From NCBI GenBank assembly GCA_903955385.1, contig CAJBNH010000138.1, positions 1 to 64,000 on the forward strand: a DNA stretch of 64,000 bases, given 5' to 3'. Position numbers and translations under genes: made by a program. Shown piece after piece: positions 1 through 64,000 of this stretch (positions are counted from its first letter, which is position 1; each line of letters starts with the position of its first letter). The notes below the pieces were generated by a model, which was not told where the DNA came from, searched no databases, and saw only the letters and a program-made list of their open reading frames with translations. Origin of the DNA: an uncultured Myxococcales bacterium. Lineage in GTDB: Bacteria > Myxococcota_A > UBA9042.

Positions 1-18
1 GCCGACCGAGAAAGGAGG

Positions 19-44
19 GTGTCAGGACTAGACATCTGACATCT
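19..44. repeat. REP-like palindrome, family A, copy 1
   Basis: A short hairpin with 8-nt arms GGTGTCAG and CTGACATC (one mismatch) around a 10-nt loop. The loop carries the reverse complement of the core TGTCTAGTCCTGAC found at 208-233 and 1678-1703, so this is the same element in the opposite orientation. It lies in DNA without a recognisable gene. Extragenic palindromes of this kind are usually moved in trans by REP-associated tyrosine transposases; that link is inference, as no such gene is in the window. Confidence 0.55.
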
Positions 45-132
45 TTCGGTCGATCCAAGCGGTTCGTCCACCAGTCGACCCTATGCCTGCGCCACCTCGA
101 CGAGCACCATCTGTGCCGGCATGGCCCAAGTG

Positions 133-239
133 CCGACCGAGTGTGAATGCGTTTCGAGCCGTCGCCGGGCGAACCCGCACGAAGTTGGGAGGGCGTGCGC
201 GCGAAAAGGTGTCAAGTGTCTAGTCCTGACACCCTGTCC
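133..239. repeat. 107-bp direct repeat, copy 1
   Basis: About 95 percent identical, in the same orientation, to 1602-1709: one single-base indel and three substitutions by eye. The pair brackets the lipoprotein gene 258-1319. The right end holds a palindrome (208-233) with perfect 7-nt arms GGTGTCA and TGACACC. This copy lies just past the stop codon of the lipoprotein gene, so the hairpin may also act as a transcript 3' end. Recombination between the copies would delete the gene. Confidence 0.8.
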
Positions 240-257
240 ACGCGTCGGTGCAGCGGT

Positions 258-1319
258 CTAGAACTGCCCCCCCACGCACGCCCCACCGAACGGCAGCGTC
301 GACGGCACGGTCACGTCGACCTGCAGCGCGCCCAGGACGATCGGGTGCGTGCCAGCGGTCCAGGCGCCAGACGTGCAGCTGGCGAAGCCGCCACCGCCGC
401 AGTCGGCCGTGCACCCGTTGCCGTTGCTGGTGTCCTTCAGGCAGAACTCCGCGGTGACGGCTGCGCCCGTGCTGCTCGGCGTCACCTGGCAGGTCGCCAC
501 GATCGGCTCGGTACACGACGACGAGAAGCAGCCTTTGGGGCGGACCGTGACCTGGATGGGCGCGCCGACCGCCAGCACCTCGCCGTCCGTCCCGGGCGTG
601 CCGCGCACGCAGAACTGGCCGACGGGCGTGGCCGCGCACGCAGGGGCCGTTGGCACGATCGCGCACGCGCCTGCCACGCAGTCGACCTGCACCTGCGCAC
701 ACGCCATCTCGGTGCACGCCACGCCGCTGCACGCCGGGTCGGGCTTCTCGTACGCTTCCGCGTGCTTGGCGTTCACGGCGACCGCCTCGCCGCCGTTGCA
801 GTGGTCACAGCATTGGGTCTCGACCGCCACGCAGTCGTCCTTCTGGATGCAGGCGTAGGGGTTCGGCGGGTCCAGGGTATCGACGGTGTCTTCGGTGTCG
901 GCGGTGTCTGCGGTGTCTGCGGTGTCGGTCTGGTCCTGTGTCACGTCACTGCCCCAGCAGCTCGGGCCGTCGCCGCACAACACCTCGACGCAAACAGGGC
1001 CGTTGCACTGGCTGCAGACGCACGCACACATCTTTCCGCCCAGGTATTGGCAGCCGACGACCCCAATGCACTGCGCGGCGTATTCCGGGAAGGTCTTGTT
1101 GCCCGATCCGCACTTCACGTCGTCCACCGGGTGTGTGTCGCCCACCGCGACGCCATCCGTCGTCGGCACGCCGTCGGCCACGTCCTCGGCGGCCCCGACC
1201 TCGCTCGTGATGTCGTTGACGACGTCCGCCACCACCGCGTCGCCCGACGCCTGCTCGCACCCGAGCACGCCAACGATCGACAGGAAGGACACCATCCAGA
1301 TCAGGGAGTAGCGGTTCAT
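258..1319 (-). CDS. cysteine-rich lipoprotein of unknown function
   Basis: A 353-residue exported protein. The start at 1319 is chosen because a GAGGTGAG ribosome site lies just upstream and the N-terminus then becomes a clean lipoprotein signal with lipobox GVLGC (lipidated Cys21). The mature protein has an acidic Ala/Val/Asp stretch, two cysteine-rich segments, and a low-complexity Asp-Thr-Ala linker encoded by tandem 9-bp units (about 885-935). The C-terminal half has more paired cysteines and looks beta-rich; it was not assigned to a family. It is probably anchored to a cell-envelope membrane, with disulfide-stabilised domains outside the cytoplasm. The gene stands alone, bracketed by two copies of a 107-bp direct repeat, so it may be a mobile or deletable unit. 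Function unknown. Confidence 0.8.
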   Translation of the reverse strand: MNRYSLIWMVSFLSIVGVLGCEQASGDAVVADVVNDITSEVGAAEDVADGVPTTDGVAVGDTHPVDDVKCGSGNKTFPEYAAQCIGVVGCQYLGGKMCACVCSQCNGPVCVEVLCGDGPSCWGSDVTQDQTDTADTADTADTEDTVDTLDPPNPYACIQKDDCVAVETQCCDHCNGGEAVAVNAKHAEAYEKPDPACSGVACTEMACAQVQVDCVAGACAIVPTAPACAATPVGQFCVRGTPGTDGEVLAVGAPIQVTVRPKGCFSSSCTEPIVATCQVTPSSTGAAVTAEFCLKDTSNGNGCTADCGGGGFASCTSGAWTAGTHPIVLGALQVDVTVPSTLPFGGACVGGQF

Positions 1320-1403
1320 GACCTCACCTCGGGGGGCGCCGCCGTGCGACGACGGTGGGAACGGCCGGTCGGCTCGCCTGCAGCGTACACCTTCGGCGGA
1401 TGC

Positions 1404-1557
1404 GGGGTCAGGAGTTTCCAGTTGCCGGTTCGGGAGGGGGACGCGCCGACCAAGGACAAGTCCCGCTGTCGCCGTCGATACCGCATCGCCGACTGGCGTG
1501 GGGGCAGCGGCGAGAACCACCGTGTCGCGTATCTGGTAATTGGCACTACCTGACCCC
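1404..1557. repeat. REPIN-like inverted pair, family C
   Basis: Two 23-nt sequences in inverted orientation, 1404-1426 and 1535-1557, both starting GGGGTCAGG when read inward; 17 of 23 positions match without gaps. The spacer is 108 bp with no evident coding. Two REP sequences facing each other at about this distance are typical of REPIN elements. The pair lies in the 552-bp gene-free stretch between 1319 and 1872, which otherwise holds only the second direct-repeat copy. A single related half-site is at 21175-21190. Confidence 0.6.
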
Positions 1558-1601
1558 CGTCGTCTCGCCGCACGGATCAGGCAGCCTACCACCGCTCTGG
1601 T

Positions 1602-1709
1602 CCGACCGAGTGTGAATGCGTTTCGAGCCGTCGCCGGGTCGAACCCGGACGAAGGTGGGAGGGCGTGCGAGCGAAAAGGTGTCAAGTGTCTAGTCCTGAC
1701 ACCCTGTCC
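1602..1709. repeat. 107-bp direct repeat, copy 2
   Basis: Second copy of the repeat at 133-239, one base longer because of an indel near the middle. It carries the same terminal palindrome (1678-1703). It lies between the lipoprotein gene and the cytochrome-like gene at 1872. After it the sequence repeats a short CCCTGTC motif twice. Confidence 0.8.
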
Positions 1710-1871
1710 CTGTCACCCTGTCTGGAGCGCGGCTGCGCAGGCAATAGCATGGATCGACAATGGATTCTCGCCAATGAGTTGTCAGGTCGACCAGAAGCCG
1801 GATGATGGGAATCGCGGTTCCACCGCCGGGGGGCGGAGCGCCGCCTGCACCACCTGTACCCAAGGAAGACC

Positions 1872-2387
1872 ATGACCTCGCGTCGCTATCTCATGGCGAT
1901 CTTCGCCTTCTCGCTCTGCGCCTTCTCGCTCGGCGCCTGCGAGGCGGAGTCCGTCGGATCGGCGACCGGCAACCAGCCGGCCGACACGACGCCGGCCGAC
2001 ACCGACGCTGCCGACACCGACGCTGCCGACGCCACTGTTGCTGACACCGCCTCGGACGACACCGAGCAGCCCGACGACGCGACGCCCACCCCTGACGTCG
2101 CCGACACCGCCGAGGATGTCGCCGACGCGACCGACGACACTGCGGTCAGCAAGGTCACCTGGACCCAAGTGGTGCCGGCATTCGTCGCGAATTGCGCCAG
2201 TTGCCATCCCAAGCCCAAGGAGTCGTTCAACGCCTCGAGCTGCGAGAGCACCCAGGCGGCGGCGGCCAAGATCAAGAAGCAACTCGAGCTGGGCACCATG
2301 CCGCCGTACGGCTCGCCGATGCCGTCGTCGGCCGATCGCGCGGTGATGCTCGACTGGATCGCCACGGGCGCGGTCTGCGACCTGTAG
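1872..2387 (+). CDS. one-haem c-type cytochrome-like lipoprotein
   Basis: A 171-residue exported lipoprotein. An AAGGAAG ribosome site precedes the ATG. Residues 1-23 form a lipoprotein signal with lipobox SLGAC (Cys23). Residues 30-92 are almost entirely Ala, Asp, Thr and Pro, a flexible acidic linker partly encoded by short tandem repeats. The globular part begins at about residue 95 and has one haem-binding motif, Cys108-x2-Cys111-His112. A TMPPYG segment at 142-147 supplies a possible methionine sixth ligand, as in small cytochrome domains of planctomycete and myxobacterial proteins. Two further cysteines could form a disulfide. It is likely a tethered periplasmic or surface electron carrier; the redox partner is unknown, and no oxidase or dehydrogenase is adjacent. 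Covalent haem attachment is inferred from the motif. Confidence 0.8.
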   Translation: MTSRRYLMAIFAFSLCAFSLGACEAESVGSATGNQPADTTPADTDAADTDAADATVADTASDDTEQPDDATPTPDVADTAEDVADATDDTAVSKVTWTQVVPAFVANCASCHPKPKESFNASSCESTQAAAAKIKKQLELGTMPPYGSPMPSSADRAVMLDWIATGAVCDL

Positions 2388-2399
2388 CGGATGGCCCCG

Positions 2400-2516
2400 G
2401 GCCAGCAGCGACACATCGACCTCGAAGCTCATGCGCCAAAGCTCGGGATACTCGTAGCGGATGTGGTCCAGCACCTGTTGGCGGCGGAGGGCTTGCTGTT
2501 CGCGCGTCCCGACCAT
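2400..2516 (-). pseudogene. possible gene remnant, 39 codons
   Basis: On the minus strand an ATG at 2516 opens a stretch with strongly coding-like codon choice (nearly all G or C at third positions) and protein-like composition (REQQALRRQQVLDHIRYEYP, then a hydrophobic-acidic tail to about 2400). No stop follows; the frame runs on antisense into the cytochrome gene, where coding character ends. It lies in the 244-bp convergent gap beside a REP palindrome. It may be the 5' part of a gene that lost its end. I do not recognise the family, and it could be chance. Confidence 0.25.
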
Positions 2517-2600
2517 CGGCGACCCCGGGGCCGGTAGCGTGCCCGGGGTTACGAGGGTATGCGGCGGTCGGTGGATGTCCATCGGGTGGGGAACCGAAGC

Positions 2601-2647
2601 GAGGGTCGGCGACGCCGGAAATGGGAAAGGGTCAATACCTGACCCTC
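2601..2647. repeat. REP-like palindrome, family B
   Basis: The core at 2628-2646 has perfect 7-nt arms AGGGTCA and TGACCCT around ATACC. The reverse complement of the whole element (GAGGGTCAGGTATTGACCC, then TTTCCCATTTC) closely matches 6092-6130, so the two are the same family in opposite orientations. It overlaps the last codons and stop of the outer-membrane protein gene that ends at 2632. Confidence 0.65.
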
Positions 2648-3792
2648 TCCGCTGCCGCGAGCGTCGGTGCCGGCGGCTCGGGTGCAAACGCCATCTGGAA
2701 GCCGGTGGTCAGCAGAAAACCGTGCTGAATCTGCCACTCGTCGACCACGAGCGGAATCTTGCGGGCGACGAAGGTGTAGTCCAGCGACGCCCACTTCGCG
2801 AGCTTGATCGACACACCGGCCAGCAGGTTGATCGACGTGCGCCCCAGACCCGTGTCGTCCGTTCCCTCGCTGGAATAGACCGGAAGGAAGAAGTTGCCGC
2901 CCGCCCGCCAGGTCACGACCTGCGTCAGTTCGCCCTGGGCCGCCAAGTCGAGTTCACTGCCCGCCTGATGGGCACCCTGCAATTGCTTCAGTTCGAGCTC
3001 GGGCGTGGCCTTGTCGTCGCCTACCGCGTAGCCGTCCTGCATTAGCACGTGCTGCGCGCCGACACCAAGTTTTGTCTTGATGCTCAGGTACTTGCTGCTC
3101 GTCGGGTGGGCGAACGCGCCTGCGCTTTCCGACAGAATCAAGGGTTCGAACCACGTCGTCAGGTCCAACCGCTCTTTGGCCGCAACGTCGCGGTCCGGCG
3201 TGGTGCTCGCCTGGCCCTTGCTGTTCAAAAACTTGGCCTTGAACGCAGTCGGCTGCACCACATAGCCGGGAAACAGTTGCGTCGCCAAGCGGCCGCGGGC
3301 GTACGGACCAAGCCACGAAAGGTCTTCCAGGTGGTAGGTGTAGGTCGTCGAAAGGTCCAGGGCGTCCGAAGACTTGATGAACTCCTTGAGCACGGTGTCG
3401 CGCGACTGCACGTGCACGATCTTCAGCGCGCTCAGCCACTCGTGTTGGCCCCCCACCCACTCGGCCGAGCTGTCGATCATGCCGCCGATCTGCATCGTCG
3501 TGCCGTCTGCCGTGCCGACGACGCCGCTGCTGTTGCCGAGCGACCCGCTGCCGCCGAGGTTGACCTTGCCCGTCCAGCCCTGGCGGGCGGCATCCTTGGC
3601 TTCGAGCGCCCGCTTGCGCAGCTCTTCCGGCGCCACTTCCTTGGTCAAGGCACCCGCTGCCACCGGGGCCGCGGCTTCGACGGCCTTGGGTTGCGCGGCG
3701 ACGGGGGCGGCGATGGACCACGACAGCAGTGCGGTCAGGCCGACGACGGTCACCTGCACCGAAGCAGTGCGCGCTTGTGCGAGCGTCTTCAT
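2632..3792 (-). CDS. predicted outer-membrane beta-barrel protein
   Basis: A 386-residue protein beginning at ATG 3792, with GGGAG seven bases before an adjoining TTG. Residues 1-34 form a signal peptide ending Ala-x-Ala. After an Ala/Glu-rich linker, from about residue 72 the chain shows alternating polar and hydrophobic strands with Gly and aromatic girdles (for example GWTGKVNLGGSGSLGNSSG). This resembles the salt-induced outer-membrane protein group (YdiY, DUF481/DUF3078); that placement is by eye. It is probably a small barrel in the outer membrane with unknown substrate. The last five codons (ERVRY) and the stop lie inside a REP-like palindrome, so the original C-terminus was probably altered by the repeat. 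Nevertheless the new end is aromatic, as the barrel assembly machinery prefers. It is transcribed alone, after a 302-bp gap. Confidence 0.7.
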   Translation of the reverse strand: MKTLAQARTASVQVTVVGLTALLSWSIAAPVAAQPKAVEAAAPVAAGALTKEVAPEELRKRALEAKDAARQGWTGKVNLGGSGSLGNSSGVVGTADGTTMQIGGMIDSSAEWVGGQHEWLSALKIVHVQSRDTVLKEFIKSSDALDLSTTYTYHLEDLSWLGPYARGRLATQLFPGYVVQPTAFKAKFLNSKGQASTTPDRDVAAKERLDLTTWFEPLILSESAGAFAHPTSSKYLSIKTKLGVGAQHVLMQDGYAVGDDKATPELELKQLQGAHQAGSELDLAAQGELTQVVTWRAGGNFFLPVYSSEGTDDTGLGRTSINLLAGVSIKLAKWASLDYTFVARKIPLVVDEWQIQHGFLLTTGFQMAFAPEPPAPTLAAAERVRY

Positions 3793-4094
3793 CAAGGGTC
3801 TCCCGAGGCAGCAGAGAAGAGTACGGGCACGGGGATCCGTTCAGCCCTGACCGTGCTGAGATACCAAATCCTCAGGCGCCAAGTCCATGTGCACTCGCCG
3901 CAGCGGATGGCCCCCCGGGTATGCTTTGCCCCGCCAAGCGCGCAGGCGTGGCAGGGCTTCCGAGCACATCATGGGGATCACAAGCGAATTGCGCCGTCGC
4001 CGTCGGTCCGGTCCGTGCGAACACCGCGGCCGGCAGCGGTCCGGGGGCCGCAACCCGTCCGACCTCGGCCGGCCGCCGCGAGGCCCGACGCCAG
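3793..4094. other. intergenic region upstream of the barrel gene
   Basis: A 302-bp gene-free stretch between two minus-strand genes. It should hold the promoter of the 3792 gene, but no convincing -35/-10 pair stands out, and no open frame in it has coding character. It is GC-rich with short Cys/Arg-like shadow frames only. Confidence 0.4.
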
Positions 4095-5456
4095 CTACCG
4101 CCCCACCGTCCGCACGCTAGCGAACTCCGCCCCGCCACTGGCCTCCCACGGTCCGATCCGATAGCGCGTACCGCCCTGCAGCGTCTCGACCGCGACAGTG
4201 GCATCGGCGACGAGCAACGCCGGAAAGTCCTTGGCCTCCGCGCCGCCCGGCGCCTCCTCCAGGCACCAGAGCTGGCCAGCGCCCAGTCGTCCGCTGTCGG
4301 TCCAGCGGTGCACCACGCTGGGGTGCGGCGAGCCCAAGTGCGAGTTGTTCAGCGAGACCACTGTGTTGCGCGTCAGGCCGTCGTCAGGCGCCAGGGCCTG
4401 CACCAGCGTTGCGTTCGAGCTGGTGTTGCGGCCATGGTGGTGCAGGTGCGACACGTCGGCGCCCAGCGGACCCAGAAACGCGGCCAGCGCGCGTTGGGCC
4501 ACGCGCGTCTCGACATCCGGCTCGTTGTCCTTGCCAGAGCCGCTGAGATCGCCGCCAAAGTGGTAGCGGAACGGTCCGTGCGCGATCCAGCCGCCGATCG
4601 ATCGCGCGTTCTCCTCGTTGCTGTCGCCGTGCCCGAACGTCACCTGCTGCAACGTCTTGCCGTCGGACACGAACCCGTCAGCCGTGTGCAGCGTCAGGCG
4701 CGCGCCGCCGCCCAGGTCCAGGAACGTCGGTTGGCCTTGGGCGTCGTCTGCGGTCGTGGCCAGGTCGCCGCGCAGCAGCTCGGGGCAGTCGAGGGCGGGG
4801 TAGTTGCCCGACCAATTGCCGGCATCGCACGGAGCGGCGACCGCCGCGTGACAAAGCGGGTGATGCAAGGACTTGAGATCACCGGCCAATGCCACGCACA
4901 TCGGCCGCCAGTCGCCGTCGTTCGCGCCCTTGCCCAGGTCGACCGGGCCGCGGTGCACGATGCCGCGCGTCACGGTCAGCGCCTTCTTGCCCAGCAGCAG
5001 GTCCGCAAAGCCGCCGACGTGGTCGCCGTGCAGGTGCGTCAGGATCACCCACTCGACCTGCCGGGCGCCGCGTGGGGCAAACCCGTTGGCGGGCGTCAGG
5101 ATCTGGGTGTTCAAGTGTTCGACGGCCGCGCGGATCTCGTCGTCGTGGCTGCCGTTGCCGACATCGATCAGCACTGTGGTGCCGTCGGGGCCCACCACGA
5201 GCGTCGACTGCCCCATCGCCAGCGCAACACCGGCGGGCAGGTCCAAGTGCAGGATCCGCAAGGTGCCCGTGGCGGCAGGGGGCGCCGTGGCATCGTCGGC
5301 GTCGCTGTCGGCAGTGGTCGTGTCAGACCCGAGCGACGCTGCATCGGCGACCGCGTCGAGGACGTCGGCCGAATCGGGCGTCGCCCCAGACAGGGTCGCA
5401 TCGTCGTCACTGCACGCGACCGCGAGCCCAAGGGCCAGGAACACCAATCGCTTCAT
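4095..5456 (-). CDS. metallo-beta-lactamase-fold lipoprotein
   Basis: A 453-residue lipoprotein. The ATG at 5456 follows a purine-rich GGGGGAAGAGGGG stretch. Lipobox LAVAC gives lipidated Cys15, followed by an Asp/Ala/Thr-rich linker to about residue 62. The catalytic-type domain starts at about residue 65. A DVGNGSHDD segment (98-106) and the metal motif THLHGDHVGG (140-149) mark the metallo-beta-lactamase hydrolase fold, and a later histidine-rich HLHHHG segment near residue 346 supplies further ligands. The arrangement is closest to the C-terminal hydrolase domain of ComEC/Rec2 and related single-domain proteins. It is a hydrolase outside the cytoplasm; the substrate (phosphodiester or other) cannot be told. 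Extra cysteines between the motifs suggest disulfides. No operon partner. Confidence 0.8.
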   Translation of the reverse strand: MKRLVFLALGLAVACSDDDATLSGATPDSADVLDAVADAASLGSDTTTADSDADDATAPPAATGTLRILHLDLPAGVALAMGQSTLVVGPDGTTVLIDVGNGSHDDEIRAAVEHLNTQILTPANGFAPRGARQVEWVILTHLHGDHVGGFADLLLGKKALTVTRGIVHRGPVDLGKGANDGDWRPMCVALAGDLKSLHHPLCHAAVAAPCDAGNWSGNYPALDCPELLRGDLATTADDAQGQPTFLDLGGGARLTLHTADGFVSDGKTLQQVTFGHGDSNEENARSIGGWIAHGPFRYHFGGDLSGSGKDNEPDVETRVAQRALAAFLGPLGADVSHLHHHGRNTSSNATLVQALAPDDGLTRNTVVSLNNSHLGSPHPSVVHRWTDSGRLGAGQLWCLEEAPGGAEAKDFPALLVADATVAVETLQGGTRYRIGPWEASGGAEFASVRTVGR

Positions 5457-5785
5457 CCCCTCTTCCCCCTAACCCGCACCGACGTCGGCCGGACGGGAAG
5501 GCACCGCAAGCCACCAAGCCCAACCATGGCAACCCTCGCCCCCCGCCCAACGCGACCTGAGACCCTCCGAAGCAGGCGCGACAGGCCTGTCCCAGCGTCT
5601 ACGCCCCGGCCTGTTCACCGTCAAGGAAGGGGCTGGGGAGGGGTGTCAGGCGGCAAGAAATGACGCAGATGCGAAATCGGGTGTATTCAACGCGCAGCGC
5701 CTGCGGCACAAACGCATGGTCGCGGAATTTCAGGTCTGCTTGGACCACAGGCGGGCGCGCCCCCAACACCGGCAGGGAGAACGAC
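5457..5785. other. intergenic region before the IHF-like gene
   Basis: 329 bp between divergent genes. It contains a perfect 12-bp palindrome, GACAGGCCTGTC at 5580-5591, and at about 5641-5663 a degenerate family-A-like motif (GGTGTCAGG then ATGACGC). Both divergent promoters should lie here, but no strong hexamer pair was found. An in-frame extension of the IHF-like protein back to 5660 exists but lacks a ribosome site and looks non-coding. Confidence 0.4.
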
Positions 5786-6064
5786 ATGAAGAAAGCGGAC
5801 ATCATCGACGGGGTGTACGAGAGAGTGGATGGGCTCACAAAGCTTGAGGCCGCCGAGCTGGTCGGTGTGGTGTTCGAGGCGCTGAAAGAGGGCCTCCTCA
5901 CGCACGACAAGGTCATGATCTCCGGCTTCGGCAATTTCGTGGTGCACGACAAGGCCGCTCGGATGATGAAGAACCCGCTGACCGGCGTGCAGGTCGAGGT
6001 CGCGGCCCATCGTTCGGTGACCTTCAAGCCGTCGCCCGTCATCAAGCGCGAGATGAACACCTGA
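5786..6064 (+). CDS. HU/IHF-family nucleoid protein, IHF-alpha-like
   Basis: A 92-residue DNA-bending protein that works as a homo- or heterodimer on chromosomal DNA. The start at 5786 is fixed by a CAGGGAGA ribosome site and by the family length of about 90-100 residues; the longer frame adds unrelated residues. The family hallmarks are present: an N-terminal two-helix dimerisation part, the SGFGNF turn (46-51), and the beta-arm tip with KNPLTG (62-67), whose proline intercalates into DNA. The run RSVTFKPSPVIK (76-87) is typical of the alpha subunit. Myxobacterial genomes often carry several such genes, so the exact subunit is not assigned. It is transcribed alone, and a REP-type pair lies just after its stop. 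Confidence 0.92.
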   Translation: MKKADIIDGVYERVDGLTKLEAAELVGVVFEALKEGLLTHDKVMISGFGNFVVHDKAARMMKNPLTGVQVEVAAHRSVTFKPSPVIKREMNT

Positions 6065-6091
6065 CCCCGACGGGACGGCAGGCTGAAGGGC

Positions 6092-6161
6092 GAGGGTCAG
6101 GTATTCACCCTTTCCCATTTCCACGCCGCCAGAAACGGTGAATGGTGAATCCCTGACCCTC
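6092..6161. repeat. REPIN-like inverted pair, family B
   Basis: The arms GAGGGTCAGGTATTCACC (6092-6109) and GGTGAATCCCTGACCCTC (6144-6161) match at 17 of 18 positions when folded, with a 34-nt spacer that includes TTTCCCATTTCC and GCCGCC. The left half is homologous to the element at 2601-2647. It sits 27 bp after the IHF-like stop codon and could also stabilise that transcript's 3' end. Confidence 0.7.
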
Positions 6162-6257
6162 ATCTCACGCACGGGATAGATCCATCCGCACCGCCGCGCG
6201 TCCGTGAAAGGGTCGACCTGCCCCACGAGGTCTCCCCCACACACGCCGGAGCACGCC

Positions 6258-8387
6258 ATGAGACCCCACCCCTACGTCGCCGCGCTGCTGGCCACGGCCG
6301 CCCTTGCCGTCGGCTGCGGTTCCCCCGCCTCGAACGTCCGCTCGGATCAGGCCACCCTGGGCCGCGTGGTCGTGTATCGCAACGGCATCGCCTACTACGA
6401 GCGGCGCGCGCAGGTCGACGGCGACCGCCTGACGCTGCGGGTGCCGGCCGACAAGGTCGACGACTTCTTGAAGTCCTTGACCGTGGCCGATGCCAAGACG
6501 GGAGAAGCCCTGCCCATTTCGTTTCCGAGTCCCGGCACCGCGAACTCCGGCCAGGTCGAGATGACCATCCAGTTGCCGAACCGGCAGCACCGCGACGTGT
6601 TGCTGACCTACGTGACCGATTCTCCCGCATGGAAGCCGAGTTACCGCGTGGTGGTAGGCGACACGGGCAAGGTCGCGCTGCAAGGGTGGGCCATCGTCGA
6701 CAACACCTCAGGCGAAGATTGGCAGGCCGTGCGCGTGGGCGTGGGGTCGAGCTCTGCCCTGTCGTTCCGCTTCGACCTGCACAGCATCCGACTGGTGCAT
6801 CGCGAAACCCTGCGCAGCCAGGACACGTTTGCCAAGGCGCCCCCGCGCGGCGGCAGCCTGGTCCCCAACGCCGACGGACCGCGCGAAGAGGTGCTGGGCG
6901 TGCTGGCCGACCTGGACATCCCGCGACCCGCGGGGCACCCGGACGTCGCCGATGAAGAGATGCTGGCCGCAGCGCAAATGGAATCGCGCGAGGTTCGTGG
7001 CCAGGCCGCCGCGGCTCGGGCACCGCGCTATCGCAAGGCGACCGAAGACGACAAGGCCAAGCGCCCGGACGCGCACGTGGCGGCACTGGCCAAGGCGGTG
7101 CAGTCGCGCGGCGGCCCGGTGATGATCGAGGGCTATGCCGAAGCGCAAGAGACCAACGCCAACGAGAAGGCCCTGGACCGCGCCAACATGCTGCGCAATC
7201 AGCTGATCGAACAGGGCGTTGCGCCCGCGCGGCTGCACGTGGTGGCCAAGGGAGTCGTCGCTGGTCAGCGCGCGGGCGTGCGGCTGGTCGAGGTCGCGCA
7301 GAAGGACCAGGGCGGCGACGGCAAGCCGGGCCCAGACGAAGCCGCGGCACCGGTCGGAGAGGGCCACTTCGAGTCCGCAAGCGCCATGACCGTGGGTGCG
7401 GGCACCAGCGCGATGGTGTCGATCCTCCAGGGCGACGCCACGGGCGACATCGTGTACCTGTACGACGCCGAGGGCGACCGGGGCGACGAGCGCTATGCCT
7501 TTCGCGCCATCCGCTTTCGCAATCCCACGACGTCGATGCTCGAGAGCGGCCCGATGACCGTCTATGGCAACGGCCGCTTCATCGGCGAGGGGCTGACGGA
7601 CCCGATTCCCGCGGGCGCCGTGGCCGTGATTCCGTTTGCGCTGGACCGGCAGGTGGTGGTCGATCGCGACGCCTCGACCGGCGACCGGATGTCCAGGCTG
7701 GTCAAGCTGCAGCGGGGCGTGCTGACGGCCGAGGTCCAACACTTTCGCACCACCAAGCTGCGCCTGACCAACCGCCTGCCGGGCGCCGTGACCGTGCACG
7801 TGCGGCATACCCTGCGGCGCGGCTGGGAGTTCGTGCGGTCGCCGCAGGTCGTCGAGCAGTTCGGCGAGGCGCGGCTGTTCGCGGTCGAGGTCGCCGGCCA
7901 CAGCACGCAGGTGCTGGAGATCGAAGAGGCCACCCCGCTGACCCGCACCGTGGACCTGCGCTCGCCCGTCGGCATCGAGCTCGTGCAAGCCTGGGTGCAG
8001 ACAGCGAAAGAGGATGGGCAGGTGACCGCGGCGATGCAGAAGGTGTTGCAGTACTACCACGAGATGGTGCGCCAGGCCGACGCCATCGAGCACCTGCGCG
8101 GCCGCGGCGACGAGTTTCGCATCCGCATGGACGAGCTGCAGGCGCAGCTGATGGGCCTGCGCAACCTGAAGTCGGCCGGCTCGCTGCTGTCGCACCTGCA
8201 AGAGAAGCTGAAGGAGATGTCGCAGAAGGTGCAGGAAAACACGCTTGCGATCGTGGCGGCCGAAGAGCGGCAGATGCTCGCGCGCGTCGAGTTTCACGAC
8301 CAGCTGGCAGAGCTGACGCTGGACCAGAAGGCCGCCACCGCCGATCAGACCGAGAAGCGGCCGTCGGCCCTCGCGTCGGGCCGCTGA
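6258..8387 (+). CDS. DUF4139-type lipoprotein with nested OmpA-like domain
   Basis: A 709-residue lipoprotein starting at ATG 6258 (CGGAG eight bases upstream), with lipobox LAVGC and lipidated Cys20. The N-terminal part (VVVYRNGIAYYERRA and the following DFLKSL... segment) and the central beta-rich part (from about residue 370) match the DUF4139 layout: a conserved secreted family of beta-sandwich proteins with unknown role. Between them, residues about 264-347 form an OmpA-like fold (IEGYAEAQETNANEKALDRA, ending VAKG). This suggests peptidoglycan contact, although the usual TD pair is AE here. The C-terminus (about 600-690) is a heptad-like coiled coil rich in Glu, Gln and Leu. It probably sits in the envelope as a scaffold. 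It converges with 8416-9747, 28 bp away; a small GC hairpin at 8391-8402 lies in the gap. Confidence 0.75.
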   Translation: MRPHPYVAALLATAALAVGCGSPASNVRSDQATLGRVVVYRNGIAYYERRAQVDGDRLTLRVPADKVDDFLKSLTVADAKTGEALPISFPSPGTANSGQVEMTIQLPNRQHRDVLLTYVTDSPAWKPSYRVVVGDTGKVALQGWAIVDNTSGEDWQAVRVGVGSSSALSFRFDLHSIRLVHRETLRSQDTFAKAPPRGGSLVPNADGPREEVLGVLADLDIPRPAGHPDVADEEMLAAAQMESREVRGQAAAARAPRYRKATEDDKAKRPDAHVAALAKAVQSRGGPVMIEGYAEAQETNANEKALDRANMLRNQLIEQGVAPARLHVVAKGVVAGQRAGVRLVEVAQKDQGGDGKPGPDEAAAPVGEGHFESASAMTVGAGTSAMVSILQGDATGDIVYLYDAEGDRGDERYAFRAIRFRNPTTSMLESGPMTVYGNGRFIGEGLTDPIPAGAVAVIPFALDRQVVVDRDASTGDRMSRLVKLQRGVLTAEVQHFRTTKLRLTNRLPGAVTVHVRHTLRRGWEFVRSPQVVEQFGEARLFAVEVAGHSTQVLEIEEATPLTRTVDLRSPVGIELVQAWVQTAKEDGQVTAAMQKVLQYYHEMVRQADAIEHLRGRGDEFRIRMDELQAQLMGLRNLKSAGSLLSHLQEKLKEMSQKVQENTLAIVAAEERQMLARVEFHDQLAELTLDQKAATADQTEKRPSALASGR

Positions 8388-8415
8388 AGGCCGACGGGTC
8401 GGTGACCCCCAGTGC

Positions 8416-9747
8416 TCAGCGCACGCAGCGGAAGCCGGCGTTGGGCGACGTGGCCTCTACGCTCAAGTTGCCCACAACGGCAATCGCCAGGTCGCCGGCC
8501 ATGTTGTCGTAGCTGCCGCCGCGGCAGATGAGGTAGCCCGCGCCGAGGGTCGAGGCTGAGGACGTGAACTCCCACACGTTGCCGGCCATGTCGTACAGGC
8601 CGTAACCGTTGCTGACGCCGATCTCGCCTGCGGCCCAGGTGCCGCCGGTGCCGCAGCCGTTGCCGCCCGCGGCGACGTCGGCGCTCTTGAAGACGGCCGC
8701 GCTCTGGCCCGCCGAGCACCCGGGCGCCGTGTCGCCCCACGGGAACTTGGCGCCGACGAGACCGCCGCGCGCCGCCCACTCCCACTCGTCCGACGTCGGC
8801 AGGCGGCCGCCCACCGAGTCACAGTAGGCTTCGGCTTGGGAAATCGTCACACAGCTCACGGGGTTGCCACTCTTCGCGGGGGCGCCCCAGGTGCAGTCGG
8901 GGTGGTTGGTCTCGGGGGCAGAGCAGGCACCCGCCTGGACGCACGCGAGGAAGCTCGCGTTGGTCACCTCGACCACCTGCATCTCGAAGCCCTCGATGTC
9001 GATCGCACCGTTGGCAGCCGGGCGCGCCGGGATCTGCGCCCAGTCCGGGGCCACGCATTGACCGTCCTCGAAGACCTCACCCGTCGGGCAGGACTTGCGG
9101 CAAGTGCCCACGCTGCACTCGAAACCAAACCCGCAGGCGCTGCCGTCGGCCAAGGGGGCGTGGACGCAGTCGCCTTCGCTGCAGGTGTCGTCGGTGCAGG
9201 GGTTGCCGTCGCTGCACGAGCTCAGCGGTTGCCAACCCATGCCGTCGGCATGGCAGACCGCGCGCTTGCCGTCCTCAGTGCAGGACTTGCTGCCGGGAGC
9301 GCAGACTTGAGGCACGCACGCGCCCTTTTGACAGACCGCCGACGCGCCACAGTCCTGGGCCAGCTTCCAAGCCGTACCCGACGGCGCGCACTGCCAGACT
9401 TGGTTGTTCTGACACGCGGTTTCGTCCGCAACGCACACCGGCTTGCCGTGCGTCTCGTACTGGCCCGCCTTGTCGACCAGCCAGCCGGCGGGGGCCGCCA
9501 GGTCTTCGGTTTCGGCGTACTTGGGCAGTGCGTCGTCGACAGGTGGCGGCGTGGAGGCTTGGTCCTGCGTGTCTTCGGTGGTGTCGGCCGCCGGGGTCGA
9601 CACATCGACCGTCTGGTCTGCGCTGTCCTGTGCCGCGACGCAGCCGGTCGCAAGCGCAAGCGCGGCCGGGACGACCCCGAACAGCAAACCGCGAGTGAGG
9701 CTGGAAGTGCGGAGGAACCGGGGGGCGAGGGTGAGGGTCGTGCGCAT
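8416..9747 (-). CDS. FGE/SUMF1-fold lipoprotein with cysteine-rich spacer
   Basis: A 443-residue lipoprotein with lipobox ALATGC (Cys36). A Thr/Asp/Ala-rich linker follows, then cysteine-rich modules of the CSDGNPCTDDTC type (about 130-235), and a C-terminal formylglycine-generating-enzyme fold from about residue 252. The typical signature is all there: FEMQVVEVTN, GRLPTSDEWEWAARGG, FPWGD, GYGLYDMAGNVWEF, CRGGSY and a final GFRCVR. True sulfatase-activating enzymes have a catalytic Cys shortly after RGGS; here the sequence is RGGSYDNMAG with no such Cys. The domain is therefore probably a binding or structural version of the fold. It is likely on the cell surface. Upstream, 241 bp separate it from the divergent operon starting at 9989. 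Confidence 0.82.
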   Translation of the reverse strand: MRTTLTLAPRFLRTSSLTRGLLFGVVPAALALATGCVAAQDSADQTVDVSTPAADTTEDTQDQASTPPPVDDALPKYAETEDLAAPAGWLVDKAGQYETHGKPVCVADETACQNNQVWQCAPSGTAWKLAQDCGASAVCQKGACVPQVCAPGSKSCTEDGKRAVCHADGMGWQPLSSCSDGNPCTDDTCSEGDCVHAPLADGSACGFGFECSVGTCRKSCPTGEVFEDGQCVAPDWAQIPARPAANGAIDIEGFEMQVVEVTNASFLACVQAGACSAPETNHPDCTWGAPAKSGNPVSCVTISQAEAYCDSVGGRLPTSDEWEWAARGGLVGAKFPWGDTAPGCSAGQSAAVFKSADVAAGGNGCGTGGTWAAGEIGVSNGYGLYDMAGNVWEFTSSASTLGAGYLICRGGSYDNMAGDLAIAVVGNLSVEATSPNAGFRCVR

Positions 9748-9988
9748 GGTCTGCCTCCTGCTGCGATGGGTTCCTGCCGGGCGCCTCGGGGCTCTGTGGG
9801 ATGACCCGTGAGGCATGAAGGGGACGGACGACCCCTGCCGTTTCTGACACGCCAAGCGCGATGGCCCCCAACAGACCGACACGACTGCGGTTTTTCGCGC
9901 TCGTCACCCCACGTCAGAAATTCGCCGCGGCATCCGCCCCCTAACCGAATGGACCAGCCCCGGTCCCCTTGGGCGAAGATGGAGTGAG

Positions 9989-12373
9989 ATGGCTCGCCTG
10001 CACTGCAAGCCACGGGTTGCGTTGACCCGTCCGGGGCGCCGGGCTAGGTTGGCGTCCATCGATCGCCGCTGGCGGCGCCGCGCCCACACCGAGGCTGACG
10101 TGTCCGAAGAGGCCAAGAACGCCGTGCACGCCTTCCGCCGCGACGACCGGGTCGGCGTGGCGCGCGCGCACCGCCTGTTCGCCCACGCCTGGCGCGGTCC
10201 GCTGGTCGACCATCTGGACGCGCGCGAAAGCCTGGACGTGCAGCTTGCGGTGGACACACTGCTGCCCTGCGCCCGCGAAGCCCGTCAGGCGCTGACCCCC
10301 GTGTTCGCGACGCTGGCGCGCAACCAGCGCCGTTTTTCGCAGACGGGAACTTGGGAGCTGGCGAGTGCCTCTGGTGTTGCGGCCGTGCTGCTGACAGAGC
10401 TGCGTGAGGCCCTGTACGCCGAGGCTACGCGCGCCCTGTGGCTGGAGGCCGACCCGACGACAGCACTGCCCCTGGTGACCCGAACCCAGCTGGAGACGCT
10501 GGCCCAGACCACGCTGGAGGCGCTGGCGACCGCCGTTGCCAGTCACACCGAAGCCACCGACCGCGACCTTTGCATGGGCCTGTTGGTGGCCCGCGACGCC
10601 GCGCTGACGAGTCTGTGGGGTGAGGTGCCGCGGACCTCGACCCGCCGCGACCGCGCGTTTGCCGCCGTGTATGCCGCACTGGTCCGCAGCTGCGCGGTGG
10701 CCAAGGTTGCGCCAAAGGAAGCCGAAGACCTGTGCAGCCAGCTGATGTTGCGCCTGCTCGACGGCCTTGCGCTGCAGTTCGACGGGGTGCCCGACCTGCG
10801 CAGCGCTGGTGTGCGGGCGTGGCTGAACCGGCTGACCTCGCACCGCAACCTGGACGAGGTCGACCGCCGCCAACGCTCGGGGGCCGACAGCCGACGCGCA
10901 CTGCGGCTGGACAGCGAGGTGTGGAGCACGGGTATCGACCCCGAGGAAGGCATCGACGCGGCGTTTCTGTGCTCTGTGGTGGGCTTGCACCGCTTGCCCG
11001 ACCGCGACGAGCCGCCACCGCCCAAGGCGACCGAGGAGCAGGTGCGCGACCGCATCTGGCTCGACCGCGCCGCCCATGACCTGACGGCGGCCCAGCTGCT
11101 GGTCAAGTGGCGACCCTTTCTTGCCGAGGCGACGCCCGTGCCGCCGATCCGCACCACTGCGGTGGCAGCGACGGAGCTGGCAGCGTGGAACAAGGTGCGG
11201 CGGCTGCCGCGGGCGGTGTCGGCAGCGCTGGAGCGGCTGGTTGCGACGGGGCCGCGGTCGACCAAGGCGGCGGCGGGCTGGGCGGCGCTGGCAACGGCGC
11301 TGGTGCAGCATGGCACTGCAGGCGTTCCCGACGGTCCAGAGCAGCAGGCACTGGCGCGAGCGTGTGAGGACCTGGACCTGCGGCTGTGCGGGGATCCCCT
11401 TGCAGAGCAGGGTCTTGGACCCGCCTGTCGCGCATGGTTCGACGCGTGGATGGCCTGGCTGCGGTTCTACGACGCGTTCCAGGCCATGCTGACCCGCCAC
11501 CGCGCGCTGCTGGCCACCCGGGTGCGCCACCGGCACGGCGTGGCGATTGGTGCGACGGTCGACCGGCTGAAGCAGGGCAGCGCCTTCGAGCGTCTGGCGG
11601 CCCGCTATGCGTCGCTGGCCACCGCGCTGGGCGGTCGTGCAGAGGCCGGGCGAGGCACCGAGGGCGACGTGCGGGTTACCCGGCGAGAGGTCGACGAGGC
11701 GATTCTGTGCGGCAACATCAAGCGGTTGAGGACGTTCGACACAGGCTCGCTGCAGCGCTGGCTCGACGCGGTCGCGCTGCCGTATCACCTGGAGCGCTGG
11801 GCGACACGCCGCCAGACCTCGGCAGATGCGGCGCTGGCCAACGCGGTGGCGGCGGGCGTGTCGCGGCTGTTGGAGGAAGACGGTGCTGAGCCGCGACCGC
11901 TGGCCGGAGCGGTTGGCGGCAGTGAGGGCGCGCGGGCGGCCAGGCTGCATCGGCGTGCGGAAGATGCTGTCGCGACAACACTTTCCCTGCTGCCCGGGGC
12001 GGTGACGGACCCGCACACTGTGGCCGCACGCATCGTCGAAGGGCAGCCGCACTTGTGTCAGCTGTTGGCCGCCGCGGTCGTGAACTGGTCGCTGGCCCCC
12101 GAGTTCGGATTTCAGCGGCCCAACGAGCCTGGCCGCAGCCGGACCCCGACCGCGGGACACGCCCAGCTGCCGGCTGAGGTGACGGCCACGCTGCTGGGAC
12201 ATGCGGTCGACGGGCTGGCCCAGACCGAGTCCTTGGCCGCGTCGACGCGAGAGACCTGCCTGCGCGCCGCCAAGGCGCACGCCTTGGGCGAGTTGCACGC
12301 CGCGCTGACCCGCGGACCGCTTGCCCACCTGCAAGAAGAACTGCCCAGCGAGGTGCGAAGATGGAGCGACTGA
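9989..12373 (+). CDS. large protein with sigma-70 region 2-like segments, operon gene 1
   Basis: A 794-residue soluble, Arg/Ala-rich helical protein with no signal peptide or membrane segment; I do not recognise it as a whole. Residues about 225-300 (AFAAVYAALVRSCAVAKVAP, then EAEDLCSQLMLRLLDGL, then RAWLNRLTSHRNLDEVDRRQ) resemble sigma-70 region 2 of ECF factors in order and spacing. A second, weaker segment at about 567-615 (DTGSLQRWLDAV, then LERWATRRQ) has a similar look. There is no evident region 4 helix-turn-helix. The start is uncertain: ATG 9989 has GGAG four bases upstream, but GTG 10100 has GAGG at good spacing and drops an Arg-rich leader. The last 13 bases overlap the zinc-finger gene, so the two are translationally coupled. 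It may be a transcription regulator or a DNA-binding part of the methyltransferase system. Confidence 0.6.
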   Translation: MARLHCKPRVALTRPGRRARLASIDRRWRRRAHTEADVSEEAKNAVHAFRRDDRVGVARAHRLFAHAWRGPLVDHLDARESLDVQLAVDTLLPCAREARQALTPVFATLARNQRRFSQTGTWELASASGVAAVLLTELREALYAEATRALWLEADPTTALPLVTRTQLETLAQTTLEALATAVASHTEATDRDLCMGLLVARDAALTSLWGEVPRTSTRRDRAFAAVYAALVRSCAVAKVAPKEAEDLCSQLMLRLLDGLALQFDGVPDLRSAGVRAWLNRLTSHRNLDEVDRRQRSGADSRRALRLDSEVWSTGIDPEEGIDAAFLCSVVGLHRLPDRDEPPPPKATEEQVRDRIWLDRAAHDLTAAQLLVKWRPFLAEATPVPPIRTTAVAATELAAWNKVRRLPRAVSAALERLVATGPRSTKAAAGWAALATALVQHGTAGVPDGPEQQALARACEDLDLRLCGDPLAEQGLGPACRAWFDAWMAWLRFYDAFQAMLTRHRALLATRVRHRHGVAIGATVDRLKQGSAFERLAARYASLATALGGRAEAGRGTEGDVRVTRREVDEAILCGNIKRLRTFDTGSLQRWLDAVALPYHLERWATRRQTSADAALANAVAAGVSRLLEEDGAEPRPLAGAVGGSEGARAARLHRRAEDAVATTLSLLPGAVTDPHTVAARIVEGQPHLCQLLAAAVVNWSLAPEFGFQRPNEPGRSRTPTAGHAQLPAEVTATLLGHAVDGLAQTESLAASTRETCLRAAKAHALGELHAALTRGPLAHLQEELPSEVRRWSD

Positions 12374-13440
12374 CCCGAGCACGCAACGGCCGCTGCTCCC
12401 GCACCGCCGTCGAGCTGCTGGCCGCCCATGCGGAGAGCGACGCGATGCTTGCCACTTGGGGCCTTGCGCTCGGCACGACCCGCGGCGGCGAGACGTGGCC
12501 GGCCGACCTGCTGGAGTACGCCCGCCATGTCTCTGCGTGCTCGCGCTGCCGCAGTCGATTCGAGGCGTTGCGTCTGGCCGGGTTGGCCGTGCCCGCGGCG
12601 GAAACGCCCGCCCACGACGTGCGCCGCCACCCGGCCCGCATCGAGCTGGAGAACCACGTCCTGGGGCGCGTCGACCCGCGACGGCAGCGCGCGCTGGAGG
12701 CCCACCTGGCCACTTGCCCGGCCTGCGACGGCGAAGCGCGCTACCTGCGAGGCTTGAGCGGAGCGGTGGACCGCGCCCGCGAGGCCGTCCACACCATCGG
12801 CGACGCGACCCACGCGCCGACCGCAGCCGACGCCGACTGGGCCCGCGCCGGTCGCGGTCGATTCAAGATCGTGCGGCGCATCGAAGCGCACGAGCCAGCC
12901 GCCCAGCCCACCCGCGCGCCTGCCCAGCGCATCACCGCCCGGGGGTTGCAAGTACGGATGCAACCTACAGTTCGCGTAACGGCAGCACTGGTGGCCCACC
13001 CCAAGGACGCCAAGCGACGTCTGGCCAAGACCGGCCGGTGGAAACGCGAGCTGACCGCCCAGGAAGACCCTTCGCGCCTGCTGACCTGCGGCATCCACCG
13101 CGACGATCTGTTCGAGGTCAGGCTGGTCGAGGCGTGGGAGGCCGAGTTTTCGTCGCGCCTGAGCGCACCTACGACCGCGGACTTCGAGCACCTGGGCCCC
13201 AGCTCGGTCATCGTGTCGGTGGTGGCGCGCGAGTCGGACCATCAGCACGCCATGGACCTTCGCGACAGGGTGACGATCGTGACGGGCCGGGACGCACCCG
13301 CGCGCTTTGTGGATGAGGCGCAGGTGCAGAGCTTCGTGCTGCCCGTCGACACCGATGGCCGCGTCGAGCTGGCGGTGTCCACACCCGACGGCCCCACCCG
13401 TCTGGTGCTGGAATTCGTCCGCCCCCCCGCGGCGGGGTGA
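12361..13440 (+). CDS. double HxxxCxxC zinc-finger protein, anti-sigma-like, operon gene 2
   Basis: A 359-residue cytoplasmic protein whose ATG lies inside the end of the preceding gene. It carries two zinc-finger motifs of the anti-sigma (zf-HC2) pattern: His56-x3-Cys60-x2-Cys63 and His115-x3-Cys119-x2-Cys122, each on a helical hairpin as in ZAS-domain anti-sigma factors. Classical anti-sigma factors follow these with a membrane helix; here there is none. Instead there is a basic linker (about 140-215) and a beta-rich C-terminal domain (about 215-355). Position right after a sigma-like gene supports a sigma/anti-sigma style pair, but this is inference. The stop is followed six bases later by the first methyltransferase start. 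It could instead be a zinc-dependent adaptor for the methyltransferases. Confidence 0.65.
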   Translation: MERLTRARNGRCSRTAVELLAAHAESDAMLATWGLALGTTRGGETWPADLLEYARHVSACSRCRSRFEALRLAGLAVPAAETPAHDVRRHPARIELENHVLGRVDPRRQRALEAHLATCPACDGEARYLRGLSGAVDRAREAVHTIGDATHAPTAADADWARAGRGRFKIVRRIEAHEPAAQPTRAPAQRITARGLQVRMQPTVRVTAALVAHPKDAKRRLAKTGRWKRELTAQEDPSRLLTCGIHRDDLFEVRLVEAWEAEFSSRLSAPTTADFEHLGPSSVIVSVVARESDHQHAMDLRDRVTIVTGRDAPARFVDEAQVQSFVLPVDTDGRVELAVSTPDGPTRLVLEFVRPPAAG

Positions 13441-13446
13441 CCGCGC

Positions 13447-14709
13447 ATGTCGGCTTGCCTCCTCGACAATCCCGCCTCGTCGGTGCCCGCTGCAGTCGAA
13501 GTGCGGCCGCTCGACGCGTTCTCGGACCGCGAGCGCGACCTGATGCAGCTGGCGGGGCTGAGCGGCCTTGCGACGGTCGAGGCGTGGCGGGTTCTGGGGA
13601 CCAGTCGGCAGCTGGCGTCGTCGACCCACGGGGTGTTCCGCTACTTCGGCAAGTTCCCTCCCCCGCTGGCGCGCCACCTGATCCAGACGTTGACTGCACC
13701 GGGGGACCGCGTGCTGGACCCCATGGCGGGCTCGGGCACCACCGCCGTCGAAGCGCTGGCTTTGCAGCGGCACGTGGAAGTACGCGACATCTCTCCGCTG
13801 TCGGCGCTGCTGTGCCGGGTCAAGACGCGGCAGGTCCCGCGCCGGGCGGCCGACGAGGCGATTGCCCGCGTCGTGCAGCGCCGCAACCAGCCGCTGTCGG
13901 GACCGCCGCCCTCGCCGGTCGGCCTGCGCAACCCCGAGCACTGGTTCCTGCCAGAGACCACCGCCAGCCTGGCGTCGCTGCGCGCGGCCATCGAACCGGA
14001 GACGGAAGTGGGCGCGCGCGAGCTACTGCTGACGGCATTTGCCTCGACCGTACGCCGGGTTTCGAGGGCGACGACACAACAGGGACGGCTGTTTCTGGAT
14101 GTGGACAAGGCCAAGGCCGACGCATGGCCCACCTTCCTGCAACGCTTCGAGAAGTACGCGACCGCCGTCGCCTCGCTGCCGCCAGAGCGCGGCGTAACGC
14201 TTGAGGTCCGTGAGCAGGACGCCAGGCAGCCATCGCCCACGTCCGGCCCCTTTCGTCTGGCGATCGTCCACCCGCCGTACTTCAACAACTACCGGTATTC
14301 GGCCATCAATTCGCTGGAGCTGGCTTGGCTTGGCTTTCCCCCCAAGGACGTACGGGCCGACGAGATCCGCGAAGCCTTCAAGGTCGGCAAGCCCGAGAAG
14401 GTCGCGGATTACGTGCAGGATCTTGCCGCCGTGGTCGCCGCGGTCGCCGGCCAGCTTGCCCCGCAGGCCACGCTTGCGCTGATGATGGGCGACACGGTCA
14501 TCCGCGACCGCTATCTGGACGTCACGCGCCAGCTACTGACGGCCATCGCCGACACCGACGCCGGTCTGCGGCTGGACCGGATCGTGCTGCGCGTACCCCA
14601 GTTTACCGAAGCGTCGTGGGTCGCCAGCCAGCGCCGCAAGGGCGACAAGGTCGGCGTGACGCTTCACGATTTCGTGCTGCTGTTCTCAAAAGTCGGGGGC
14701 GCGGCATGA
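13447..14709 (+). CDS. DNA methyltransferase (amino-group type), operon gene 3
   Basis: A 420-residue SAM-dependent DNA methyltransferase acting on exocyclic amino groups (N6-adenine or N4-cytosine). The SAM-binding motif I is DPMAGSGTT (91-99), preceded by FRYFGKFPPPLARHLI, which is typical of the N4/N6 class with motif I near the N-terminus. The catalytic motif IV reads HPPY (275-278) within VHPPYFNNYRYSAINSLELA; Asp, Asn or Ser normally stands in the first place, so His is unusual. The C-terminal GDKVGVTLHDFVLLFSK is the usual final strand of these enzymes. A GGGGTGA ribosome site overlaps the end of the previous gene, and its stop overlaps the next start (ATGA). No restriction nuclease is adjacent. 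Target sequence unknown. Confidence 0.85.
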   Translation: MSACLLDNPASSVPAAVEVRPLDAFSDRERDLMQLAGLSGLATVEAWRVLGTSRQLASSTHGVFRYFGKFPPPLARHLIQTLTAPGDRVLDPMAGSGTTAVEALALQRHVEVRDISPLSALLCRVKTRQVPRRAADEAIARVVQRRNQPLSGPPPSPVGLRNPEHWFLPETTASLASLRAAIEPETEVGARELLLTAFASTVRRVSRATTQQGRLFLDVDKAKADAWPTFLQRFEKYATAVASLPPERGVTLEVREQDARQPSPTSGPFRLAIVHPPYFNNYRYSAINSLELAWLGFPPKDVRADEIREAFKVGKPEKVADYVQDLAAVVAAVAGQLAPQATLALMMGDTVIRDRYLDVTRQLLTAIADTDAGLRLDRIVLRVPQFTEASWVASQRRKGDKVGVTLHDFVLLFSKVGGAA

Positions 14710-16310
14710 GGCCGGATGCCTTCTCCCACCTCGCCGTGACCGCCCAGACGCACCCGGCCGGCTATGCCTTTCACAAGTACTGGTCCCGCAAGCCCCACAA
14801 CGTCGTGCGGGCGGCACTGCAGGCGTGCGGCGTGGGTCCGGGCGAGGTGGTGCTGGACCCGTTTTGCGGCAGCGGCGTGCCCTTGAGCGAGGCGGCCGCG
14901 CTGGGTGCCACCTGCGTCGGGCTCGACGTCAATCCGGTCGCGGTGCTGCTGACCAGCGCGACCCTGCAACCGCCTGACCCAACGCGCTTTCTGGAGTTCT
15001 TCGGCGCGCTGCTGAACGAGACCGAGCGCGAATTTGCCCCCCGCTATGCCGTGGACGGCCAGCCCCTGCACCACGCCGTCCACGCCACCGTCGTCGTTTG
15101 TTCAGCGTGCCAACGGCGGGTGGCGGCAGACGAATCTGCCAAGCGCGGGCGGATCTACACCTGCCCCCACTGCACCGGTCGGCTGGCCTTCAACCTCGAA
15201 AACCTGGTCGCGACCCGCGTGGTGCGCGTGGTGCTGGCCGATGGCAACCAACGCCTGTTGGACCCTGCACACGAGGTCGCGGCCGCCAACCGCAACCAGC
15301 ACGGCGGCGTGTGCGACCAGCCCTTCGAACCCAACGCGCGCATCCTGGCCTTTCGCGGCATGCGCACCCAAGACCTTTTCACGCAACGTAATTTCGCCCT
15401 GCTGACCCAGGTGGCCGGCCGCATCGCCGACCTGCCGGCCGACGTCCGGCCCGCCGCGCGACTGACCCTGACGGCCGCCGTGGCCCAGTGCTCGCGCCTG
15501 ATTGCGTGGCGCAACGACCTGACGACCGGTGGTCCGGCGTGGACGGTACCGGGCTTCTGGGTGCCGCCGCTGCACCTGGAGATGCACCCGATCGCCCATC
15601 TGCGCGCGAGAATGCACAGGACGCACAAGGGGTTTCTGCACCTGGCCGGCATGGCGGGCCGGGGGCCACACCACAGGGTCGATGCAGGCGACGCCGCCAC
15701 CGCCCTGACGACGCTGCCGGAACGCGGTCAGGTGGCCGTCGCGTTTGTGGACCCACCCTACGGCGACTCGGTGCCGTTTCTGGAATTCTCCAGCCTGTGG
15801 AACAGCTTCCTTGGCCGCGTCCCGGATCCGGGCTTGGACTTGGCCGTCAGCAACCGCACGCGAGGCGACGGCGACTGGCCCTCGTACGGGGCCGGCATGG
15901 CGGCGGTGGCGCAAGGGCTGAAGACGGTGCTGCGGCCCGACGGCAAGGCGCTGGTCACCTTCAACAACAAGGACTTGCGGGCATGGCAAGCGCTTCTGGC
16001 GGCGCTGCAACAGGCCGGCTTCCGCTGCCAAGGGGCGTTCTACCAGCACCCGGCGGTCGTGTCGGCCAAGGCGCAACTGGCCCCGGACGGCAGCTATGTA
16101 GGCGATGTGTATAGCGTCTTTGCGCAGTCTGCCGAGGCACCGACCGACGACCTTGCCGCCGTGCACGCCGCGGTTCAGCAGGCGCTTCGGGCGGCGACAT
16201 CGCGGCCTTCGGACGAGGCCTTGGCGCGCGTCGCGATGCTGGCGGCGCTGCGTGGCAACCTCGACGCGAGGCTGTTGAGCTCGGTGCGCCTGCTGCGGGG
16301 ACCCGCTTAG
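14706..16310 (+). CDS. zinc-ribbon DNA methyltransferase, operon gene 4
   Basis: A 534-residue DNA methyltransferase resembling the zinc-ribbon adenine-specific family (COG1743-like, by eye). It starts at 14706 through a 4-base ATGA overlap with the previous stop. The N-terminus GYAFHKYWSRKPHNVVRAAL leads into motif I DPFCGSG (51-57). An inserted zinc ribbon has Cys132-x2-Cys135 and Cys153-x2-Cys156. Catalytic motif IV is DPPY (349-352), followed by the hydrophobic PFLEFSSLWNSFLGR segment and a final strand LVTFNNKDL. Members of this family occur in several phage-defence loci, which makes a defence or epigenetic role for the operon plausible but unproven. The enzyme differs clearly from its neighbour at 13447, so the pair is not a recent duplication. 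Confidence 0.85.
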   Translation: MRPDAFSHLAVTAQTHPAGYAFHKYWSRKPHNVVRAALQACGVGPGEVVLDPFCGSGVPLSEAAALGATCVGLDVNPVAVLLTSATLQPPDPTRFLEFFGALLNETEREFAPRYAVDGQPLHHAVHATVVVCSACQRRVAADESAKRGRIYTCPHCTGRLAFNLENLVATRVVRVVLADGNQRLLDPAHEVAAANRNQHGGVCDQPFEPNARILAFRGMRTQDLFTQRNFALLTQVAGRIADLPADVRPAARLTLTAAVAQCSRLIAWRNDLTTGGPAWTVPGFWVPPLHLEMHPIAHLRARMHRTHKGFLHLAGMAGRGPHHRVDAGDAATALTTLPERGQVAVAFVDPPYGDSVPFLEFSSLWNSFLGRVPDPGLDLAVSNRTRGDGDWPSYGAGMAAVAQGLKTVLRPDGKALVTFNNKDLRAWQALLAALQQAGFRCQGAFYQHPAVVSAKAQLAPDGSYVGDVYSVFAQSAEAPTDDLAAVHAAVQQALRAATSRPSDEALARVAMLAALRGNLDARLLSSVRLLRGPA

Positions 16311-16359
16311 TCCGCCGAAGACGGCTGTTACCCTCTCCCTGTTTTGGGCAAAACGCGAA

Positions 16360-16396
16360 CCGGCCCGGTGCACGCGCTGGGCGCACACCGGGCCGG
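16360..16396 (-). terminator. intrinsic terminator of the TSP3-repeat operon
   Basis: A perfect 11-bp GC stem, CCGGCCCGGTG (16360-16370) with CACCGGGCCGG (16386-16396), and a 15-nt loop. On the minus strand it is followed after a few bases by GCGTTTTGCC, a short T run, and it lies 35 bp past the stop at 16431. There is no T run on the plus side, so it mainly serves the minus-strand gene. A second tiny hairpin, GTTTTGGGCAAAAC, lies at 16341-16354. Confidence 0.7.
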
Positions 16397-16430
16397 CAGA
16401 TTCGAGCCAAGACTCAGGAAGCTCTGGACT

Positions 16431-20093
<3,663 letters not shown>

Positions 20094-20119
20094 CTCGAGA
20101 ACCTCTTTGGGGCGGAATG

Positions 20120-20731
20120 TCAAGGCATTCGCAGCGGGCGTGGCGCCGTCGCAGCCCAACCGACCGACGTGGGCAGCGGGATGGCGACGACTTCTTGGAA
20201 AGACGACTCCTGGGATGCCGCGCCGATGGCGACGTCGACGGTGCGACCGGCAAGGCCGGCAAAGCACGCCCAGGCGGGACTCTGGCGAGGGGAGGGCTGG
20301 TTCGGCGCGGCGTCGACCGGGTCCACCGCGACAAGCTGGAATCGTTCATGGCCGGCGTCGCCGGGCTGAGCGCGCTCGAAGTGCAGCACGAGCCGCTGCG
20401 GCGTCCGCGGCCCCGGACCCGCCGGCAAACATCGGTCGAGCCCGACCAGCAGGCCCGCCTGAAACTGCGCCATCGCCGCCCTTCGGCGTTGGTCGCGGTC
20501 CTGCAGCGCCGCAAGCTCTGTCGCTGTAAGGGGCGCCGCGAAACCCTGGGCACGCAGACCGTCGCGGCCCGCACGCCGTCCCTGGGCCGGGTTGCGCGAG
20601 TCCAGTTCCGGGCTGACCGCTGCCGACGGAGCGCGAGCGGGCAAGGCGGCGTCCGGACCGCTCGCCAGCCACCAGCCGCAGGCCAGTGCGAGAGCAAAGA
20701 TCCCCGCAGCAGCAATCGTGAATCGTCGCAA
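20120..20731 (-). CDS. small membrane-anchored protein, operon gene 1
   Basis: A 203-residue protein if translated from TTG 20731, which has GGGGGA five bases upstream; a longer frame to 20827 would cross the predicted promoter and palindrome and is rejected. Residues 2-22 (RRFTIAAAGIFALALACGWW) form a membrane anchor or uncleaved signal. An Ala/Arg/Pro-rich linker follows, then a compact domain (about 85-195) with two cysteines (LDRCLPAGP and WACFAGLAG) that may pair. I do not recognise the family. It is cotranscribed with the TSP3-repeat gene 26 bp downstream and may help its export or anchoring; that is inference from position. Confidence 0.6.
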   Translation of the reverse strand: MRRFTIAAAGIFALALACGWWLASGPDAALPARAPSAAVSPELDSRNPAQGRRAGRDGLRAQGFAAPLTATELAALQDRDQRRRAAMAQFQAGLLVGLDRCLPAGPGPRTPQRLVLHFERAQPGDAGHERFQLVAVDPVDAAPNQPSPRQSPAWACFAGLAGRTVDVAIGAASQESSFQEVVAIPLPTSVGWAATAPRPLRMP

Positions 20732-20820
20732 GGCATTCCCCCGTACCACCCTGCCCGGTGGCTTGCATCTGACGCGTCGATCGGCGTGAAGTCGGGCCCG
20801 TTCCAGAGCGGGACTAAATA

Positions 20821-20867
20821 GGACCAACTTGGTCCGGTTTATAAGGGCCGTTTTGGGGCGCTGTCAA
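20821..20867 (-). promoter_or_regulatory. sigma-70-type promoter with palindromic operator
   Basis: On the minus strand: -35 TTGACA (20862-20867), 18-bp spacer, -10 TATAAA (20838-20843), close to consensus. Immediately downstream, 20821-20835 is a perfect palindrome GGACCAACTTGGTCC with 7-nt arms, placed over the expected start of transcription. That geometry suits a repressor. The flanking ACTAAATAGGACC recalls Rrf2/IscR-type sites, but the regulator cannot be named. It drives 20731 and then the TSP3 gene. Confidence 0.7.
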
Positions 20868-21227
20868 TAACAATTCTTTGCCCGATCTACCGAAAAGTTT
20901 CGGCAAACCATTGCCGCCAAAAGCGAATGAACGATGGGTGTTGGCGCGGCGTTCGGCAGCGCACCAGTGCAGCAATGGACTCAAACCGTCCTAATTCGGG
21001 CGGGCAATATCGGGGAAGCGTTCGTCCGGAGCGACCGGGGCGTTGCCCAAGCATCGGAATTTGGCGGGCAGAGAGGTGCTGCCGACGTCAGCCCTCGCTG
21101 GCAACAAACCGAGGCTGCCGCAGGGCCGAAGTTCGGGCCACTGCTACCTGCGCCGGGGAATGCCGCCGAGTTGTGGGTCAGGAGTTTGGCCGACGGCACG
21201 CGCACCGTGACCGTCGCAGAGCCGGGG
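20868..21227. other. intergenic region with palindromes
   Basis: Lies between the promoter above and the stop of the 21228 gene. At 20890-20903 is CCGAAAAGTTTCGG, a perfect palindrome with 6-nt arms just upstream of the -35 box, a possible second regulator site. At 21175-21190, GGGTCAGGAGTTTGGC is a lone family-C REP half-site, 38 bp past the end of the 21228 gene. No frame here looks coding. Confidence 0.45.
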
Positions 21228-24200
21228 CTACAGCATCTTGATCGTGACCTTGCCGACGCTCGCATTTGCCGAGGCCGAGTTGGTCGGGTTCGCGCCGGTG
21301 TTGTACGACCCGCCACCGCCACCGCTGGTGTGTCCAGAGTACGTGCCGGCCTGCCCGCCGCTGTAGCCGCCGCCGCCGCCCGAGCGACAGACGTTGTCGG
21401 TGCCGATGCCGCCGCCGCCGCCGAACCCGCCGTCACCGGTGGGGTTCTGACCACCCGCCTTGCCGCCAGCCCCGCCGTTGACGAAGGACTTGCCACCGCC
21501 GACACCCGACAGGTTGCCGGTGGTGCCGTCGCCCAGCAGGCCGCCACCGCCAGAGCCGTAGCCATCGCCACCGGACTTGCCGCCGCCCTGGCCGTTCACG
21601 CCACCGCCGGCACCTGAGGTGCTGCCACCGCTCTGGTCCGCGCTGCCTCCATAGAAGGTGGTGGCGCCGTAGCCCAAGCCGCCGCCGCCACCCGCGACGA
21701 TCAAGGGGGTGTTGTCGGCCCGCGTCACAAAGGACCCACCGCCGCCACCGCCGCCAAAGTAGTTCGGTCCGGAGGAAGCGTTTTGGTCCAACCCCACCTG
21801 ACCGACCAGAATCTTCAGCTGGACCCCTGCCGCCAGGTTAAGGTCCCCGGCAATGCTGGCCCCGGGGCCGCCGTTGTAGCCACCCTTGGCGCCCAACGCC
21901 TCGATGCGGTAGATGCCGGTGGTGGGGACCGTCCACAGCTGGATGCCCGACGCCACCGACACCTTCCCATTCAGGGGGTTGCTTGGCGGATAGGCGGCGT
22001 CGCACTGGGCCTGGTTGGGTCCGGTCGACCCGGTGGCGCCGCAGGTGGTGAACGTCACGTCGGGCTTCTGCACCAGATCGCACTTGCCCGAAATGCACCA
22101 CTTGCCGCCGCCGCAGTCGGTCTGGTTGGCGACGACCTGATTCTGGCACCCGGTCAGGGACTGGCAGGTGTCTGTCGTGCAGGGGTTGAGGTCGTCGCAA
22201 GACAGCGCCGAGCCCTGACAAAACTTGCCCAAGCACGCATCGTTCGCGGTGCAGGCATTGCCGTCGTTGCAGTTGGCCGAGTTGGGCGCAAACGAGCACC
22301 CAAGCGTCAGGTTGCAGACGTCGTCGGTGCAGGGGTTGCCGTCGTTGCAGACCTTGGGCTTGCCGGGGGCGCACTTGCTGGCGGCGCAGGCATCCCCCTC
22401 GGTGCACGGCGCGCCGTCATCGCAGGGCGCGGTGTTGGCGACGTGCAGGCAGCCCTTCACCGCGTCACAGCTGTCGTCGGTGCAGACGTTGCCGTCGCTG
22501 CAGTTGCCGGCCGTGCCGCCGGTGCACTTGCCGGTCGCGCACACATCGTTCTCGGTGCAGGCGTTGCCGTCCTGGCAGGGCAGTTGGTTGGGGAAGTTCT
22601 TGCAGCCGCTGGCAGGCAAACACGAGTCGGTGGTGCACGCGTTGTTGTCGTCGCAGCTCTTGGCCTGACCGCCCAAGCACTTGCCGCCCAGGCACTGGTC
22701 GTAGTTGGTGCAGGCGTTGCCGTCGCTGCACGCTCCGACGGCGGGGGAGGTCGTGCAGCCGACCTTGGGGTCGCAAGCATCCGTCGTGCAAGGGTTCTTG
22801 TCGTCGCAGTTCAGCGCCGTGCCGAAGCAGGTCTTGCCCACGCAAGCGTCCGGCCCCGTGCAGATGTTGCCGTCGTCGCACGCGCCGCTGGCGGCTACGT
22901 TGGTGCAGCCGGTCGCCGGACTGCACGCGTCGGTCGTGCAGCTATTGCCGTCATCGCAGTTCTTGGGCTGTCCGCCTTGGCACTTGCCTCCGCTGCACGC
23001 CTCGTCGGTCGTGCACGCCGTGCCGTCGTCGCACGGACCAGCGGCCGCGCTTTGGGTGCAGCCGACCTTGGAGTCGCACTCGTCCTGTGTGCAAGGGTTC
23101 TGGTCGTCGCAGATCCGCGGGCTGCCCATGCACGTCTTGGCGATGCAGCCGTCGTTGACAGAGCACGCATCACCATCGTCGCAAACCCCCGTCGCCGAGG
23201 CCGTCTGGCAGCCCTTGACCGGGTCGCACGTGTCCACCGTGCAAACGTTGCCGTCGTTGCAGGACTTGGCCGCGCCCGAGGCACAACTGCCGGCCTTGCA
23301 GACATCGTCGCCGGTGCAAGCGTTGCCGTCGGAGCACGGGGCCTGGTTGGCTGCATGCACGCAACTACCCTTGCCGTCGCAGTTATCGTCGGTGCAAGGG
23401 TTGCCGTCGTCACAGCTCTGACTGCCCACGCCCTTGCACACCCCGTCCTTGCAGGTGTCGTCGACGGTGCACGCACTGCCGTCGTCGCACGGCACGGTGT
23501 TGGGCTTGGTGGTGCAGCCGCTGGCGGGCAGGCAAAGGTCGTCCGTGCAGGGATTGCCGTCCGAGCAGGCCTTGGCCACGCCGGGCTTGCAGTTGCCGCT
23601 GGCGCACGTGTCATCGACCGTACAGGCGTTGCCATCGGAACAGCCGCCCGTGCGCGCCGCGTGCACACACTTGCCCTGAGCATCGCAGGAGTCGTCGGTG
23701 CAAGCCTTGCCGTCGTCACAGCCGGAGGCGATCCCCTTGCAGACCATGTCGTCGCAGACGTCGCCAATCGTACAAGTGCTGCCGTCGTCGCAGGGCTGGG
23801 TATTCGCAAGGTGTTCGCAGCCGCCGGCCCCCTGACAGGCGTCGTCGGTGCAGGGATTGCCGTCGTCGCACGACACCGGAGCGCCGGCCTTGCAGATGCC
23901 GCCGGAGCACGCATCCTGGGTGGTGCAGGGGTTGAAGTCGTCGCAGGCCAAGGCATTCGGCGTCTTGACGCAGCCTGCGACCGGATCGCAGCTGTCGGTC
24001 GTGCACTCGTTCTGGTCGTCGCAGTCGATGGGCTGACCGATGCACGCGCCGTCGGCACAGCTGCTGGTCAGGGTGCAGGCATCGCCGTCGTCACAGTTGC
24101 CCCCGACGGCTGCGTGGGCGCAACCCTGCCCGGGCTGGCACGTGTCCGCGGTGCAAGGGGTGCCGTCGTCGCAGGTTGCAGCGGCCTCGTACCCCCCGCC

Positions 24201-25043
24201 GTCGGCCTTGCATCCGAACCAGCCACTGGCGGCACAGGCTCCCCCTGAGCACAGGGCGGGGCGGCAGTCGTGACTGGCGTCACAGAACTGCCCAGTGGGA
24301 CAGTCCGCGGTGATGTTGCAGTCGACGCAGGTCCCCGACGTCTTGTCGCACACGCCCGTGCAGTCCTTGCTGGTCTTGCAGGGGGTCGCAGGCACGCACG
24401 CGTGGTCCTGACAGGCATGGGCGGTCGGGCAGTCGTCGGTTACGTTGCAGTCGACGCAACCGCCTTGGTCGCCGCAGACCAGACCCGCGGCCTTGCACTC
24501 CTTGTCCGAAGCACACGGAGGCACTGGCAAGCACACGTGGTCGCGGCAAACCGCAGCTGTTCCGCAGTCTTGGGTGGTAAGGCACCCCACACAGGCACGG
24601 GTCGCAGGCTCGCAGACGCCAGTCACGCACGGAGTCTTGGCGTCGCAGGGCATGGCCGGCGCCGACACAATCGGCACATCGGCAGCGTCGGCAACGTCGG
24701 CGACATCGACCACGTCAGCGCCCTCTGTGGCATCCAGAGCATCCAGACCATCGGTGTTGTTCGTGGCTTCCGTGACGTCGGCAACTTCGGAGTCATCAGG
24801 GCCAACGGGGATGTCGGGGTTGGCCGCGGCGTCGGTCGCGCCGCTGTCGCCAGAGGGGACCCCTTGATCGAGTTGGACTCCCAAGTCGTCGAGCACGGCG
24901 TCGGCCACCGAGTCGACGGCCTCACCGCTGACTGCCACGTTGTCGCAGGCGCCCATCGCCACCGCCAGGACACCGACGCACGCAAGGTGGGTCAGTCGAC
25001 GGAACGCAGACAGATGCACTGAAATGCTGAGTGTTTTGCCCAT
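21228..25043 (-). CDS. giant cysteine-rich lipoprotein with glycine-rich C-domain
   Basis: A 1271-residue lipoprotein. Start at 25043 with CGGAG six bases upstream; lipobox AMGAC (Cys33), then an acidic Asp/Ala/Val linker to about residue 130. Next come short Cys-rich segments and then roughly 30 modules of the CDDGNxCTxDxC type (to about residue 970). Two module types alternate: one with a short D-x-C-x-x-G-x-C spacing, the other with NPCTxDxCDxxxGC. After a linker, residues about 1060-1271 are extremely glycine-rich (FGGGGGGGSF, GGGGGLGYGA, GGGGGYSGG) within a beta-rich frame ending SVGKVTIKML, like the glycine-rich ligand-binding domain of animal ALK-type receptors. It is probably a long disulfide-stabilised stalk with a terminal binding domain on the surface. 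Function unknown. Confidence 0.85.
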   Translation of the reverse strand: MGKTLSISVHLSAFRRLTHLACVGVLAVAMGACDNVAVSGEAVDSVADAVLDDLGVQLDQGVPSGDSGATDAAANPDIPVGPDDSEVADVTEATNNTDGLDALDATEGADVVDVADVADAADVPIVSAPAMPCDAKTPCVTGVCEPATRACVGCLTTQDCGTAAVCRDHVCLPVPPCASDKECKAAGLVCGDQGGCVDCNVTDDCPTAHACQDHACVPATPCKTSKDCTGVCDKTSGTCVDCNITADCPTGQFCDASHDCRPALCSGGACAASGWFGCKADGGGYEAAATCDDGTPCTADTCQPGQGCAHAAVGGNCDDGDACTLTSSCADGACIGQPIDCDDQNECTTDSCDPVAGCVKTPNALACDDFNPCTTQDACSGGICKAGAPVSCDDGNPCTDDACQGAGGCEHLANTQPCDDGSTCTIGDVCDDMVCKGIASGCDDGKACTDDSCDAQGKCVHAARTGGCSDGNACTVDDTCASGNCKPGVAKACSDGNPCTDDLCLPASGCTTKPNTVPCDDGSACTVDDTCKDGVCKGVGSQSCDDGNPCTDDNCDGKGSCVHAANQAPCSDGNACTGDDVCKAGSCASGAAKSCNDGNVCTVDTCDPVKGCQTASATGVCDDGDACSVNDGCIAKTCMGSPRICDDQNPCTQDECDSKVGCTQSAAAGPCDDGTACTTDEACSGGKCQGGQPKNCDDGNSCTTDACSPATGCTNVAASGACDDGNICTGPDACVGKTCFGTALNCDDKNPCTTDACDPKVGCTTSPAVGACSDGNACTNYDQCLGGKCLGGQAKSCDDNNACTTDSCLPASGCKNFPNQLPCQDGNACTENDVCATGKCTGGTAGNCSDGNVCTDDSCDAVKGCLHVANTAPCDDGAPCTEGDACAASKCAPGKPKVCNDGNPCTDDVCNLTLGCSFAPNSANCNDGNACTANDACLGKFCQGSALSCDDLNPCTTDTCQSLTGCQNQVVANQTDCGGGKWCISGKCDLVQKPDVTFTTCGATGSTGPNQAQCDAAYPPSNPLNGKVSVASGIQLWTVPTTGIYRIEALGAKGGYNGGPGASIAGDLNLAAGVQLKILVGQVGLDQNASSGPNYFGGGGGGGSFVTRADNTPLIVAGGGGGLGYGATTFYGGSADQSGGSTSGAGGGVNGQGGGKSGGDGYGSGGGGLLGDGTTGNLSGVGGGKSFVNGGAGGKAGGQNPTGDGGFGGGGGIGTDNVCRSGGGGGYSGGQAGTYSGHTSGGGGGSYNTGANPTNSASANASVGKVTIKML
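22130..24190 (-). repeat. array of CDDGNxCT modules
   Basis: In-frame tandem modules of about 25-26 codons in the 21228 gene. The plus strand shows recurrent TTGCCGTCGTCGCA cores. Alternation of two module types gives a higher-order period of about 150 bp. Boundaries are approximate. Confidence 0.75.
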
Positions 25044-25239
25044 CCGCCGCTCCGACGCCCCCCCGGACGCACACACCTTCTGCATGTACGCTGGCCCGGG
25101 GGACGCGTCAAGGCGACGATGGTCAACCCGCTCCGCCACTTGCGTCTTGCCGCTGCCGGGTGCCCCCTGTAGCCTGCCGCGCTTGGCCGGGTCCCCCCCC
25201 CCGGAGACTTGTCGGCCTCAGCCCTGGACGAGGAACCGC

Positions 25240-26610
25240 ATGGCCCACCCTGCCCCCACCGCTTCGCCCGCCATCCCTGAGCTCGGGGTGCCCCGCAGCC
25301 GCATCGTCATCGCGAGCATGGTTGGCACCACGATTGAGTTCTACGACTTCTACATCTACGCGACTGCCGCCGTGTCGGTGTTTCCTTTGCTGTTCTTCAC
25401 GAAAGGCGACCCGGGAGCCGCACTGCTCGCGTCGATGGCGACGTTCGGCGCGGCGTTCGTGGCGCGACCGGTCGGCTCGGTGCTGTTCGGCCACTTCGGC
25501 GACCGAATCGGCCGCAAGGCGACGCTGGTCGGCTCGCTGCTGACGATGGGCATCGCCACTTTCCTGATCGGCCTGCTGCCCACCTTTCTGCAAGTCGGCC
25601 TGCTGGCGCCCACGCTGCTGACGATCCTCAGGTTCTGTCAAGGGTTGGGTCTGGGCGGCGAGTGGTCGGGGGCGGCCCTGCTCGTCACGGAGACGGCGGA
25701 AGAGGGCAAGCGCGCTTGGGCCGCCATGTGGCCGCAGCTGGGTGCGCCTTTCGGCTTCCTGCTGGCCAATGGCTTCTTTCTGCTGCTCACCGTGCTGTTC
25801 AACTACGACTCGGCGCAGGCGCAGCAGCAAAGCGAGTTTCTGGCTTGGGGCTGGCGGATCCCGTTTCTGGTGTCGATGGCCCTCGTGCTGGTCGGGCTTT
25901 ACATGCGCCTCAAGCTCGAAGAGACCCCTGTGTTCGCCCGTGCCGTCGCACGCGGGCAGAAGGTCGACACCCCGGTCGCCGTCGTGTTTCGCGAGCACTC
26001 CAAGGCCTTGGTGTTGGGCACGTTCATCATGCTCGCCACTTACGTGCTGTTCTACCTGATGACGACCTGGATCCTGTCCTACGCCATCGGCGCGACGGGG
26101 CTGGGCTTCCTGGGGATTGGCTATCGCGACTTCTTGGTGCTGCAGCTGGTCGCCGTGCTGCTGTTCGCCGCCATGACGCCCGTGTCGGGGTGGCTGGCCG
26201 ACCGCTATGGCCGACGCTCGGTTCTGCTGATCGTGACCGCGGCCATCTTCCTGTTCGGCCTAACGTTTCGCGTGTTTCTGGACCCGGGGGTGATGGGTGT
26301 CGGCGCCCAGGCCAACGACGGCTTGATGCTCGTGTTCCTGTGCATCGGCATGACGCTGATGGGTCTGTCGTTTGGGCCGATGTCCGCGATCCTGCCCGAG
26401 CTGTTTCCCACGCACGTTCGCTACACCGGCTCTGGCATCGCCTACAACGTATCGTCGATCCTCGGTGCCGCGCTGACGCCGTTCGCCGCTGTCTGGCTGG
26501 CGCGCACCCACGGCGTAGGGTCGGTGGGTCTGTACCTCTCGGCCCTGTCCCTGCTGACACTTACGGCGCTGTGGGTGTCGAAGGAAACGCGCGACGCTGG
26601 CTTGGAGTAG
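25240..26610 (+). CDS. MFS transporter, metabolite:H+ symporter (MHS) type
   Basis: A 456-residue inner-membrane transporter with about 12 membrane helices. ATG 25240 has GAGGA five bases upstream; upstream in-frame sequence is not transporter-like. The N-terminus VIASMVGTTIEFYDFYIYAT is the typical MHS first helix (ShiA, ProP, KgtP group). Both copies of the MFS loop motif are visible: GHFGDRIGRK between helices 2 and 3 and GWLADRYGRR between helices 8 and 9. FCQGLGLGGEWSGAALL is the conserved helix 4. Later PELFPTHVRYTGSGIAYN before helix 11 is also family-typical. It probably imports an organic acid or betaine-like solute with protons; the substrate cannot be told. It is divergent from the 25043 gene (196 bp between) and otherwise stands alone. 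Confidence 0.92.
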   Translation: MAHPAPTASPAIPELGVPRSRIVIASMVGTTIEFYDFYIYATAAVSVFPLLFFTKGDPGAALLASMATFGAAFVARPVGSVLFGHFGDRIGRKATLVGSLLTMGIATFLIGLLPTFLQVGLLAPTLLTILRFCQGLGLGGEWSGAALLVTETAEEGKRAWAAMWPQLGAPFGFLLANGFFLLLTVLFNYDSAQAQQQSEFLAWGWRIPFLVSMALVLVGLYMRLKLEETPVFARAVARGQKVDTPVAVVFREHSKALVLGTFIMLATYVLFYLMTTWILSYAIGATGLGFLGIGYRDFLVLQLVAVLLFAAMTPVSGWLADRYGRRSVLLIVTAAIFLFGLTFRVFLDPGVMGVGAQANDGLMLVFLCIGMTLMGLSFGPMSAILPELFPTHVRYTGSGIAYNVSSILGAALTPFAAVWLARTHGVGSVGLYLSALSLLTLTALWVSKETRDAGLE

Positions 26611-26900
26611 CGCTGGGGCTTGCCGCGCACCTCTGCCCCAAACGGCGTCTTCGGTCGGCTGGCTGGATCCCCCGTGGACCAAGTCGAGCTCCAGCCCCCA
26701 CCCCGACCGACCAGGCCTCACGCCGGGAAAGACGGGCGCGGATGCCGTAGAAATATCAAGTAGTATCGAGCTATTGGAGTGGTTGACCGAGTTCGTGCCC
26801 CGGCGCACACTCAATGACTGACGCCCGGCATGGACCGCCTTTGGGGTCGGTTCTGCGGCGGGCGAAGGTGCAGCGACGACTGCAACCCAAGGAGCCCCTG
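26611..26900. other. intergenic region with an AT-rich segment
   Basis: 290 bp between plus-strand genes. An AT-rich patch at about 26748-26800 (AAATATCAAGTAGTATCGAG, then a TTGACC further on) stands out from the GC-rich background and probably holds the promoter of the 26901 three-gene unit. No hexamer pair is clear enough to call. Confidence 0.35.
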
Positions 26901-27599
26901 ATGTGGACCCGACTGCTGGCCCTCGTGTTCGCGCTGACGTTGACCGGGCCCGCCCTTGCGGCGGCAAACCCGATGAGCATGAACGTCTTGCGCGTCAAGG
27001 CGGTGCCCGGCACCCGCCACGTGCAAGTGACACTGGCCAAGTCCGGCGGCGGCAGCGCGGGCGAGGTCAAGCGCGACGGCGTCGTCATCACGCCCACGTG
27101 GACGGCCATGGCGGGCTATCAGGCCAACATGGGCTCGGGCGTGTCCACCGTGGCGGCCGATCAGTTCTGCGACTGCCAGCTGCCGATCGGCACGCACGAG
27201 TATCAGGTCGCCGCCCCGGAAGGCGGGACGTTGAATGGCAGCGTTCTGGTCACCGGAGTCGCCGCGGCCCCGATCATGCCCCCGCCCGACACCGACGACG
27301 CCGACAGCGGCCAGTCCGACGCTCCGGCCGACGTCATGCCATGGGACGAGCCCGAGCCCACCGGCTTGCAAGGCCTGGACTGCGCCGTGGCTTGCACCGC
27401 CACCCCGCCGGCGGACACGACCGACGACACGACCGTCGCCGACGGCATCGGCGCGCAGGACACCACCGGCGGCAACATCACGCCCCCGGCAGAGACCAGC
27501 GGCAGCAACTGCAGCGCGGCCCCGACCGGTCGAGTCGCCGGCTTGGCCGGGTTGCTCGCCCTGCTGGTTGTCGGCCTGTTCCTGAGGCGACGCGCCTGA
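26901..27599 (+). CDS. secreted protein with MYXO-CTERM-like C-terminus
   Basis: A 232-residue protein. AAGGAG lies six bases before ATG 26901. The signal peptide is about residues 1-21 (ending ALAA). A beta-rich N-domain (about 25-115) contains a CDC pair. It is followed by an Asp/Pro/Thr-rich low-complexity spacer and a C-terminal sorting-like tail: Cys204, a hydrophobic helix (VAGLAGLLALLVVGLF) and a terminal RRRA. Cys + helix + Arg cluster is the MYXO-CTERM arrangement, in which the tail is processed and the protein moved to the myxobacterial cell surface. This is the strongest taxonomic clue in the window. The next gene starts two bases after its stop, so the two are cotranscribed. Confidence 0.8.
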   Translation: MWTRLLALVFALTLTGPALAAANPMSMNVLRVKAVPGTRHVQVTLAKSGGGSAGEVKRDGVVITPTWTAMAGYQANMGSGVSTVAADQFCDCQLPIGTHEYQVAAPEGGTLNGSVLVTGVAAAPIMPPPDTDDADSGQSDAPADVMPWDEPEPTGLQGLDCAVACTATPPADTTDDTTVADGIGAQDTTGGNITPPAETSGSNCSAAPTGRVAGLAGLLALLVVGLFLRRRA

Positions 27600-27601
27600 C
27601 C

Positions 27602-29170
27602 GTGCGCGCGCTTCTCGTCCTCGGTTGCCTGCTGGTCGCCGCGTGCCGCGCACCCGCGCCCGCCGCGCCCGCACCCGCCAAGCGCGTCGACCGGCTGGAG
27701 TCGCACTGGGACCCCGCCACCGGTCGCGGCGACGTCCGCCACTTCTACGCCAACGGCGACATCGCGCGCACCTGCTTCCACTGTGACTACCCCGGCTACA
27801 CGGGCGGCCTCGTCGTCGGCGGGTTCAACGGGTCGGGCATGGGCTTCTATCCCAAGGTGCCGATCCGGGGCTTTCGCGCCATCAACGTGCTGTGCGCCCA
27901 AGACGAGTCGATCCGAGACCTTGCGGACGGCCGCGAGTGGACGTGGGGCTGGTCGGAGAACTTCGGCAAAGGCGACGACGGCGAACGGCTCGAGTACCAG
28001 CGCGGACGCGTCATCGCGGCTGGCCCCGAGCGCGTGGTCCTGCAAAGCGAAAACGCCGGCGGCTGCTTCCGCGTCACCAAATTGGCCTACACGCGCGCGG
28101 CCGCGCGCTGGTGGATTGTCGCCACGCGTGTCGTCAACCGCTGCAAGTCCCCAGTTCGCTTTGATTTGTGGAGCGGCGACGACCCGTGGGTCGGGCGCTA
28201 CCGGTCCGCCGAGGGCGACGTCGGCTGGACACCGGCGGGGCTGCACGAGCGCGAGGCCGACCTGTGGCCCTTCACCGAAGGCGGCGTCTATGACTTGGGC
28301 AGCACGGCGCTGGGCCAGAGCCAAGCGGCGTTCTCAGCTCAGGCGGACTTTCTGGCCATCGACCCGGCTCTGCCCCTGCCGGACCGCGCCCTGCTTGCCC
28401 GAAAGTTTGCCCACGATCCCAAGGAGATCGACCCGACCCGCGTGCTCGACGCCACCGCCATCATCGCCTTGAATCTGGGCTGGACCGACCGCACGCTGGC
28501 GCCGGGGCAGGGACTGACGGTGGCGCTGGCAATGGGCCTGAGCGACGTCGGGCAACCCGGTCAGACGCCCCGCATCCCGGCGATCTCTGCGCAGGACTGG
28601 TCGGTGTGGCGCACGTGGCTGCGCGAGAGCCCCGACGGCGCACCACGCCGCAGTCCTGCCTTCGCGGCGGAAGAAGTCGAGTTGGACCTGACCGCTTCGC
28701 GCCTTGACGTCACCGGGACCTACTGGCTGCGCAACGACACCGACACCGAGCTGGCAACCGAGATCCGCTATCCGGTGCTGGTGGCCCCGGATCGGCCGGC
28801 GCCACGCGTCGTGGTGGTTGACGGCCGGTCGCTGGCGACGACGGCGGGGGGCACCGCCGGCACCGTCGAAGTGCGCTTTCCGATTCGTGTTCCACCGCTG
28901 GGTCTGGCGAGGTTCCAGTGTCGATACCAGCAGACGCACACTGGACACGAGGCCGCCTATCTGGTCACCTCGGCCAACAGCTGGCCCGCGCCCATCGGCC
29001 GTGCCGTGTTCCGCATCCGTCACCCCGCCGCTCTGGGCCCCGTCGTGCCCAGTCTGCCGCCGGATCGCATCTGGCACGCTGGGACACAGGTCGAGCAGGT
29101 CATCGTGCGGCACAAGTTCCGGCCAGACGGCGAGGTGGTCTTGCGCTGGGGGACAGACGCTCGCCATTGA
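27602..29170 (+). CDS. uncharacterised lipoprotein
   Basis: A 522-residue lipoprotein. The GTG at 27602 lies only two bases after the previous stop and gives a clean signal, MRALLVLGCLLVAAC, with lipidated Cys15. The mature protein is beta-rich, with a WSENF/LEYQRG segment and later Ig-like sequence near residues 360-480 (YWLRNDTDTELATEIRYP, PPLGLARFQCRYQQTH). The two-part layout suggests a carbohydrate-binding or sugar-mutarotase-like N-domain followed by a beta-sandwich, but I do not recognise the family. It is part of a three-gene unit with the MYXO-CTERM-like protein and the 29196 lipoprotein. Confidence 0.75.
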   Translation: MRALLVLGCLLVAACRAPAPAAPAPAKRVDRLESHWDPATGRGDVRHFYANGDIARTCFHCDYPGYTGGLVVGGFNGSGMGFYPKVPIRGFRAINVLCAQDESIRDLADGREWTWGWSENFGKGDDGERLEYQRGRVIAAGPERVVLQSENAGGCFRVTKLAYTRAAARWWIVATRVVNRCKSPVRFDLWSGDDPWVGRYRSAEGDVGWTPAGLHEREADLWPFTEGGVYDLGSTALGQSQAAFSAQADFLAIDPALPLPDRALLARKFAHDPKEIDPTRVLDATAIIALNLGWTDRTLAPGQGLTVALAMGLSDVGQPGQTPRIPAISAQDWSVWRTWLRESPDGAPRRSPAFAAEEVELDLTASRLDVTGTYWLRNDTDTELATEIRYPVLVAPDRPAPRVVVVDGRSLATTAGGTAGTVEVRFPIRVPPLGLARFQCRYQQTHTGHEAAYLVTSANSWPAPIGRAVFRIRHPAALGPVVPSLPPDRIWHAGTQVEQVIVRHKFRPDGEVVLRWGTDARH

Positions 29171-29195
29171 AGCGAATTTCAGGGGGGGGAGAGAG

Positions 29196-30197
29196 ATGCT
29201 GCCTTGTGACCGACGACTCCAGAGCCTTCTCGTTTGCGCGCTGTGGTTGGCGGGCTGTTCCACGACGACCTACCCGCCCGGACTGCTTGCGCCCACAGAC
29301 GGGTCGACCACCGCAGACGGTCTGGGCGACGTGTCGGACGCGCAAGTCTTGGACACGACCGCCGATCTGGTTGCCGACGCCGCCACCGACAGCCAAATGC
29401 AAGACACCGCAGCCGTTGAGGAAACCGATGACGCCGACGTCCTGGTCATCGACTACGACCTGCTCGATCCTCCGGAAACCGACGTCGCAACCGTCGACAC
29501 CGCGCCGCTGTTGCCGGGCCTGGCCGTGGTGTTCGCCCACTCGTCCTCCCTCCTGTATCGCCTGGAGAACAAAGCCTTTTCCCTTGTGGGCCCGTTCCAG
29601 TTCAACAAGGCGGCCGGGTCCGTGACGGACATCGCGCTCGACGATGCCGGTCAGCTGTTTGCGGTGACGTTCGACGACCTGTTCCAGTGCGACAAGGCCA
29701 CGGCGCACTGCACCTGGCTGGCCTCGCTGCCGCAGAGCTTCAACGGCCTGACCTTCGTCCCCGCGGGCGTTCTGGACGTCGCCCCGGTGCTGATCGGCGT
29801 CTCGCTGTCGGGTGACTGGAACCGGATCACCGTGTCCGGGGGCACCGCGACCATCCAGTGGCTCGGGGACTACGGCGGTCTGGCTTCCTCAGGCGACGCC
29901 TTTTCGGTTGAGGGGATAGGCACTTACGCCACGGTCACCGCCGGTGGCAGCACCGACCTGCTGGTGCGCGTCGACCCCAAGACCGGCGCGGTGCTCGCCA
30001 ATGTCGGCGACACGCATGTCTCCGGCCTGTGGGGCCTCGCGTGGTCGGGCGGGGTTTTGTACGGCTTCGCGGAGGGCGGCGGCGTGTACACCTTGGACAT
30101 GCAGACCGGCTCGGCGACGCCGGTTTCCGGATTCGCCAACCTGCCCAGCACGTCCTGGTGGGGAGCGGGCGTCTCGACGCGGGCGGCGCAGCAGTAA
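29196..30197 (+). CDS. beta-propeller-like lipoprotein
   Basis: A 333-residue lipoprotein starting at ATG 29196 behind a strong GGGGGGAGAGAG ribosome site, 25 bp after the previous stop. Lipobox WLAGC gives Cys21. An acidic Thr/Asp/Ala linker runs to about residue 100. The rest is a series of four-stranded-looking repeats (VVFAHSSSLLYRLEN, VTDIALDDAGQLFAVTFDD, VSGLWGLAWSGGVLYGF, GGVYTLDMQTGSATPV) as in quinoprotein- or SMP30-type beta-propellers. It is probably an envelope binding protein; the ligand is unknown. Confidence 0.75.
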   Translation: MLPCDRRLQSLLVCALWLAGCSTTTYPPGLLAPTDGSTTADGLGDVSDAQVLDTTADLVADAATDSQMQDTAAVEETDDADVLVIDYDLLDPPETDVATVDTAPLLPGLAVVFAHSSSLLYRLENKAFSLVGPFQFNKAAGSVTDIALDDAGQLFAVTFDDLFQCDKATAHCTWLASLPQSFNGLTFVPAGVLDVAPVLIGVSLSGDWNRITVSGGTATIQWLGDYGGLASSGDAFSVEGIGTYATVTAGGSTDLLVRVDPKTGAVLANVGDTHVSGLWGLAWSGGVLYGFAEGGGVYTLDMQTGSATPVSGFANLPSTSWWGAGVSTRAAQQ

Positions 30198-30356
30198 CCG
30201 CTCTCTCCCCCCCCCGCAGCGGCACCGGTCGAGAGGCTGACGGCGGCAGCTGCCTGAAGCGCGCACAGCCACGCACAACCCGCGATCGCAGAGTTCGTCG
30301 CCTATGCGACGGAACTTGTCGCATCCCGATGTCAAGCTGTCGTCGCGGCAGCTGAT

Positions 30357-30599
30357 GCGCTCGGCACGGGACTGCGCGCCTGCCAGCAAGGCGTCGACAT
30401 AGGCGTCTTCGTGGGCCAGCAACAGATCCTGCCGCGTCAGGGGAGCGAAGTCGTCGCCCAACCGCATGTGCGACCACCGCGGCGTCGGGCGCAGAAACTC
30501 GAGGACGCGGCCGGGCTTGGTGGGCGACTTGGAGTCGTTGCCGGACACATCCGCAGGGTCCATGTCATCGCGGTCGTACGGGGTGATCGGGGTCGTCAT
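30357..30599 (-). pseudogene. truncated histone-deacetylase-family remnant
   Basis: An 81-codon fragment with an intact start: AGGAGG six bases before ATG 30599. The sequence (PYDRDDMDPAD, RVLEFLRPTPRW, then DLLLAHEDAYVDALLAG) resembles the N-terminus of histone deacetylase-like amidohydrolases, in particular the L-x3-H-x3-YV segment. Homology stops after about residue 80. None of the active-site His/Asp motifs follows, and the frame runs antisense into the 29196 gene. A near-palindrome at 30293-30315 (GTTCGTCGC, GCGACGGAAC) lies just past the break. It shares its upstream region with the divergent VWA operon, so the lost gene may once have been functionally linked to it. Confidence 0.55.
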
Positions 30600-30640
30600 G
30601 GGGAGCCTCCTGGCGTTTGCGGCCACCAGGCCCTGTGGTG

Positions 30641-30673
30641 ACACTTGACAGTAGACAGTGTTAGTGTTATCTC
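30641..30673 (+). promoter_or_regulatory. promoter/operator of the VWA-MerR operon
   Basis: TTGACA at 30645-30650 is followed 17 bp later by TATCTC (30668-30673), a consensus -35 with a weak -10. A dyad ACACT-N11-AGTGT (30641-30645 and 30657-30661) and a direct repeat AGTGTT AGTGTT (30657-30668) occupy the spacer. A dyad between the promoter boxes is where MerR-family proteins bind, and the operon encodes one, so autoregulation is likely but inferred. Confidence 0.55.
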
Positions 30674-30718
30674 TATGCTCGTCAACAACGGCCCCGCAAG
30701 GCGCCCCAGGAGGAACCC

Positions 30719-32038
30719 ATGGCGAACCAGCACAACCTCAACGACAGCAAGGACCAGAGCAACGGCGTTGCGAGCTTCGCCGTGGCTACAGATCGCCCAC
30801 TCGGTCGCGCTGGCTCCCGCAGCGTTCGCTACCTGAAGGTCGACCTCGACGCCGTGACCGTTCCCGCGCGCACTGAGCGCCTGCCCGTGCAGGTGGCGTT
30901 TGCTTTGGACCGCTCAGGATCGATGGGCGGCGAGAAGATGTCCTTGGCCCGCGAGGCCGTCATCGCTGCGGTGCGACGGCTGCAGGCGACCGACCGGTTT
31001 GCGGTCACGGTGTTTGACAACACCGTCGATGTCGTGGAGGCGAGGACCCTGGCGACGCCCACGGCGGTCGAGCGGGCGCGGGTGGCGCTGAACCGGGTGG
31101 ATGCCCGGGGGTCGACGGCGCTGCACGACGGCTGGGTGGCGGCGTGCAGGCAGATCGGCGACCGCGCCGACGCCGAAGGGGTGGCCCGGTGCATCCTCGT
31201 GACCGACGGTCAGGCCAACATTGGCCCATCGGACTCAGGTGTCCTGGCGGAGCTGGCGCGCAGGCAGCGGTTGGCCGGCGTGGCAACCAGTACCCTGGGA
31301 ATCGGCGAAGACTTTCAGGAAGAGCTGCTGGCGGCGATGTCCAAGGCGGGCGGTGGCCAGTTCTACTATGTCCAGCGCGCCGACCAGCTGGACCGCATCC
31401 TGCAGAGCGAGATCGGTGAGGCGATGGAGGTCTGCGCGCGCGGCGTGGCGGTTGAGCTGTGGCCCTCTGCCGGCGTGCGGCTCGAGCTGCTGAGCGACTA
31501 CCCCTCGACGTGGACCGGCACGCACCTGCACGTCGAAGTCGGCGACCTGGTCAGCGCCCAGCATCTGGAGTTGCTCGTCTCGGCGCGGCTTGCGTCGGGT
31601 CAGGTGGGGGACGAGGCTTCGGTAGAGGTGCGTGTGAGCGACCGCGAAGGACCGCTCGCCCTGCCCCTGCAAACGGCGAGGTGGCAGATCGCGGACCACA
31701 CGGCGAACGACCGCCAGCCGCGCGATTTCGAGGTGCTGCGGGGGGTTGCGAAGGTCATCGCGGCGCGTGCGCTGTTGAGCGTGTTGGGCTACAACCGCCG
31801 GGGGTCGTTCCACGATGTGCACGCACGGCTGGACGAGGCCATCCGGCAGCTGCGGGTGCTGGGCGCCAATGATCCGGAGATTGCCAGCGATATCCAACAG
31901 TTGGAGCGCCATCGCGTCGAGCTGAGCCACCGGATCGCGGAGCAGTCCCTGAAGGCGCACCACATGGTCGGCACGTCGATGTCGCGCAGCAAGTCGATGG
32001 ACGGAAGCTCGGTGCGCCGCCCCAAGGACGTGAACTGA
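30719..32038 (+). CDS. cytoplasmic von Willebrand factor A domain protein
   Basis: A 439-residue protein with no signal peptide or membrane helix. CAGGAGGAA precedes ATG 30719. The VWA domain spans about residues 55-250 with the metal-ion-dependent adhesion site DRSGSM (64-69), a GSTALHDG segment (threonine ligand) and LVTDGQAN (aspartate ligand), so it should bind Mg2+. After it, residues about 260-345 form a beta-rich domain, and the C-terminus (about 350-430) is helical and charged. Cytoplasmic VWA proteins often work with MoxR-type ATPases or as binding platforms, but no such ATPase is near. It is followed by a MerR-type regulator 45 bp downstream and an unknown gene, apparently one operon. 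Confidence 0.85.
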   Translation: MANQHNLNDSKDQSNGVASFAVATDRPLGRAGSRSVRYLKVDLDAVTVPARTERLPVQVAFALDRSGSMGGEKMSLAREAVIAAVRRLQATDRFAVTVFDNTVDVVEARTLATPTAVERARVALNRVDARGSTALHDGWVAACRQIGDRADAEGVARCILVTDGQANIGPSDSGVLAELARRQRLAGVATSTLGIGEDFQEELLAAMSKAGGGQFYYVQRADQLDRILQSEIGEAMEVCARGVAVELWPSAGVRLELLSDYPSTWTGTHLHVEVGDLVSAQHLELLVSARLASGQVGDEASVEVRVSDREGPLALPLQTARWQIADHTANDRQPRDFEVLRGVAKVIAARALLSVLGYNRRGSFHDVHARLDEAIRQLRVLGANDPEIASDIQQLERHRVELSHRIAEQSLKAHHMVGTSMSRSKSMDGSSVRRPKDVN

Positions 32039-32083
32039 TCGACGGGAATCCAGCACCGGCCGACCGCCGGAGGGAGCATTCGC

Positions 32084-32614
32084 ATGTTCGAGAAACCCAG
32101 GGACCCCGACGGCGGCCTGACGCTGGACGAGCTTTCCAAAGCCGCAGGGACCAGCCCCCGCACGGTGCGTTTCTACATCCTCAATGGGTTGTTGGCGCCC
32201 CCGGTCGGCTCAGGACCGGCCGCACGCTATCCCGTCGGAAACGTAGCGCGGCTGCAGCTGATACGGGCGATGCAGGACGACGGGATCCAGCTTGGCAAAG
32301 TCGGCATCCTGTTGGAATCGCTCAGTGATGTGGAGGTGCAGAAGCAGCTCGACATGCTGAGCGCGCCCAGCACGCGGCAAGAGGAACTGCCCCTGTCGCG
32401 GCCTTCCTGGTCCACCTCGAGCTCGAGCGACCGCAAGGAGGCGAGCTCGGGCGCACGGCGTTCGCAGTGGGAGCATTTCGTGCTCGAGCCGGGCGTCGAG
32501 CTGCTGGTGAAGCGTCCGTTGATGCTGTCGGCAAACCGCCGGGTGCAGAAGATTCTGGAGTACGCGCAAACGCTGCTGGCGACATCGGGCAACACGGAGG
32601 GAAACACGAAGTAG
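32084..32614 (+). CDS. MerR-family transcription regulator
   Basis: A 176-residue regulator. GGAGGGAG precedes ATG 32084. Residues 10-80 form the MerR winged helix-turn-helix: LTLDELSKAAGTSPRTVRFY, then LLAPPVG and ARYPVGNVARLQLIRAMQDDG. The C-terminal part (about 85-176) lacks the cysteines of metal-sensing members and is Ser/Lys-rich and helical, so the signal is not a metal by this reading. It sits second in the VWA operon, and the operon promoter has a dyad in its spacer, consistent with autoregulation by promoter distortion, the usual MerR mechanism. Confidence 0.88.
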   Translation: MFEKPRDPDGGLTLDELSKAAGTSPRTVRFYILNGLLAPPVGSGPAARYPVGNVARLQLIRAMQDDGIQLGKVGILLESLSDVEVQKQLDMLSAPSTRQEELPLSRPSWSTSSSSDRKEASSGARRSQWEHFVLEPGVELLVKRPLMLSANRRVQKILEYAQTLLATSGNTEGNTK

Positions 32615-32719
32615 GTGCGGGAGTGCTCATCCAGATGCGCGGAGGGGTCCGGCCCTTTGAAGCGCGGCCAACCGACCATGAGGCACGGTGGCAATGCCGG
32701 CAACGATGAGGAGGACAAC

Positions 32720-33412
32720 ATGGGATTTGGTTTCGAAGACGCGCTCGACGCGGTGGTTGGCGCAAACTCCGGGCCCTGCCTGGTGACCCTCGGGACGGCC
32801 TGTCGCGAGGACGGTTCCCGCACGACCGGCTTCAGCGACTCCAACGGCAGGCTGCGCGCCACCGCCAACGGGACGAAGGTGCGCTTGGTTCGCTCGCTCG
32901 GCGTCCTGTCGTCCGGCGCCAACCTGACCCTATCGCACGCGGAGTTCGCAACGTTTGCCGACGCTTGCCGGGTCTGGGAGCAACAGCGCAACGACTGGGC
33001 CGAATTCGCGCACGTGCCCGCCGGCTGCCCGGGGTTCGCCATGTCGTATCGCTTCGAGTACCGGCCGCCAGGTGCCAACAGCAAGTCGGTGGACATCGGA
33101 CGCCGTGGCGGGATGGGCCCCCCCCGTGGCGACACGTTCGTCGGGAAGCCGGAGGAGACGGTGGCCTTGGACGTGCCGGTCGAGGTGGCCGACGGCGTGC
33201 ACGTGGTGGCCGAGATCTGGCAGCGCGGCGAGCGCTACGGTCCTGTCGAGGGTTCGCTGGTCGGCGTGCGGTACCAGTTCGGCCCCGACCTGTTCCTTCA
33301 GGCCCGACGGTGCTCGGCACGTGCGTATCGGACCGACCGCAGCGACGTGTTTCTCGAACGTCGTGACGAGGTGTTCGTGCGGTTGCTGGTGGGGCGCTTG
33401 ACGCAGGCCTGA
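32720..33412 (+). CDS. uncharacterised protein, third gene of VWA-MerR operon
   Basis: A 230-residue soluble protein. ATG 32720 is chosen for its GAGGAGG ribosome site; the frame is open further upstream but without coding character. The sequence is beta-rich with a Gly/Arg/Pro loop (IGRRGGMGPPRGDTF) near the middle and several cysteines, no signal peptide and no membrane helix. I do not recognise the family. It converges with 33417-36362, leaving only four bases between stop codons. Position suggests it acts with the VWA protein. Confidence 0.65.
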   Translation: MGFGFEDALDAVVGANSGPCLVTLGTACREDGSRTTGFSDSNGRLRATANGTKVRLVRSLGVLSSGANLTLSHAEFATFADACRVWEQQRNDWAEFAHVPAGCPGFAMSYRFEYRPPGANSKSVDIGRRGGMGPPRGDTFVGKPEETVALDVPVEVADGVHVVAEIWQRGERYGPVEGSLVGVRYQFGPDLFLQARRCSARAYRTDRSDVFLERRDEVFVRLLVGRLTQA

Positions 33413-33416
33413 ATGC

Positions 33417-36362
33417 CTACAGCCCAAACTTCGCCTTCAGCGTGGCCTCGATGAACGCCCGGTCCGTGCGCGACAGCGCGGATGCATAGGCGCGAACTTC
33501 GGCCAGGAATCCGCCCATGGACTCGCCGCCGTTGGCCGAGTTGCCCAGATCCAGCGCGAGGTTGCCGTTCGGAATCGCGTTGGGCTGCTCGGTCTTCTGC
33601 GGGGCCGCGGGGTCGGCATACAGTGTGCTGGTCTTGCCGTCCTGCACCGCGGTGACGATCTGCCACTGCCCCGACACGAACGGCAGCGACGGCGCGTCGT
33701 TGTTGGCGCCGATGTGCCAGTTCAGGCTCGATGCGGCCTTCTCCGTCTTGCGCAGCGCGAAGGCCGCGTCCTGCCCCTGGCTGAACACGTTGCCCCACGC
33801 CTGCGGCTTGTCCAGCTCAATCACCGTGATCACCGTCAGTTGCGAGCTGGTCGGCACCGGCGCCGACTGCAAGCGCACGTTGCCGCCGTCGAAGCGGATC
33901 GCCGGCTTGCCATTCGAGGTGCCCTGGGCAAACCACGTCGGTCCCGCGTCCTGACCTGCGACGGCGTCGCGCCCCAGGCCGCTCTTGTCCTGCCACGTCT
34001 GCACCACGCCCGCCGCGTCGCGCTCGACCGACTGGGCGTCGGTGGCGTCGTACCACGCGAAATCCGGCTGCGGCGGCGCGAAGCCCCACGCAGTGCGCAG
34101 GTAGGTCGCGACACTATCGCGCTCGTCGTCGGTCAGCGCCCGGTCGTAGACCAGCACTTCGCCGACCACGCCCGCGCCGCCATCGGTGCCCAGCGTCAGC
34201 GCCTGGTTGCCCGGAGTGACGGTGCCGGCGTCGGTCTTGCCGGTGCTCAGGCTGTCGATGGCCATCAGGTCGAGGTTGCCGGCGCCCGCGCGCGCGGCGA
34301 GGACGTAGCAGGTGTCGCCGCTCAACAGATGCGAGGTGCCGCTGCCCTTGCCGCCTGCCGTCCAGGCCACGCTGCCGTCGCTGCCCCCCAGCGTCCAGCC
34401 GCCCTGCGCCAACAGCGCCCCGGGTCCTCCGCTCGCATCGGTGCACGTGACGACGAACACGCTGACGGCCGAGCCGAACTCGAACGCGGCGCTTTGCAGG
34501 CCCGCCGCGGTCGTCAGCCGCACGCCCCGTCGCCCGTGGATGCCGCTTGCGTCAAGCTTCGGTGCCTTTTCGGCCAGGATGGCGCCGAGGTCGTGCCCCT
34601 TGCCGCTCTGGTCCTGCCAGACCTGCACGGCCAGGTCCTCGCCGTACGCAAGCGTGCCCACCTGCCCGGCGCTGTAGTGGGCGACAAGGCCCGACGTCAC
34701 GCTGAGCGCGCAGACCTTCGCACCGCTCTTGCAGCCGCCACTGCCGTCGCAGGTGTCGCCTGCGGTGCACAGGTCGTCATCGTCACAGCTGCCGCCCGCG
34801 GGCGCGGAAACGTGGCTGCAGGCGCCCGACTTCGCGTTGCACAGGTCATTGGTGCACGCGTTGCCGTCGTCGCAGGAGACGGAGCCGGCGGCCGTACACG
34901 TCTGGTTGACGCAGACATCGACCGTCGAACAGACGTCGCCGTCATCGCAGCCGCCGTCGTGGTCGGTGTGCACGCAGCCTCCCGGAGCCTCGCACGCATC
35001 GTCGCTGCACGCGTTGCCGTCGTCGCAGTTGGCCGCCGAGCCGCCGACGCACGTCCCCGCGTCGCAGATGTCGCCCGTGGTGCAGGCGTTGCCGTCTTCG
35101 CAAATGACCGCGGCGTTGGGCGTCTGGACGCATCCGGCCACCGGGTCGCAGACGTCGTCGGTGCACGCGTTGCCGTCGTTGCAGGTGATCACCGGGTGTA
35201 TGCACACTTGGTTCTCTGCGCAGATGTCGAGCGTGCAGCCGTCCTTGTCGTCGCACTGGGCGACGTCGGTGCAGGGTGCGACGCACTTGGGATAGCCCAC
35301 CAGGCCGGACGCACATTGGTTGCACGTCACGCCTGCGTACCCAGACGCGCAGGTGCATTGCACGTCGGCGGCCGCGCAAGTGCCGTGGCCGTTGCAGAAC
35401 GACGTCTCGCAACCACCTGTCATGGCGCAGGAACCGCCAAGACAGGATGTCCCGTCGCCGCAGAAGCCGCACGCGCCGCCACAGCCGTCGTCGCCGCAAG
35501 TCTTGCCCGAGCAGTCCGGGATGCAGCCGCACACGCCCACGTCGATGCAGCAGCTCTCAGTCTTGCCGCAGTCGGCGGTGCAAGCGCAGCCCGACGACGC
35601 AAAGCCGCCGCAGTTGCCCAGACAGCTCTCCTCAGCCGTGGGGAACTGGCACATGCCGACCTTGCACAGCTGGTCGGAACCGCAAGTGCCGCAGGACCCA
35701 CCGCAGCCATCGTCGCCACAGTCCTTGCCGTCGCAGTCGGGCGTACAGGCTTGGCAAATGCCGTTCTTGCACGCGGGCTTGCTGGGGTCGACGCAAGTGC
35801 CACACAGCCCGCCGCAGCCGTCGTCGCCGCACTCGAGGCCGGTGCAGGAGGGAACGCAGGCGGGGCACGTGCCGTCGGCGCCACACGCTCCCGCCGTCTT
35901 GCAGCCAACCACGGGCTTTGCGCCGCCCGCACAATCGGGGTCGGGCGCGCCGCAGCCGCAGTCGCAGGTCTCACCGTCAGCGAAAGCGGACTTGGCGCAG
36001 GCCCACGCGTCGGGCGGGGGCAAGGGCTCGCAAACGCCGGCGATGCACTGCTCAGAGGCACTGCAGGCGGGCGTACACGTCAGCGTAGTCTCGGCAACGT
36101 CGGCCGTTGTCTCGGTGAGGTCGGCCGCTGTGTCGGTGGCAGGATCCGCGTCGCCATCGCCGGGCCCGGCGTCGACCTCGTTCAGCCAGCATACGCCGCC
36201 GTCCAAGGTGGTGCCGGGACCGCAAGCCGGTCCGCCGGTCGCGACGCACGCGCCATCGACAAGCTGCGTGCCCGAACCGCAGGTGGGGCCCTCGTCGCCG
36301 CCGCAGCCGGCCAACAGGACCAACGCCGCCATCGCCACAATTGCGCTTAGTTGGGGACGCAT
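33417..36362 (-). CDS. cysteine-rich lipoprotein with two LamG-like domains
   Basis: A 981-residue lipoprotein, last gene of the 52142-33417 operon. ATG 36362 lies 16 bp inside the end of the preceding gene and has AAGGTGG upstream. Lipobox LLAGC gives Cys20. An acidic Asp/Thr/Ala linker is followed by several CGDDGCGGxCGTC modules, a somatomedin-B-like module (SCLGNCGGFASSGCACTADC, then ESCCIDVGVCG), an EGF-like CNGHGTCAAADVQCTCASGYAG, and five or so CDDGNxCT modules (about 34740-35230). The C-terminal third has two concanavalin-like (LamG) beta-sandwiches, marked by VQVWQDQSGKGHDL and VQTWQDKSGLGRDA starts and by VLVYDRALTDDERD and VRAYASALSRTDRA ends. It is probably a surface adhesin. Confidence 0.85.
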   Translation of the reverse strand: MRPQLSAIVAMAALVLLAGCGGDEGPTCGSGTQLVDGACVATGGPACGPGTTLDGGVCWLNEVDAGPGDGDADPATDTAADLTETTADVAETTLTCTPACSASEQCIAGVCEPLPPPDAWACAKSAFADGETCDCGCGAPDPDCAGGAKPVVGCKTAGACGADGTCPACVPSCTGLECGDDGCGGLCGTCVDPSKPACKNGICQACTPDCDGKDCGDDGCGGSCGTCGSDQLCKVGMCQFPTAEESCLGNCGGFASSGCACTADCGKTESCCIDVGVCGCIPDCSGKTCGDDGCGGACGFCGDGTSCLGGSCAMTGGCETSFCNGHGTCAAADVQCTCASGYAGVTCNQCASGLVGYPKCVAPCTDVAQCDDKDGCTLDICAENQVCIHPVITCNDGNACTDDVCDPVAGCVQTPNAAVICEDGNACTTGDICDAGTCVGGSAANCDDGNACSDDACEAPGGCVHTDHDGGCDDGDVCSTVDVCVNQTCTAAGSVSCDDGNACTNDLCNAKSGACSHVSAPAGGSCDDDDLCTAGDTCDGSGGCKSGAKVCALSVTSGLVAHYSAGQVGTLAYGEDLAVQVWQDQSGKGHDLGAILAEKAPKLDASGIHGRRGVRLTTAAGLQSAAFEFGSAVSVFVVTCTDASGGPGALLAQGGWTLGGSDGSVAWTAGGKGSGTSHLLSGDTCYVLAARAGAGNLDLMAIDSLSTGKTDAGTVTPGNQALTLGTDGGAGVVGEVLVYDRALTDDERDSVATYLRTAWGFAPPQPDFAWYDATDAQSVERDAAGVVQTWQDKSGLGRDAVAGQDAGPTWFAQGTSNGKPAIRFDGGNVRLQSAPVPTSSQLTVITVIELDKPQAWGNVFSQGQDAAFALRKTEKAASSLNWHIGANNDAPSLPFVSGQWQIVTAVQDGKTSTLYADPAAPQKTEQPNAIPNGNLALDLGNSANGGESMGGFLAEVRAYASALSRTDRAFIEATLKAKFGL

Positions 36363-38521
36363 GCAGCCACCTTGGGGTCGTCGGCGGGATTGGCAGTCCC
36401 GTGGTCGTGGAAGACTGTGCTGCCGCACGTCGAGCCGCTTGGGCAGTCCTTGGTGCCGCCGGGGCAGGCCAGTCCGCAGACGGCGGTGCTGACCGCGACC
36501 ATGCAGAGCTGCCCGGTGGGGCACTTGGCGTCTGCGCACGACTTGCCGCCGCCGCTGGAGCCCACGTCGCACAGGTACTTGGGACCGAAGCTGACCGGAT
36601 CCACAAACGCCGTACACACCTCGACGCCGGCTTCGCAGGTCGCTTGGGCCTGGCAGGACTTGCCGCTGCCGGTCAAGGATGCGCAAACGCTCGTGTAGCC
36701 TGCGGTCTTGGTCGAGGTAGGCAGCGAAACCGGCAAGCCGATGCAGCGCTCGGATCCGGGGCAGTCGGTGTCGGCCGTGCAGTGGCTGCGGCAAAGGCCC
36801 TGCAGACACACCCCACTGGCGCATTCGGAGCCCGCCGCGCAGAACACGCCGGGCGCCTTGGCGTTGCCTTCGGGCACACCGCACACGCCCTGGAAGGCGC
36901 CACCGCCTGCCGCGTAGGTTCCCAGGCACCACTGGTTGGCCGCGCAGTCGGCGTTCTTGCTGCAGAAGGTGACCTTGCAGAGCCCGGCCGCATCGCACGC
37001 GGTCGCCGTCGTCGGACAGCCGAACACCAGAAGTTTGGCGTCCTTGCAGTCCGGGTCCGGAGCCCCGCAGCCGCAGTCGCACGCCTGCCCATCTGCGTAG
37101 TAGTACAGCGGGCACTGCCACTCGTCGGCAACGCACTGCGACGTGCTGGCACAGGTGGAACCGGCCTCGCACTTGCCGCATTGACCGCCGCAGCCGTCGT
37201 CGCCGCACGACTTGCCGTCGCACGCCTTGACGCACGTGGCCGAACACAGCTGTTTGTCGTCGCACCAGGGCTTGTCGCCCTTGCAGGTGCCGCAGGTGCC
37301 GCCACAGCCGTCGTCGCCGCACTGCTTGCCGTTGCAGTCGGGCTTGCAAGCACAGAACTCTGCGTAGTCGCTGCAGCACGTGTCGGACTTCTGGCAGCCC
37401 AAGGCGCACGAGCAGCCGGACGGGGCCAGCGAGCCGCACGAGCCCTGACACGAATCGGGCTTGGGCGGTGTCACGACGGCCTTGCAGGAGCCTTCGACGC
37501 ACTCGCTGCCTTTCGCACACGACCCACATGAGCCGCCGCAGCCGTTGTCGCCGCAGGTGTTGTTCTGGCAGGCGATCGGCGCGGGCGAGCACGGGTCCAC
37601 GCACGCGCCCTGATTGCAGACGCTGTCTCCATCGCACCCGCCACAGGTGCCGCCGCAGCCGTCATCCCCGCACTTCTTGTCGGTGCACTCGGGTTGACAT
37701 GCCTCGCAAGATCCTGTTTTCGAACAGGCTTCGCCCGTCGTGCAGCCGGCGACGGGCAACGAACCGTACGCGCAGTCCGGGTCGTAGGCGCCGCAACCGC
37801 AATCGCAGGCGTCGAGCGCGGCGTATTGCGATGCCAGACAGGACCACCCGGCCGGCACGCCCGACACGCACTTGCCGGAGCCGTCACACACTTCCAGCGA
37901 CGCGCAGCCGGCGACGATGCTGGTGGTGTCGTCGCAGTCGGGGTCGCGCGCGCCACAGTTGCAGTCGCAGGCGTCCGACGCGGCGTAGTAGGTGGGGTTG
38001 CACGTCCATACCGGGGGGACACACACGCCTTGTGTCAGGCAGGTCAAGCCGTCGTCGCAGGTGCCGCACAGGCCACCGCAGCCGTTGTCGCCGCAATTCT
38101 TGCCGGTGCACTGCGGAACGCAGGTGGCAACGCAAACGCCTTGGGCCGTGTTGCAGATCGGCAGTCCGGGGGTGCTGCAGCTGCCGCACGAGCCGCCACA
38201 GCCGTCGTCGCCGCAGTTGCGTCCCACGCAATAGGGCGTGCACGCCACGTCGGCAGCCGTGTCGGTATCGGCATCGGGCTCGGCATCGTTTTCGGTGTCG
38301 GTCGTGGTAACCGCGTCGTCGTCCGGGGTCGCTGTTGTGTCGCCGTAACAAACGCCATCGTCCAGCGTGGTGCCGGGACCGCAGACCGTGACGTCCGGGT
38401 CGGGCACACACACGCCGTCTTTCGCCACCGTGCCGGCACCGCAACTGGTCGACGTGCCAGAGCCACACGCCATCATCGCCAGCGCGGCCGCCGCACACAG
38501 CAAGGGAATGCGGAAACTCAT
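36347..38521 (-). CDS. cysteine-rich lipoprotein with GDDGCGG modules
   Basis: A 724-residue lipoprotein. Its ATG overlaps the previous stop as ATGA. Lipobox AMMAC gives Cys19; an acidic linker of Asp, Thr and Ala follows. The body consists of repeated C-x-x-x-x-C-G-D-D-G-C-G-G-x-C-G-x-C modules and ACDCGCGAPDPDC modules, with a somatomedin-B-like segment (SCQGSCGSLAPSGCSCALGC, then DTCCSDYAEFC). The C-terminal part (about 500-724) has wider-spaced cysteines. It is a paralogue in style of the next gene (33417-36362), which overlaps its 3' end by 16 bp. Probable rigid surface lipoprotein. Confidence 0.82.
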   Translation of the reverse strand: MSFRIPLLCAAAALAMMACGSGTSTSCGAGTVAKDGVCVPDPDVTVCGPGTTLDDGVCYGDTTATPDDDAVTTTDTENDAEPDADTDTAADVACTPYCVGRNCGDDGCGGSCGSCSTPGLPICNTAQGVCVATCVPQCTGKNCGDNGCGGLCGTCDDGLTCLTQGVCVPPVWTCNPTYYAASDACDCNCGARDPDCDDTTSIVAGCASLEVCDGSGKCVSGVPAGWSCLASQYAALDACDCGCGAYDPDCAYGSLPVAGCTTGEACSKTGSCEACQPECTDKKCGDDGCGGTCGGCDGDSVCNQGACVDPCSPAPIACQNNTCGDNGCGGSCGSCAKGSECVEGSCKAVVTPPKPDSCQGSCGSLAPSGCSCALGCQKSDTCCSDYAEFCACKPDCNGKQCGDDGCGGTCGTCKGDKPWCDDKQLCSATCVKACDGKSCGDDGCGGQCGKCEAGSTCASTSQCVADEWQCPLYYYADGQACDCGCGAPDPDCKDAKLLVFGCPTTATACDAAGLCKVTFCSKNADCAANQWCLGTYAAGGGAFQGVCGVPEGNAKAPGVFCAAGSECASGVCLQGLCRSHCTADTDCPGSERCIGLPVSLPTSTKTAGYTSVCASLTGSGKSCQAQATCEAGVEVCTAFVDPVSFGPKYLCDVGSSGGGKSCADAKCPTGQLCMVAVSTAVCGLACPGGTKDCPSGSTCGSTVFHDHGTANPADDPKVAACVPN

Positions 38522-40422
38522 GGATGCGCCCCCATCTTGGTGTTCGTCAGCCCGGGATTGCCCGCGACACGCCCCTGCTGGATGAAGTTCTGCAGGCGCT
38601 CCGCGACTTCCGGCGACTTCTCGTGCTTGAGGGCATCGACCAGCACCGCGCGCATGCCGGGCGAGTCCGTGCTCCAGGTCGACACGACATACGCCGCGGC
38701 ACTGCGCACGAACGCGCTGTCGTCGAAGTACAGCGCCTTTCTGACCATGGGTTCGGTGACCGCCGGCCCCATCATCATCGCGACATCCATCACGTTTTCA
38801 CGCACATGCACCGACCCGTCGTGGGCCATCAGGTCGAGCAGCGCGTCGATGCAGGCCGACGCCGACTGCCGCCGCAAGGCCAATACCGCCCCGCCGCGCA
38901 CCAGCTCGTTGTCGTCCTTCAGCGAGGCCAGAATCAACGGCAGGGCCTCGGCGTGCCCCGTATTGCCCAGACCCGCCAACCACGCGATGCGAAGAGCGGC
39001 CGGTTGGGGCGGGCCGTGGTCGTCCGCCTGGGGCGCGAGCACGAGCGTGGCCTGGTCGATGAAGGCGGCGATCTGTTGCGCCGCCTCGACCGGGTGCTGC
39101 TCCTCAAGGAAAGCAATCGACTGGCCAAGCGTGGTCGCCACCGCACCTCGATAGGCGGGGTCGGCGGCAAGGGTCGCCAGACTGGCCAAGGTCGCGACGA
39201 ACGCTGGCGTCGGGCCGGACATCAGGCTGGCCGATTGCAGCATCCGCAGTCGCAGTGGCTCGGGCACCGCCGGGTCCTTGACCAAGCCGCCCACCGCGGT
39301 TTGCGCCTCGGGGGTGCGGGCTCCCACCAGCGCTGCCACCACCAACGTCTCTGCCGACTCCTCGAGCGTGCGCGCGCGCAGCAGGGCGTCGGTCCGGGAC
39401 ACTGCCTCTGGCGACGCCGCGATGGCGCGGGTCAGCTCGTTGCGCAGGTTCACGCGACCGCCGGCATCGGTTGCGCCCGCGCGCCCTTCGACATCGGCCA
39501 GCACGTCGGCATAGGCCCGCGTCACCTCTGCCTCACGACGCCAGTTGACCTTGGCGGTGGCGGCCGTGTAGGCACGCAGGTGACCGGTGGCCAAACCTGC
39601 CGCCCAGCGACCATCGGACTTGCCGGTGCGGACCAGATCGATGGTCAGGCGCATCGGCACGAAGCTCGACGCCGCCAGCTGACCCGTCGTGGCCTTGCCC
39701 ACCTCGTCGACCGCGACGTGCTGCAACCCATCGATGTCAGACGTGTAATGCGCGGTGGTCTCCGTGCGCTGTCCTGGCCGTGCCGGGCCGCTCGACCACC
39801 GCTTGGTGACTGAGCCGTCCGCGCTGCGCACATAACTGGCCTGAAACGCGCCGTTGGCGTCGACCTCTTCAGCCTGCCACGCCGTCGCATCGGCCTGAAC
39901 CGGTCGCACCAGCTGGGTGCTGAACGCAAGCGCCGCCAGTACCGACTGGCCTGCCACGGGTGTCGCAGGGTCGAACCTCACCTCGCTGACCCGACCGTCC
40001 GGCTCCCGCTTCAGCAGCCAGGGGTGCTCGAGTCCTGTCCCATCCGCAGACAAATCAAGGACTTTGCGCACCGACTCGCTCACCTGCACAGTGGCCGCCG
40101 TCACCCTGGCCGGCACCCAAGTCGCCCCGTCGAGTTGCACGGGATGGGCCAGCTCAAGCACGCCGCGCACCGCGACGTCCATGGGCCCCAACGGGGCCGG
40201 GGCCGCCAGCTCGAAGTGGTAGGCCGCCTGCAGCGTCATCGCCGCCGGGGGGGTGCGTTCCGGACGCGCGGCCAAGCGGAAGTCCTGCGGCGACCGACCG
40301 GCTTGCGGCGCGTTCCGGTCGGCAAGACCGGACGTCGATCCCGAGTCCGGGCTCTGCCACCACCACACGGCCGTCGCGATGCAGACAGCGGCCAGTACCA
40401 ACGACCCAAGTGCTCGTTTCAT
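38518..40422 (-). CDS. HEAT-repeat exported protein, possibly vitellogenin-N-like
   Basis: A 634-residue protein with AAGGAG seven bases before ATG 40422. Residues about 3-22 form a signal anchor (GSLVLAAVCIATAVWWW). Residues about 65-265 are beta-rich (AAYHFELAAP, AFSTQLVRPVQ, TTAHYTSDIDGLQHVAVDEV), and from about 320 the chain is a series of antiparallel helix pairs ending in HEAT-type repeats (PLILASLKDDNELVRGGAVL, then ACIDALLDLMAHDGSVHVRE). A beta-barrel followed by a helical solenoid is the layout of the vitellogenin N-terminal lipid-transfer module; the match is by eye and uncertain. It starts 11 bp after the giant gene's stop and its own stop overlaps the next start (ATGA). It may carry lipid or assemble the surface proteins. 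Confidence 0.65.
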   Translation of the reverse strand: MKRALGSLVLAAVCIATAVWWWQSPDSGSTSGLADRNAPQAGRSPQDFRLAARPERTPPAAMTLQAAYHFELAAPAPLGPMDVAVRGVLELAHPVQLDGATWVPARVTAATVQVSESVRKVLDLSADGTGLEHPWLLKREPDGRVSEVRFDPATPVAGQSVLAALAFSTQLVRPVQADATAWQAEEVDANGAFQASYVRSADGSVTKRWSSGPARPGQRTETTAHYTSDIDGLQHVAVDEVGKATTGQLAASSFVPMRLTIDLVRTGKSDGRWAAGLATGHLRAYTAATAKVNWRREAEVTRAYADVLADVEGRAGATDAGGRVNLRNELTRAIAASPEAVSRTDALLRARTLEESAETLVVAALVGARTPEAQTAVGGLVKDPAVPEPLRLRMLQSASLMSGPTPAFVATLASLATLAADPAYRGAVATTLGQSIAFLEEQHPVEAAQQIAAFIDQATLVLAPQADDHGPPQPAALRIAWLAGLGNTGHAEALPLILASLKDDNELVRGGAVLALRRQSASACIDALLDLMAHDGSVHVRENVMDVAMMMGPAVTEPMVRKALYFDDSAFVRSAAAYVVSTWSTDSPGMRAVLVDALKHEKSPEVAERLQNFIQQGRVAGNPGLTNTKMGAHP

Positions 40423-40433
40423 GGCGTGTCTCC

Positions 40434-43400
40434 TTACTTCGCGGTCGTGGCCGGCAGCGCCCACTTGAAGTCCACCTTCGATTCATACGCCAGGTTGTCG
40501 GCCAGCGCCCACACCATGCGAATGCCCTCGTATTCGAAGAACTCGTACTCGAAGGAGAAGGTGAACGGCCCGATGCCGACGTCGAAGAACAGCCCCAGCG
40601 CGAGCTTGAGGAAGGTCACCTCGATGTCGTTCTTGACCTGAATCTGCACCTTCCACAGGTCGGTGACCGTGTTGGAGGTGGTGGCATCGACGCCCTGCTT
40701 GAAGCCGATGGCGAACTTCACGGGAAACGCGAGCTCGATGATGGTGATGGCCGCCTTGATGCCGGCGAAGATCTCCAGCGGACCGACGCTGCCGCCGATG
40801 CCGCCCTTGATTTGCAGCGCCAACCCGACGGCGGGCGTGACGATGGCGGCGGGCTCCAAGGTGTCCTTGTCCAGCTCGGCACCGAACGCCACCGAGGCCT
40901 CAGGCGACAGTTCCGCCTCCACCTTGAACGGCACCGGCCCGATGGTGGTCTGCTTGGCAAAGCACGCCCGGCCCACAACGATCTTCACGCCGTCGAGCCC
41001 GGTCGGACATTCCTGAATCGGCAGCGGGATCTTGAAGGAGGCCAAGGTGATCTGGCTGGCGTCGACGATCTGCGCCAGCGTGCCGGACGCCTCGGTGGTG
41101 GAAGCGCCACCTAGCTGGGCACCGATCTTCTTGGGTGAGCCGTGCTCGCCCTCCTTGGTCTTGCCCTTGCTGGTCTTGTCGATGCCGATGCCGACGGCCT
41201 GCCGCTTGATGCTGCAGCCCGCGCCTGAGTACTCGCCGTTGTCCCACGAGCTGCCACCGCAGCTCATCTTGGGCAGCGTCGGCAGACTGGGCGGCTGCAC
41301 ATTGAGGATCAGGAACTCCTGCTTGTACGACGCCTTCTTCTTGGTCTGCGCCGCCGCAGGGGTGACCGCCAACGCGATGCTCAGGTCGAGGATCGGAAGC
41401 GTCTTGCCGAACAGGCTGATCGCCTGCTTGGAGTGTGCCTCCAGCAGGTAGTTGCGGTGGTCGGTGGTGCCCGTCTCCAGGGCCAGGGTGCCGTCGGCCT
41501 TCTGCAGACGGAACAGGGCGCCTTGATCCTGATTGAGCGCGATCACCCCCAGGTCGTTGCCCCCGCCGCCCGACTCGCCGTCGTTGCGCGCGTTACCGTA
41601 GAGCTTTTCGTAGGCGACAAAGCCGACATCGCACACGTGGCTGTCGGCCGCGCAGAAGCCCGAGTCGCACATCTTGCCGGCTTGCGGACGGCTGAACTGC
41701 GCGTCGTTCTCCTTGCCCGGCGGTGGGCACGTCGTGCCGTTGGGGAACTTGTTCGGCACGCACACTGGCTTGTTCAAGTCGGCGTTGAAGAACGCCGAGT
41801 CGTAGGTCGCCACGTTGCCGACGTAACCCGTCTTGCCGTCCGCCGTCAGGGTTGGGGGCGACCACTTGAGGTAGTCGCCGCTCGCGAAGCTGTAGCTCTT
41901 GAGGTTGCAGGCACCGATCGGAAACACGTCGGGGTGCACGCACGTCTGGTTGCCTTGGTTGCCCATCCAACCGCAGGTGCCCGCGAATTGCCGCCGATAG
42001 GCCAACTTGGTGGCCTCGGAAAGCGACGACCAGCCAATCAGGTCGTTGCCAATGCCAGCCTTCTGCAGCTGCGAGATGATCTCGGGCGTCAGCAGGCTGG
42101 TCGGGGCCGCATCCTTGAGGATCAGCCGACGCAGAATCGCAAGCGTCGGTTCCTGGTCAAGGATGTCGCCGCCGAAGCCCGCAGGTAAGCCCTTGGCATA
42201 GAACTTGGTACCGACAAACACTCCCGTTGCGCCATTCTTGGTGGTCAGCAGGTCAAAGTAGTTGTCGTACAGGGTCTTGCAAGCGCCAGGCGACATCAGT
42301 GTCCACGCCTGTTTGTACAGCGGTTGGCCGCTGTATTGCTCGCTGCTGCAGTTTTCACACGCGACCCCTGATGCCGTAGCGCCGTCCCACTTCGGGCCCG
42401 ACACGACGCGCGACTGCATGTTCACCGAAGTGCACTGCGCTTGCGTCGTCGCAATGCAGACCTTGTCGTCGCCTTCGGTCAGACTGGCGACAGCGCAGCC
42501 CGCCTTGTCTGGGCACTCTCTGTACGGTCCCCACCAGTAGCCGTCCCAGCTGTTGGAGCTGTAGAAGTTGCGGCCATGCGTCAGCGTCGTGGCGTCGGTG
42601 GTCACCCCGTACAACTTGGTCTTGCGCGAGACGCACAGGCCGCCATCGCAGTCGGTATCGCTGTTGCAGTGGTCGTTGAAGGTCGCGGGCGGGTCCCAGG
42701 CGCACTCGTAGTTCACGGTGCCGGCGTAGGAACCGGTTGCCTTGGTCGGCTTGAAGTTGGCCGCGCAACCGCCTTGGCAGCGGAAGCCTTGCTTGTCGGC
42801 GTAACCCACGCTGGCGCAGTCCTTGCCCAGCTTGAGGCAGTCGGACTTGCACGCGTCCGAAGCGGTCTTGTAGGTGCACTGCCCAAAACCTGCGTACTCC
42901 GGGATGCTGAAGTCGCCCTTGGAGTCCTTGATCCACGCGGTGACCGCGCGGCTGCACAATCCCGTATTGCATTCAGAGTCGTTGAGGCAGGTCTGGCCCG
43001 GGTCCGCCTGCTTGACGCAGTCGCCAGCCACTTCACGGAACCCGACATCACACGTGGCGCAAGCGGCCACGGTCAGCTGCTGGGCGCCGCTCGAGGGGGT
43101 CTCGACGCACGCGCGGTTGCCGACCCCACAGCCAGACGCTGCGCAGCCCCACTGGACGGTCGCCGCCCGTTCGCCAAGACCCAGAACGCGCGGGTAGATG
43201 CGGACGTCGTACACGCCCTGCAGCTTCCCGGCGGCAGGCTGATTGCTGTAGCTGATCGCCGTCGACATGCCGGGCACATAGAAGGCGTCGCCCGCGGGCG
43301 ACGTCACGCTCGCCGTCACGGTGTAGCTCACCGCCGTCAGTCCGAGTACGGCGCTGCCAGCGCCCACGTGGTCGACTCCGGCCGCGGTGTAAACGACCTT

Positions 43401-46400
43401 GGACGCAGCCGTCTTGCCCTGATAGCCCAACGTAACGGCCGGGGTGTCGCCCACCGCAAGGGCGATGCGCACGCGCGCTTCCGTCTCGTCGAAACTCAAG
43501 GTGAAGGTGGGACTTGCCCATGTGGTGTAGCCGGTCTTGGTCTTCTGCGCGACGATGACCTTGCAGTCCGTGGCCGCGTTGGCGCCGCCCTTGGCGACGC
43601 CGTTGGCGCAGTCGAGCCGGGCTTCGGCGGCCAGTGTGCCGGTCACGCCTGAGGTCTTGGCCGTGGCCTGCCACAACAGGTACGAGAGCTTGCTGTTGCT
43701 CTTGGGCAGCAGGATGGTTTGCACCACCGTCGCGCGCCGCATCGCGTCGTCGTCCAACGCCGCCAGCTGCCCCTTGGCAGGGAGGACCAGACGATAGGCA
43801 CCCGCGCTGTCTGCGCTGAAATTGGTCTTGGTGGAGGAGACCTTCGCCCCAGCGGCGTCGACCACGCTGGCCAGATCCGTCTTGCCGGTCGAGGACTGGT
43901 TGCCGTACGCCGCCCAGTCCCAGGGACCTACGGTCGAGCCAGCCTGCACGATCGCGCCGCTGAGCCAAGTCGACGGCCCCTGGGTCCGGATCTCCAGCGT
44001 TTCGTCGCGCGTCAACGCACGGTCGAACAGCGCCGCCCAGCCCAGGGCTGCAGCCGACGTCACCTGCAGGGTTCTCGGCCCCGTATCCGTTGCGTTGAAC
44101 AGGGCACTGCTCCCCGTTCCCGTCGTGCCATAGCCGTCCAGCTCCAGCCGCCGCCCCGAGGCCGACTGCGTCACCGCGACGAACTGCCACGCTCCGTCGC
44201 CCACGACGTGCGCGCAACCCGTCTGCGAGAGCTTGGTGCCGTCGCCGAAGGTGGCTTCCAGCGCGCGGCCGCCGCAGCTCGAGCCCGTCGCAATCTTCAA
44301 GCGAGTCGTCGTGCCCTGCTTCCACTCGAGCAGCGTCGTGCCGGTCGTCACCGTGCCCACGCGCACCCAAGCGCCCAAGGTCCACTTGCTCAGGCCGGTA
44401 AGGTCGTCGCCCTCGGCCGGCAGCGCCATCACCGCGCCGCTGGGCACCGCCAACCCATCGAATGCAGCGCGCAACGGTTGATCCTTGTTCGCCTTCGATG
44501 CTGCCGCGTCCCGCAGCTGTGGCACCGTGACAAGCGCCAGCTGGGGCTTGCCACCCGTGGTCCACAGGCCGTCCTTCACGACGATGCGCGCATCCACGGC
44601 TGGCCACACGCGAGCCACGCCGGCATTGGGCCTGCTGACCAGCCCCTTGAGTTCGTCGGCGTCCAGCGCACGGTCATACAGCATCAGGTCGTCGAAGTCG
44701 GCCAGGGCGGCCACGTCGAAGTTCGTGCCGTTGCCCAAGCACGCCGGACACGCGCCCGGATGGCTGGCTGCGATGCCGCCAAGCTTGGCGGCGCCCCAGG
44801 TCCAGTCGCTCAGGCGCCCCATGCGCACCGCGGTCGCAGAGGCCGTCGGCTTGCCGTTGAGGGCGAGCACCAGTCGGCCGTCCTGAGTCTGGTTGGTCGC
44901 CATGGGCATGGAGGGTTCGAAGACGACCGCCACATGCGTCCACTCGCCCCGGGTCACCGCCACAGCAGAGCGCAGCGACGTCTGACCCGGCACATCGAGG
45001 CGCAGCTTGCTGCCGGCCGACGCAGGCTCGACAGCAAGGTTGAGCACCGGGTCCAGACCAGAGAAGCCGCAGAGGTATCGCACCATCAGGCGCGAGTTGT
45101 CCTTCGCACCGGCCACGCTCGCGCAGGGATTGCCTGCCGCCAGCCACGGATCCACGGTGCAGCTGATGGCGCCCATACACGCCTTTTCCGCCACGGCCTG
45201 GATCTCGGGGTAGGCACACGCGTAAGTCTTGACCAGAGCGAAGTAGCCCTCTCCCGACACACCGGCGATGGTGCCGCCCATGGGCTGGAAGCTCGGACCG
45301 ACAGCCTCGCCGTAATACGCCTCAATGGCCTGGATGCGCAATTTCGCACTCTTGGGCGACGAAGTCAGCGACTGGTCCGGGCACGCCACCTGCAGGCCCG
45401 AGTCCTTCGGACGCGACACCGCAAAGAATTCCTGAAGTTGCCAGGCCTGTCGGTCCGGCCAGTCGACGCTTTGCGCAGAGCCCAGCGCCTGCGACACGGT
45501 CGAGGTATCGGCGGCCAGTCGCACCCACCCCGCGACGGTGAAGCCACCGTTGGAGGCTGTGGCCGTGCTGGCATTGCCGCGCCAGGTACGGTCGGTCGAC
45601 ACGCGAATGGTGCCAAACGTCGAGACGCTGCCATTCCGGGTAGACATCGCGGCCGAGCCGCCGGGGCCGTCCGCAACGACCTTCACGGTGCCGCCAGCGC
45701 GCAGGGCCGATAGCGACGAGTGGACGTTCGGATTGCCCGAAAGCGCGCCATTCGCCGGCACGTAGGCCAGAAGTCCTCGGGTCGGCAGCGGCGGCGGCGA
45801 CGGGCGCACGTCGTCCAAGGGGCTTGCGCTGTAGTGGGCGCGCGCTGTGCCGCCACTGCGGTCGATGACCCGTGGGTACGGTGCGTCCTGCATGGACGCG
45901 GTGGTCTTGGCCGGGCAAGCGCCGCAGTCGGCGCCGCAGGTCAGACAGTCCTCTCCAGTCAAGGCGTTGCACGACTTGTCGCCACAACTGCCGGCCGCCA
46001 GCTTGACGCCGCAGGTCGCCCCAAAGTTGTCGCAGCAGTCGCCGCGCGCCACGCAGCCCGCGTCGCACTGACACGACCATGCCGCGTTCTGGTTGCAAGC
46101 ATCCGACCCGCATTGGTGCGGACCCTGCACGGCGCAAGACTTTGTCCCGGCGTACGGCACGTAGGAGCACGAACCGCCGACAGAAGTGCAGTCCTGCGAG
46201 ATCAACTGCGTCGCAGTGCAGTACTGCAAGTTGTTGCCGGTGCAGGTGCCGGCACTGGTAACGCCTGCCTTGGTGCAGGCTTCGACCCCGCAGATGCCCG
46301 CCGTGGTGCACTGCTGTCCGTCGCCGACGCAGGTGCCGCACGATCCGCCGCAGCCGTCGTCGCCACAGGTCTTGGTGAACTCGTAGCCGGTGTAGCACCC

Positions 46401-49400
46401 GCCAGTCTTCTTGTTGACGTACGTGCACCCCTTGCAGCTGGGCGTACAGCACGAGCCGTCGGCCTTCGCCGTCTGACCTGTCGCGCACGTGGTGAAGCAC
46501 TGGCCCGCACCAACACCCGAGGTCGCACAGGTCTTGCCACTCGAGCAGGTGCCGCAGCTGTTGCCGCAGCCGTCGTCGCCGCACACCCGCTTCAGGGTGC
46601 CCAAACCGCACGAGCAGACGCTGGGGCAGGTGGCCGACGTGCCCGCGGGCAGCGTGTCGGTGCTGCCGCAGACAAAGCGGCCCTGCGCCTTGTTCCAGCC
46701 GGCCTTCTGGCCGTTTTCGCAGGTGACCTGCGTGGCCGCGCTGGCCTTGGCCTCGATGCCCGGACAGGTGGTGATCACGTCCTTGCCGCCCGGGTCTTGC
46801 GCCACGCAGCCGACCAGCGGATACGCACCCTCGCACGGGGTGAAGCACTTGCCCTTGCCGAGGCTGCACAGTTGGCCGCTGCTGCACGAGCCGCAGGAGC
46901 CGCCGCACCCGTCGGGACCACAGGACTTGCCGGAACAACTGGGCGCGCACGCCGCGGCACCGGGGCACTTGAACGGGTACTTGCCGGTCGGCTCCTTGGC
47001 GCCGTCGTCGGTGCAGGTGTAGACCTGATAGGTGCTGCTCCAGCCGCAGTAGCGACCCGACGCTGCACAGTCGTAGGACTCGATCGAATTCGGCGCATGG
47101 CAGGTCAGGAACTTGCGACCGTCACAGCAGCTGACGTCGGTCGGTACCTTGCCGTAACAGGCGATCTTGGGCGCACAGTAGTTGTAGGTGGTGCTGTTGA
47201 CGGCGTAGGAGGAACAGGTTTCCTCGCTCGAGCACGTGCCGCACGTGCCGCCGCAGCCGTCGTCGCCGCACGTCTTGTTGGCGCACTGCGGGGTGCAGCA
47301 CTTGACGGGCTGGACCTTGCTGCCCGACGCGACCTGCTTCTGGCCTGCCGGACACACGCAACTGGGCTTGCCGCCTACGAGTGCGCAGCCGGCGTTTTGA
47401 CATGCCGAGGTACCCGAGCACGCGCCCGCCAGACAGATGTCGTTCACGGTGCACGCCGAGCCGTCGTTGCACGCGGTGTAGTTGGTGGGCTCGAGGTCGT
47501 GGAAGCAATACGGCGCGTATTTCTTTTCGCAGTAGTCCGCGGTGCAGGGATTGTTGTCGTCACAGGTATTCGGCTTGCCCGCCGTGCACTTGTTGTTCGC
47601 GCAGACGTCGTTGACCGTGCAGGGGTTGCCGTCGTTGCACGCGGCGGTATTTGCGGTGTGGACGCAACCGGTGTTGTCGTTGCAGCTGTCGGTGGTGCAG
47701 AGATTCTTGTCGTCGCAGTTCTTCGCAACGCCGCCGCACGCGCCCTTGGCGCACGCGTCGTTCTCGGTGCAAGCCGTGCCGTCGTCGCAAGCCAGGCTGT
47801 TGTTGACGAACACGCAGCCCACCGACGGGGCGCAACTGTCCGTCGTGCAAAGATTCTTGTCGTCGCAAGCGAGCTTGGTGCCGGGCTTGCAGCTGCCCTC
47901 GCTGCACACGTCGGTCACCGTGCAGACGTTGCCGTCGCTGCACGGGTGGCTGTTCGGCACATACTTGCAGCCGCTCTGGGAGTCACAGCTGTCGTTCGTG
48001 CACGCGTTGCCGTCGTTGCACGCAGGCTTGCCGCCGCCGATGCATGTCCCCTGCCAGCAGGAGTCGCCGTTGGTGCATGCATCGCCGTCGTCGCACGGCT
48101 CGGTGTTGTTGGCGTGCTGGCAGCCCAACACGGCGTTGCAGGTGTCCGAGGTGCAGGCAAGCCCGTCGTCACAGCTCTTCGGGTCGCCGCCCACGCACGC
48201 GCCGCCCGCGCACATGTCGCTCTGCGTACACACGTTGCCGTCGTTGCAAGGCTTGTCGTTCGCCGCTGCGTACTGGCAACCCAGCTTGGGGTCGCAACTG
48301 TCCGTGGTGCATGGGTTCTTGTCGTCGCAGCTCAAGCCGCCGCTGCCCGCGCATGAGCCACTCTTGCACGCATCCACCAACGTGCAGATGTTGTTGTCGC
48401 TGCACGGCGCGGTGTTGTTCGTTGTGGTGCACCCTAGCTGCGGGTCGCACGCATCGTCGGTGCACGGGTTGCCGTCGTTGCACGCCTGGATGCTCCAGCC
48501 CGCGCACTGACCGCTCGCGCAGACCGCGCCCAAGTGGCACACGTTGCCGTCGCTGCAGGCCTTGCCGTCGGCAACGGCCGTATGCGGCGCGCAGGTGGTG
48601 GCGTCCAGACAGTCGTCGGTGGTGCAGGGGTTGCCGTCGTCGCAGTTGACGTCCGAGGCGCCCTTGCACGAACCATTGGTGCACGCGTCGTTCTTCGTGC
48701 ACGAGCTGCCGTCGTCGCACGCCGTGGCATCGCTGACGTTGCCGTGCTGGCAGCCCTTGCTTGCATCACAAGTGTCGGTGGTGCAAGGGTTGCCGTCGTC
48801 GCAATTGGGCGCCCCCTGGCCGGGCTGGCAGCTGCCCTGACCACACACGTCGCCGTCGGTGCACACGTCGCCATCGCTGCACGGGCTGGTGTTCGCCGTG
48901 TACTTGCAGCCGGTCGAGGGTTCGCACGCGTCGTTGGTGCAGGTGTTGCCGTCGTCGCAGGTGACTGCGGGACCGCCGGAGCACGCGCCGGCCTGACAGG
49001 TGTCGCCACCGGTACAAGCGTTGCCATCGTCACAGGGCTGGGCGGCCGGCTTGTGGTCGCACGAGGCCGCCAAAGGCGCACAGATCGCCCGGACCGCGAG
49101 CGTCTTCTTGACGCCGCCGCACGGGTCGCCGAACACCGAATTGCCGCCCACGATGCTGCAGGTGCCCTTGCCAAGGCACGCGGCCTTGACCTTGTCCATC
49201 GACTCCACGGCTTCGCAGGTGCCCTTTTGCACGTTCGGGCAGGTCCCCTCGGGCAGACCATAGCTGGCGAACGGGATATCGACGATGGCCGATCCGGGCG
49301 GGCAACTCAGCGTCAGCAGGTCATTTTCGCTGGCCGTCTTGCCACACAGGGTGCTGGCGGTGGACGGCGTGCAGGTGGCCACCACGCCAAGCGACTTGTC

Positions 49401-52142
49401 CCCACACGGCGAGTCGATCTGCCACTTCTGCGCCAGCCAATCGAGCACAGCGGTCCGCTCGGCGTCCGTCAGCGCGTGGTCGTAGTACAGCACCTCGCCG
49501 ATGTAGGCATTCGAGTCCTCCATGGCCTCCGACGACCCGACGTACAGCGGCTTGTTGCCGAGCTCGATCGAATTGCCGTCGCCCGAAACGGACTTGAGGC
49601 CGGCCCCACCGGTCCTCGAGAGGTAGGTCCGGGTCGTACCGTCGATGCGACCAGACAGCAGGAAGGCGGTGTTGGTGCTGAGGACCAACGCCACGCCGTC
49701 GTTGTCGTTGACGGATTGGAAGTGCGTGTTCTGCGGCGACGACGAGCCGTCTTGCTCGAGCGACCAGTCCATGTCGCGGTAGCCGTGGTGCACCATCGCG
49801 CCCCACTGGTCCGGCGTGCGGTACTGCAACGCCACGAACACCGTCATGTTCTTGGTGATGGCGAACGGCTGCGACACCAGCTGCCGGTCCTCGCCGTCGA
49901 AGTTGATCGCGGGCCGGTTGTTGATCAAGGCGGCGCCATAGACGGGCGCGACGCTCTTGGTGTCGAGCGAGAGGTCGCGGCCGTTGCCCGACAAGTCCTT
50001 CCAGGAGTTGACCGCGCTGCCGCCGCCAAGCGTTATCGAGGCGGCGTCGGAGGCGTCGTAATGTGCGGCAAGTCCGTCCGTCACGGGCACGGAGCTTGCC
50101 GGGGCCACGGGGTTGTCCACCGTGCACGTCGCCTTTCCCAAGCAAGCCTTCTCCACCGCCCCCTTGGGGTCGCCGGCCAGACACGCATCCGTCCCCAGCG
50201 CGAGGTCGGGGCAGGTGCCACCAAGGGTGCCGGTCTTCGCATAGCTGACGGCCGAGATCGTGCTGCCGACCGGACAGGTCAGTGTCAGGTTCTGACCCTC
50301 GGGTGCCTTGCCGCACACGGACTGCGTCGAGTAGGTCGAGGTCGCGCCGCAGGAATCGGAGGTACACACGTTGCCATCGCTGCAATCGACCGGAGCGCCA
50401 GCCGCACAGACCGCGCCGTTGCACTGGTCGTTCAGCGTGCAGGGATCGCCGTCGTCGCAGGTGCCGTCGCCGCACGCGCCGCCGCAGCCGTCGCTGCCGC
50501 ACTGCTTGGTGGACCCGTCGGGATTCTTGCAGTTGGGCACGCAGAGGCAACTCTGCAAAGGTCCGTTGCCGGGGGCGGGAGCACCGGAAGTGCTGCACTG
50601 GTAGTTCTGGCTCGAACCCTGCCAGCCACACGAACCGCCTGAGCACGCCGAGACGATGTCCTGCCCGAAGGCGTCGCACGTGTGCAGGTTGTCGCCGTCG
50701 CAGCACCCGCTGGGCGAGACCGCGCCGCAGCTTCCCGCGCAATACAGGGCCACGCCGCCGTGGGAGTCGAGGAAGTTGATGCCCTTGAGCGACGCGACCT
50801 TGGCCAGGCCGTCGGCGTGGATGCCGCCCCAGGCCCGCACCGTGCCGTCCACCTGCAGCGCGAACAGCGTTTGATGCGGCGTGTACGCGTCCTCGCCGCC
50901 CCCGAACTCGAGGTTCGACACCGCTACCGAAACCACGGGCTTGAGATCCTGCGGTGGCGCAGCAGCCCGCGAGCCCCAGGCGACCACCGAGCCGTCCTGC
51001 TTCACGGCAAGCGCCTGTCTGCGGCCGATGGCGACCGATACGACCCCGGTCAAGCCCTCGGGCGGCGCAGCGAACGGCACCGGGCTGCCGTTTTCGTCGA
51101 AGTCCTTGGCCGCCAACACCACCGTGCCGTCCGTCTTGATCGCGATGAAGTTTCCGCCAGCGTTGCCGATTCCGCCCGCCAGCGCCTTGAAGCCTGACTT
51201 GCCGTTGAGGGCACTGAACGTGCCAAACTCGTCCCACCCCCACATGGTGATGGTGCCGTCGGCCTTCAACGCGGCCGCCGAGACGCCTCCGGCCACCACC
51301 GAAACGACGTTCTGCAGCCCCGCCGGCGGCGTGCCGACGATGAAGGACTCCCACTGTCCGCCGGTCTGGCCCCAGCCGGTCACCGTGCCGTTGCTGCGCA
51401 AGACGATGACGGCGTGGTCGGCGCAGGCCACCTGGACGGCGTCGTCGATGCTGTCGTTGGCCGGGTTGTCCAGCACCGTGCCCGTCGAGTTGCCCCACTG
51501 CTGCGGTTCGTGGCCCCAGCGCACCAGCTTGCCGTCGTCGCGCACCGCGTAGCCGAACCGCGCGTTGCTGCTGGTGCAGGCGGACTTGAAGCCAGCGCCC
51601 GTGGGCACCTTCTGGCCGGCAGCCAGCGAAAAGGGGTAGAGCTTGACCCAACTGGCGTGCACGTAGCTGTCGAGCCAGGTGGCAATGCGTCCGCACGCCT
51701 TGGGCTGGCAGACGCCGTCATTGCACACGTCACCGGTGCCGCAATTGGCCGGGCAGGCCTCACCGGCGCAGCCCGGCTTGCAGTAGCCGGGGCAGTACGG
51801 TTGCACGGTGGTGAAGTCGGCCAAGGTCTTGTCGACGCAGCCGATGGTCGAGACCGTGTTCTTGTCGTAGGCACACACGGCCGGGCCCGAGGGCTTGGCG
51901 ACCGTCGAGCACGTCAGGTCGACGGCCGCGCCTTGCCCACTGCACGACTGCAGGACGCCGCCCGCGCAACAGCCGAGCGCAGGGTGACTTGCGTCGCAAA
52001 CGGCTTCGGCCGGCGTGGCCCAAGTGCTGGCGAGGATGACCCCCGTCGCCAGCAAACCGATCAGCCCTCGGTCGGACGGACCGAGCATGCGGAACCCAGT
52101 CGAGCCCCGTGGCGCACTTCGACCAGAAGGACAATCCAGCAT
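40434..52142 (-). CDS. giant modular exported lectin/LamG protein, 3902 residues
   Basis: One of the longest genes possible for a bacterium, first of a four-gene operon. Start 52142 is chosen over 52088 because AGGAGG lies just upstream of the former; the signal peptide ends TPAEA (about residue 47). Approximate domains: RCC1-like propeller repeats 180-430; a sea-urchin-egg-lectin (SUEL) domain from 600 interrupted by a LamG-like domain (about 684-912); a complete SUEL domain 932-1022 (TLSCPPGSAI, then FGDPCGGVKKTLAVRAIC); about 21 CDDGNxCT modules 1033-1580; further GDDGCGG modules; a somatomedin-B-like module 2004-2044; a LamG domain 2120-2500 with a SUEL domain inside it; another LamG 2534-2714; a beta-rich C-terminal domain 3600-3902 with amphipathic strands. 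It is probably a rhamnose- or galactose-binding surface or matrix adhesin. Confidence 0.88.
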   Translation of the reverse strand: MLDCPSGRSAPRGSTGFRMLGPSDRGLIGLLATGVILASTWATPAEAVCDASHPALGCCAGGVLQSCSGQGAAVDLTCSTVAKPSGPAVCAYDKNTVSTIGCVDKTLADFTTVQPYCPGYCKPGCAGEACPANCGTGDVCNDGVCQPKACGRIATWLDSYVHASWVKLYPFSLAAGQKVPTGAGFKSACTSSNARFGYAVRDDGKLVRWGHEPQQWGNSTGTVLDNPANDSIDDAVQVACADHAVIVLRSNGTVTGWGQTGGQWESFIVGTPPAGLQNVVSVVAGGVSAAALKADGTITMWGWDEFGTFSALNGKSGFKALAGGIGNAGGNFIAIKTDGTVVLAAKDFDENGSPVPFAAPPEGLTGVVSVAIGRRQALAVKQDGSVVAWGSRAAAPPQDLKPVVSVAVSNLEFGGGEDAYTPHQTLFALQVDGTVRAWGGIHADGLAKVASLKGINFLDSHGGVALYCAGSCGAVSPSGCCDGDNLHTCDAFGQDIVSACSGGSCGWQGSSQNYQCSTSGAPAPGNGPLQSCLCVPNCKNPDGSTKQCGSDGCGGACGDGTCDDGDPCTLNDQCNGAVCAAGAPVDCSDGNVCTSDSCGATSTYSTQSVCGKAPEGQNLTLTCPVGSTISAVSYAKTGTLGGTCPDLALGTDACLAGDPKGAVEKACLGKATCTVDNPVAPASSVPVTDGLAAHYDASDAASITLGGGSAVNSWKDLSGNGRDLSLDTKSVAPVYGAALINNRPAINFDGEDRQLVSQPFAITKNMTVFVALQYRTPDQWGAMVHHGYRDMDWSLEQDGSSSPQNTHFQSVNDNDGVALVLSTNTAFLLSGRIDGTTRTYLSRTGGAGLKSVSGDGNSIELGNKPLYVGSSEAMEDSNAYIGEVLYYDHALTDAERTAVLDWLAQKWQIDSPCGDKSLGVVATCTPSTASTLCGKTASENDLLTLSCPPGSAIVDIPFASYGLPEGTCPNVQKGTCEAVESMDKVKAACLGKGTCSIVGGNSVFGDPCGGVKKTLAVRAICAPLAASCDHKPAAQPCDDGNACTGGDTCQAGACSGGPAVTCDDGNTCTNDACEPSTGCKYTANTSPCSDGDVCTDGDVCGQGSCQPGQGAPNCDDGNPCTTDTCDASKGCQHGNVSDATACDDGSSCTKNDACTNGSCKGASDVNCDDGNPCTTDDCLDATTCAPHTAVADGKACSDGNVCHLGAVCASGQCAGWSIQACNDGNPCTDDACDPQLGCTTTNNTAPCSDNNICTLVDACKSGSCAGSGGLSCDDKNPCTTDSCDPKLGCQYAAANDKPCNDGNVCTQSDMCAGGACVGGDPKSCDDGLACTSDTCNAVLGCQHANNTEPCDDGDACTNGDSCWQGTCIGGGKPACNDGNACTNDSCDSQSGCKYVPNSHPCSDGNVCTVTDVCSEGSCKPGTKLACDDKNLCTTDSCAPSVGCVFVNNSLACDDGTACTENDACAKGACGGVAKNCDDKNLCTTDSCNDNTGCVHTANTAACNDGNPCTVNDVCANNKCTAGKPNTCDDNNPCTADYCEKKYAPYCFHDLEPTNYTACNDGSACTVNDICLAGACSGTSACQNAGCALVGGKPSCVCPAGQKQVASGSKVQPVKCCTPQCANKTCGDDGCGGTCGTCSSEETCSSYAVNSTTYNYCAPKIACYGKVPTDVSCCDGRKFLTCHAPNSIESYDCAASGRYCGWSSTYQVYTCTDDGAKEPTGKYPFKCPGAAACAPSCSGKSCGPDGCGGSCGSCSSGQLCSLGKGKCFTPCEGAYPLVGCVAQDPGGKDVITTCPGIEAKASAATQVTCENGQKAGWNKAQGRFVCGSTDTLPAGTSATCPSVCSCGLGTLKRVCGDDGCGNSCGTCSSGKTCATSGVGAGQCFTTCATGQTAKADGSCCTPSCKGCTYVNKKTGGCYTGYEFTKTCGDDGCGGSCGTCVGDGQQCTTAGICGVEACTKAGVTSAGTCTGNNLQYCTATQLISQDCTSVGGSCSYVPYAGTKSCAVQGPHQCGSDACNQNAAWSCQCDAGCVARGDCCDNFGATCGVKLAAGSCGDKSCNALTGEDCLTCGADCGACPAKTTASMQDAPYPRVIDRSGGTARAHYSASPLDDVRPSPPPLPTRGLLAYVPANGALSGNPNVHSSLSALRAGGTVKVVADGPGGSAAMSTRNGSVSTFGTIRVSTDRTWRGNASTATASNGGFTVAGWVRLAADTSTVSQALGSAQSVDWPDRQAWQLQEFFAVSRPKDSGLQVACPDQSLTSSPKSAKLRIQAIEAYYGEAVGPSFQPMGGTIAGVSGEGYFALVKTYACAYPEIQAVAEKACMGAISCTVDPWLAAGNPCASVAGAKDNSRLMVRYLCGFSGLDPVLNLAVEPASAGSKLRLDVPGQTSLRSAVAVTRGEWTHVAVVFEPSMPMATNQTQDGRLVLALNGKPTASATAVRMGRLSDWTWGAAKLGGIAASHPGACPACLGNGTNFDVAALADFDDLMLYDRALDADELKGLVSRPNAGVARVWPAVDARIVVKDGLWTTGGKPQLALVTVPQLRDAAASKANKDQPLRAAFDGLAVPSGAVMALPAEGDDLTGLSKWTLGAWVRVGTVTTGTTLLEWKQGTTTRLKIATGSSCGGRALEATFGDGTKLSQTGCAHVVGDGAWQFVAVTQSASGRRLELDGYGTTGTGSSALFNATDTGPRTLQVTSAAALGWAALFDRALTRDETLEIRTQGPSTWLSGAIVQAGSTVGPWDWAAYGNQSSTGKTDLASVVDAAGAKVSSTKTNFSADSAGAYRLVLPAKGQLAALDDDAMRRATVVQTILLPKSNSKLSYLLWQATAKTSGVTGTLAAEARLDCANGVAKGGANAATDCKVIVAQKTKTGYTTWASPTFTLSFDETEARVRIALAVGDTPAVTLGYQGKTAASKVVYTAAGVDHVGAGSAVLGLTAVSYTVTASVTSPAGDAFYVPGMSTAISYSNQPAAGKLQGVYDVRIYPRVLGLGERAATVQWGCAASGCGVGNRACVETPSSGAQQLTVAACATCDVGFREVAGDCVKQADPGQTCLNDSECNTGLCSRAVTAWIKDSKGDFSIPEYAGFGQCTYKTASDACKSDCLKLGKDCASVGYADKQGFRCQGGCAANFKPTKATGSYAGTVNYECAWDPPATFNDHCNSDTDCDGGLCVSRKTKLYGVTTDATTLTHGRNFYSSNSWDGYWWGPYRECPDKAGCAVASLTEGDDKVCIATTQAQCTSVNMQSRVVSGPKWDGATASGVACENCSSEQYSGQPLYKQAWTLMSPGACKTLYDNYFDLLTTKNGATGVFVGTKFYAKGLPAGFGGDILDQEPTLAILRRLILKDAAPTSLLTPEIISQLQKAGIGNDLIGWSSLSEATKLAYRRQFAGTCGWMGNQGNQTCVHPDVFPIGACNLKSYSFASGDYLKWSPPTLTADGKTGYVGNVATYDSAFFNADLNKPVCVPNKFPNGTTCPPPGKENDAQFSRPQAGKMCDSGFCAADSHVCDVGFVAYEKLYGNARNDGESGGGGNDLGVIALNQDQGALFRLQKADGTLALETGTTDHRNYLLEAHSKQAISLFGKTLPILDLSIALAVTPAAAQTKKKASYKQEFLILNVQPPSLPTLPKMSCGGSSWDNGEYSGAGCSIKRQAVGIGIDKTSKGKTKEGEHGSPKKIGAQLGGASTTEASGTLAQIVDASQITLASFKIPLPIQECPTGLDGVKIVVGRACFAKQTTIGPVPFKVEAELSPEASVAFGAELDKDTLEPAAIVTPAVGLALQIKGGIGGSVGPLEIFAGIKAAITIIELAFPVKFAIGFKQGVDATTSNTVTDLWKVQIQVKNDIEVTFLKLALGLFFDVGIGPFTFSFEYEFFEYEGIRMVWALADNLAYESKVDFKWALPATTAK
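47405..49045 (-). repeat. array of about 21 alternating CDDGN modules in the giant gene
   Basis: In-frame modules of about 25-26 codons, alternating between a type with DxCxxGxC and a type with NPCTxDxCDxxxGC, so the true unit is a pair of about 51 codons (near 153 bp). Similar DNA words occur in the 21228 and 52378 genes. Boundaries approximate. Confidence 0.8.
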
Positions 52143-52210
52143 GTGGCCTCCTCGCGCCAGCCGTCACAGTCGCCCCACCGCCGGGGAGCGCGCTGTCGGC
52201 CAGCGGAAGC

Positions 52211-52239
52211 AGGATGGTTTCTGGGATCGAGGGTGTCAA
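52211..52239 (-). promoter_or_regulatory. candidate promoter of the giant-protein operon
   Basis: On the minus strand TTGACA (52234-52239) is followed 17 bp later by CATCCT (52211-52216): a consensus -35 with a weak -10, about 70 bp upstream of the 52142 start. The rest of the 235-bp gap to 52378 holds no evident gene. Confidence 0.35.
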
Positions 52240-52377
52240 TGGACCTAACGGTCGCAAACAACGTTCATCGTGAGATTCTTCACATCGAACCAGACCCCTT
52301 TCTCGGCGTCGCAGCACGCAGCGGCGGCGGCCGGTGCAGCGCCTCCACCGCCTCGCGCGCTTCACAGAAATGCAGGT

Positions 52378-55143
52378 CTACAAGCTGATGCAGAACGAAA
52401 GGAAATAGCACTTGAGGCAAAGGCCGTTGCACCCAGGGCACTGATAGGCAGGCGGGATGCTGCCTGCCACACACTTGCCGCTGCCGCTGCACGTGCCGGG
52501 CACGCTGACGCTGGAGCACAGGTCGACGTCGTACTCCGCCTGACAGGTCACGCCCGGCTTGGACGCGCACTTCCCCGCCTGACACACGCCAATGGGGCAC
52601 TCGCCCGACCCCGCCGTGCACGCCGTGCCGCTCAGCGACTGATGCAGGCACTGTCCCGTCTTGTCGCACGAGTCCTGCGTGCAGGGATTGCCGTCGTTGC
52701 AGTCCTTGAAGGCCGTGCCCTCACACGCGCCGTTGACGCACTTGTCGTTCGACGTGCACGCGTTGCCATCATTGCAAACGTTGTTGTTGTACTGGGACTT
52801 GCAGGTGCCCGACTGACACACACCGTCCGCACAAGGGTCGCTGGTGTTCTTGTCGCACGCCTGACCGTTGGCCTTGGGCGGGTGGGTGCAGGTCGAATTC
52901 CCGCAGACGTCGTCGGTGCAGGGGTTGCTGTCGCTTGCGCAGGCGCCGGTGTTCGCCGTGTGGGTGCAGCCGCCGCCCGAGTCGCAGTTGTCGTTGGTGC
53001 AGCTGTTGCCGTCGTCGCAGTCCTTGCCGCCCGAGCCCTTGCACACGCCGTTGTTGCAAGCGTCGTTGCTGGTGCACACGTTGTTGTCGTCGCACACGAG
53101 GTTGGCGGCAGGCGTCGACGTGCAGCCCACGCCCGACGCGCACTTGTCGTTGGTGCAGGGGTTGCCGTCGTTGCAGGGCAGCATCCCAAAGCCCTTGCAA
53201 ACGCCGAGGTTGCAGTAGTCGGTGACCGTGCACGGGTCGTTGTCGGTGCAGCCTCCGTTGTTGTACGGGTGCGCGCACTTGCCGCCTTGGCATTTGTCGT
53301 TGGTGCAGGGGTTGCCGTCCTCTTCACACGCGATGCCTTCCTTGCCGGGGTGGGTGCACTTGCCGGCAGAGCACACGTCCTGCGTGCACAGCAACCCATC
53401 GTCCACACACGTCTTTCCGTCCAGGTTGGGGTGGGTGCACTTGCCGCCCATGCACAAGTCGTCGGTACACGCGATGCCATCGTCGGGACAATTCGCTCCG
53501 TTGACGGCTGGCGGGTGGCTGCACTTGCCCGTCAGGCAGACGTCCTGGGTACAGGGGTCGCCATCCTCGAGACAAGCCTTCTCGCTGCCCAGCGGCTGGT
53601 GGCTGCACGCGCCCTTGTCGCACACGTCTGCGGTGCAAGCATTGCCGTCGTCGGCGCACGCCACGGCAAACGTGGCAAACGGGTGTACGCACGCGCCCTT
53701 CTGGCACACGTCGGTGGTGCACGGGTTGCCGTCGTCCATGCAGGCGCCCCCCTCTGCCGTGGGGGGATGCACGCAAGCGCCGCCCTGACAGATGTCTTGG
53801 GTGCAGGCCTCGCCGTCGTCGGTGCAGGTGCCGCCCTCGTCCTTGGGCGGGTGGGTGCACTTGCCGGCACTGCAGACGTCGAGCGTGCACGGGCTGCCAT
53901 CGTCCGCGCACGCGCCGTCGCCCGCGGTGTGGACGCAGCCGCCCAAAGCGTCGCAGCCGTCGGCGGTGCAAGGGTCGCCGTCGTCGCAGTCCATCGGCTG
54001 GCCACCGGTGCACGTGCCCTGACTGCACTTGTCCGTCAGCGTGCAGGAATTGCCGTCGTCGCAGAGCTGGCCGGTCTGCGGCCACTGCTTGCACGAGCCG
54101 TCGAGGTTGCAGGTGCCCTTGGTGCAAGGGTTGCCGTCGTCGCACAGCAGCTCACTCTGGTCGGTCGTGCCGTCGCAGTCGTCGTCCAGTCCGTTGCAGA
54201 CCTCCGGCATCGGCTCCTTGGCATCGCAGACGGCCTGCCCGTCCACGCACGACACCAGCTTGCCCAAGCACTTGCCGAACGCGTTCTTGCGCCAGCATGG
54301 GTCCGACAGCTCCAAGTCATCGGTCTTTCCGTTGCAGTCATCGTCCAGACCGTTGCATTCCTCTGCCGCCGGCACGGGTGCTTGGCACTCGGTCAATCCC
54401 GCACCGCCGCACTGGCGCACACCCTTGCACTCGCCTGCGAAATTGACGTTCTTGCAGGGGGTTTCGAGCTCCAACGACATCGCCTTGGGGCTGCAGGGGC
54501 ACAGGCCCGGGCCATCGAAGAGGCACTGCTGGGCCTTCTTGCCGGTGGCCGGATCGATGGTCGCCTGGCACGAGTAGCCGCCGGGGCAGGTGGGCAGGCC
54601 GGGGCCGCACGCCACCGCGCAGAAGCTGCCTTCGGTGCCGAACGAAACACAGACATTGCTGAATTCGTTTGGTTCGTTGCAGTCGGCGTTGCCGTCGCAG
54701 GGGTCGCAAAGCTGGTTGTGGGCGGGGATGCACATCCACGTCACGTCGCCGCGAGGGCTGGTCTTGGCCGCGCACTTGAAGCCGTCGGGGCAGGTCGAGT
54801 CGCAGGGGACGGTGCAGATGAGGCCCTTGGGCGACGGCACGCACAGGCCCGAGTCGCAGTCATTGGGCGTCAGGCACCATGCGCCAAAGGAGCCGGGAGC
54901 GGGGGGCTCGACGTCCGGTTCCTTGCTGCCGCCATCGTCATCGACGGCGTCAACCGCAGACAGGTCTTGGGGATCTTCGACTTGATCCAGCAGCGGCAGG
55001 TCGGCCCCGACAATCTCCAGCGGCTCGAAGCCGTCCGACACCGCGTCAGCTGTGCCCGCGTTGCTCGCATCGACGGCGGGGTCGGAACACGAGAGCGCCA
55101 GCGCCCCGAGGCACACGCAGAACCACAGGACGGAGGGCTTCAT
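52378..55143 (-). CDS. cysteine-rich lipoprotein with MopE-like metal motifs
   Basis: A 921-residue lipoprotein. ATG 55143 is preceded by TGGAG; lipobox LALSC gives Cys19, then an Ala/Asp/Val-rich linker. After wide-spaced cysteines come two CNGLDDDCNG/CNGLDDDCDG motifs, as in MopE-type putative metal-binding repeats, each followed by an acidic stretch. Then about 20 modules: first CxDDGxxCTxDVCxxGxCxHPP (eight to nine, each with a HPP tail), then the usual CDDGNxCT form, ending in a compact Cys-rich tail (YQCPGCNGLCLKCYFLSFCI). It is the last gene after the MlaE-like permease (53-bp gap) in the same direction. Probable rigid surface protein that may bind calcium or another metal. Confidence 0.85.
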   Translation of the reverse strand: MKPSVLWFCVCLGALALSCSDPAVDASNAGTADAVSDGFEPLEIVGADLPLLDQVEDPQDLSAVDAVDDDGGSKEPDVEPPAPGSFGAWCLTPNDCDSGLCVPSPKGLICTVPCDSTCPDGFKCAAKTSPRGDVTWMCIPAHNQLCDPCDGNADCNEPNEFSNVCVSFGTEGSFCAVACGPGLPTCPGGYSCQATIDPATGKKAQQCLFDGPGLCPCSPKAMSLELETPCKNVNFAGECKGVRQCGGAGLTECQAPVPAAEECNGLDDDCNGKTDDLELSDPCWRKNAFGKCLGKLVSCVDGQAVCDAKEPMPEVCNGLDDDCDGTTDQSELLCDDGNPCTKGTCNLDGSCKQWPQTGQLCDDGNSCTLTDKCSQGTCTGGQPMDCDDGDPCTADGCDALGGCVHTAGDGACADDGSPCTLDVCSAGKCTHPPKDEGGTCTDDGEACTQDICQGGACVHPPTAEGGACMDDGNPCTTDVCQKGACVHPFATFAVACADDGNACTADVCDKGACSHQPLGSEKACLEDGDPCTQDVCLTGKCSHPPAVNGANCPDDGIACTDDLCMGGKCTHPNLDGKTCVDDGLLCTQDVCSAGKCTHPGKEGIACEEDGNPCTNDKCQGGKCAHPYNNGGCTDNDPCTVTDYCNLGVCKGFGMLPCNDGNPCTNDKCASGVGCTSTPAANLVCDDNNVCTSNDACNNGVCKGSGGKDCDDGNSCTNDNCDSGGGCTHTANTGACASDSNPCTDDVCGNSTCTHPPKANGQACDKNTSDPCADGVCQSGTCKSQYNNNVCNDGNACTSNDKCVNGACEGTAFKDCNDGNPCTQDSCDKTGQCLHQSLSGTACTAGSGECPIGVCQAGKCASKPGVTCQAEYDVDLCSSVSVPGTCSGSGKCVAGSIPPAYQCPGCNGLCLKCYFLSFCISL
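52600..54140 (-). repeat. array of CDDGN/HPP modules
   Basis: About 20 in-frame modules of 24-28 codons. The distal part (nearer the N-terminus) carries the HPP variant; the C-terminal part carries the common form, so two array types meet at about 53300. Boundaries approximate. Confidence 0.7.
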
Positions 55144-55196
55144 TCCGGTCACTCCAAGCGGGTCGACGGCGGTTGTGAACGGGAAAAGGCAACGGC

Positions 55197-55961
55197 TCAG
55201 AAGATAGCAAAGATGAGGCCCGAAATCACGAAATCCAGCACCACGACGGCGAAAGAGCTGTTGACGACCGCCCGCGTCGTTGCCCAACCCACGCCCTCAG
55301 AGCCACCTGTCGCCTCGAGCCCGGCTTGCCCGGCGATAACCGGAATCGCACACCCGTAGGCAAAGGCCTTGGTCAGGCCGCTGACCAGATCGGACGCGGT
55401 GACCATCTGTAGCGACAGAAACGTCGACGGCGGGATGCCAAAGCCCAGCATGGCGGTGAACATGCCGGTCACCTCAGCCACCAGCACGGCGTAGATGGTC
55501 AGCGCCACCATCATCACGCCCGACGCCAGAAACCGTGGGACAACCAGGTAGTTCACAGGGTCGGCGTTGCACATGCGCAGGGCGTCGACCTGCTCGGTCA
55601 CGACCATGCTGCCGATCTCCGCGGCAATGCCCGACCCCACCCGGGTGGCGATCATCAGCCCGGCGATCGTAGGCGCGAACTCCTTGATCATGGCCGAGAG
55701 GAAGGCCGCTCCCAGCATGGTGAAGTCGGGCAGGATCCGCAGCATCTGGGTGGCCACCTGATAGACCAGGATCATGCCCAGAAAGCCGATGGTGACGGTG
55801 ATGAACAGCACCGAGCGGTTGCCGATGGCGAACATCTGCTCCGCGACGGCGCCCTTGACGCGACGTCCGCGCGCGATGTGCCACAGGGTGTCGCGAAAGA
55901 GCCGCAGCAGGCCGAGTCCGGGGCGAAGGCGGCCCGTCAGCCACGTTGCGGCAGCGGTCAC
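55197..55961 (-). CDS. mlaE: MlaE-type lipid-transport permease
   Basis: A 254-residue inner-membrane protein with about five to six membrane helices. It matches the MlaE permease family of phospholipid/sterol ABC transporters: an N-terminal amphipathic helix, then VLFITVTIGFLGMILVYQVA, EFAPTIAGLMIATRVGSGIAAEIGSMVVTEQVDAL and YLVVPRFLASGVMMVAL, all classical. Length equals the family norm. The GTG start overlaps the stop of the PEGA-like gene (GTGA), so the two are translationally coupled. The partner ATPase (MlaF) and MCE protein (MlaD), which normally lie next to it, are absent here. It may use partners encoded elsewhere. Role: retrograde or anterograde lipid movement across the envelope. 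Confidence 0.9.
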   Translation of the reverse strand: MTAAATWLTGRLRPGLGLLRLFRDTLWHIARGRRVKGAVAEQMFAIGNRSVLFITVTIGFLGMILVYQVATQMLRILPDFTMLGAAFLSAMIKEFAPTIAGLMIATRVGSGIAAEIGSMVVTEQVDALRMCNADPVNYLVVPRFLASGVMMVALTIYAVLVAEVTGMFTAMLGFGIPPSTFLSLQMVTASDLVSGLTKAFAYGCAIPVIAGQAGLEATGGSEGVGWATTRAVVNSSFAVVVLDFVISGLIFAIF

Positions 55962-56974
55962 TTCTGCTCTTCCAAATCGGCCATCGACTCCAGCTTGGCT
56001 TCGACCACCGTCACCTGATCGCGGCGGACCTCGATGCGGCGATGCCAGCGGTCATAGCCGTCCTTCTGGAAGCGGATCACCCACTTGCGCGCCGACAGCT
56101 CGTACGGAACCTTGCGCGAGCCGTCGCCCTTGATCTTGCCGTCCTTGGTGGGCGTGTCCGCCATGCGGTCGGCGATCGGTACATCGTCGAGGAAGACCGT
56201 CACGCCGTCCTCCGGGTCGACCTTGACCACCAATTTGCCGAAGTAGGAGATGGCCTTGGGCTTGATCACGGCCTCGGTGGGGTCGCCTTCACGGACGTTG
56301 ACGAACAACTCGGTGTCGTAGTGGCCGTTGCAGCGGGCCTCGACCTTGCGCGCGCCAGTGACCGCGAGGATCTCGCCCTCGCCGATGCCGACGTATGCGC
56401 CCTCCATGAAGATCTCGCAGGTCGTGGGCTCGCTCCTGATCTTCAGCAGACCGGTGGACAGCTTGGTCTTGAGGAACTCCAACCGCTCCTTGGCCTTGTT
56501 CTGCTTGGCCTGCGCCACGTCGCGCTGCGGTGAGCCTTCCGCGAACTGCGGAATCGACTTGTTGGTCAGCACCAGCACCTGGGCCATCGCGCGGAATTCG
56601 AGCTCGAACTCCTCCAGCGCTTCGGCAAACGCCGCGGTGTTGTAGGAGTAGTCGACGGTGACGGGGTCAAGGATCCACGCCGCCTGCATCAGCTCCATGC
56701 CCTTCTTGTTCTGGCGGGCGTTGGCCGCCTGGATCGCTTCCTGGGCGCGCTTCAGGGCCGTCTTGGCGTTCGCTTCCTTCTTCTCGACGCGCTCGCGGGC
56801 CTCGCGCTGCTCGGGCGTCTCCTTGACCTCAGCTTCGGCACGCAGCTTGGCCTTCTCGGCGTCCTGACGCTTGCGCTCTTCGATCTCGCTGCGGTCGCCG
56901 ACGATCGGGGCCTGGGCGAGCACCGGGACGGCGATCATCAGGCACACCAGACTGGTCAGGATCGTCTTGAACAT
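55958..56974 (-). CDS. exported PEGA-domain protein with coiled coil
   Basis: A 338-residue protein with a 22-residue signal peptide (MFKTILTSLVCLMIAVPVLA) and no lipobox. Residues about 30-110 are highly charged with Glu/Lys/Arg heptads, a probable coiled coil. Residues about 105-165 look like a TPR-type helical pair. The remainder (about 170-330) is PEGA-like: short beta strands such as LLKIRSEPTTCEIFMEGAYVG and GKLVVKVDPEDGVTVFLDDV, in which a loop PEGA-type turn would sit. PEGA domains occur in surface-layer and envelope proteins. It lies between the S41 protease (62-bp gap) and MlaE (4-bp overlap), suggesting a role in the same envelope process. Confidence 0.75.
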   Translation of the reverse strand: MFKTILTSLVCLMIAVPVLAQAPIVGDRSEIEERKRQDAEKAKLRAEAEVKETPEQREARERVEKKEANAKTALKRAQEAIQAANARQNKKGMELMQAAWILDPVTVDYSYNTAAFAEALEEFELEFRAMAQVLVLTNKSIPQFAEGSPQRDVAQAKQNKAKERLEFLKTKLSTGLLKIRSEPTTCEIFMEGAYVGIGEGEILAVTGARKVEARCNGHYDTELFVNVREGDPTEAVIKPKAISYFGKLVVKVDPEDGVTVFLDDVPIADRMADTPTKDGKIKGDGSRKVPYELSARKWVIRFQKDGYDRWHRRIEVRRDQVTVVEAKLESMADLEEQK

Positions 56975-57036
56975 CAGGAACCTCTGCTTCGCACGCGTGC
57001 GGTGCTGGGGGGTCAGCGCGTCGGCGGCTCGTGCGG

Positions 57037-60012
57037 TCACGGGCCCGGTCGACAGTGTACCCACAGCTCTCGGGCGGCGGTCCGATGCGGCCCCGCCTGC
57101 GCTTGGATTGTAACGGTGTTCAGGCCACTGTCGAGGCGCAACCGGGCCTGGAACGGCACCTGCGCCTGACCTTGGCCCGCGTGATAGGTCTGCTTGACGC
57201 CCTGCACGCTGGCGGTGACGAACCTGCGGGCCGAGGCCCGGGCGTCGAACAGGGCCACGCCAGCCAGATCCAGCAGGCAGGACCCGGACATCGCAGCGAC
57301 AAGACCCGGTCGTCCGCTCTGGCGCTCGTCCAACGCCAGCGTGATCCGGGGCGGCGCATCCCACACTTCCGCGGCGGTCTGGCGCAGAGTGGCCACGCGC
57401 TGACGGTCGGCGGCCGGGGCGGCAGAGAGCCCGCGACGACCCCACGGGATCGCGATCTCTGACTTGCGCTCCAGAGCCAGCGAGTCGTCGGCCAGCACCA
57501 ACTCAGCCCGCACCGGCTCGAAGTCGGCCACGGCAGGCGACCCGGCTGCCGGCGACGCGTCGGCCCCTCGCACGGCAAACTGCGCCACCGCCTTGGCCCC
57601 GGGCGCAAGGGGGCCCAACGCCACCCGCCCGTCCTCCAGGTGCATCCGCTGGCCCGACAGACTGCGCAGCGACACGACGGTCGCCTGCGACGGACCCGCG
57701 CCGCGGTTTTCGACCTCGACCCGCACCTGCGCCGACTCGCCCGTCTGCAGCGTCCCGTCGACCCAAGGACCGGGACCGGCCGCCGCATCGTCCAGTGAGA
57801 ATCGATAGGCAAGCTCCGGAGTTTCGCGCCCCGTCACCGTCATCAGCGTCTCGTCGGCGGCCGGCAGAATCGTTCCGTCCTGGGCGGCGACCACCCGCAT
57901 CGGCACCTGCAAGCTGGGATGCCGGCCAGAGATGCGCACCCGCAGGTTGACCGTCTTGCTGGCGCCCGGATCCAGCCGCCCAACCAGCTGCTCGTGCCCA
58001 TCCAGTGCAGGGTCGTCGCAGGCCGTCAGCACATGCAGGCGGTACAGGGGCGATCTGCCCTGATTCGTCAGGGTGGCCGACATGCGCAGGACACTGCCGG
58101 CGGCGACCTGAAGGCCTTGCGGTTCGGCGGCGATTTGCACCCGCAGCTTGGCGTCCAGCACGACCGGCCCCGGCTGCCAGTCGATGCCTTGGCGCTTGAG
58201 GTGGGCGACCAGCTCCAGGTCGTCTGCATGGGCCATCTCGGCCAGGTCCAGACGCGCTGTCGCCAGCATGATCGACGCCCGCGGATTGCCTGCCCGACGC
58301 AGCAGCGCGGCGGCTCGCTCGCGCGGTTCGCGGTCCATCGCCTCCGCCGGCGTCTCGACCACCGTGTGGTCGGCCCGCGCGCCTGCCATCGGCTCCGGCA
58401 GCAGAATCCGCAGGCGGTTCGGGGGGATGGGCGGCGGCACCGCTTCCATGCGTACGCGGGTCTTCTTGATCGCGCGGCTGTAACGTGGCCCGCCAAACAG
58501 GTCGATCTGCTCGCGCGTCGCCGAAACAAACTGCAGCCCAACGTCCGGGGTGATGCCGACCCCGTGGATGTTGATGTCGCCGGGGACCAGATACTTGGCG
58601 ATGGTCAGCTTCAGTGCGCCGTCCTCGATGGGGTAAGGCACCTGCACGCTTGCCTTGCCGAAGCTCTGTTCCCCCAGCACAATCGCGCGGTTGGAGTACT
58701 TCAGCGCCCCGGCGACGACCTCCGACGCGCTGGCTGAGTGACCGTTGACCAGCACCGCCAGCGCCATCTGCGCGTACCGGCCTTGGCCCGACACCATCCG
58801 CACGTCACGCTGCCGGTCGCCTCCGGTCACCGTGATCACCGCCGGACCAGCGGAGATGAACAGGTCGCAGACCCGGATCGCCTCATCCAGCAAACCGCCC
58901 GGATTGTCGCGCAGATCCAGCACCAGACCGTTCTGCGCGCCGTTGCGCAGCAGGTCCTCCAGCGCGGCTGCGAGTTCTCCCGCCGTACCTCGCTGAAAAT
59001 TCTTGATTTTTGCGTAGCCCATGCCGTTGTCCAGCACCTTGGACTCGACGCTGCGCAGGTGGATGACCGCGCGCACGACGATGATCTCCTGCGCCCGCTC
59101 CCAGCCCTCGCGCCGCACAACCAGCCGCGCCGCGGTGCCGACTTCGCCCCGCAGCCGGTCGACCGCGTCGTCAACGGTCATGTTGACGGTGTCCTCGCCG
59201 TCGATCTGCTCGATCTGGTCGCCCTGCATCAGACCGGCGCGCTCGGCCGGTGAGCCCGGGATCACGCTCTGCACCGTCAGCACGCCGTCGACAGCCAGGA
59301 TGACGATGCCCAACCCGCCGAAATTGCCGCCGGTATTCGTCTGCATGTCGCGCCACGCCTCCGGGTCCAACATGCGCGAGTAGGGGTCCAGCGTGGACAG
59401 CATTCCGTTGATCGCGACGTACTCGACCTCAGACGGCGACACATCCGGGGGCAGGTGATCGGCCACGAACCGCAAGGCCTCCAACAGCCACCAGTTCAGG
59501 CGATAGCTGTCGCCATCGACGGCCAGCGGGATCCGCAGCGTGGCGTCGGCGATGCGCACCCGAAGCTCCAGCGGCCGGCCGTCGGCGTCCTGCACAGGCG
59601 CATCGACCAGCATTTCGGGAACCATGTGGGCAACAGCCTGCAGCGCCTCGTCGATCATCGCGCGGGGCACCACCTTGTCGGGGTCGACGTAGCGCTGCCG
59701 AATCCGGGCAAGCGCCCGTGACGCGACGCGGCCCTCACGCAGCGACTGCAAGGCCCGCGTGCGATCGAGCGAATCGGCAGCAGTCGGCTCGTCGCGCACG
59801 GGAACGGTCGCCGACCGGGCCGGGGTGCGGAGGGGAGCGACCGAGGCGACCTGCATCGCCGGCGCCCCAGCGTCCGGCGGCCGCGTGCCGGTGGCGATCA
59901 GCGGCCACGCCGCCAGCAGCGCCAGCAACGCAGAAACGACGGCCACGGCGGCCCGCTTGGGGCTGAGCCGACCGAGTCGCCAGGGCTGTTCGCTGCGAGC
60001 CTGCAAGGACAC
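57037..60012 (-). CDS. long S41-family PDZ protease
   Basis: A 991-residue exported serine protease of the C-terminal-processing (CtpA/Prc) family, about twice the usual length. GTG 60012 is the first start; the ribosome site is weak. Residues about 19-40 form a signal anchor. A PDZ domain lies near 225-300 (GLGIVILAVDGVLTVQSVIP, GSPAERAGLMQGDQI). The catalytic serine is in NGHSASASEVVAGA (about residue 427) and the lysine in GKASVQ (about 452). Residues about 600-980 are an unusual extension of beta-rich CARDB/NEW-like sandwiches (ATLTNQGRSPLYRLHV, VEVENRGAGPSQATVVSLRS), perhaps for substrate or surface binding. It heads a unit with the PEGA-like and MlaE genes. It shares a 155-bp divergent region with 60168. 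Confidence 0.88.
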   Translation of the reverse strand: MSLQARSEQPWRLGRLSPKRAAVAVVSALLALLAAWPLIATGTRPPDAGAPAMQVASVAPLRTPARSATVPVRDEPTAADSLDRTRALQSLREGRVASRALARIRQRYVDPDKVVPRAMIDEALQAVAHMVPEMLVDAPVQDADGRPLELRVRIADATLRIPLAVDGDSYRLNWWLLEALRFVADHLPPDVSPSEVEYVAINGMLSTLDPYSRMLDPEAWRDMQTNTGGNFGGLGIVILAVDGVLTVQSVIPGSPAERAGLMQGDQIEQIDGEDTVNMTVDDAVDRLRGEVGTAARLVVRREGWERAQEIIVVRAVIHLRSVESKVLDNGMGYAKIKNFQRGTAGELAAALEDLLRNGAQNGLVLDLRDNPGGLLDEAIRVCDLFISAGPAVITVTGGDRQRDVRMVSGQGRYAQMALAVLVNGHSASASEVVAGALKYSNRAIVLGEQSFGKASVQVPYPIEDGALKLTIAKYLVPGDINIHGVGITPDVGLQFVSATREQIDLFGGPRYSRAIKKTRVRMEAVPPPIPPNRLRILLPEPMAGARADHTVVETPAEAMDREPRERAAALLRRAGNPRASIMLATARLDLAEMAHADDLELVAHLKRQGIDWQPGPVVLDAKLRVQIAAEPQGLQVAAGSVLRMSATLTNQGRSPLYRLHVLTACDDPALDGHEQLVGRLDPGASKTVNLRVRISGRHPSLQVPMRVVAAQDGTILPAADETLMTVTGRETPELAYRFSLDDAAAGPGPWVDGTLQTGESAQVRVEVENRGAGPSQATVVSLRSLSGQRMHLEDGRVALGPLAPGAKAVAQFAVRGADASPAAGSPAVADFEPVRAELVLADDSLALERKSEIAIPWGRRGLSAAPAADRQRVATLRQTAAEVWDAPPRITLALDERQSGRPGLVAAMSGSCLLDLAGVALFDARASARRFVTASVQGVKQTYHAGQGQAQVPFQARLRLDSGLNTVTIQAQAGPHRTAARELWVHCRPGP

Positions 60013-60107
60013 GTCCGCGGGTCGTGGGTCGAAGTCAGTACGCGACAGGTAGTTGTGCGAGGCGGCACCTGCCGTTTCGCCGTGCGGGGTCGCCGTCCAG
60101 CCGCGGT

Positions 60108-60119
60108 GCAGTATACTGC
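60108..60119. promoter_or_regulatory. 12-bp palindrome GCAGTATACTGC between divergent genes
   Basis: A perfect 12-bp palindrome in the 155-bp gap between the S41 protease (minus) and the peptidase-TPR gene (plus). It contains TATACT on both strands, a plausible -10 for either direction, 49 bp before the ATG at 60168. No good -35 was found, so it could be an operator rather than a promoter. Confidence 0.4.
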
Positions 60120-60167
60120 CGCGCCAATCGACCCGCGAGCGCGGGCACGGATTCTGCGGAGGCTTGC

Positions 60168-61877
60168 ATGGCGGATTGGCGTCGCGTCACGACCGGTGTG
60201 TTGGCCGGGTGGCTGTTGGCGGCGGTGCCCGCTTTTGGCCAACCTGCACCCGCCGCCACGGTCCAACTCGCTACGGCAAAGCCCGACGCAGCGCCCCGGG
60301 CCGACGGGCCGCCACCGTGGGAAGCGTTGGGCGCACGCATCGGCGCCTGCTTCGAGCGCGAGGACCCCGTCTGCGCCGCGCCATTGGTCGCGGACCTGGA
60401 GCGCCTGGTCCCGGACGCCGCCGCGACCGCCTGGTGCCGCGGCATGGTCGAGCTGCTGTCCGGCCGCTACGAGTCGGCGCGTGCCGCCCTGCAACGCGCC
60501 GCCGGGTCGACTGCCGCCCCCGCCGGCCTGCGCGAACGCGCCCAGAGCTATCTGGATCTCGTTGAATCCACGATGGAAGTCCACGCCGGCAGTCAGCCGC
60601 GCAAGCTCGTGGGCGGCCGCGTCGTGGTGTACGTGCACCCCGGTCCCGACGAGGTGCTGCTGCCGTATCTCGAGCGCGTGCTGTCCCAAGCCCTGCCGCG
60701 GCTCGAGGCGACGTTCGGCCGACTCGACGAGTCGCCGATTCGCCTGCATGTCTATGCGCGCGTTCAGGATCTGGGCAAGGTCAGCGGCCTGACGGTCGAG
60801 CAGATCCGCAACTCCGGCACCATCGCGCTGTGCAAGTACAACCGCGTGATGATCACCAGTCCCGCCGACCTCGTGTTCGGCTATCCCTGGGCTGACACGG
60901 TCGTCCACGAGCTGGTGCACCACTACATGACCCGCCGCGGCGGCCCGCAAGTGCCTTTGTGGCTTCACGAAGGTCTGGCTCGCGCGTTTCAGGGCGTCTG
61001 GCGCGACCAGGACCCGGGGCAGCTGGATCGCGAGGAGCGCAAGACTCTGGCCGCAGCGCGCGCCAAGAACCGCTTCATCCCGCTGGCCAAGATGAGCCCC
61101 AGTCTCGCCCTGCTTCCCACCCAGGACGACACCGCGCTTGCGTTCGCGCAGGTCCACCATGCCGTCGCGTGGCTGCTGGCCAAGGCCGCGTCGCGGCAAG
61201 GGGAATTCGCCAACGCCCAAGCCTTCTCTGCCCAGGCCGCGCGTTTGGTCGGCCTGTTCGCGGACGGTGCGACCGAAGACCGCGCCCTGCAGCAGCTGAT
61301 CGGCCTGACGCCCGGGGCCTTCGTCACCGCGTGGCGCAAGGACCTTGCCAAGGTGAACCTCGACGAGAGCGAGCAAGCCGAGCTGCCGGTCAAGCGCCAG
61401 CCGCTCCTGTTCCGCGGAGCAGGGCCGGGGCCGGGCGGACTCAAGGATCTGAGCGAACAAGCCAAGCAGTACGCAGAGTTGGGAGACCGTCTGGCCGTGC
61501 TCAAGCGTCCGCTCGCCGCCGCCATCGAGTACCGCAAGGCGATTGCCGCGCATCCTGATCAAGGTCCGCTGCTGGTCGGCCGTCTCGCGCGGGTGCTGTT
61601 GGACATGGGCAAGCACGCTGAGGCGCTGGAGTACGTAACGCCGGCCCTTTCCAGCTGGCCAGATCACGCGCCCCTCTACATCCTCGCGGGCCGCGCACAC
61701 GTCGCTGCGGCCCGTCCCAAGCAGGCGCTGGACGCTCTGGACGCCGCCGCCTGGCTCAATCCCTACGACCCCGAGCTGCACGCGCTGGCCGCCCAGGCCT
61801 ACACGGTGCTCGGACAGACCGCAGATGCCGCCGCCGCGCGCGCCCGCGAGGGTCTGGTAGGCAGCCTCGCTCCCTGA
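60168..61877 (+). CDS. HExxH peptidase-like protein with TPRs
   Basis: A 569-residue exported protein; GGAGG lies six bases before ATG 60168 and the signal peptide (VLAGWLLAAVPAFGQ) ends near residue 24. The N-terminal half has helical, TPR-like repeats (about 60-130). The zinc motif HELVHH (His247, Glu248, His251) and a downstream WLHEGLARAF (Glu268 as third ligand) place it with gluzincin-type peptidase MA-like proteins (DUF1570 group). C-terminal residues about 440-560 are three to four TPRs (YRKAIAAHPDQGPLLVGRLA, ALEYVTPALSSWPDHAPLY, ALDALDAAAWLNPYDPEL). It is probably a periplasmic peptidase or an inactive scaffold. It is followed 110 bp later by tolQ. Confidence 0.82.
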   Translation: MADWRRVTTGVLAGWLLAAVPAFGQPAPAATVQLATAKPDAAPRADGPPPWEALGARIGACFEREDPVCAAPLVADLERLVPDAAATAWCRGMVELLSGRYESARAALQRAAGSTAAPAGLRERAQSYLDLVESTMEVHAGSQPRKLVGGRVVVYVHPGPDEVLLPYLERVLSQALPRLEATFGRLDESPIRLHVYARVQDLGKVSGLTVEQIRNSGTIALCKYNRVMITSPADLVFGYPWADTVVHELVHHYMTRRGGPQVPLWLHEGLARAFQGVWRDQDPGQLDREERKTLAAARAKNRFIPLAKMSPSLALLPTQDDTALAFAQVHHAVAWLLAKAASRQGEFANAQAFSAQAARLVGLFADGATEDRALQQLIGLTPGAFVTAWRKDLAKVNLDESEQAELPVKRQPLLFRGAGPGPGGLKDLSEQAKQYAELGDRLAVLKRPLAAAIEYRKAIAAHPDQGPLLVGRLARVLLDMGKHAEALEYVTPALSSWPDHAPLYILAGRAHVAAARPKQALDALDAAAWLNPYDPELHALAAQAYTVLGQTADAAAARAREGLVGSLAP

Positions 61878-61986
61878 CGCCAGAGTCCGGTTCCTCGGCG
61901 GAATCGGGGTATTTCGCCTCGATTTTGCGCCCCTTCCCAGCCGCCCGACTTGTCACGCGGCGGCCCTGCCTTTAGCCTTGCGTGCC

Positions 61987-62706
61987 ATGAACACCCCCAT
62001 GCTCTTCTCCGCTTTTCCGTCGTTGCTGGCTCAGGTCGAGATGGATCCGCTCACCGCGGCTGTCCAGTCACGTGGCATGGTGCTGGCCACCCTGCTGGTG
62101 CTGATCGTGCTGTCGGTGCTGTCGTGGATCGTGATCGGCAGCCGGTTCTGGGCTTTGCACAATCTCCGCAAGGAAATCGCGGTCTTCCGCGGGTCCTTCA
62201 GCAAGTACCTGGACCTGGCGCCCGCTGCCGAGGCGCTGGGCAAGCGCCACGTCGCCTTGCCGCACGTGCGTTTGATGGCGGCGGTGCTCAAGGAAATGCA
62301 CCAGCTGGAGACCTTGGGGCCGCTCGAAGAGGTCGATCTCGAGGCCATCGAGCGCTCCATGCGCCGCGCTTCGGAACCCCTGGTCGAGGAGCTCGAGGCC
62401 GGTCTGAGCCTGCTCGGCACCACGGCGTCGGCCGCTCCGTTCATCGGTCTGTTCGGCACCGTGTGGGGCATCATGGGCGCCTTCGGGGGGCTGGCCGACT
62501 CTGGCACCGTCCTGCAGACCGTCGCACCGCACATCGCCCAAGCACTCGTCGCCACCGCCGTGGGCCTGCTCGCCGCCATCCCCGCCGCCATGGCCTACAA
62601 CGGTCTGGGCCGCATGTCGCGTCGTCTGATCACCGACCTTGACGGCTTCGGCCTCGAGCTGCTCAACCTCGTGCGCCGTCAGCACCTTCGCAAGAAGGCA
62701 TCCTAA
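61987..62706 (+). CDS. tolQ: TolQ/ExbB-type proton channel
   Basis: A 239-residue inner-membrane protein of the MotA/TolQ/ExbB family, with three membrane helices: one near residues 30-50 (VLATLLVLIVLSVLSWIVIG) and two in the second half, around GTTASAAPFIGLFGTVWGIMGAF and HIAQALVATAVGLLAAIPAAMAY, with the typical GLFGTVWGI signature. With TolR it uses the proton gradient to power the Tol envelope-constriction machine or a TonB-type system. The start at 61987 is the best ATG; the ribosome site is weak, and a start at 62041 is possible. tolR follows 14 bp downstream. Confidence 0.9.
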   Translation: MNTPMLFSAFPSLLAQVEMDPLTAAVQSRGMVLATLLVLIVLSVLSWIVIGSRFWALHNLRKEIAVFRGSFSKYLDLAPAAEALGKRHVALPHVRLMAAVLKEMHQLETLGPLEEVDLEAIERSMRRASEPLVEELEAGLSLLGTTASAAPFIGLFGTVWGIMGAFGGLADSGTVLQTVAPHIAQALVATAVGLLAAIPAAMAYNGLGRMSRRLITDLDGFGLELLNLVRRQHLRKKAS

Positions 62707-62720
62707 CCCCGGAGACCACC

Positions 62721-63287
62721 ATGGCTTTCTCGTCAGGCGGATCGGGGGGGGGGCGCGGCCGCATCGCCCAAGGCACCCTCGCAGAGATCAACGTCACGCC
62801 GCTGGTCGACGTGATGTTGGTGCTGCTGGTGATCTTCATGGTCGCCTCAGCGGTAGAGACGGCGCGCATCTCCCGCGAGGCAGAGACCCTGCGTCAAGTC
62901 GTCACCGACGAAAACGCGCGCCAAGAGGCCACGGGCGAAAACCAAATCCCCGTCAACCTGCCCAAGGTCAAGGCCGACGTCCTGTCGTCCAAGGACAAGC
63001 AGGGCAAGGCGGTCCTGTCGATCGACGAAAACCGCCGCATCTTCCTGGACCGCGACGAAATCATCGACTGCCGCAAAAAGCCCAGTCTCGAAGCCTGCTT
63101 GGATGCGTTTGAGGGTCTCCTGCCCAAGCATCCTAAAGCGCAAGGCCTGCGCGAAGTTCACGTGCGCGCCGACCGTCGGCTGGACTACGGCGTGGTGCTG
63201 GCGTTGATGGCGCGACTGCGGCGGGCAGGCATCGAGCGATTCGGGCTGGTGACGGAAGAGCCGGCGGTGGCACCCGCCAAGCCTTAG
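62721..63287 (+). CDS. tolR: TolR/ExbD-type protein
   Basis: A 188-residue inner-membrane protein of the ExbD/TolR family. CCGGAG precedes ATG 62721. A Gly-rich start (SSGGSGGGRGR) leads into the family signature EINVTPLVDVMLVLLVIFMVA, with the conserved Asp of the proton path in LVDV. The periplasmic part is longer than usual: a charged segment (about 45-110), then VLSIDENRRIFLDRDE and a Cys-containing stretch (DCRKKPSLEACLD), and the typical end VRADRRLDYGVVLALMARLRRAGIERFGLVTE. It partners with tolQ 14 bp upstream and the TolA/TonB-like gene 51 bp downstream. Confidence 0.93.
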   Translation: MAFSSGGSGGGRGRIAQGTLAEINVTPLVDVMLVLLVIFMVASAVETARISREAETLRQVVTDENARQEATGENQIPVNLPKVKADVLSSKDKQGKAVLSIDENRRIFLDRDEIIDCRKKPSLEACLDAFEGLLPKHPKAQGLREVHVRADRRLDYGVVLALMARLRRAGIERFGLVTEEPAVAPAKP

Positions 63288-63338
63288 ATCGTACAGGGAT
63301 TCTTTGTCCGGAAGTGACGGGAGGGCGACAAGACGGTC

Positions 63339-64000
63339 ATGGCACAAGCGGGCACCACGAGAGCCGATCTGGGCGTGGGGATGGGGGTGGCCGCGGCCAT
63401 TCACGTGCTGCTTGGCATCGCCATCATGATCGCGCCCGCAGGCACCGGCCACACCGAAGTCGTCACGGCGCAAGAGGCCGGCTGCTCGTCGGTCGTCAGC
63501 CCGTCCTGCGTCGGTGCCGAGCAGCGCAAGCCCGCCGCTCAAACCGCCGAAGAGAAAGAGGAATCCAAGCCGCTCGACGAGCGCCGTTGCCCTGAGCCGT
63601 TGCGCCGTGGCCTGCGTCGCGAGCACGAGCCGCCCCCGTCCGTCGCCGTCGACCTGTTGCAGGCCGAGCTGGTGGCCGCTCTGGGCAGCGAATCAGGCAA
63701 GGCGGCGCAAGCGGCCGGTCAGCCACTGCCGGTCCCCAAGATCACCGATGGCCTGTTCGGCGACACCAAGCTGGGCAGCATCCTGAACGAAAACGCGGAC
63801 GCCCAAGCCAAGAAGAAGAAGCTGGGCGACATCCTTGGCACCGCGACCGGCAAGGTGGGCGGCGAAGGCAAGGTGAACATGCCCGGCTCGGCCTACGTGC
63901 GTGAAGTGCGGCAGTCCGTGCAAGATCGCTTCGTGTTGCCGCCGTCGGTGCCGGTCTGGGAGCGCGCGGGACTGGTCGCGAAGATTCGCATCACACGCAT
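63339..64000 (+). CDS. TolA/TonB-like energy transducer, partial
   Basis: The first 220 codons of a gene that continues beyond 64000. Residues about 12-32 form the membrane anchor (VGMGVAAAIHVLLGIAIMIA). Charged and Cys-containing segments follow (EKEESKPLDERRCPEP), then a helical region, and from about residue 180 the start of a TolA/TonB C-terminal domain (SAYVREVRQSVQDRFVLPPS, then GLVAKIRIT). Place after tolQ and tolR supports the TolA/TonB role, spanning the periplasm to couple inner-membrane energy to the outer membrane. The ribosome site is distant and weak, so the start is less certain. TolB and Pal may lie just outside. Confidence 0.8.
   Translation, partial: MAQAGTTRADLGVGMGVAAAIHVLLGIAIMIAPAGTGHTEVVTAQEAGCSSVVSPSCVGAEQRKPAAQTAEEKEESKPLDERRCPEPLRRGLRREHEPPPSVAVDLLQAELVAALGSESGKAAQAAGQPLPVPKITDGLFGDTKLGSILNENADAQAKKKKLGDILGTATGKVGGEGKVNMPGSAYVREVRQSVQDRFVLPPSVPVWERAGLVAKIRITR

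Follow-up and report, generated by a model that had tools for sequence, protein, structure and literature searches.

Two DNA methyltransferases without a recognised nuclease in an operon with sigma- and anti-sigma-like genes from an uncultured Myxococcales bacterium

Introduction

Why would two DNA methyltransferases, with no nuclease recognised beside them, be encoded directly behind a sigma-like and an anti-sigma-like gene? The question is raised by an operon in a stretch of 64,000 nucleotides from an uncultured Myxococcales bacterium (GenBank contig CAJBNH010000138.1, positions 1 to 64,000), called hereafter the window. A preliminary description of this DNA had proposed either a self-contained epigenetic switch or a defence system, in which the sigma/anti-sigma-like pair would control or guide modification. 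We asked where the methyltransferases come from, how far the likeness of the two upstream genes to sigma and anti-sigma factors extends, and whether the four genes recur together elsewhere.

Results

Four closely packed genes

The operon occupies positions 9989-16310 of the window, on contig 138 of a 5.3-Mb genome (G000) that is 95.6% complete. Its four closely packed genes are all on the + strand. Gene 1 (9989..12373) encodes a 794-aa protein with a putative, divergent sigma-70 region 2 and otherwise no family, and gene 2 (12361..13440) an anti-sigma-like protein of 359 aa. Gene 3 (13447..14709) encodes a 420-aa DNA methyltransferase of family PDLC03239, and gene 4 (14706..16310), whose start is the ATG of an ATGA, a 534-aa DNA methyltransferase of family PDLC03367. 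The open reading frame coordinates reproduce the packing that had been described (a 13-bp overlap, a 6-bp gap and the ATGA overlap), and the operon structure stands.

Codon usage was scored with a model that had learned from other genes of the window, including genes 3 and 4 but not genes 1 and 2, and for each of the four genes only the annotated sense frame was positive. On these scores a spurious open reading frame in high-GC DNA was rejected. Long antisense frames are open opposite all four genes. One of them, of 813 aa (window 9941-12382, strand -), spans the whole of gene 1, and its codon score is at the non-coding level.

The two genes that flank the operon, both of them on the opposite strand, encode an FGE-sulfatase domain and thrombospondin type 3 repeats, respectively; the flanks also encode a transporter, a VWA protein and a MerR protein. 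No nuclease was recognised within the operon or in the adjoining genes, in agreement with the preliminary description. A defence island was not borne out, as the flanks gave only weak, partial PADLOC matches, none of them convincing. A comparison of relatives for an empty site found that the flanking synteny is not conserved in them.

Two further features of the window were noted. The protein encoded next to the operon (window 16434-20267, strand -) contains 12 thrombospondin type 3 repeats. Further away, one uninterrupted frame of 3902 aa (window 40437-52142, strand -), which is high in GC3 and begins like a signal peptide, probably encodes a giant surface or secreted protein.

An intact-looking methyltransferase pair

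Gene 3 matched the PADLOC MTase_II model PDLC03239 over nearly its full length (E=4.4e-85), and gene 4 matched MTase_II model PDLC03367 over most of its length (E=1.8e-135). The presence of motifs I and IV in both proteins, claimed earlier, was confirmed, and both enzymes look intact. Motif I reads DPMAGSG in gene 3 and DPFCGSG in gene 4, and motif IV reads HPPY and DPPY, respectively; each protein has motif I ahead of motif IV, with about 180-300 residues separating the two. The HPPY of gene 3 is not a sign of decay, since it was present in all seven family members compared, including ones that adjoin a nuclease gene. Between its motifs I and IV, gene 4 carries a four-cysteine, zinc-ribbon-like motif (15099..15173, +), whose CxxC...CxxC residues (C132, C135, C153 and C156) were invariant in 7/7 sequences. 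Among solved structures, gene 3 was best matched by a cytosine-N4 enzyme, the match being confined to the motif I region. In trees of the two genes the window had no firm position, and the branch of its gene 4 was long.

A profile search with gene 3 revealed six other loci (L058-L063), five of them from the genome collection and one from the viral collection, and in all six the gene 3 relative is directly followed by a gene 4 relative. Identity to the window ranged from 43 to 52% for gene 3 and from 38 to 44% for gene 4 (six relatives each). A scan of the genome contigs with gene 4 alone gave no match. In three of these loci, from Clostridiaceae strain 1XD21-29 (L060), an Elusimicrobia MAG (L062) and a viral contig (L063), the pair is adjoined by a protein of about 205 aa and by one of about 490-505 aa that matches PDLC03392, 'Type II nicking endonuclease', with E values of 3e-141 to 3e-180. 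At L059 (genome G284) both flanks are visible and no nuclease is found, so that the methyltransferase pair stands alone. At L058 and L061 the contig stops at or just past gene 4.

The three nuclease-bearing loci appear as complete four-gene BtsI/BsrDI-like restriction-modification loci (L060:9959-15175, L062:9998-15204 and L063:3034-8401), in which the nuclease genes run either in the direction of the methyltransferases or opposite to it. A different arrangement was observed on the Methylobacterium indicum plasmid pVL1_4 (L041:4905-8646), where two adjacent DNA methyltransferases are followed by a phospholipase D-like protein; this layout resembles that of BfiI-like restriction systems.

A probable orphaned modification half

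In BtsI, a large subunit that nicks DNA is combined with a small subunit and with two methyltransferases, one for each strand (PMC2909958; review PMC4081073). The layout of L060, L062 and L063, a nicking-endonuclease-family protein of about 490 aa with an approximately 205-aa protein and a methyltransferase pair, matches this published organisation, a likening that rests on gene layout and the PADLOC label, not on direct comparison with BtsI or BsrDI sequences. A genome-wide search for PDLC03392, which found the protein in three positive controls, showed it to be absent from G000 (95.6% complete) as well as from G218 and G284. The small protein of L060 had no match in G000, in a search run without a positive control. 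Because PDLC03392 is absent from G000 and the pair stands alone at L059, genes 3 and 4 appear to be a modification half without the usual nuclease, and are best read as the orphaned modification half of a restriction-modification system. A nuclease of another family could be encoded elsewhere in the genome. A BtsI/BsrDI-like modification half also explains why two methyltransferases are present, a point that the preliminary description had missed.

Gene 2 encodes an anti-sigma-type double zinc finger

Two HxxxCxxC motifs were found in gene 2, at residues 56-63 (12526..12549, +) and 115-122 (12703..12726, +), the second lying within a match to zf-HC2 that is over the cutoff (E=1.3e-5). Among 20,000 shuffled versions of gene 2, not one contained two such motifs. 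The protein further showed weak matches to the solved-structure chain 3hug_B, the anti-sigma factor RslA (E=0.006), and to anti-sigma families. No transmembrane-like stretch was found in gene 2, and its C-terminal 200 residues matched no family. The anti-sigma-type double zinc finger reported earlier thus holds, on the two motifs and the zf-HC2 match, and by its sequence gene 2 is a soluble anti-sigma-type protein with two ZAS-type zinc fingers.

Gene 1 is probably derived from a sigma-70 factor

Full-length gene 1, which encodes a soluble protein, matched no family. One stretch, at residues of about 230-296 (10676..10876, +), aligned with positions 7-70/71 of the sigma-70 region 2 model PF04542 at 14-16 bits, with E values of 0.01-0.04 against Pfam, under the curated cutoff. 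When the fragment 10625-10970 was searched against all of Pfam, Sigma70_r2 was matched over positions 7-70 of 71 (E=0.01, under cutoff), and five NCBIfam models matched the same fragment, all of them sigma-70 factors and all under cutoff. In a genome-wide Sigma70_r2 search the gene 1 stretch came next after the 13 clear matches of the genome (E=0.19). With a small profile made from the sigma factors of this genome itself, gene 1 scored only on a par with the top few of 500 shuffles. No fragment of gene 1 matched sigma-70 region 4, and the protein, at 794 aa, would be a large one for an ECF sigma factor.

A second sigma-like unit, around residues 570-640, had neither profile support nor an internal repeat and was rejected; of the region 2-like stretches that had been claimed, one is therefore retained, at sub-threshold level, and the second dropped. 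AlphaFold predictions from single sequences of genes 1 and 2 had a mean pLDDT of 39 and were not used for fold search; the very low-confidence model of gene 1 is all-helical, with no strands. Taken as a reading of these matches, gene 1 is probably derived from a sigma-70 factor, which we hold with moderate confidence.

The four genes were not found together elsewhere

No homologue of gene 1 was detected in 53 relatives, in 379 genomes of the phylum, in viral contigs or in plasmids, nor in 199 genomes of the phylum of the Elusimicrobia MAG, this last search being run without a positive control. For gene 2 no convincing homologue was found, the 379 genomes of the phylum included; of two weak matches, one was a short anti-sigma-like stretch and the other contained three stops. 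Relatives of gene 1 or gene 2 were found at none of the six other pair loci (L058-L063). A conserved four-gene order is thus not supported (0/6 other pair loci, none convincing in the 379 phylum genomes). The lack of recurrence weakens the idea of a conserved system but is no argument against a local function; as genes 1 and 2 accompany the pair at no other locus found, their functional link to the methyltransferases depends on a single operon from a single MAG.

Discussion

The explanation that we prefer, and to which we give about an even chance, is a solitary two-strand methylation module, once part of a BtsI/BsrDI-type system, under a private sigma/anti-sigma-like controller. Genes 3 and 4 would stem from a BtsI/BsrDI-type Type IIS/IIT system, nuclease-less in this lineage, and would provide one methyltransferase for each strand of one asymmetric host site; two-strand methylation most likely follows from their families and the literature. 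The product of gene 2 would bind that of gene 1 and hold it until a cytoplasmic signal frees it, and the two would most likely govern how the operon is transcribed, and perhaps act at other promoters too. A regulatory role of genes 1 and 2 is suggested by their neighbourhood and by the weak matches, and we likewise infer active methyltransferases, a gene 1 product that binds to RNA polymerase, inhibition of that product by gene 2 and control of methylation by genes 1 and 2. Against this explanation stand the sigma matches of gene 1, all under curated cutoffs, the own-genome sigma profile that scores no better than the best shuffles, the missing region 4 and the large size of gene 1, the fact that genes 1 and 2 accompany the methyltransferase pair at no other locus found, and a possible nuclease of another family elsewhere in the genome.

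It is possible, if doubtful, that an ordinary orphan methyltransferase pair lies downstream of unrelated sigma/anti-sigma-like genes, co-transcription being incidental and without functional coupling. In favour of this reading, the pair is autonomous at L059, genes 1 and 2 do not travel with it at the loci found and the flanks show no convincing defence genes, whereas the same-strand gap of 6 bp between genes 2 and 3 argues for co-transcription.

A fuller version of the epigenetic switch first proposed is rather unlikely: here a sigma/anti-sigma-like pair without close relative would set the expression of a two-strand, restriction-modification-derived methylation module in a self-contained manner. 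Such a switch would be a sigma-type counterpart of the controller proteins of restriction-modification operons, with possible feedback through methylation of its own promoter.

Another reading that we consider unlikely makes genes 1 and 2 a new effector or component of restriction in place of the two nuclease subunits, their sigma and anti-sigma likeness being borrowed or due to chance. Gene count and adjacency are the same as in the four-gene restriction-modification loci, and genes 1 and 2 are without recognisable homologues, as restriction enzymes often are. However, neither gene resembles the nuclease subunits or matches a nuclease family; hhalign comparison with these subunits gave a probability below 1%, and diverged nuclease subunits were rejected. 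Moreover, the low-confidence model of gene 1 is strandless, unlike PD-(D/E)XK folds, and such weak family matches as genes 1 and 2 have are to sigma and anti-sigma factors.

Finally, a complete defence system, in which gene 1 would sense or silence invading DNA that lacks methylation (it might block or redirect RNA polymerase, for instance) and methylation would mark self, would fit nuclease-less two-strand self-marking beside a transcription-factor-like protein, but is highly improbable given the absence of a defence-island setting and of four-gene recurrence.

The known controllers of restriction-modification operons are, to our knowledge, small helix-turn-helix proteins. If the private-controller explanation is true, the operon would reveal a second mode of regulating DNA methylation, and a path by which a restriction system becomes a regulatory mark. 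It predicts that both strands are methylated at one asymmetric site. The pair itself points to a wider cassette across several phyla, in which two methyltransferases occur either together with a BtsI/BsrDI-like nuclease or on their own.

How does the operon compare with known systems? As in BtsI/BsrDI (Type IIS/IIT) systems, genes 3 and 4 are two adjacent methyltransferases, of families found beside a nuclease in L060, L062 and L063; in contrast to these systems, neither nuclease subunit was found in the operon, and two unrelated genes lie upstream of the methyltransferases. Orphan methyltransferases, such as CamA (PMC13395437), are often regulatory. Genes 3 and 4, with motifs I and IV intact and the expected large nuclease subunit absent from the 95.6%-complete genome, recall CamA, Dam and CcrM, and differ from them in that two enzymes are paired, an asymmetric site is probable, and sigma/anti-sigma-like genes share the operon.

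The adjacency of a sigma-like gene to a HxxxCxxC gene that matches 3hug_B and zf-HC2 recalls ECF sigma factors with ZAS anti-sigma factors, for example SigL-RslA. Unlike sigma factors of this type, gene 1 is 794 aa long, has no detectable region 4 and scores under the cutoffs, and unlike the ZAS anti-sigma factor, gene 2 carries a double finger and is without a membrane segment. The C (controller) proteins are dedicated transcription regulators encoded with Type II restriction-modification operons (PMC3874152), and here too a candidate dedicated regulator is encoded in a methyltransferase operon. C proteins are helix-turn-helix proteins that control a nuclease, whereas the putative regulators of the present operon are sigma/anti-sigma-like. 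The methyltransferase pair is thus of a known kind, and what is new here is its apparent coupling to sigma/anti-sigma-like genes.
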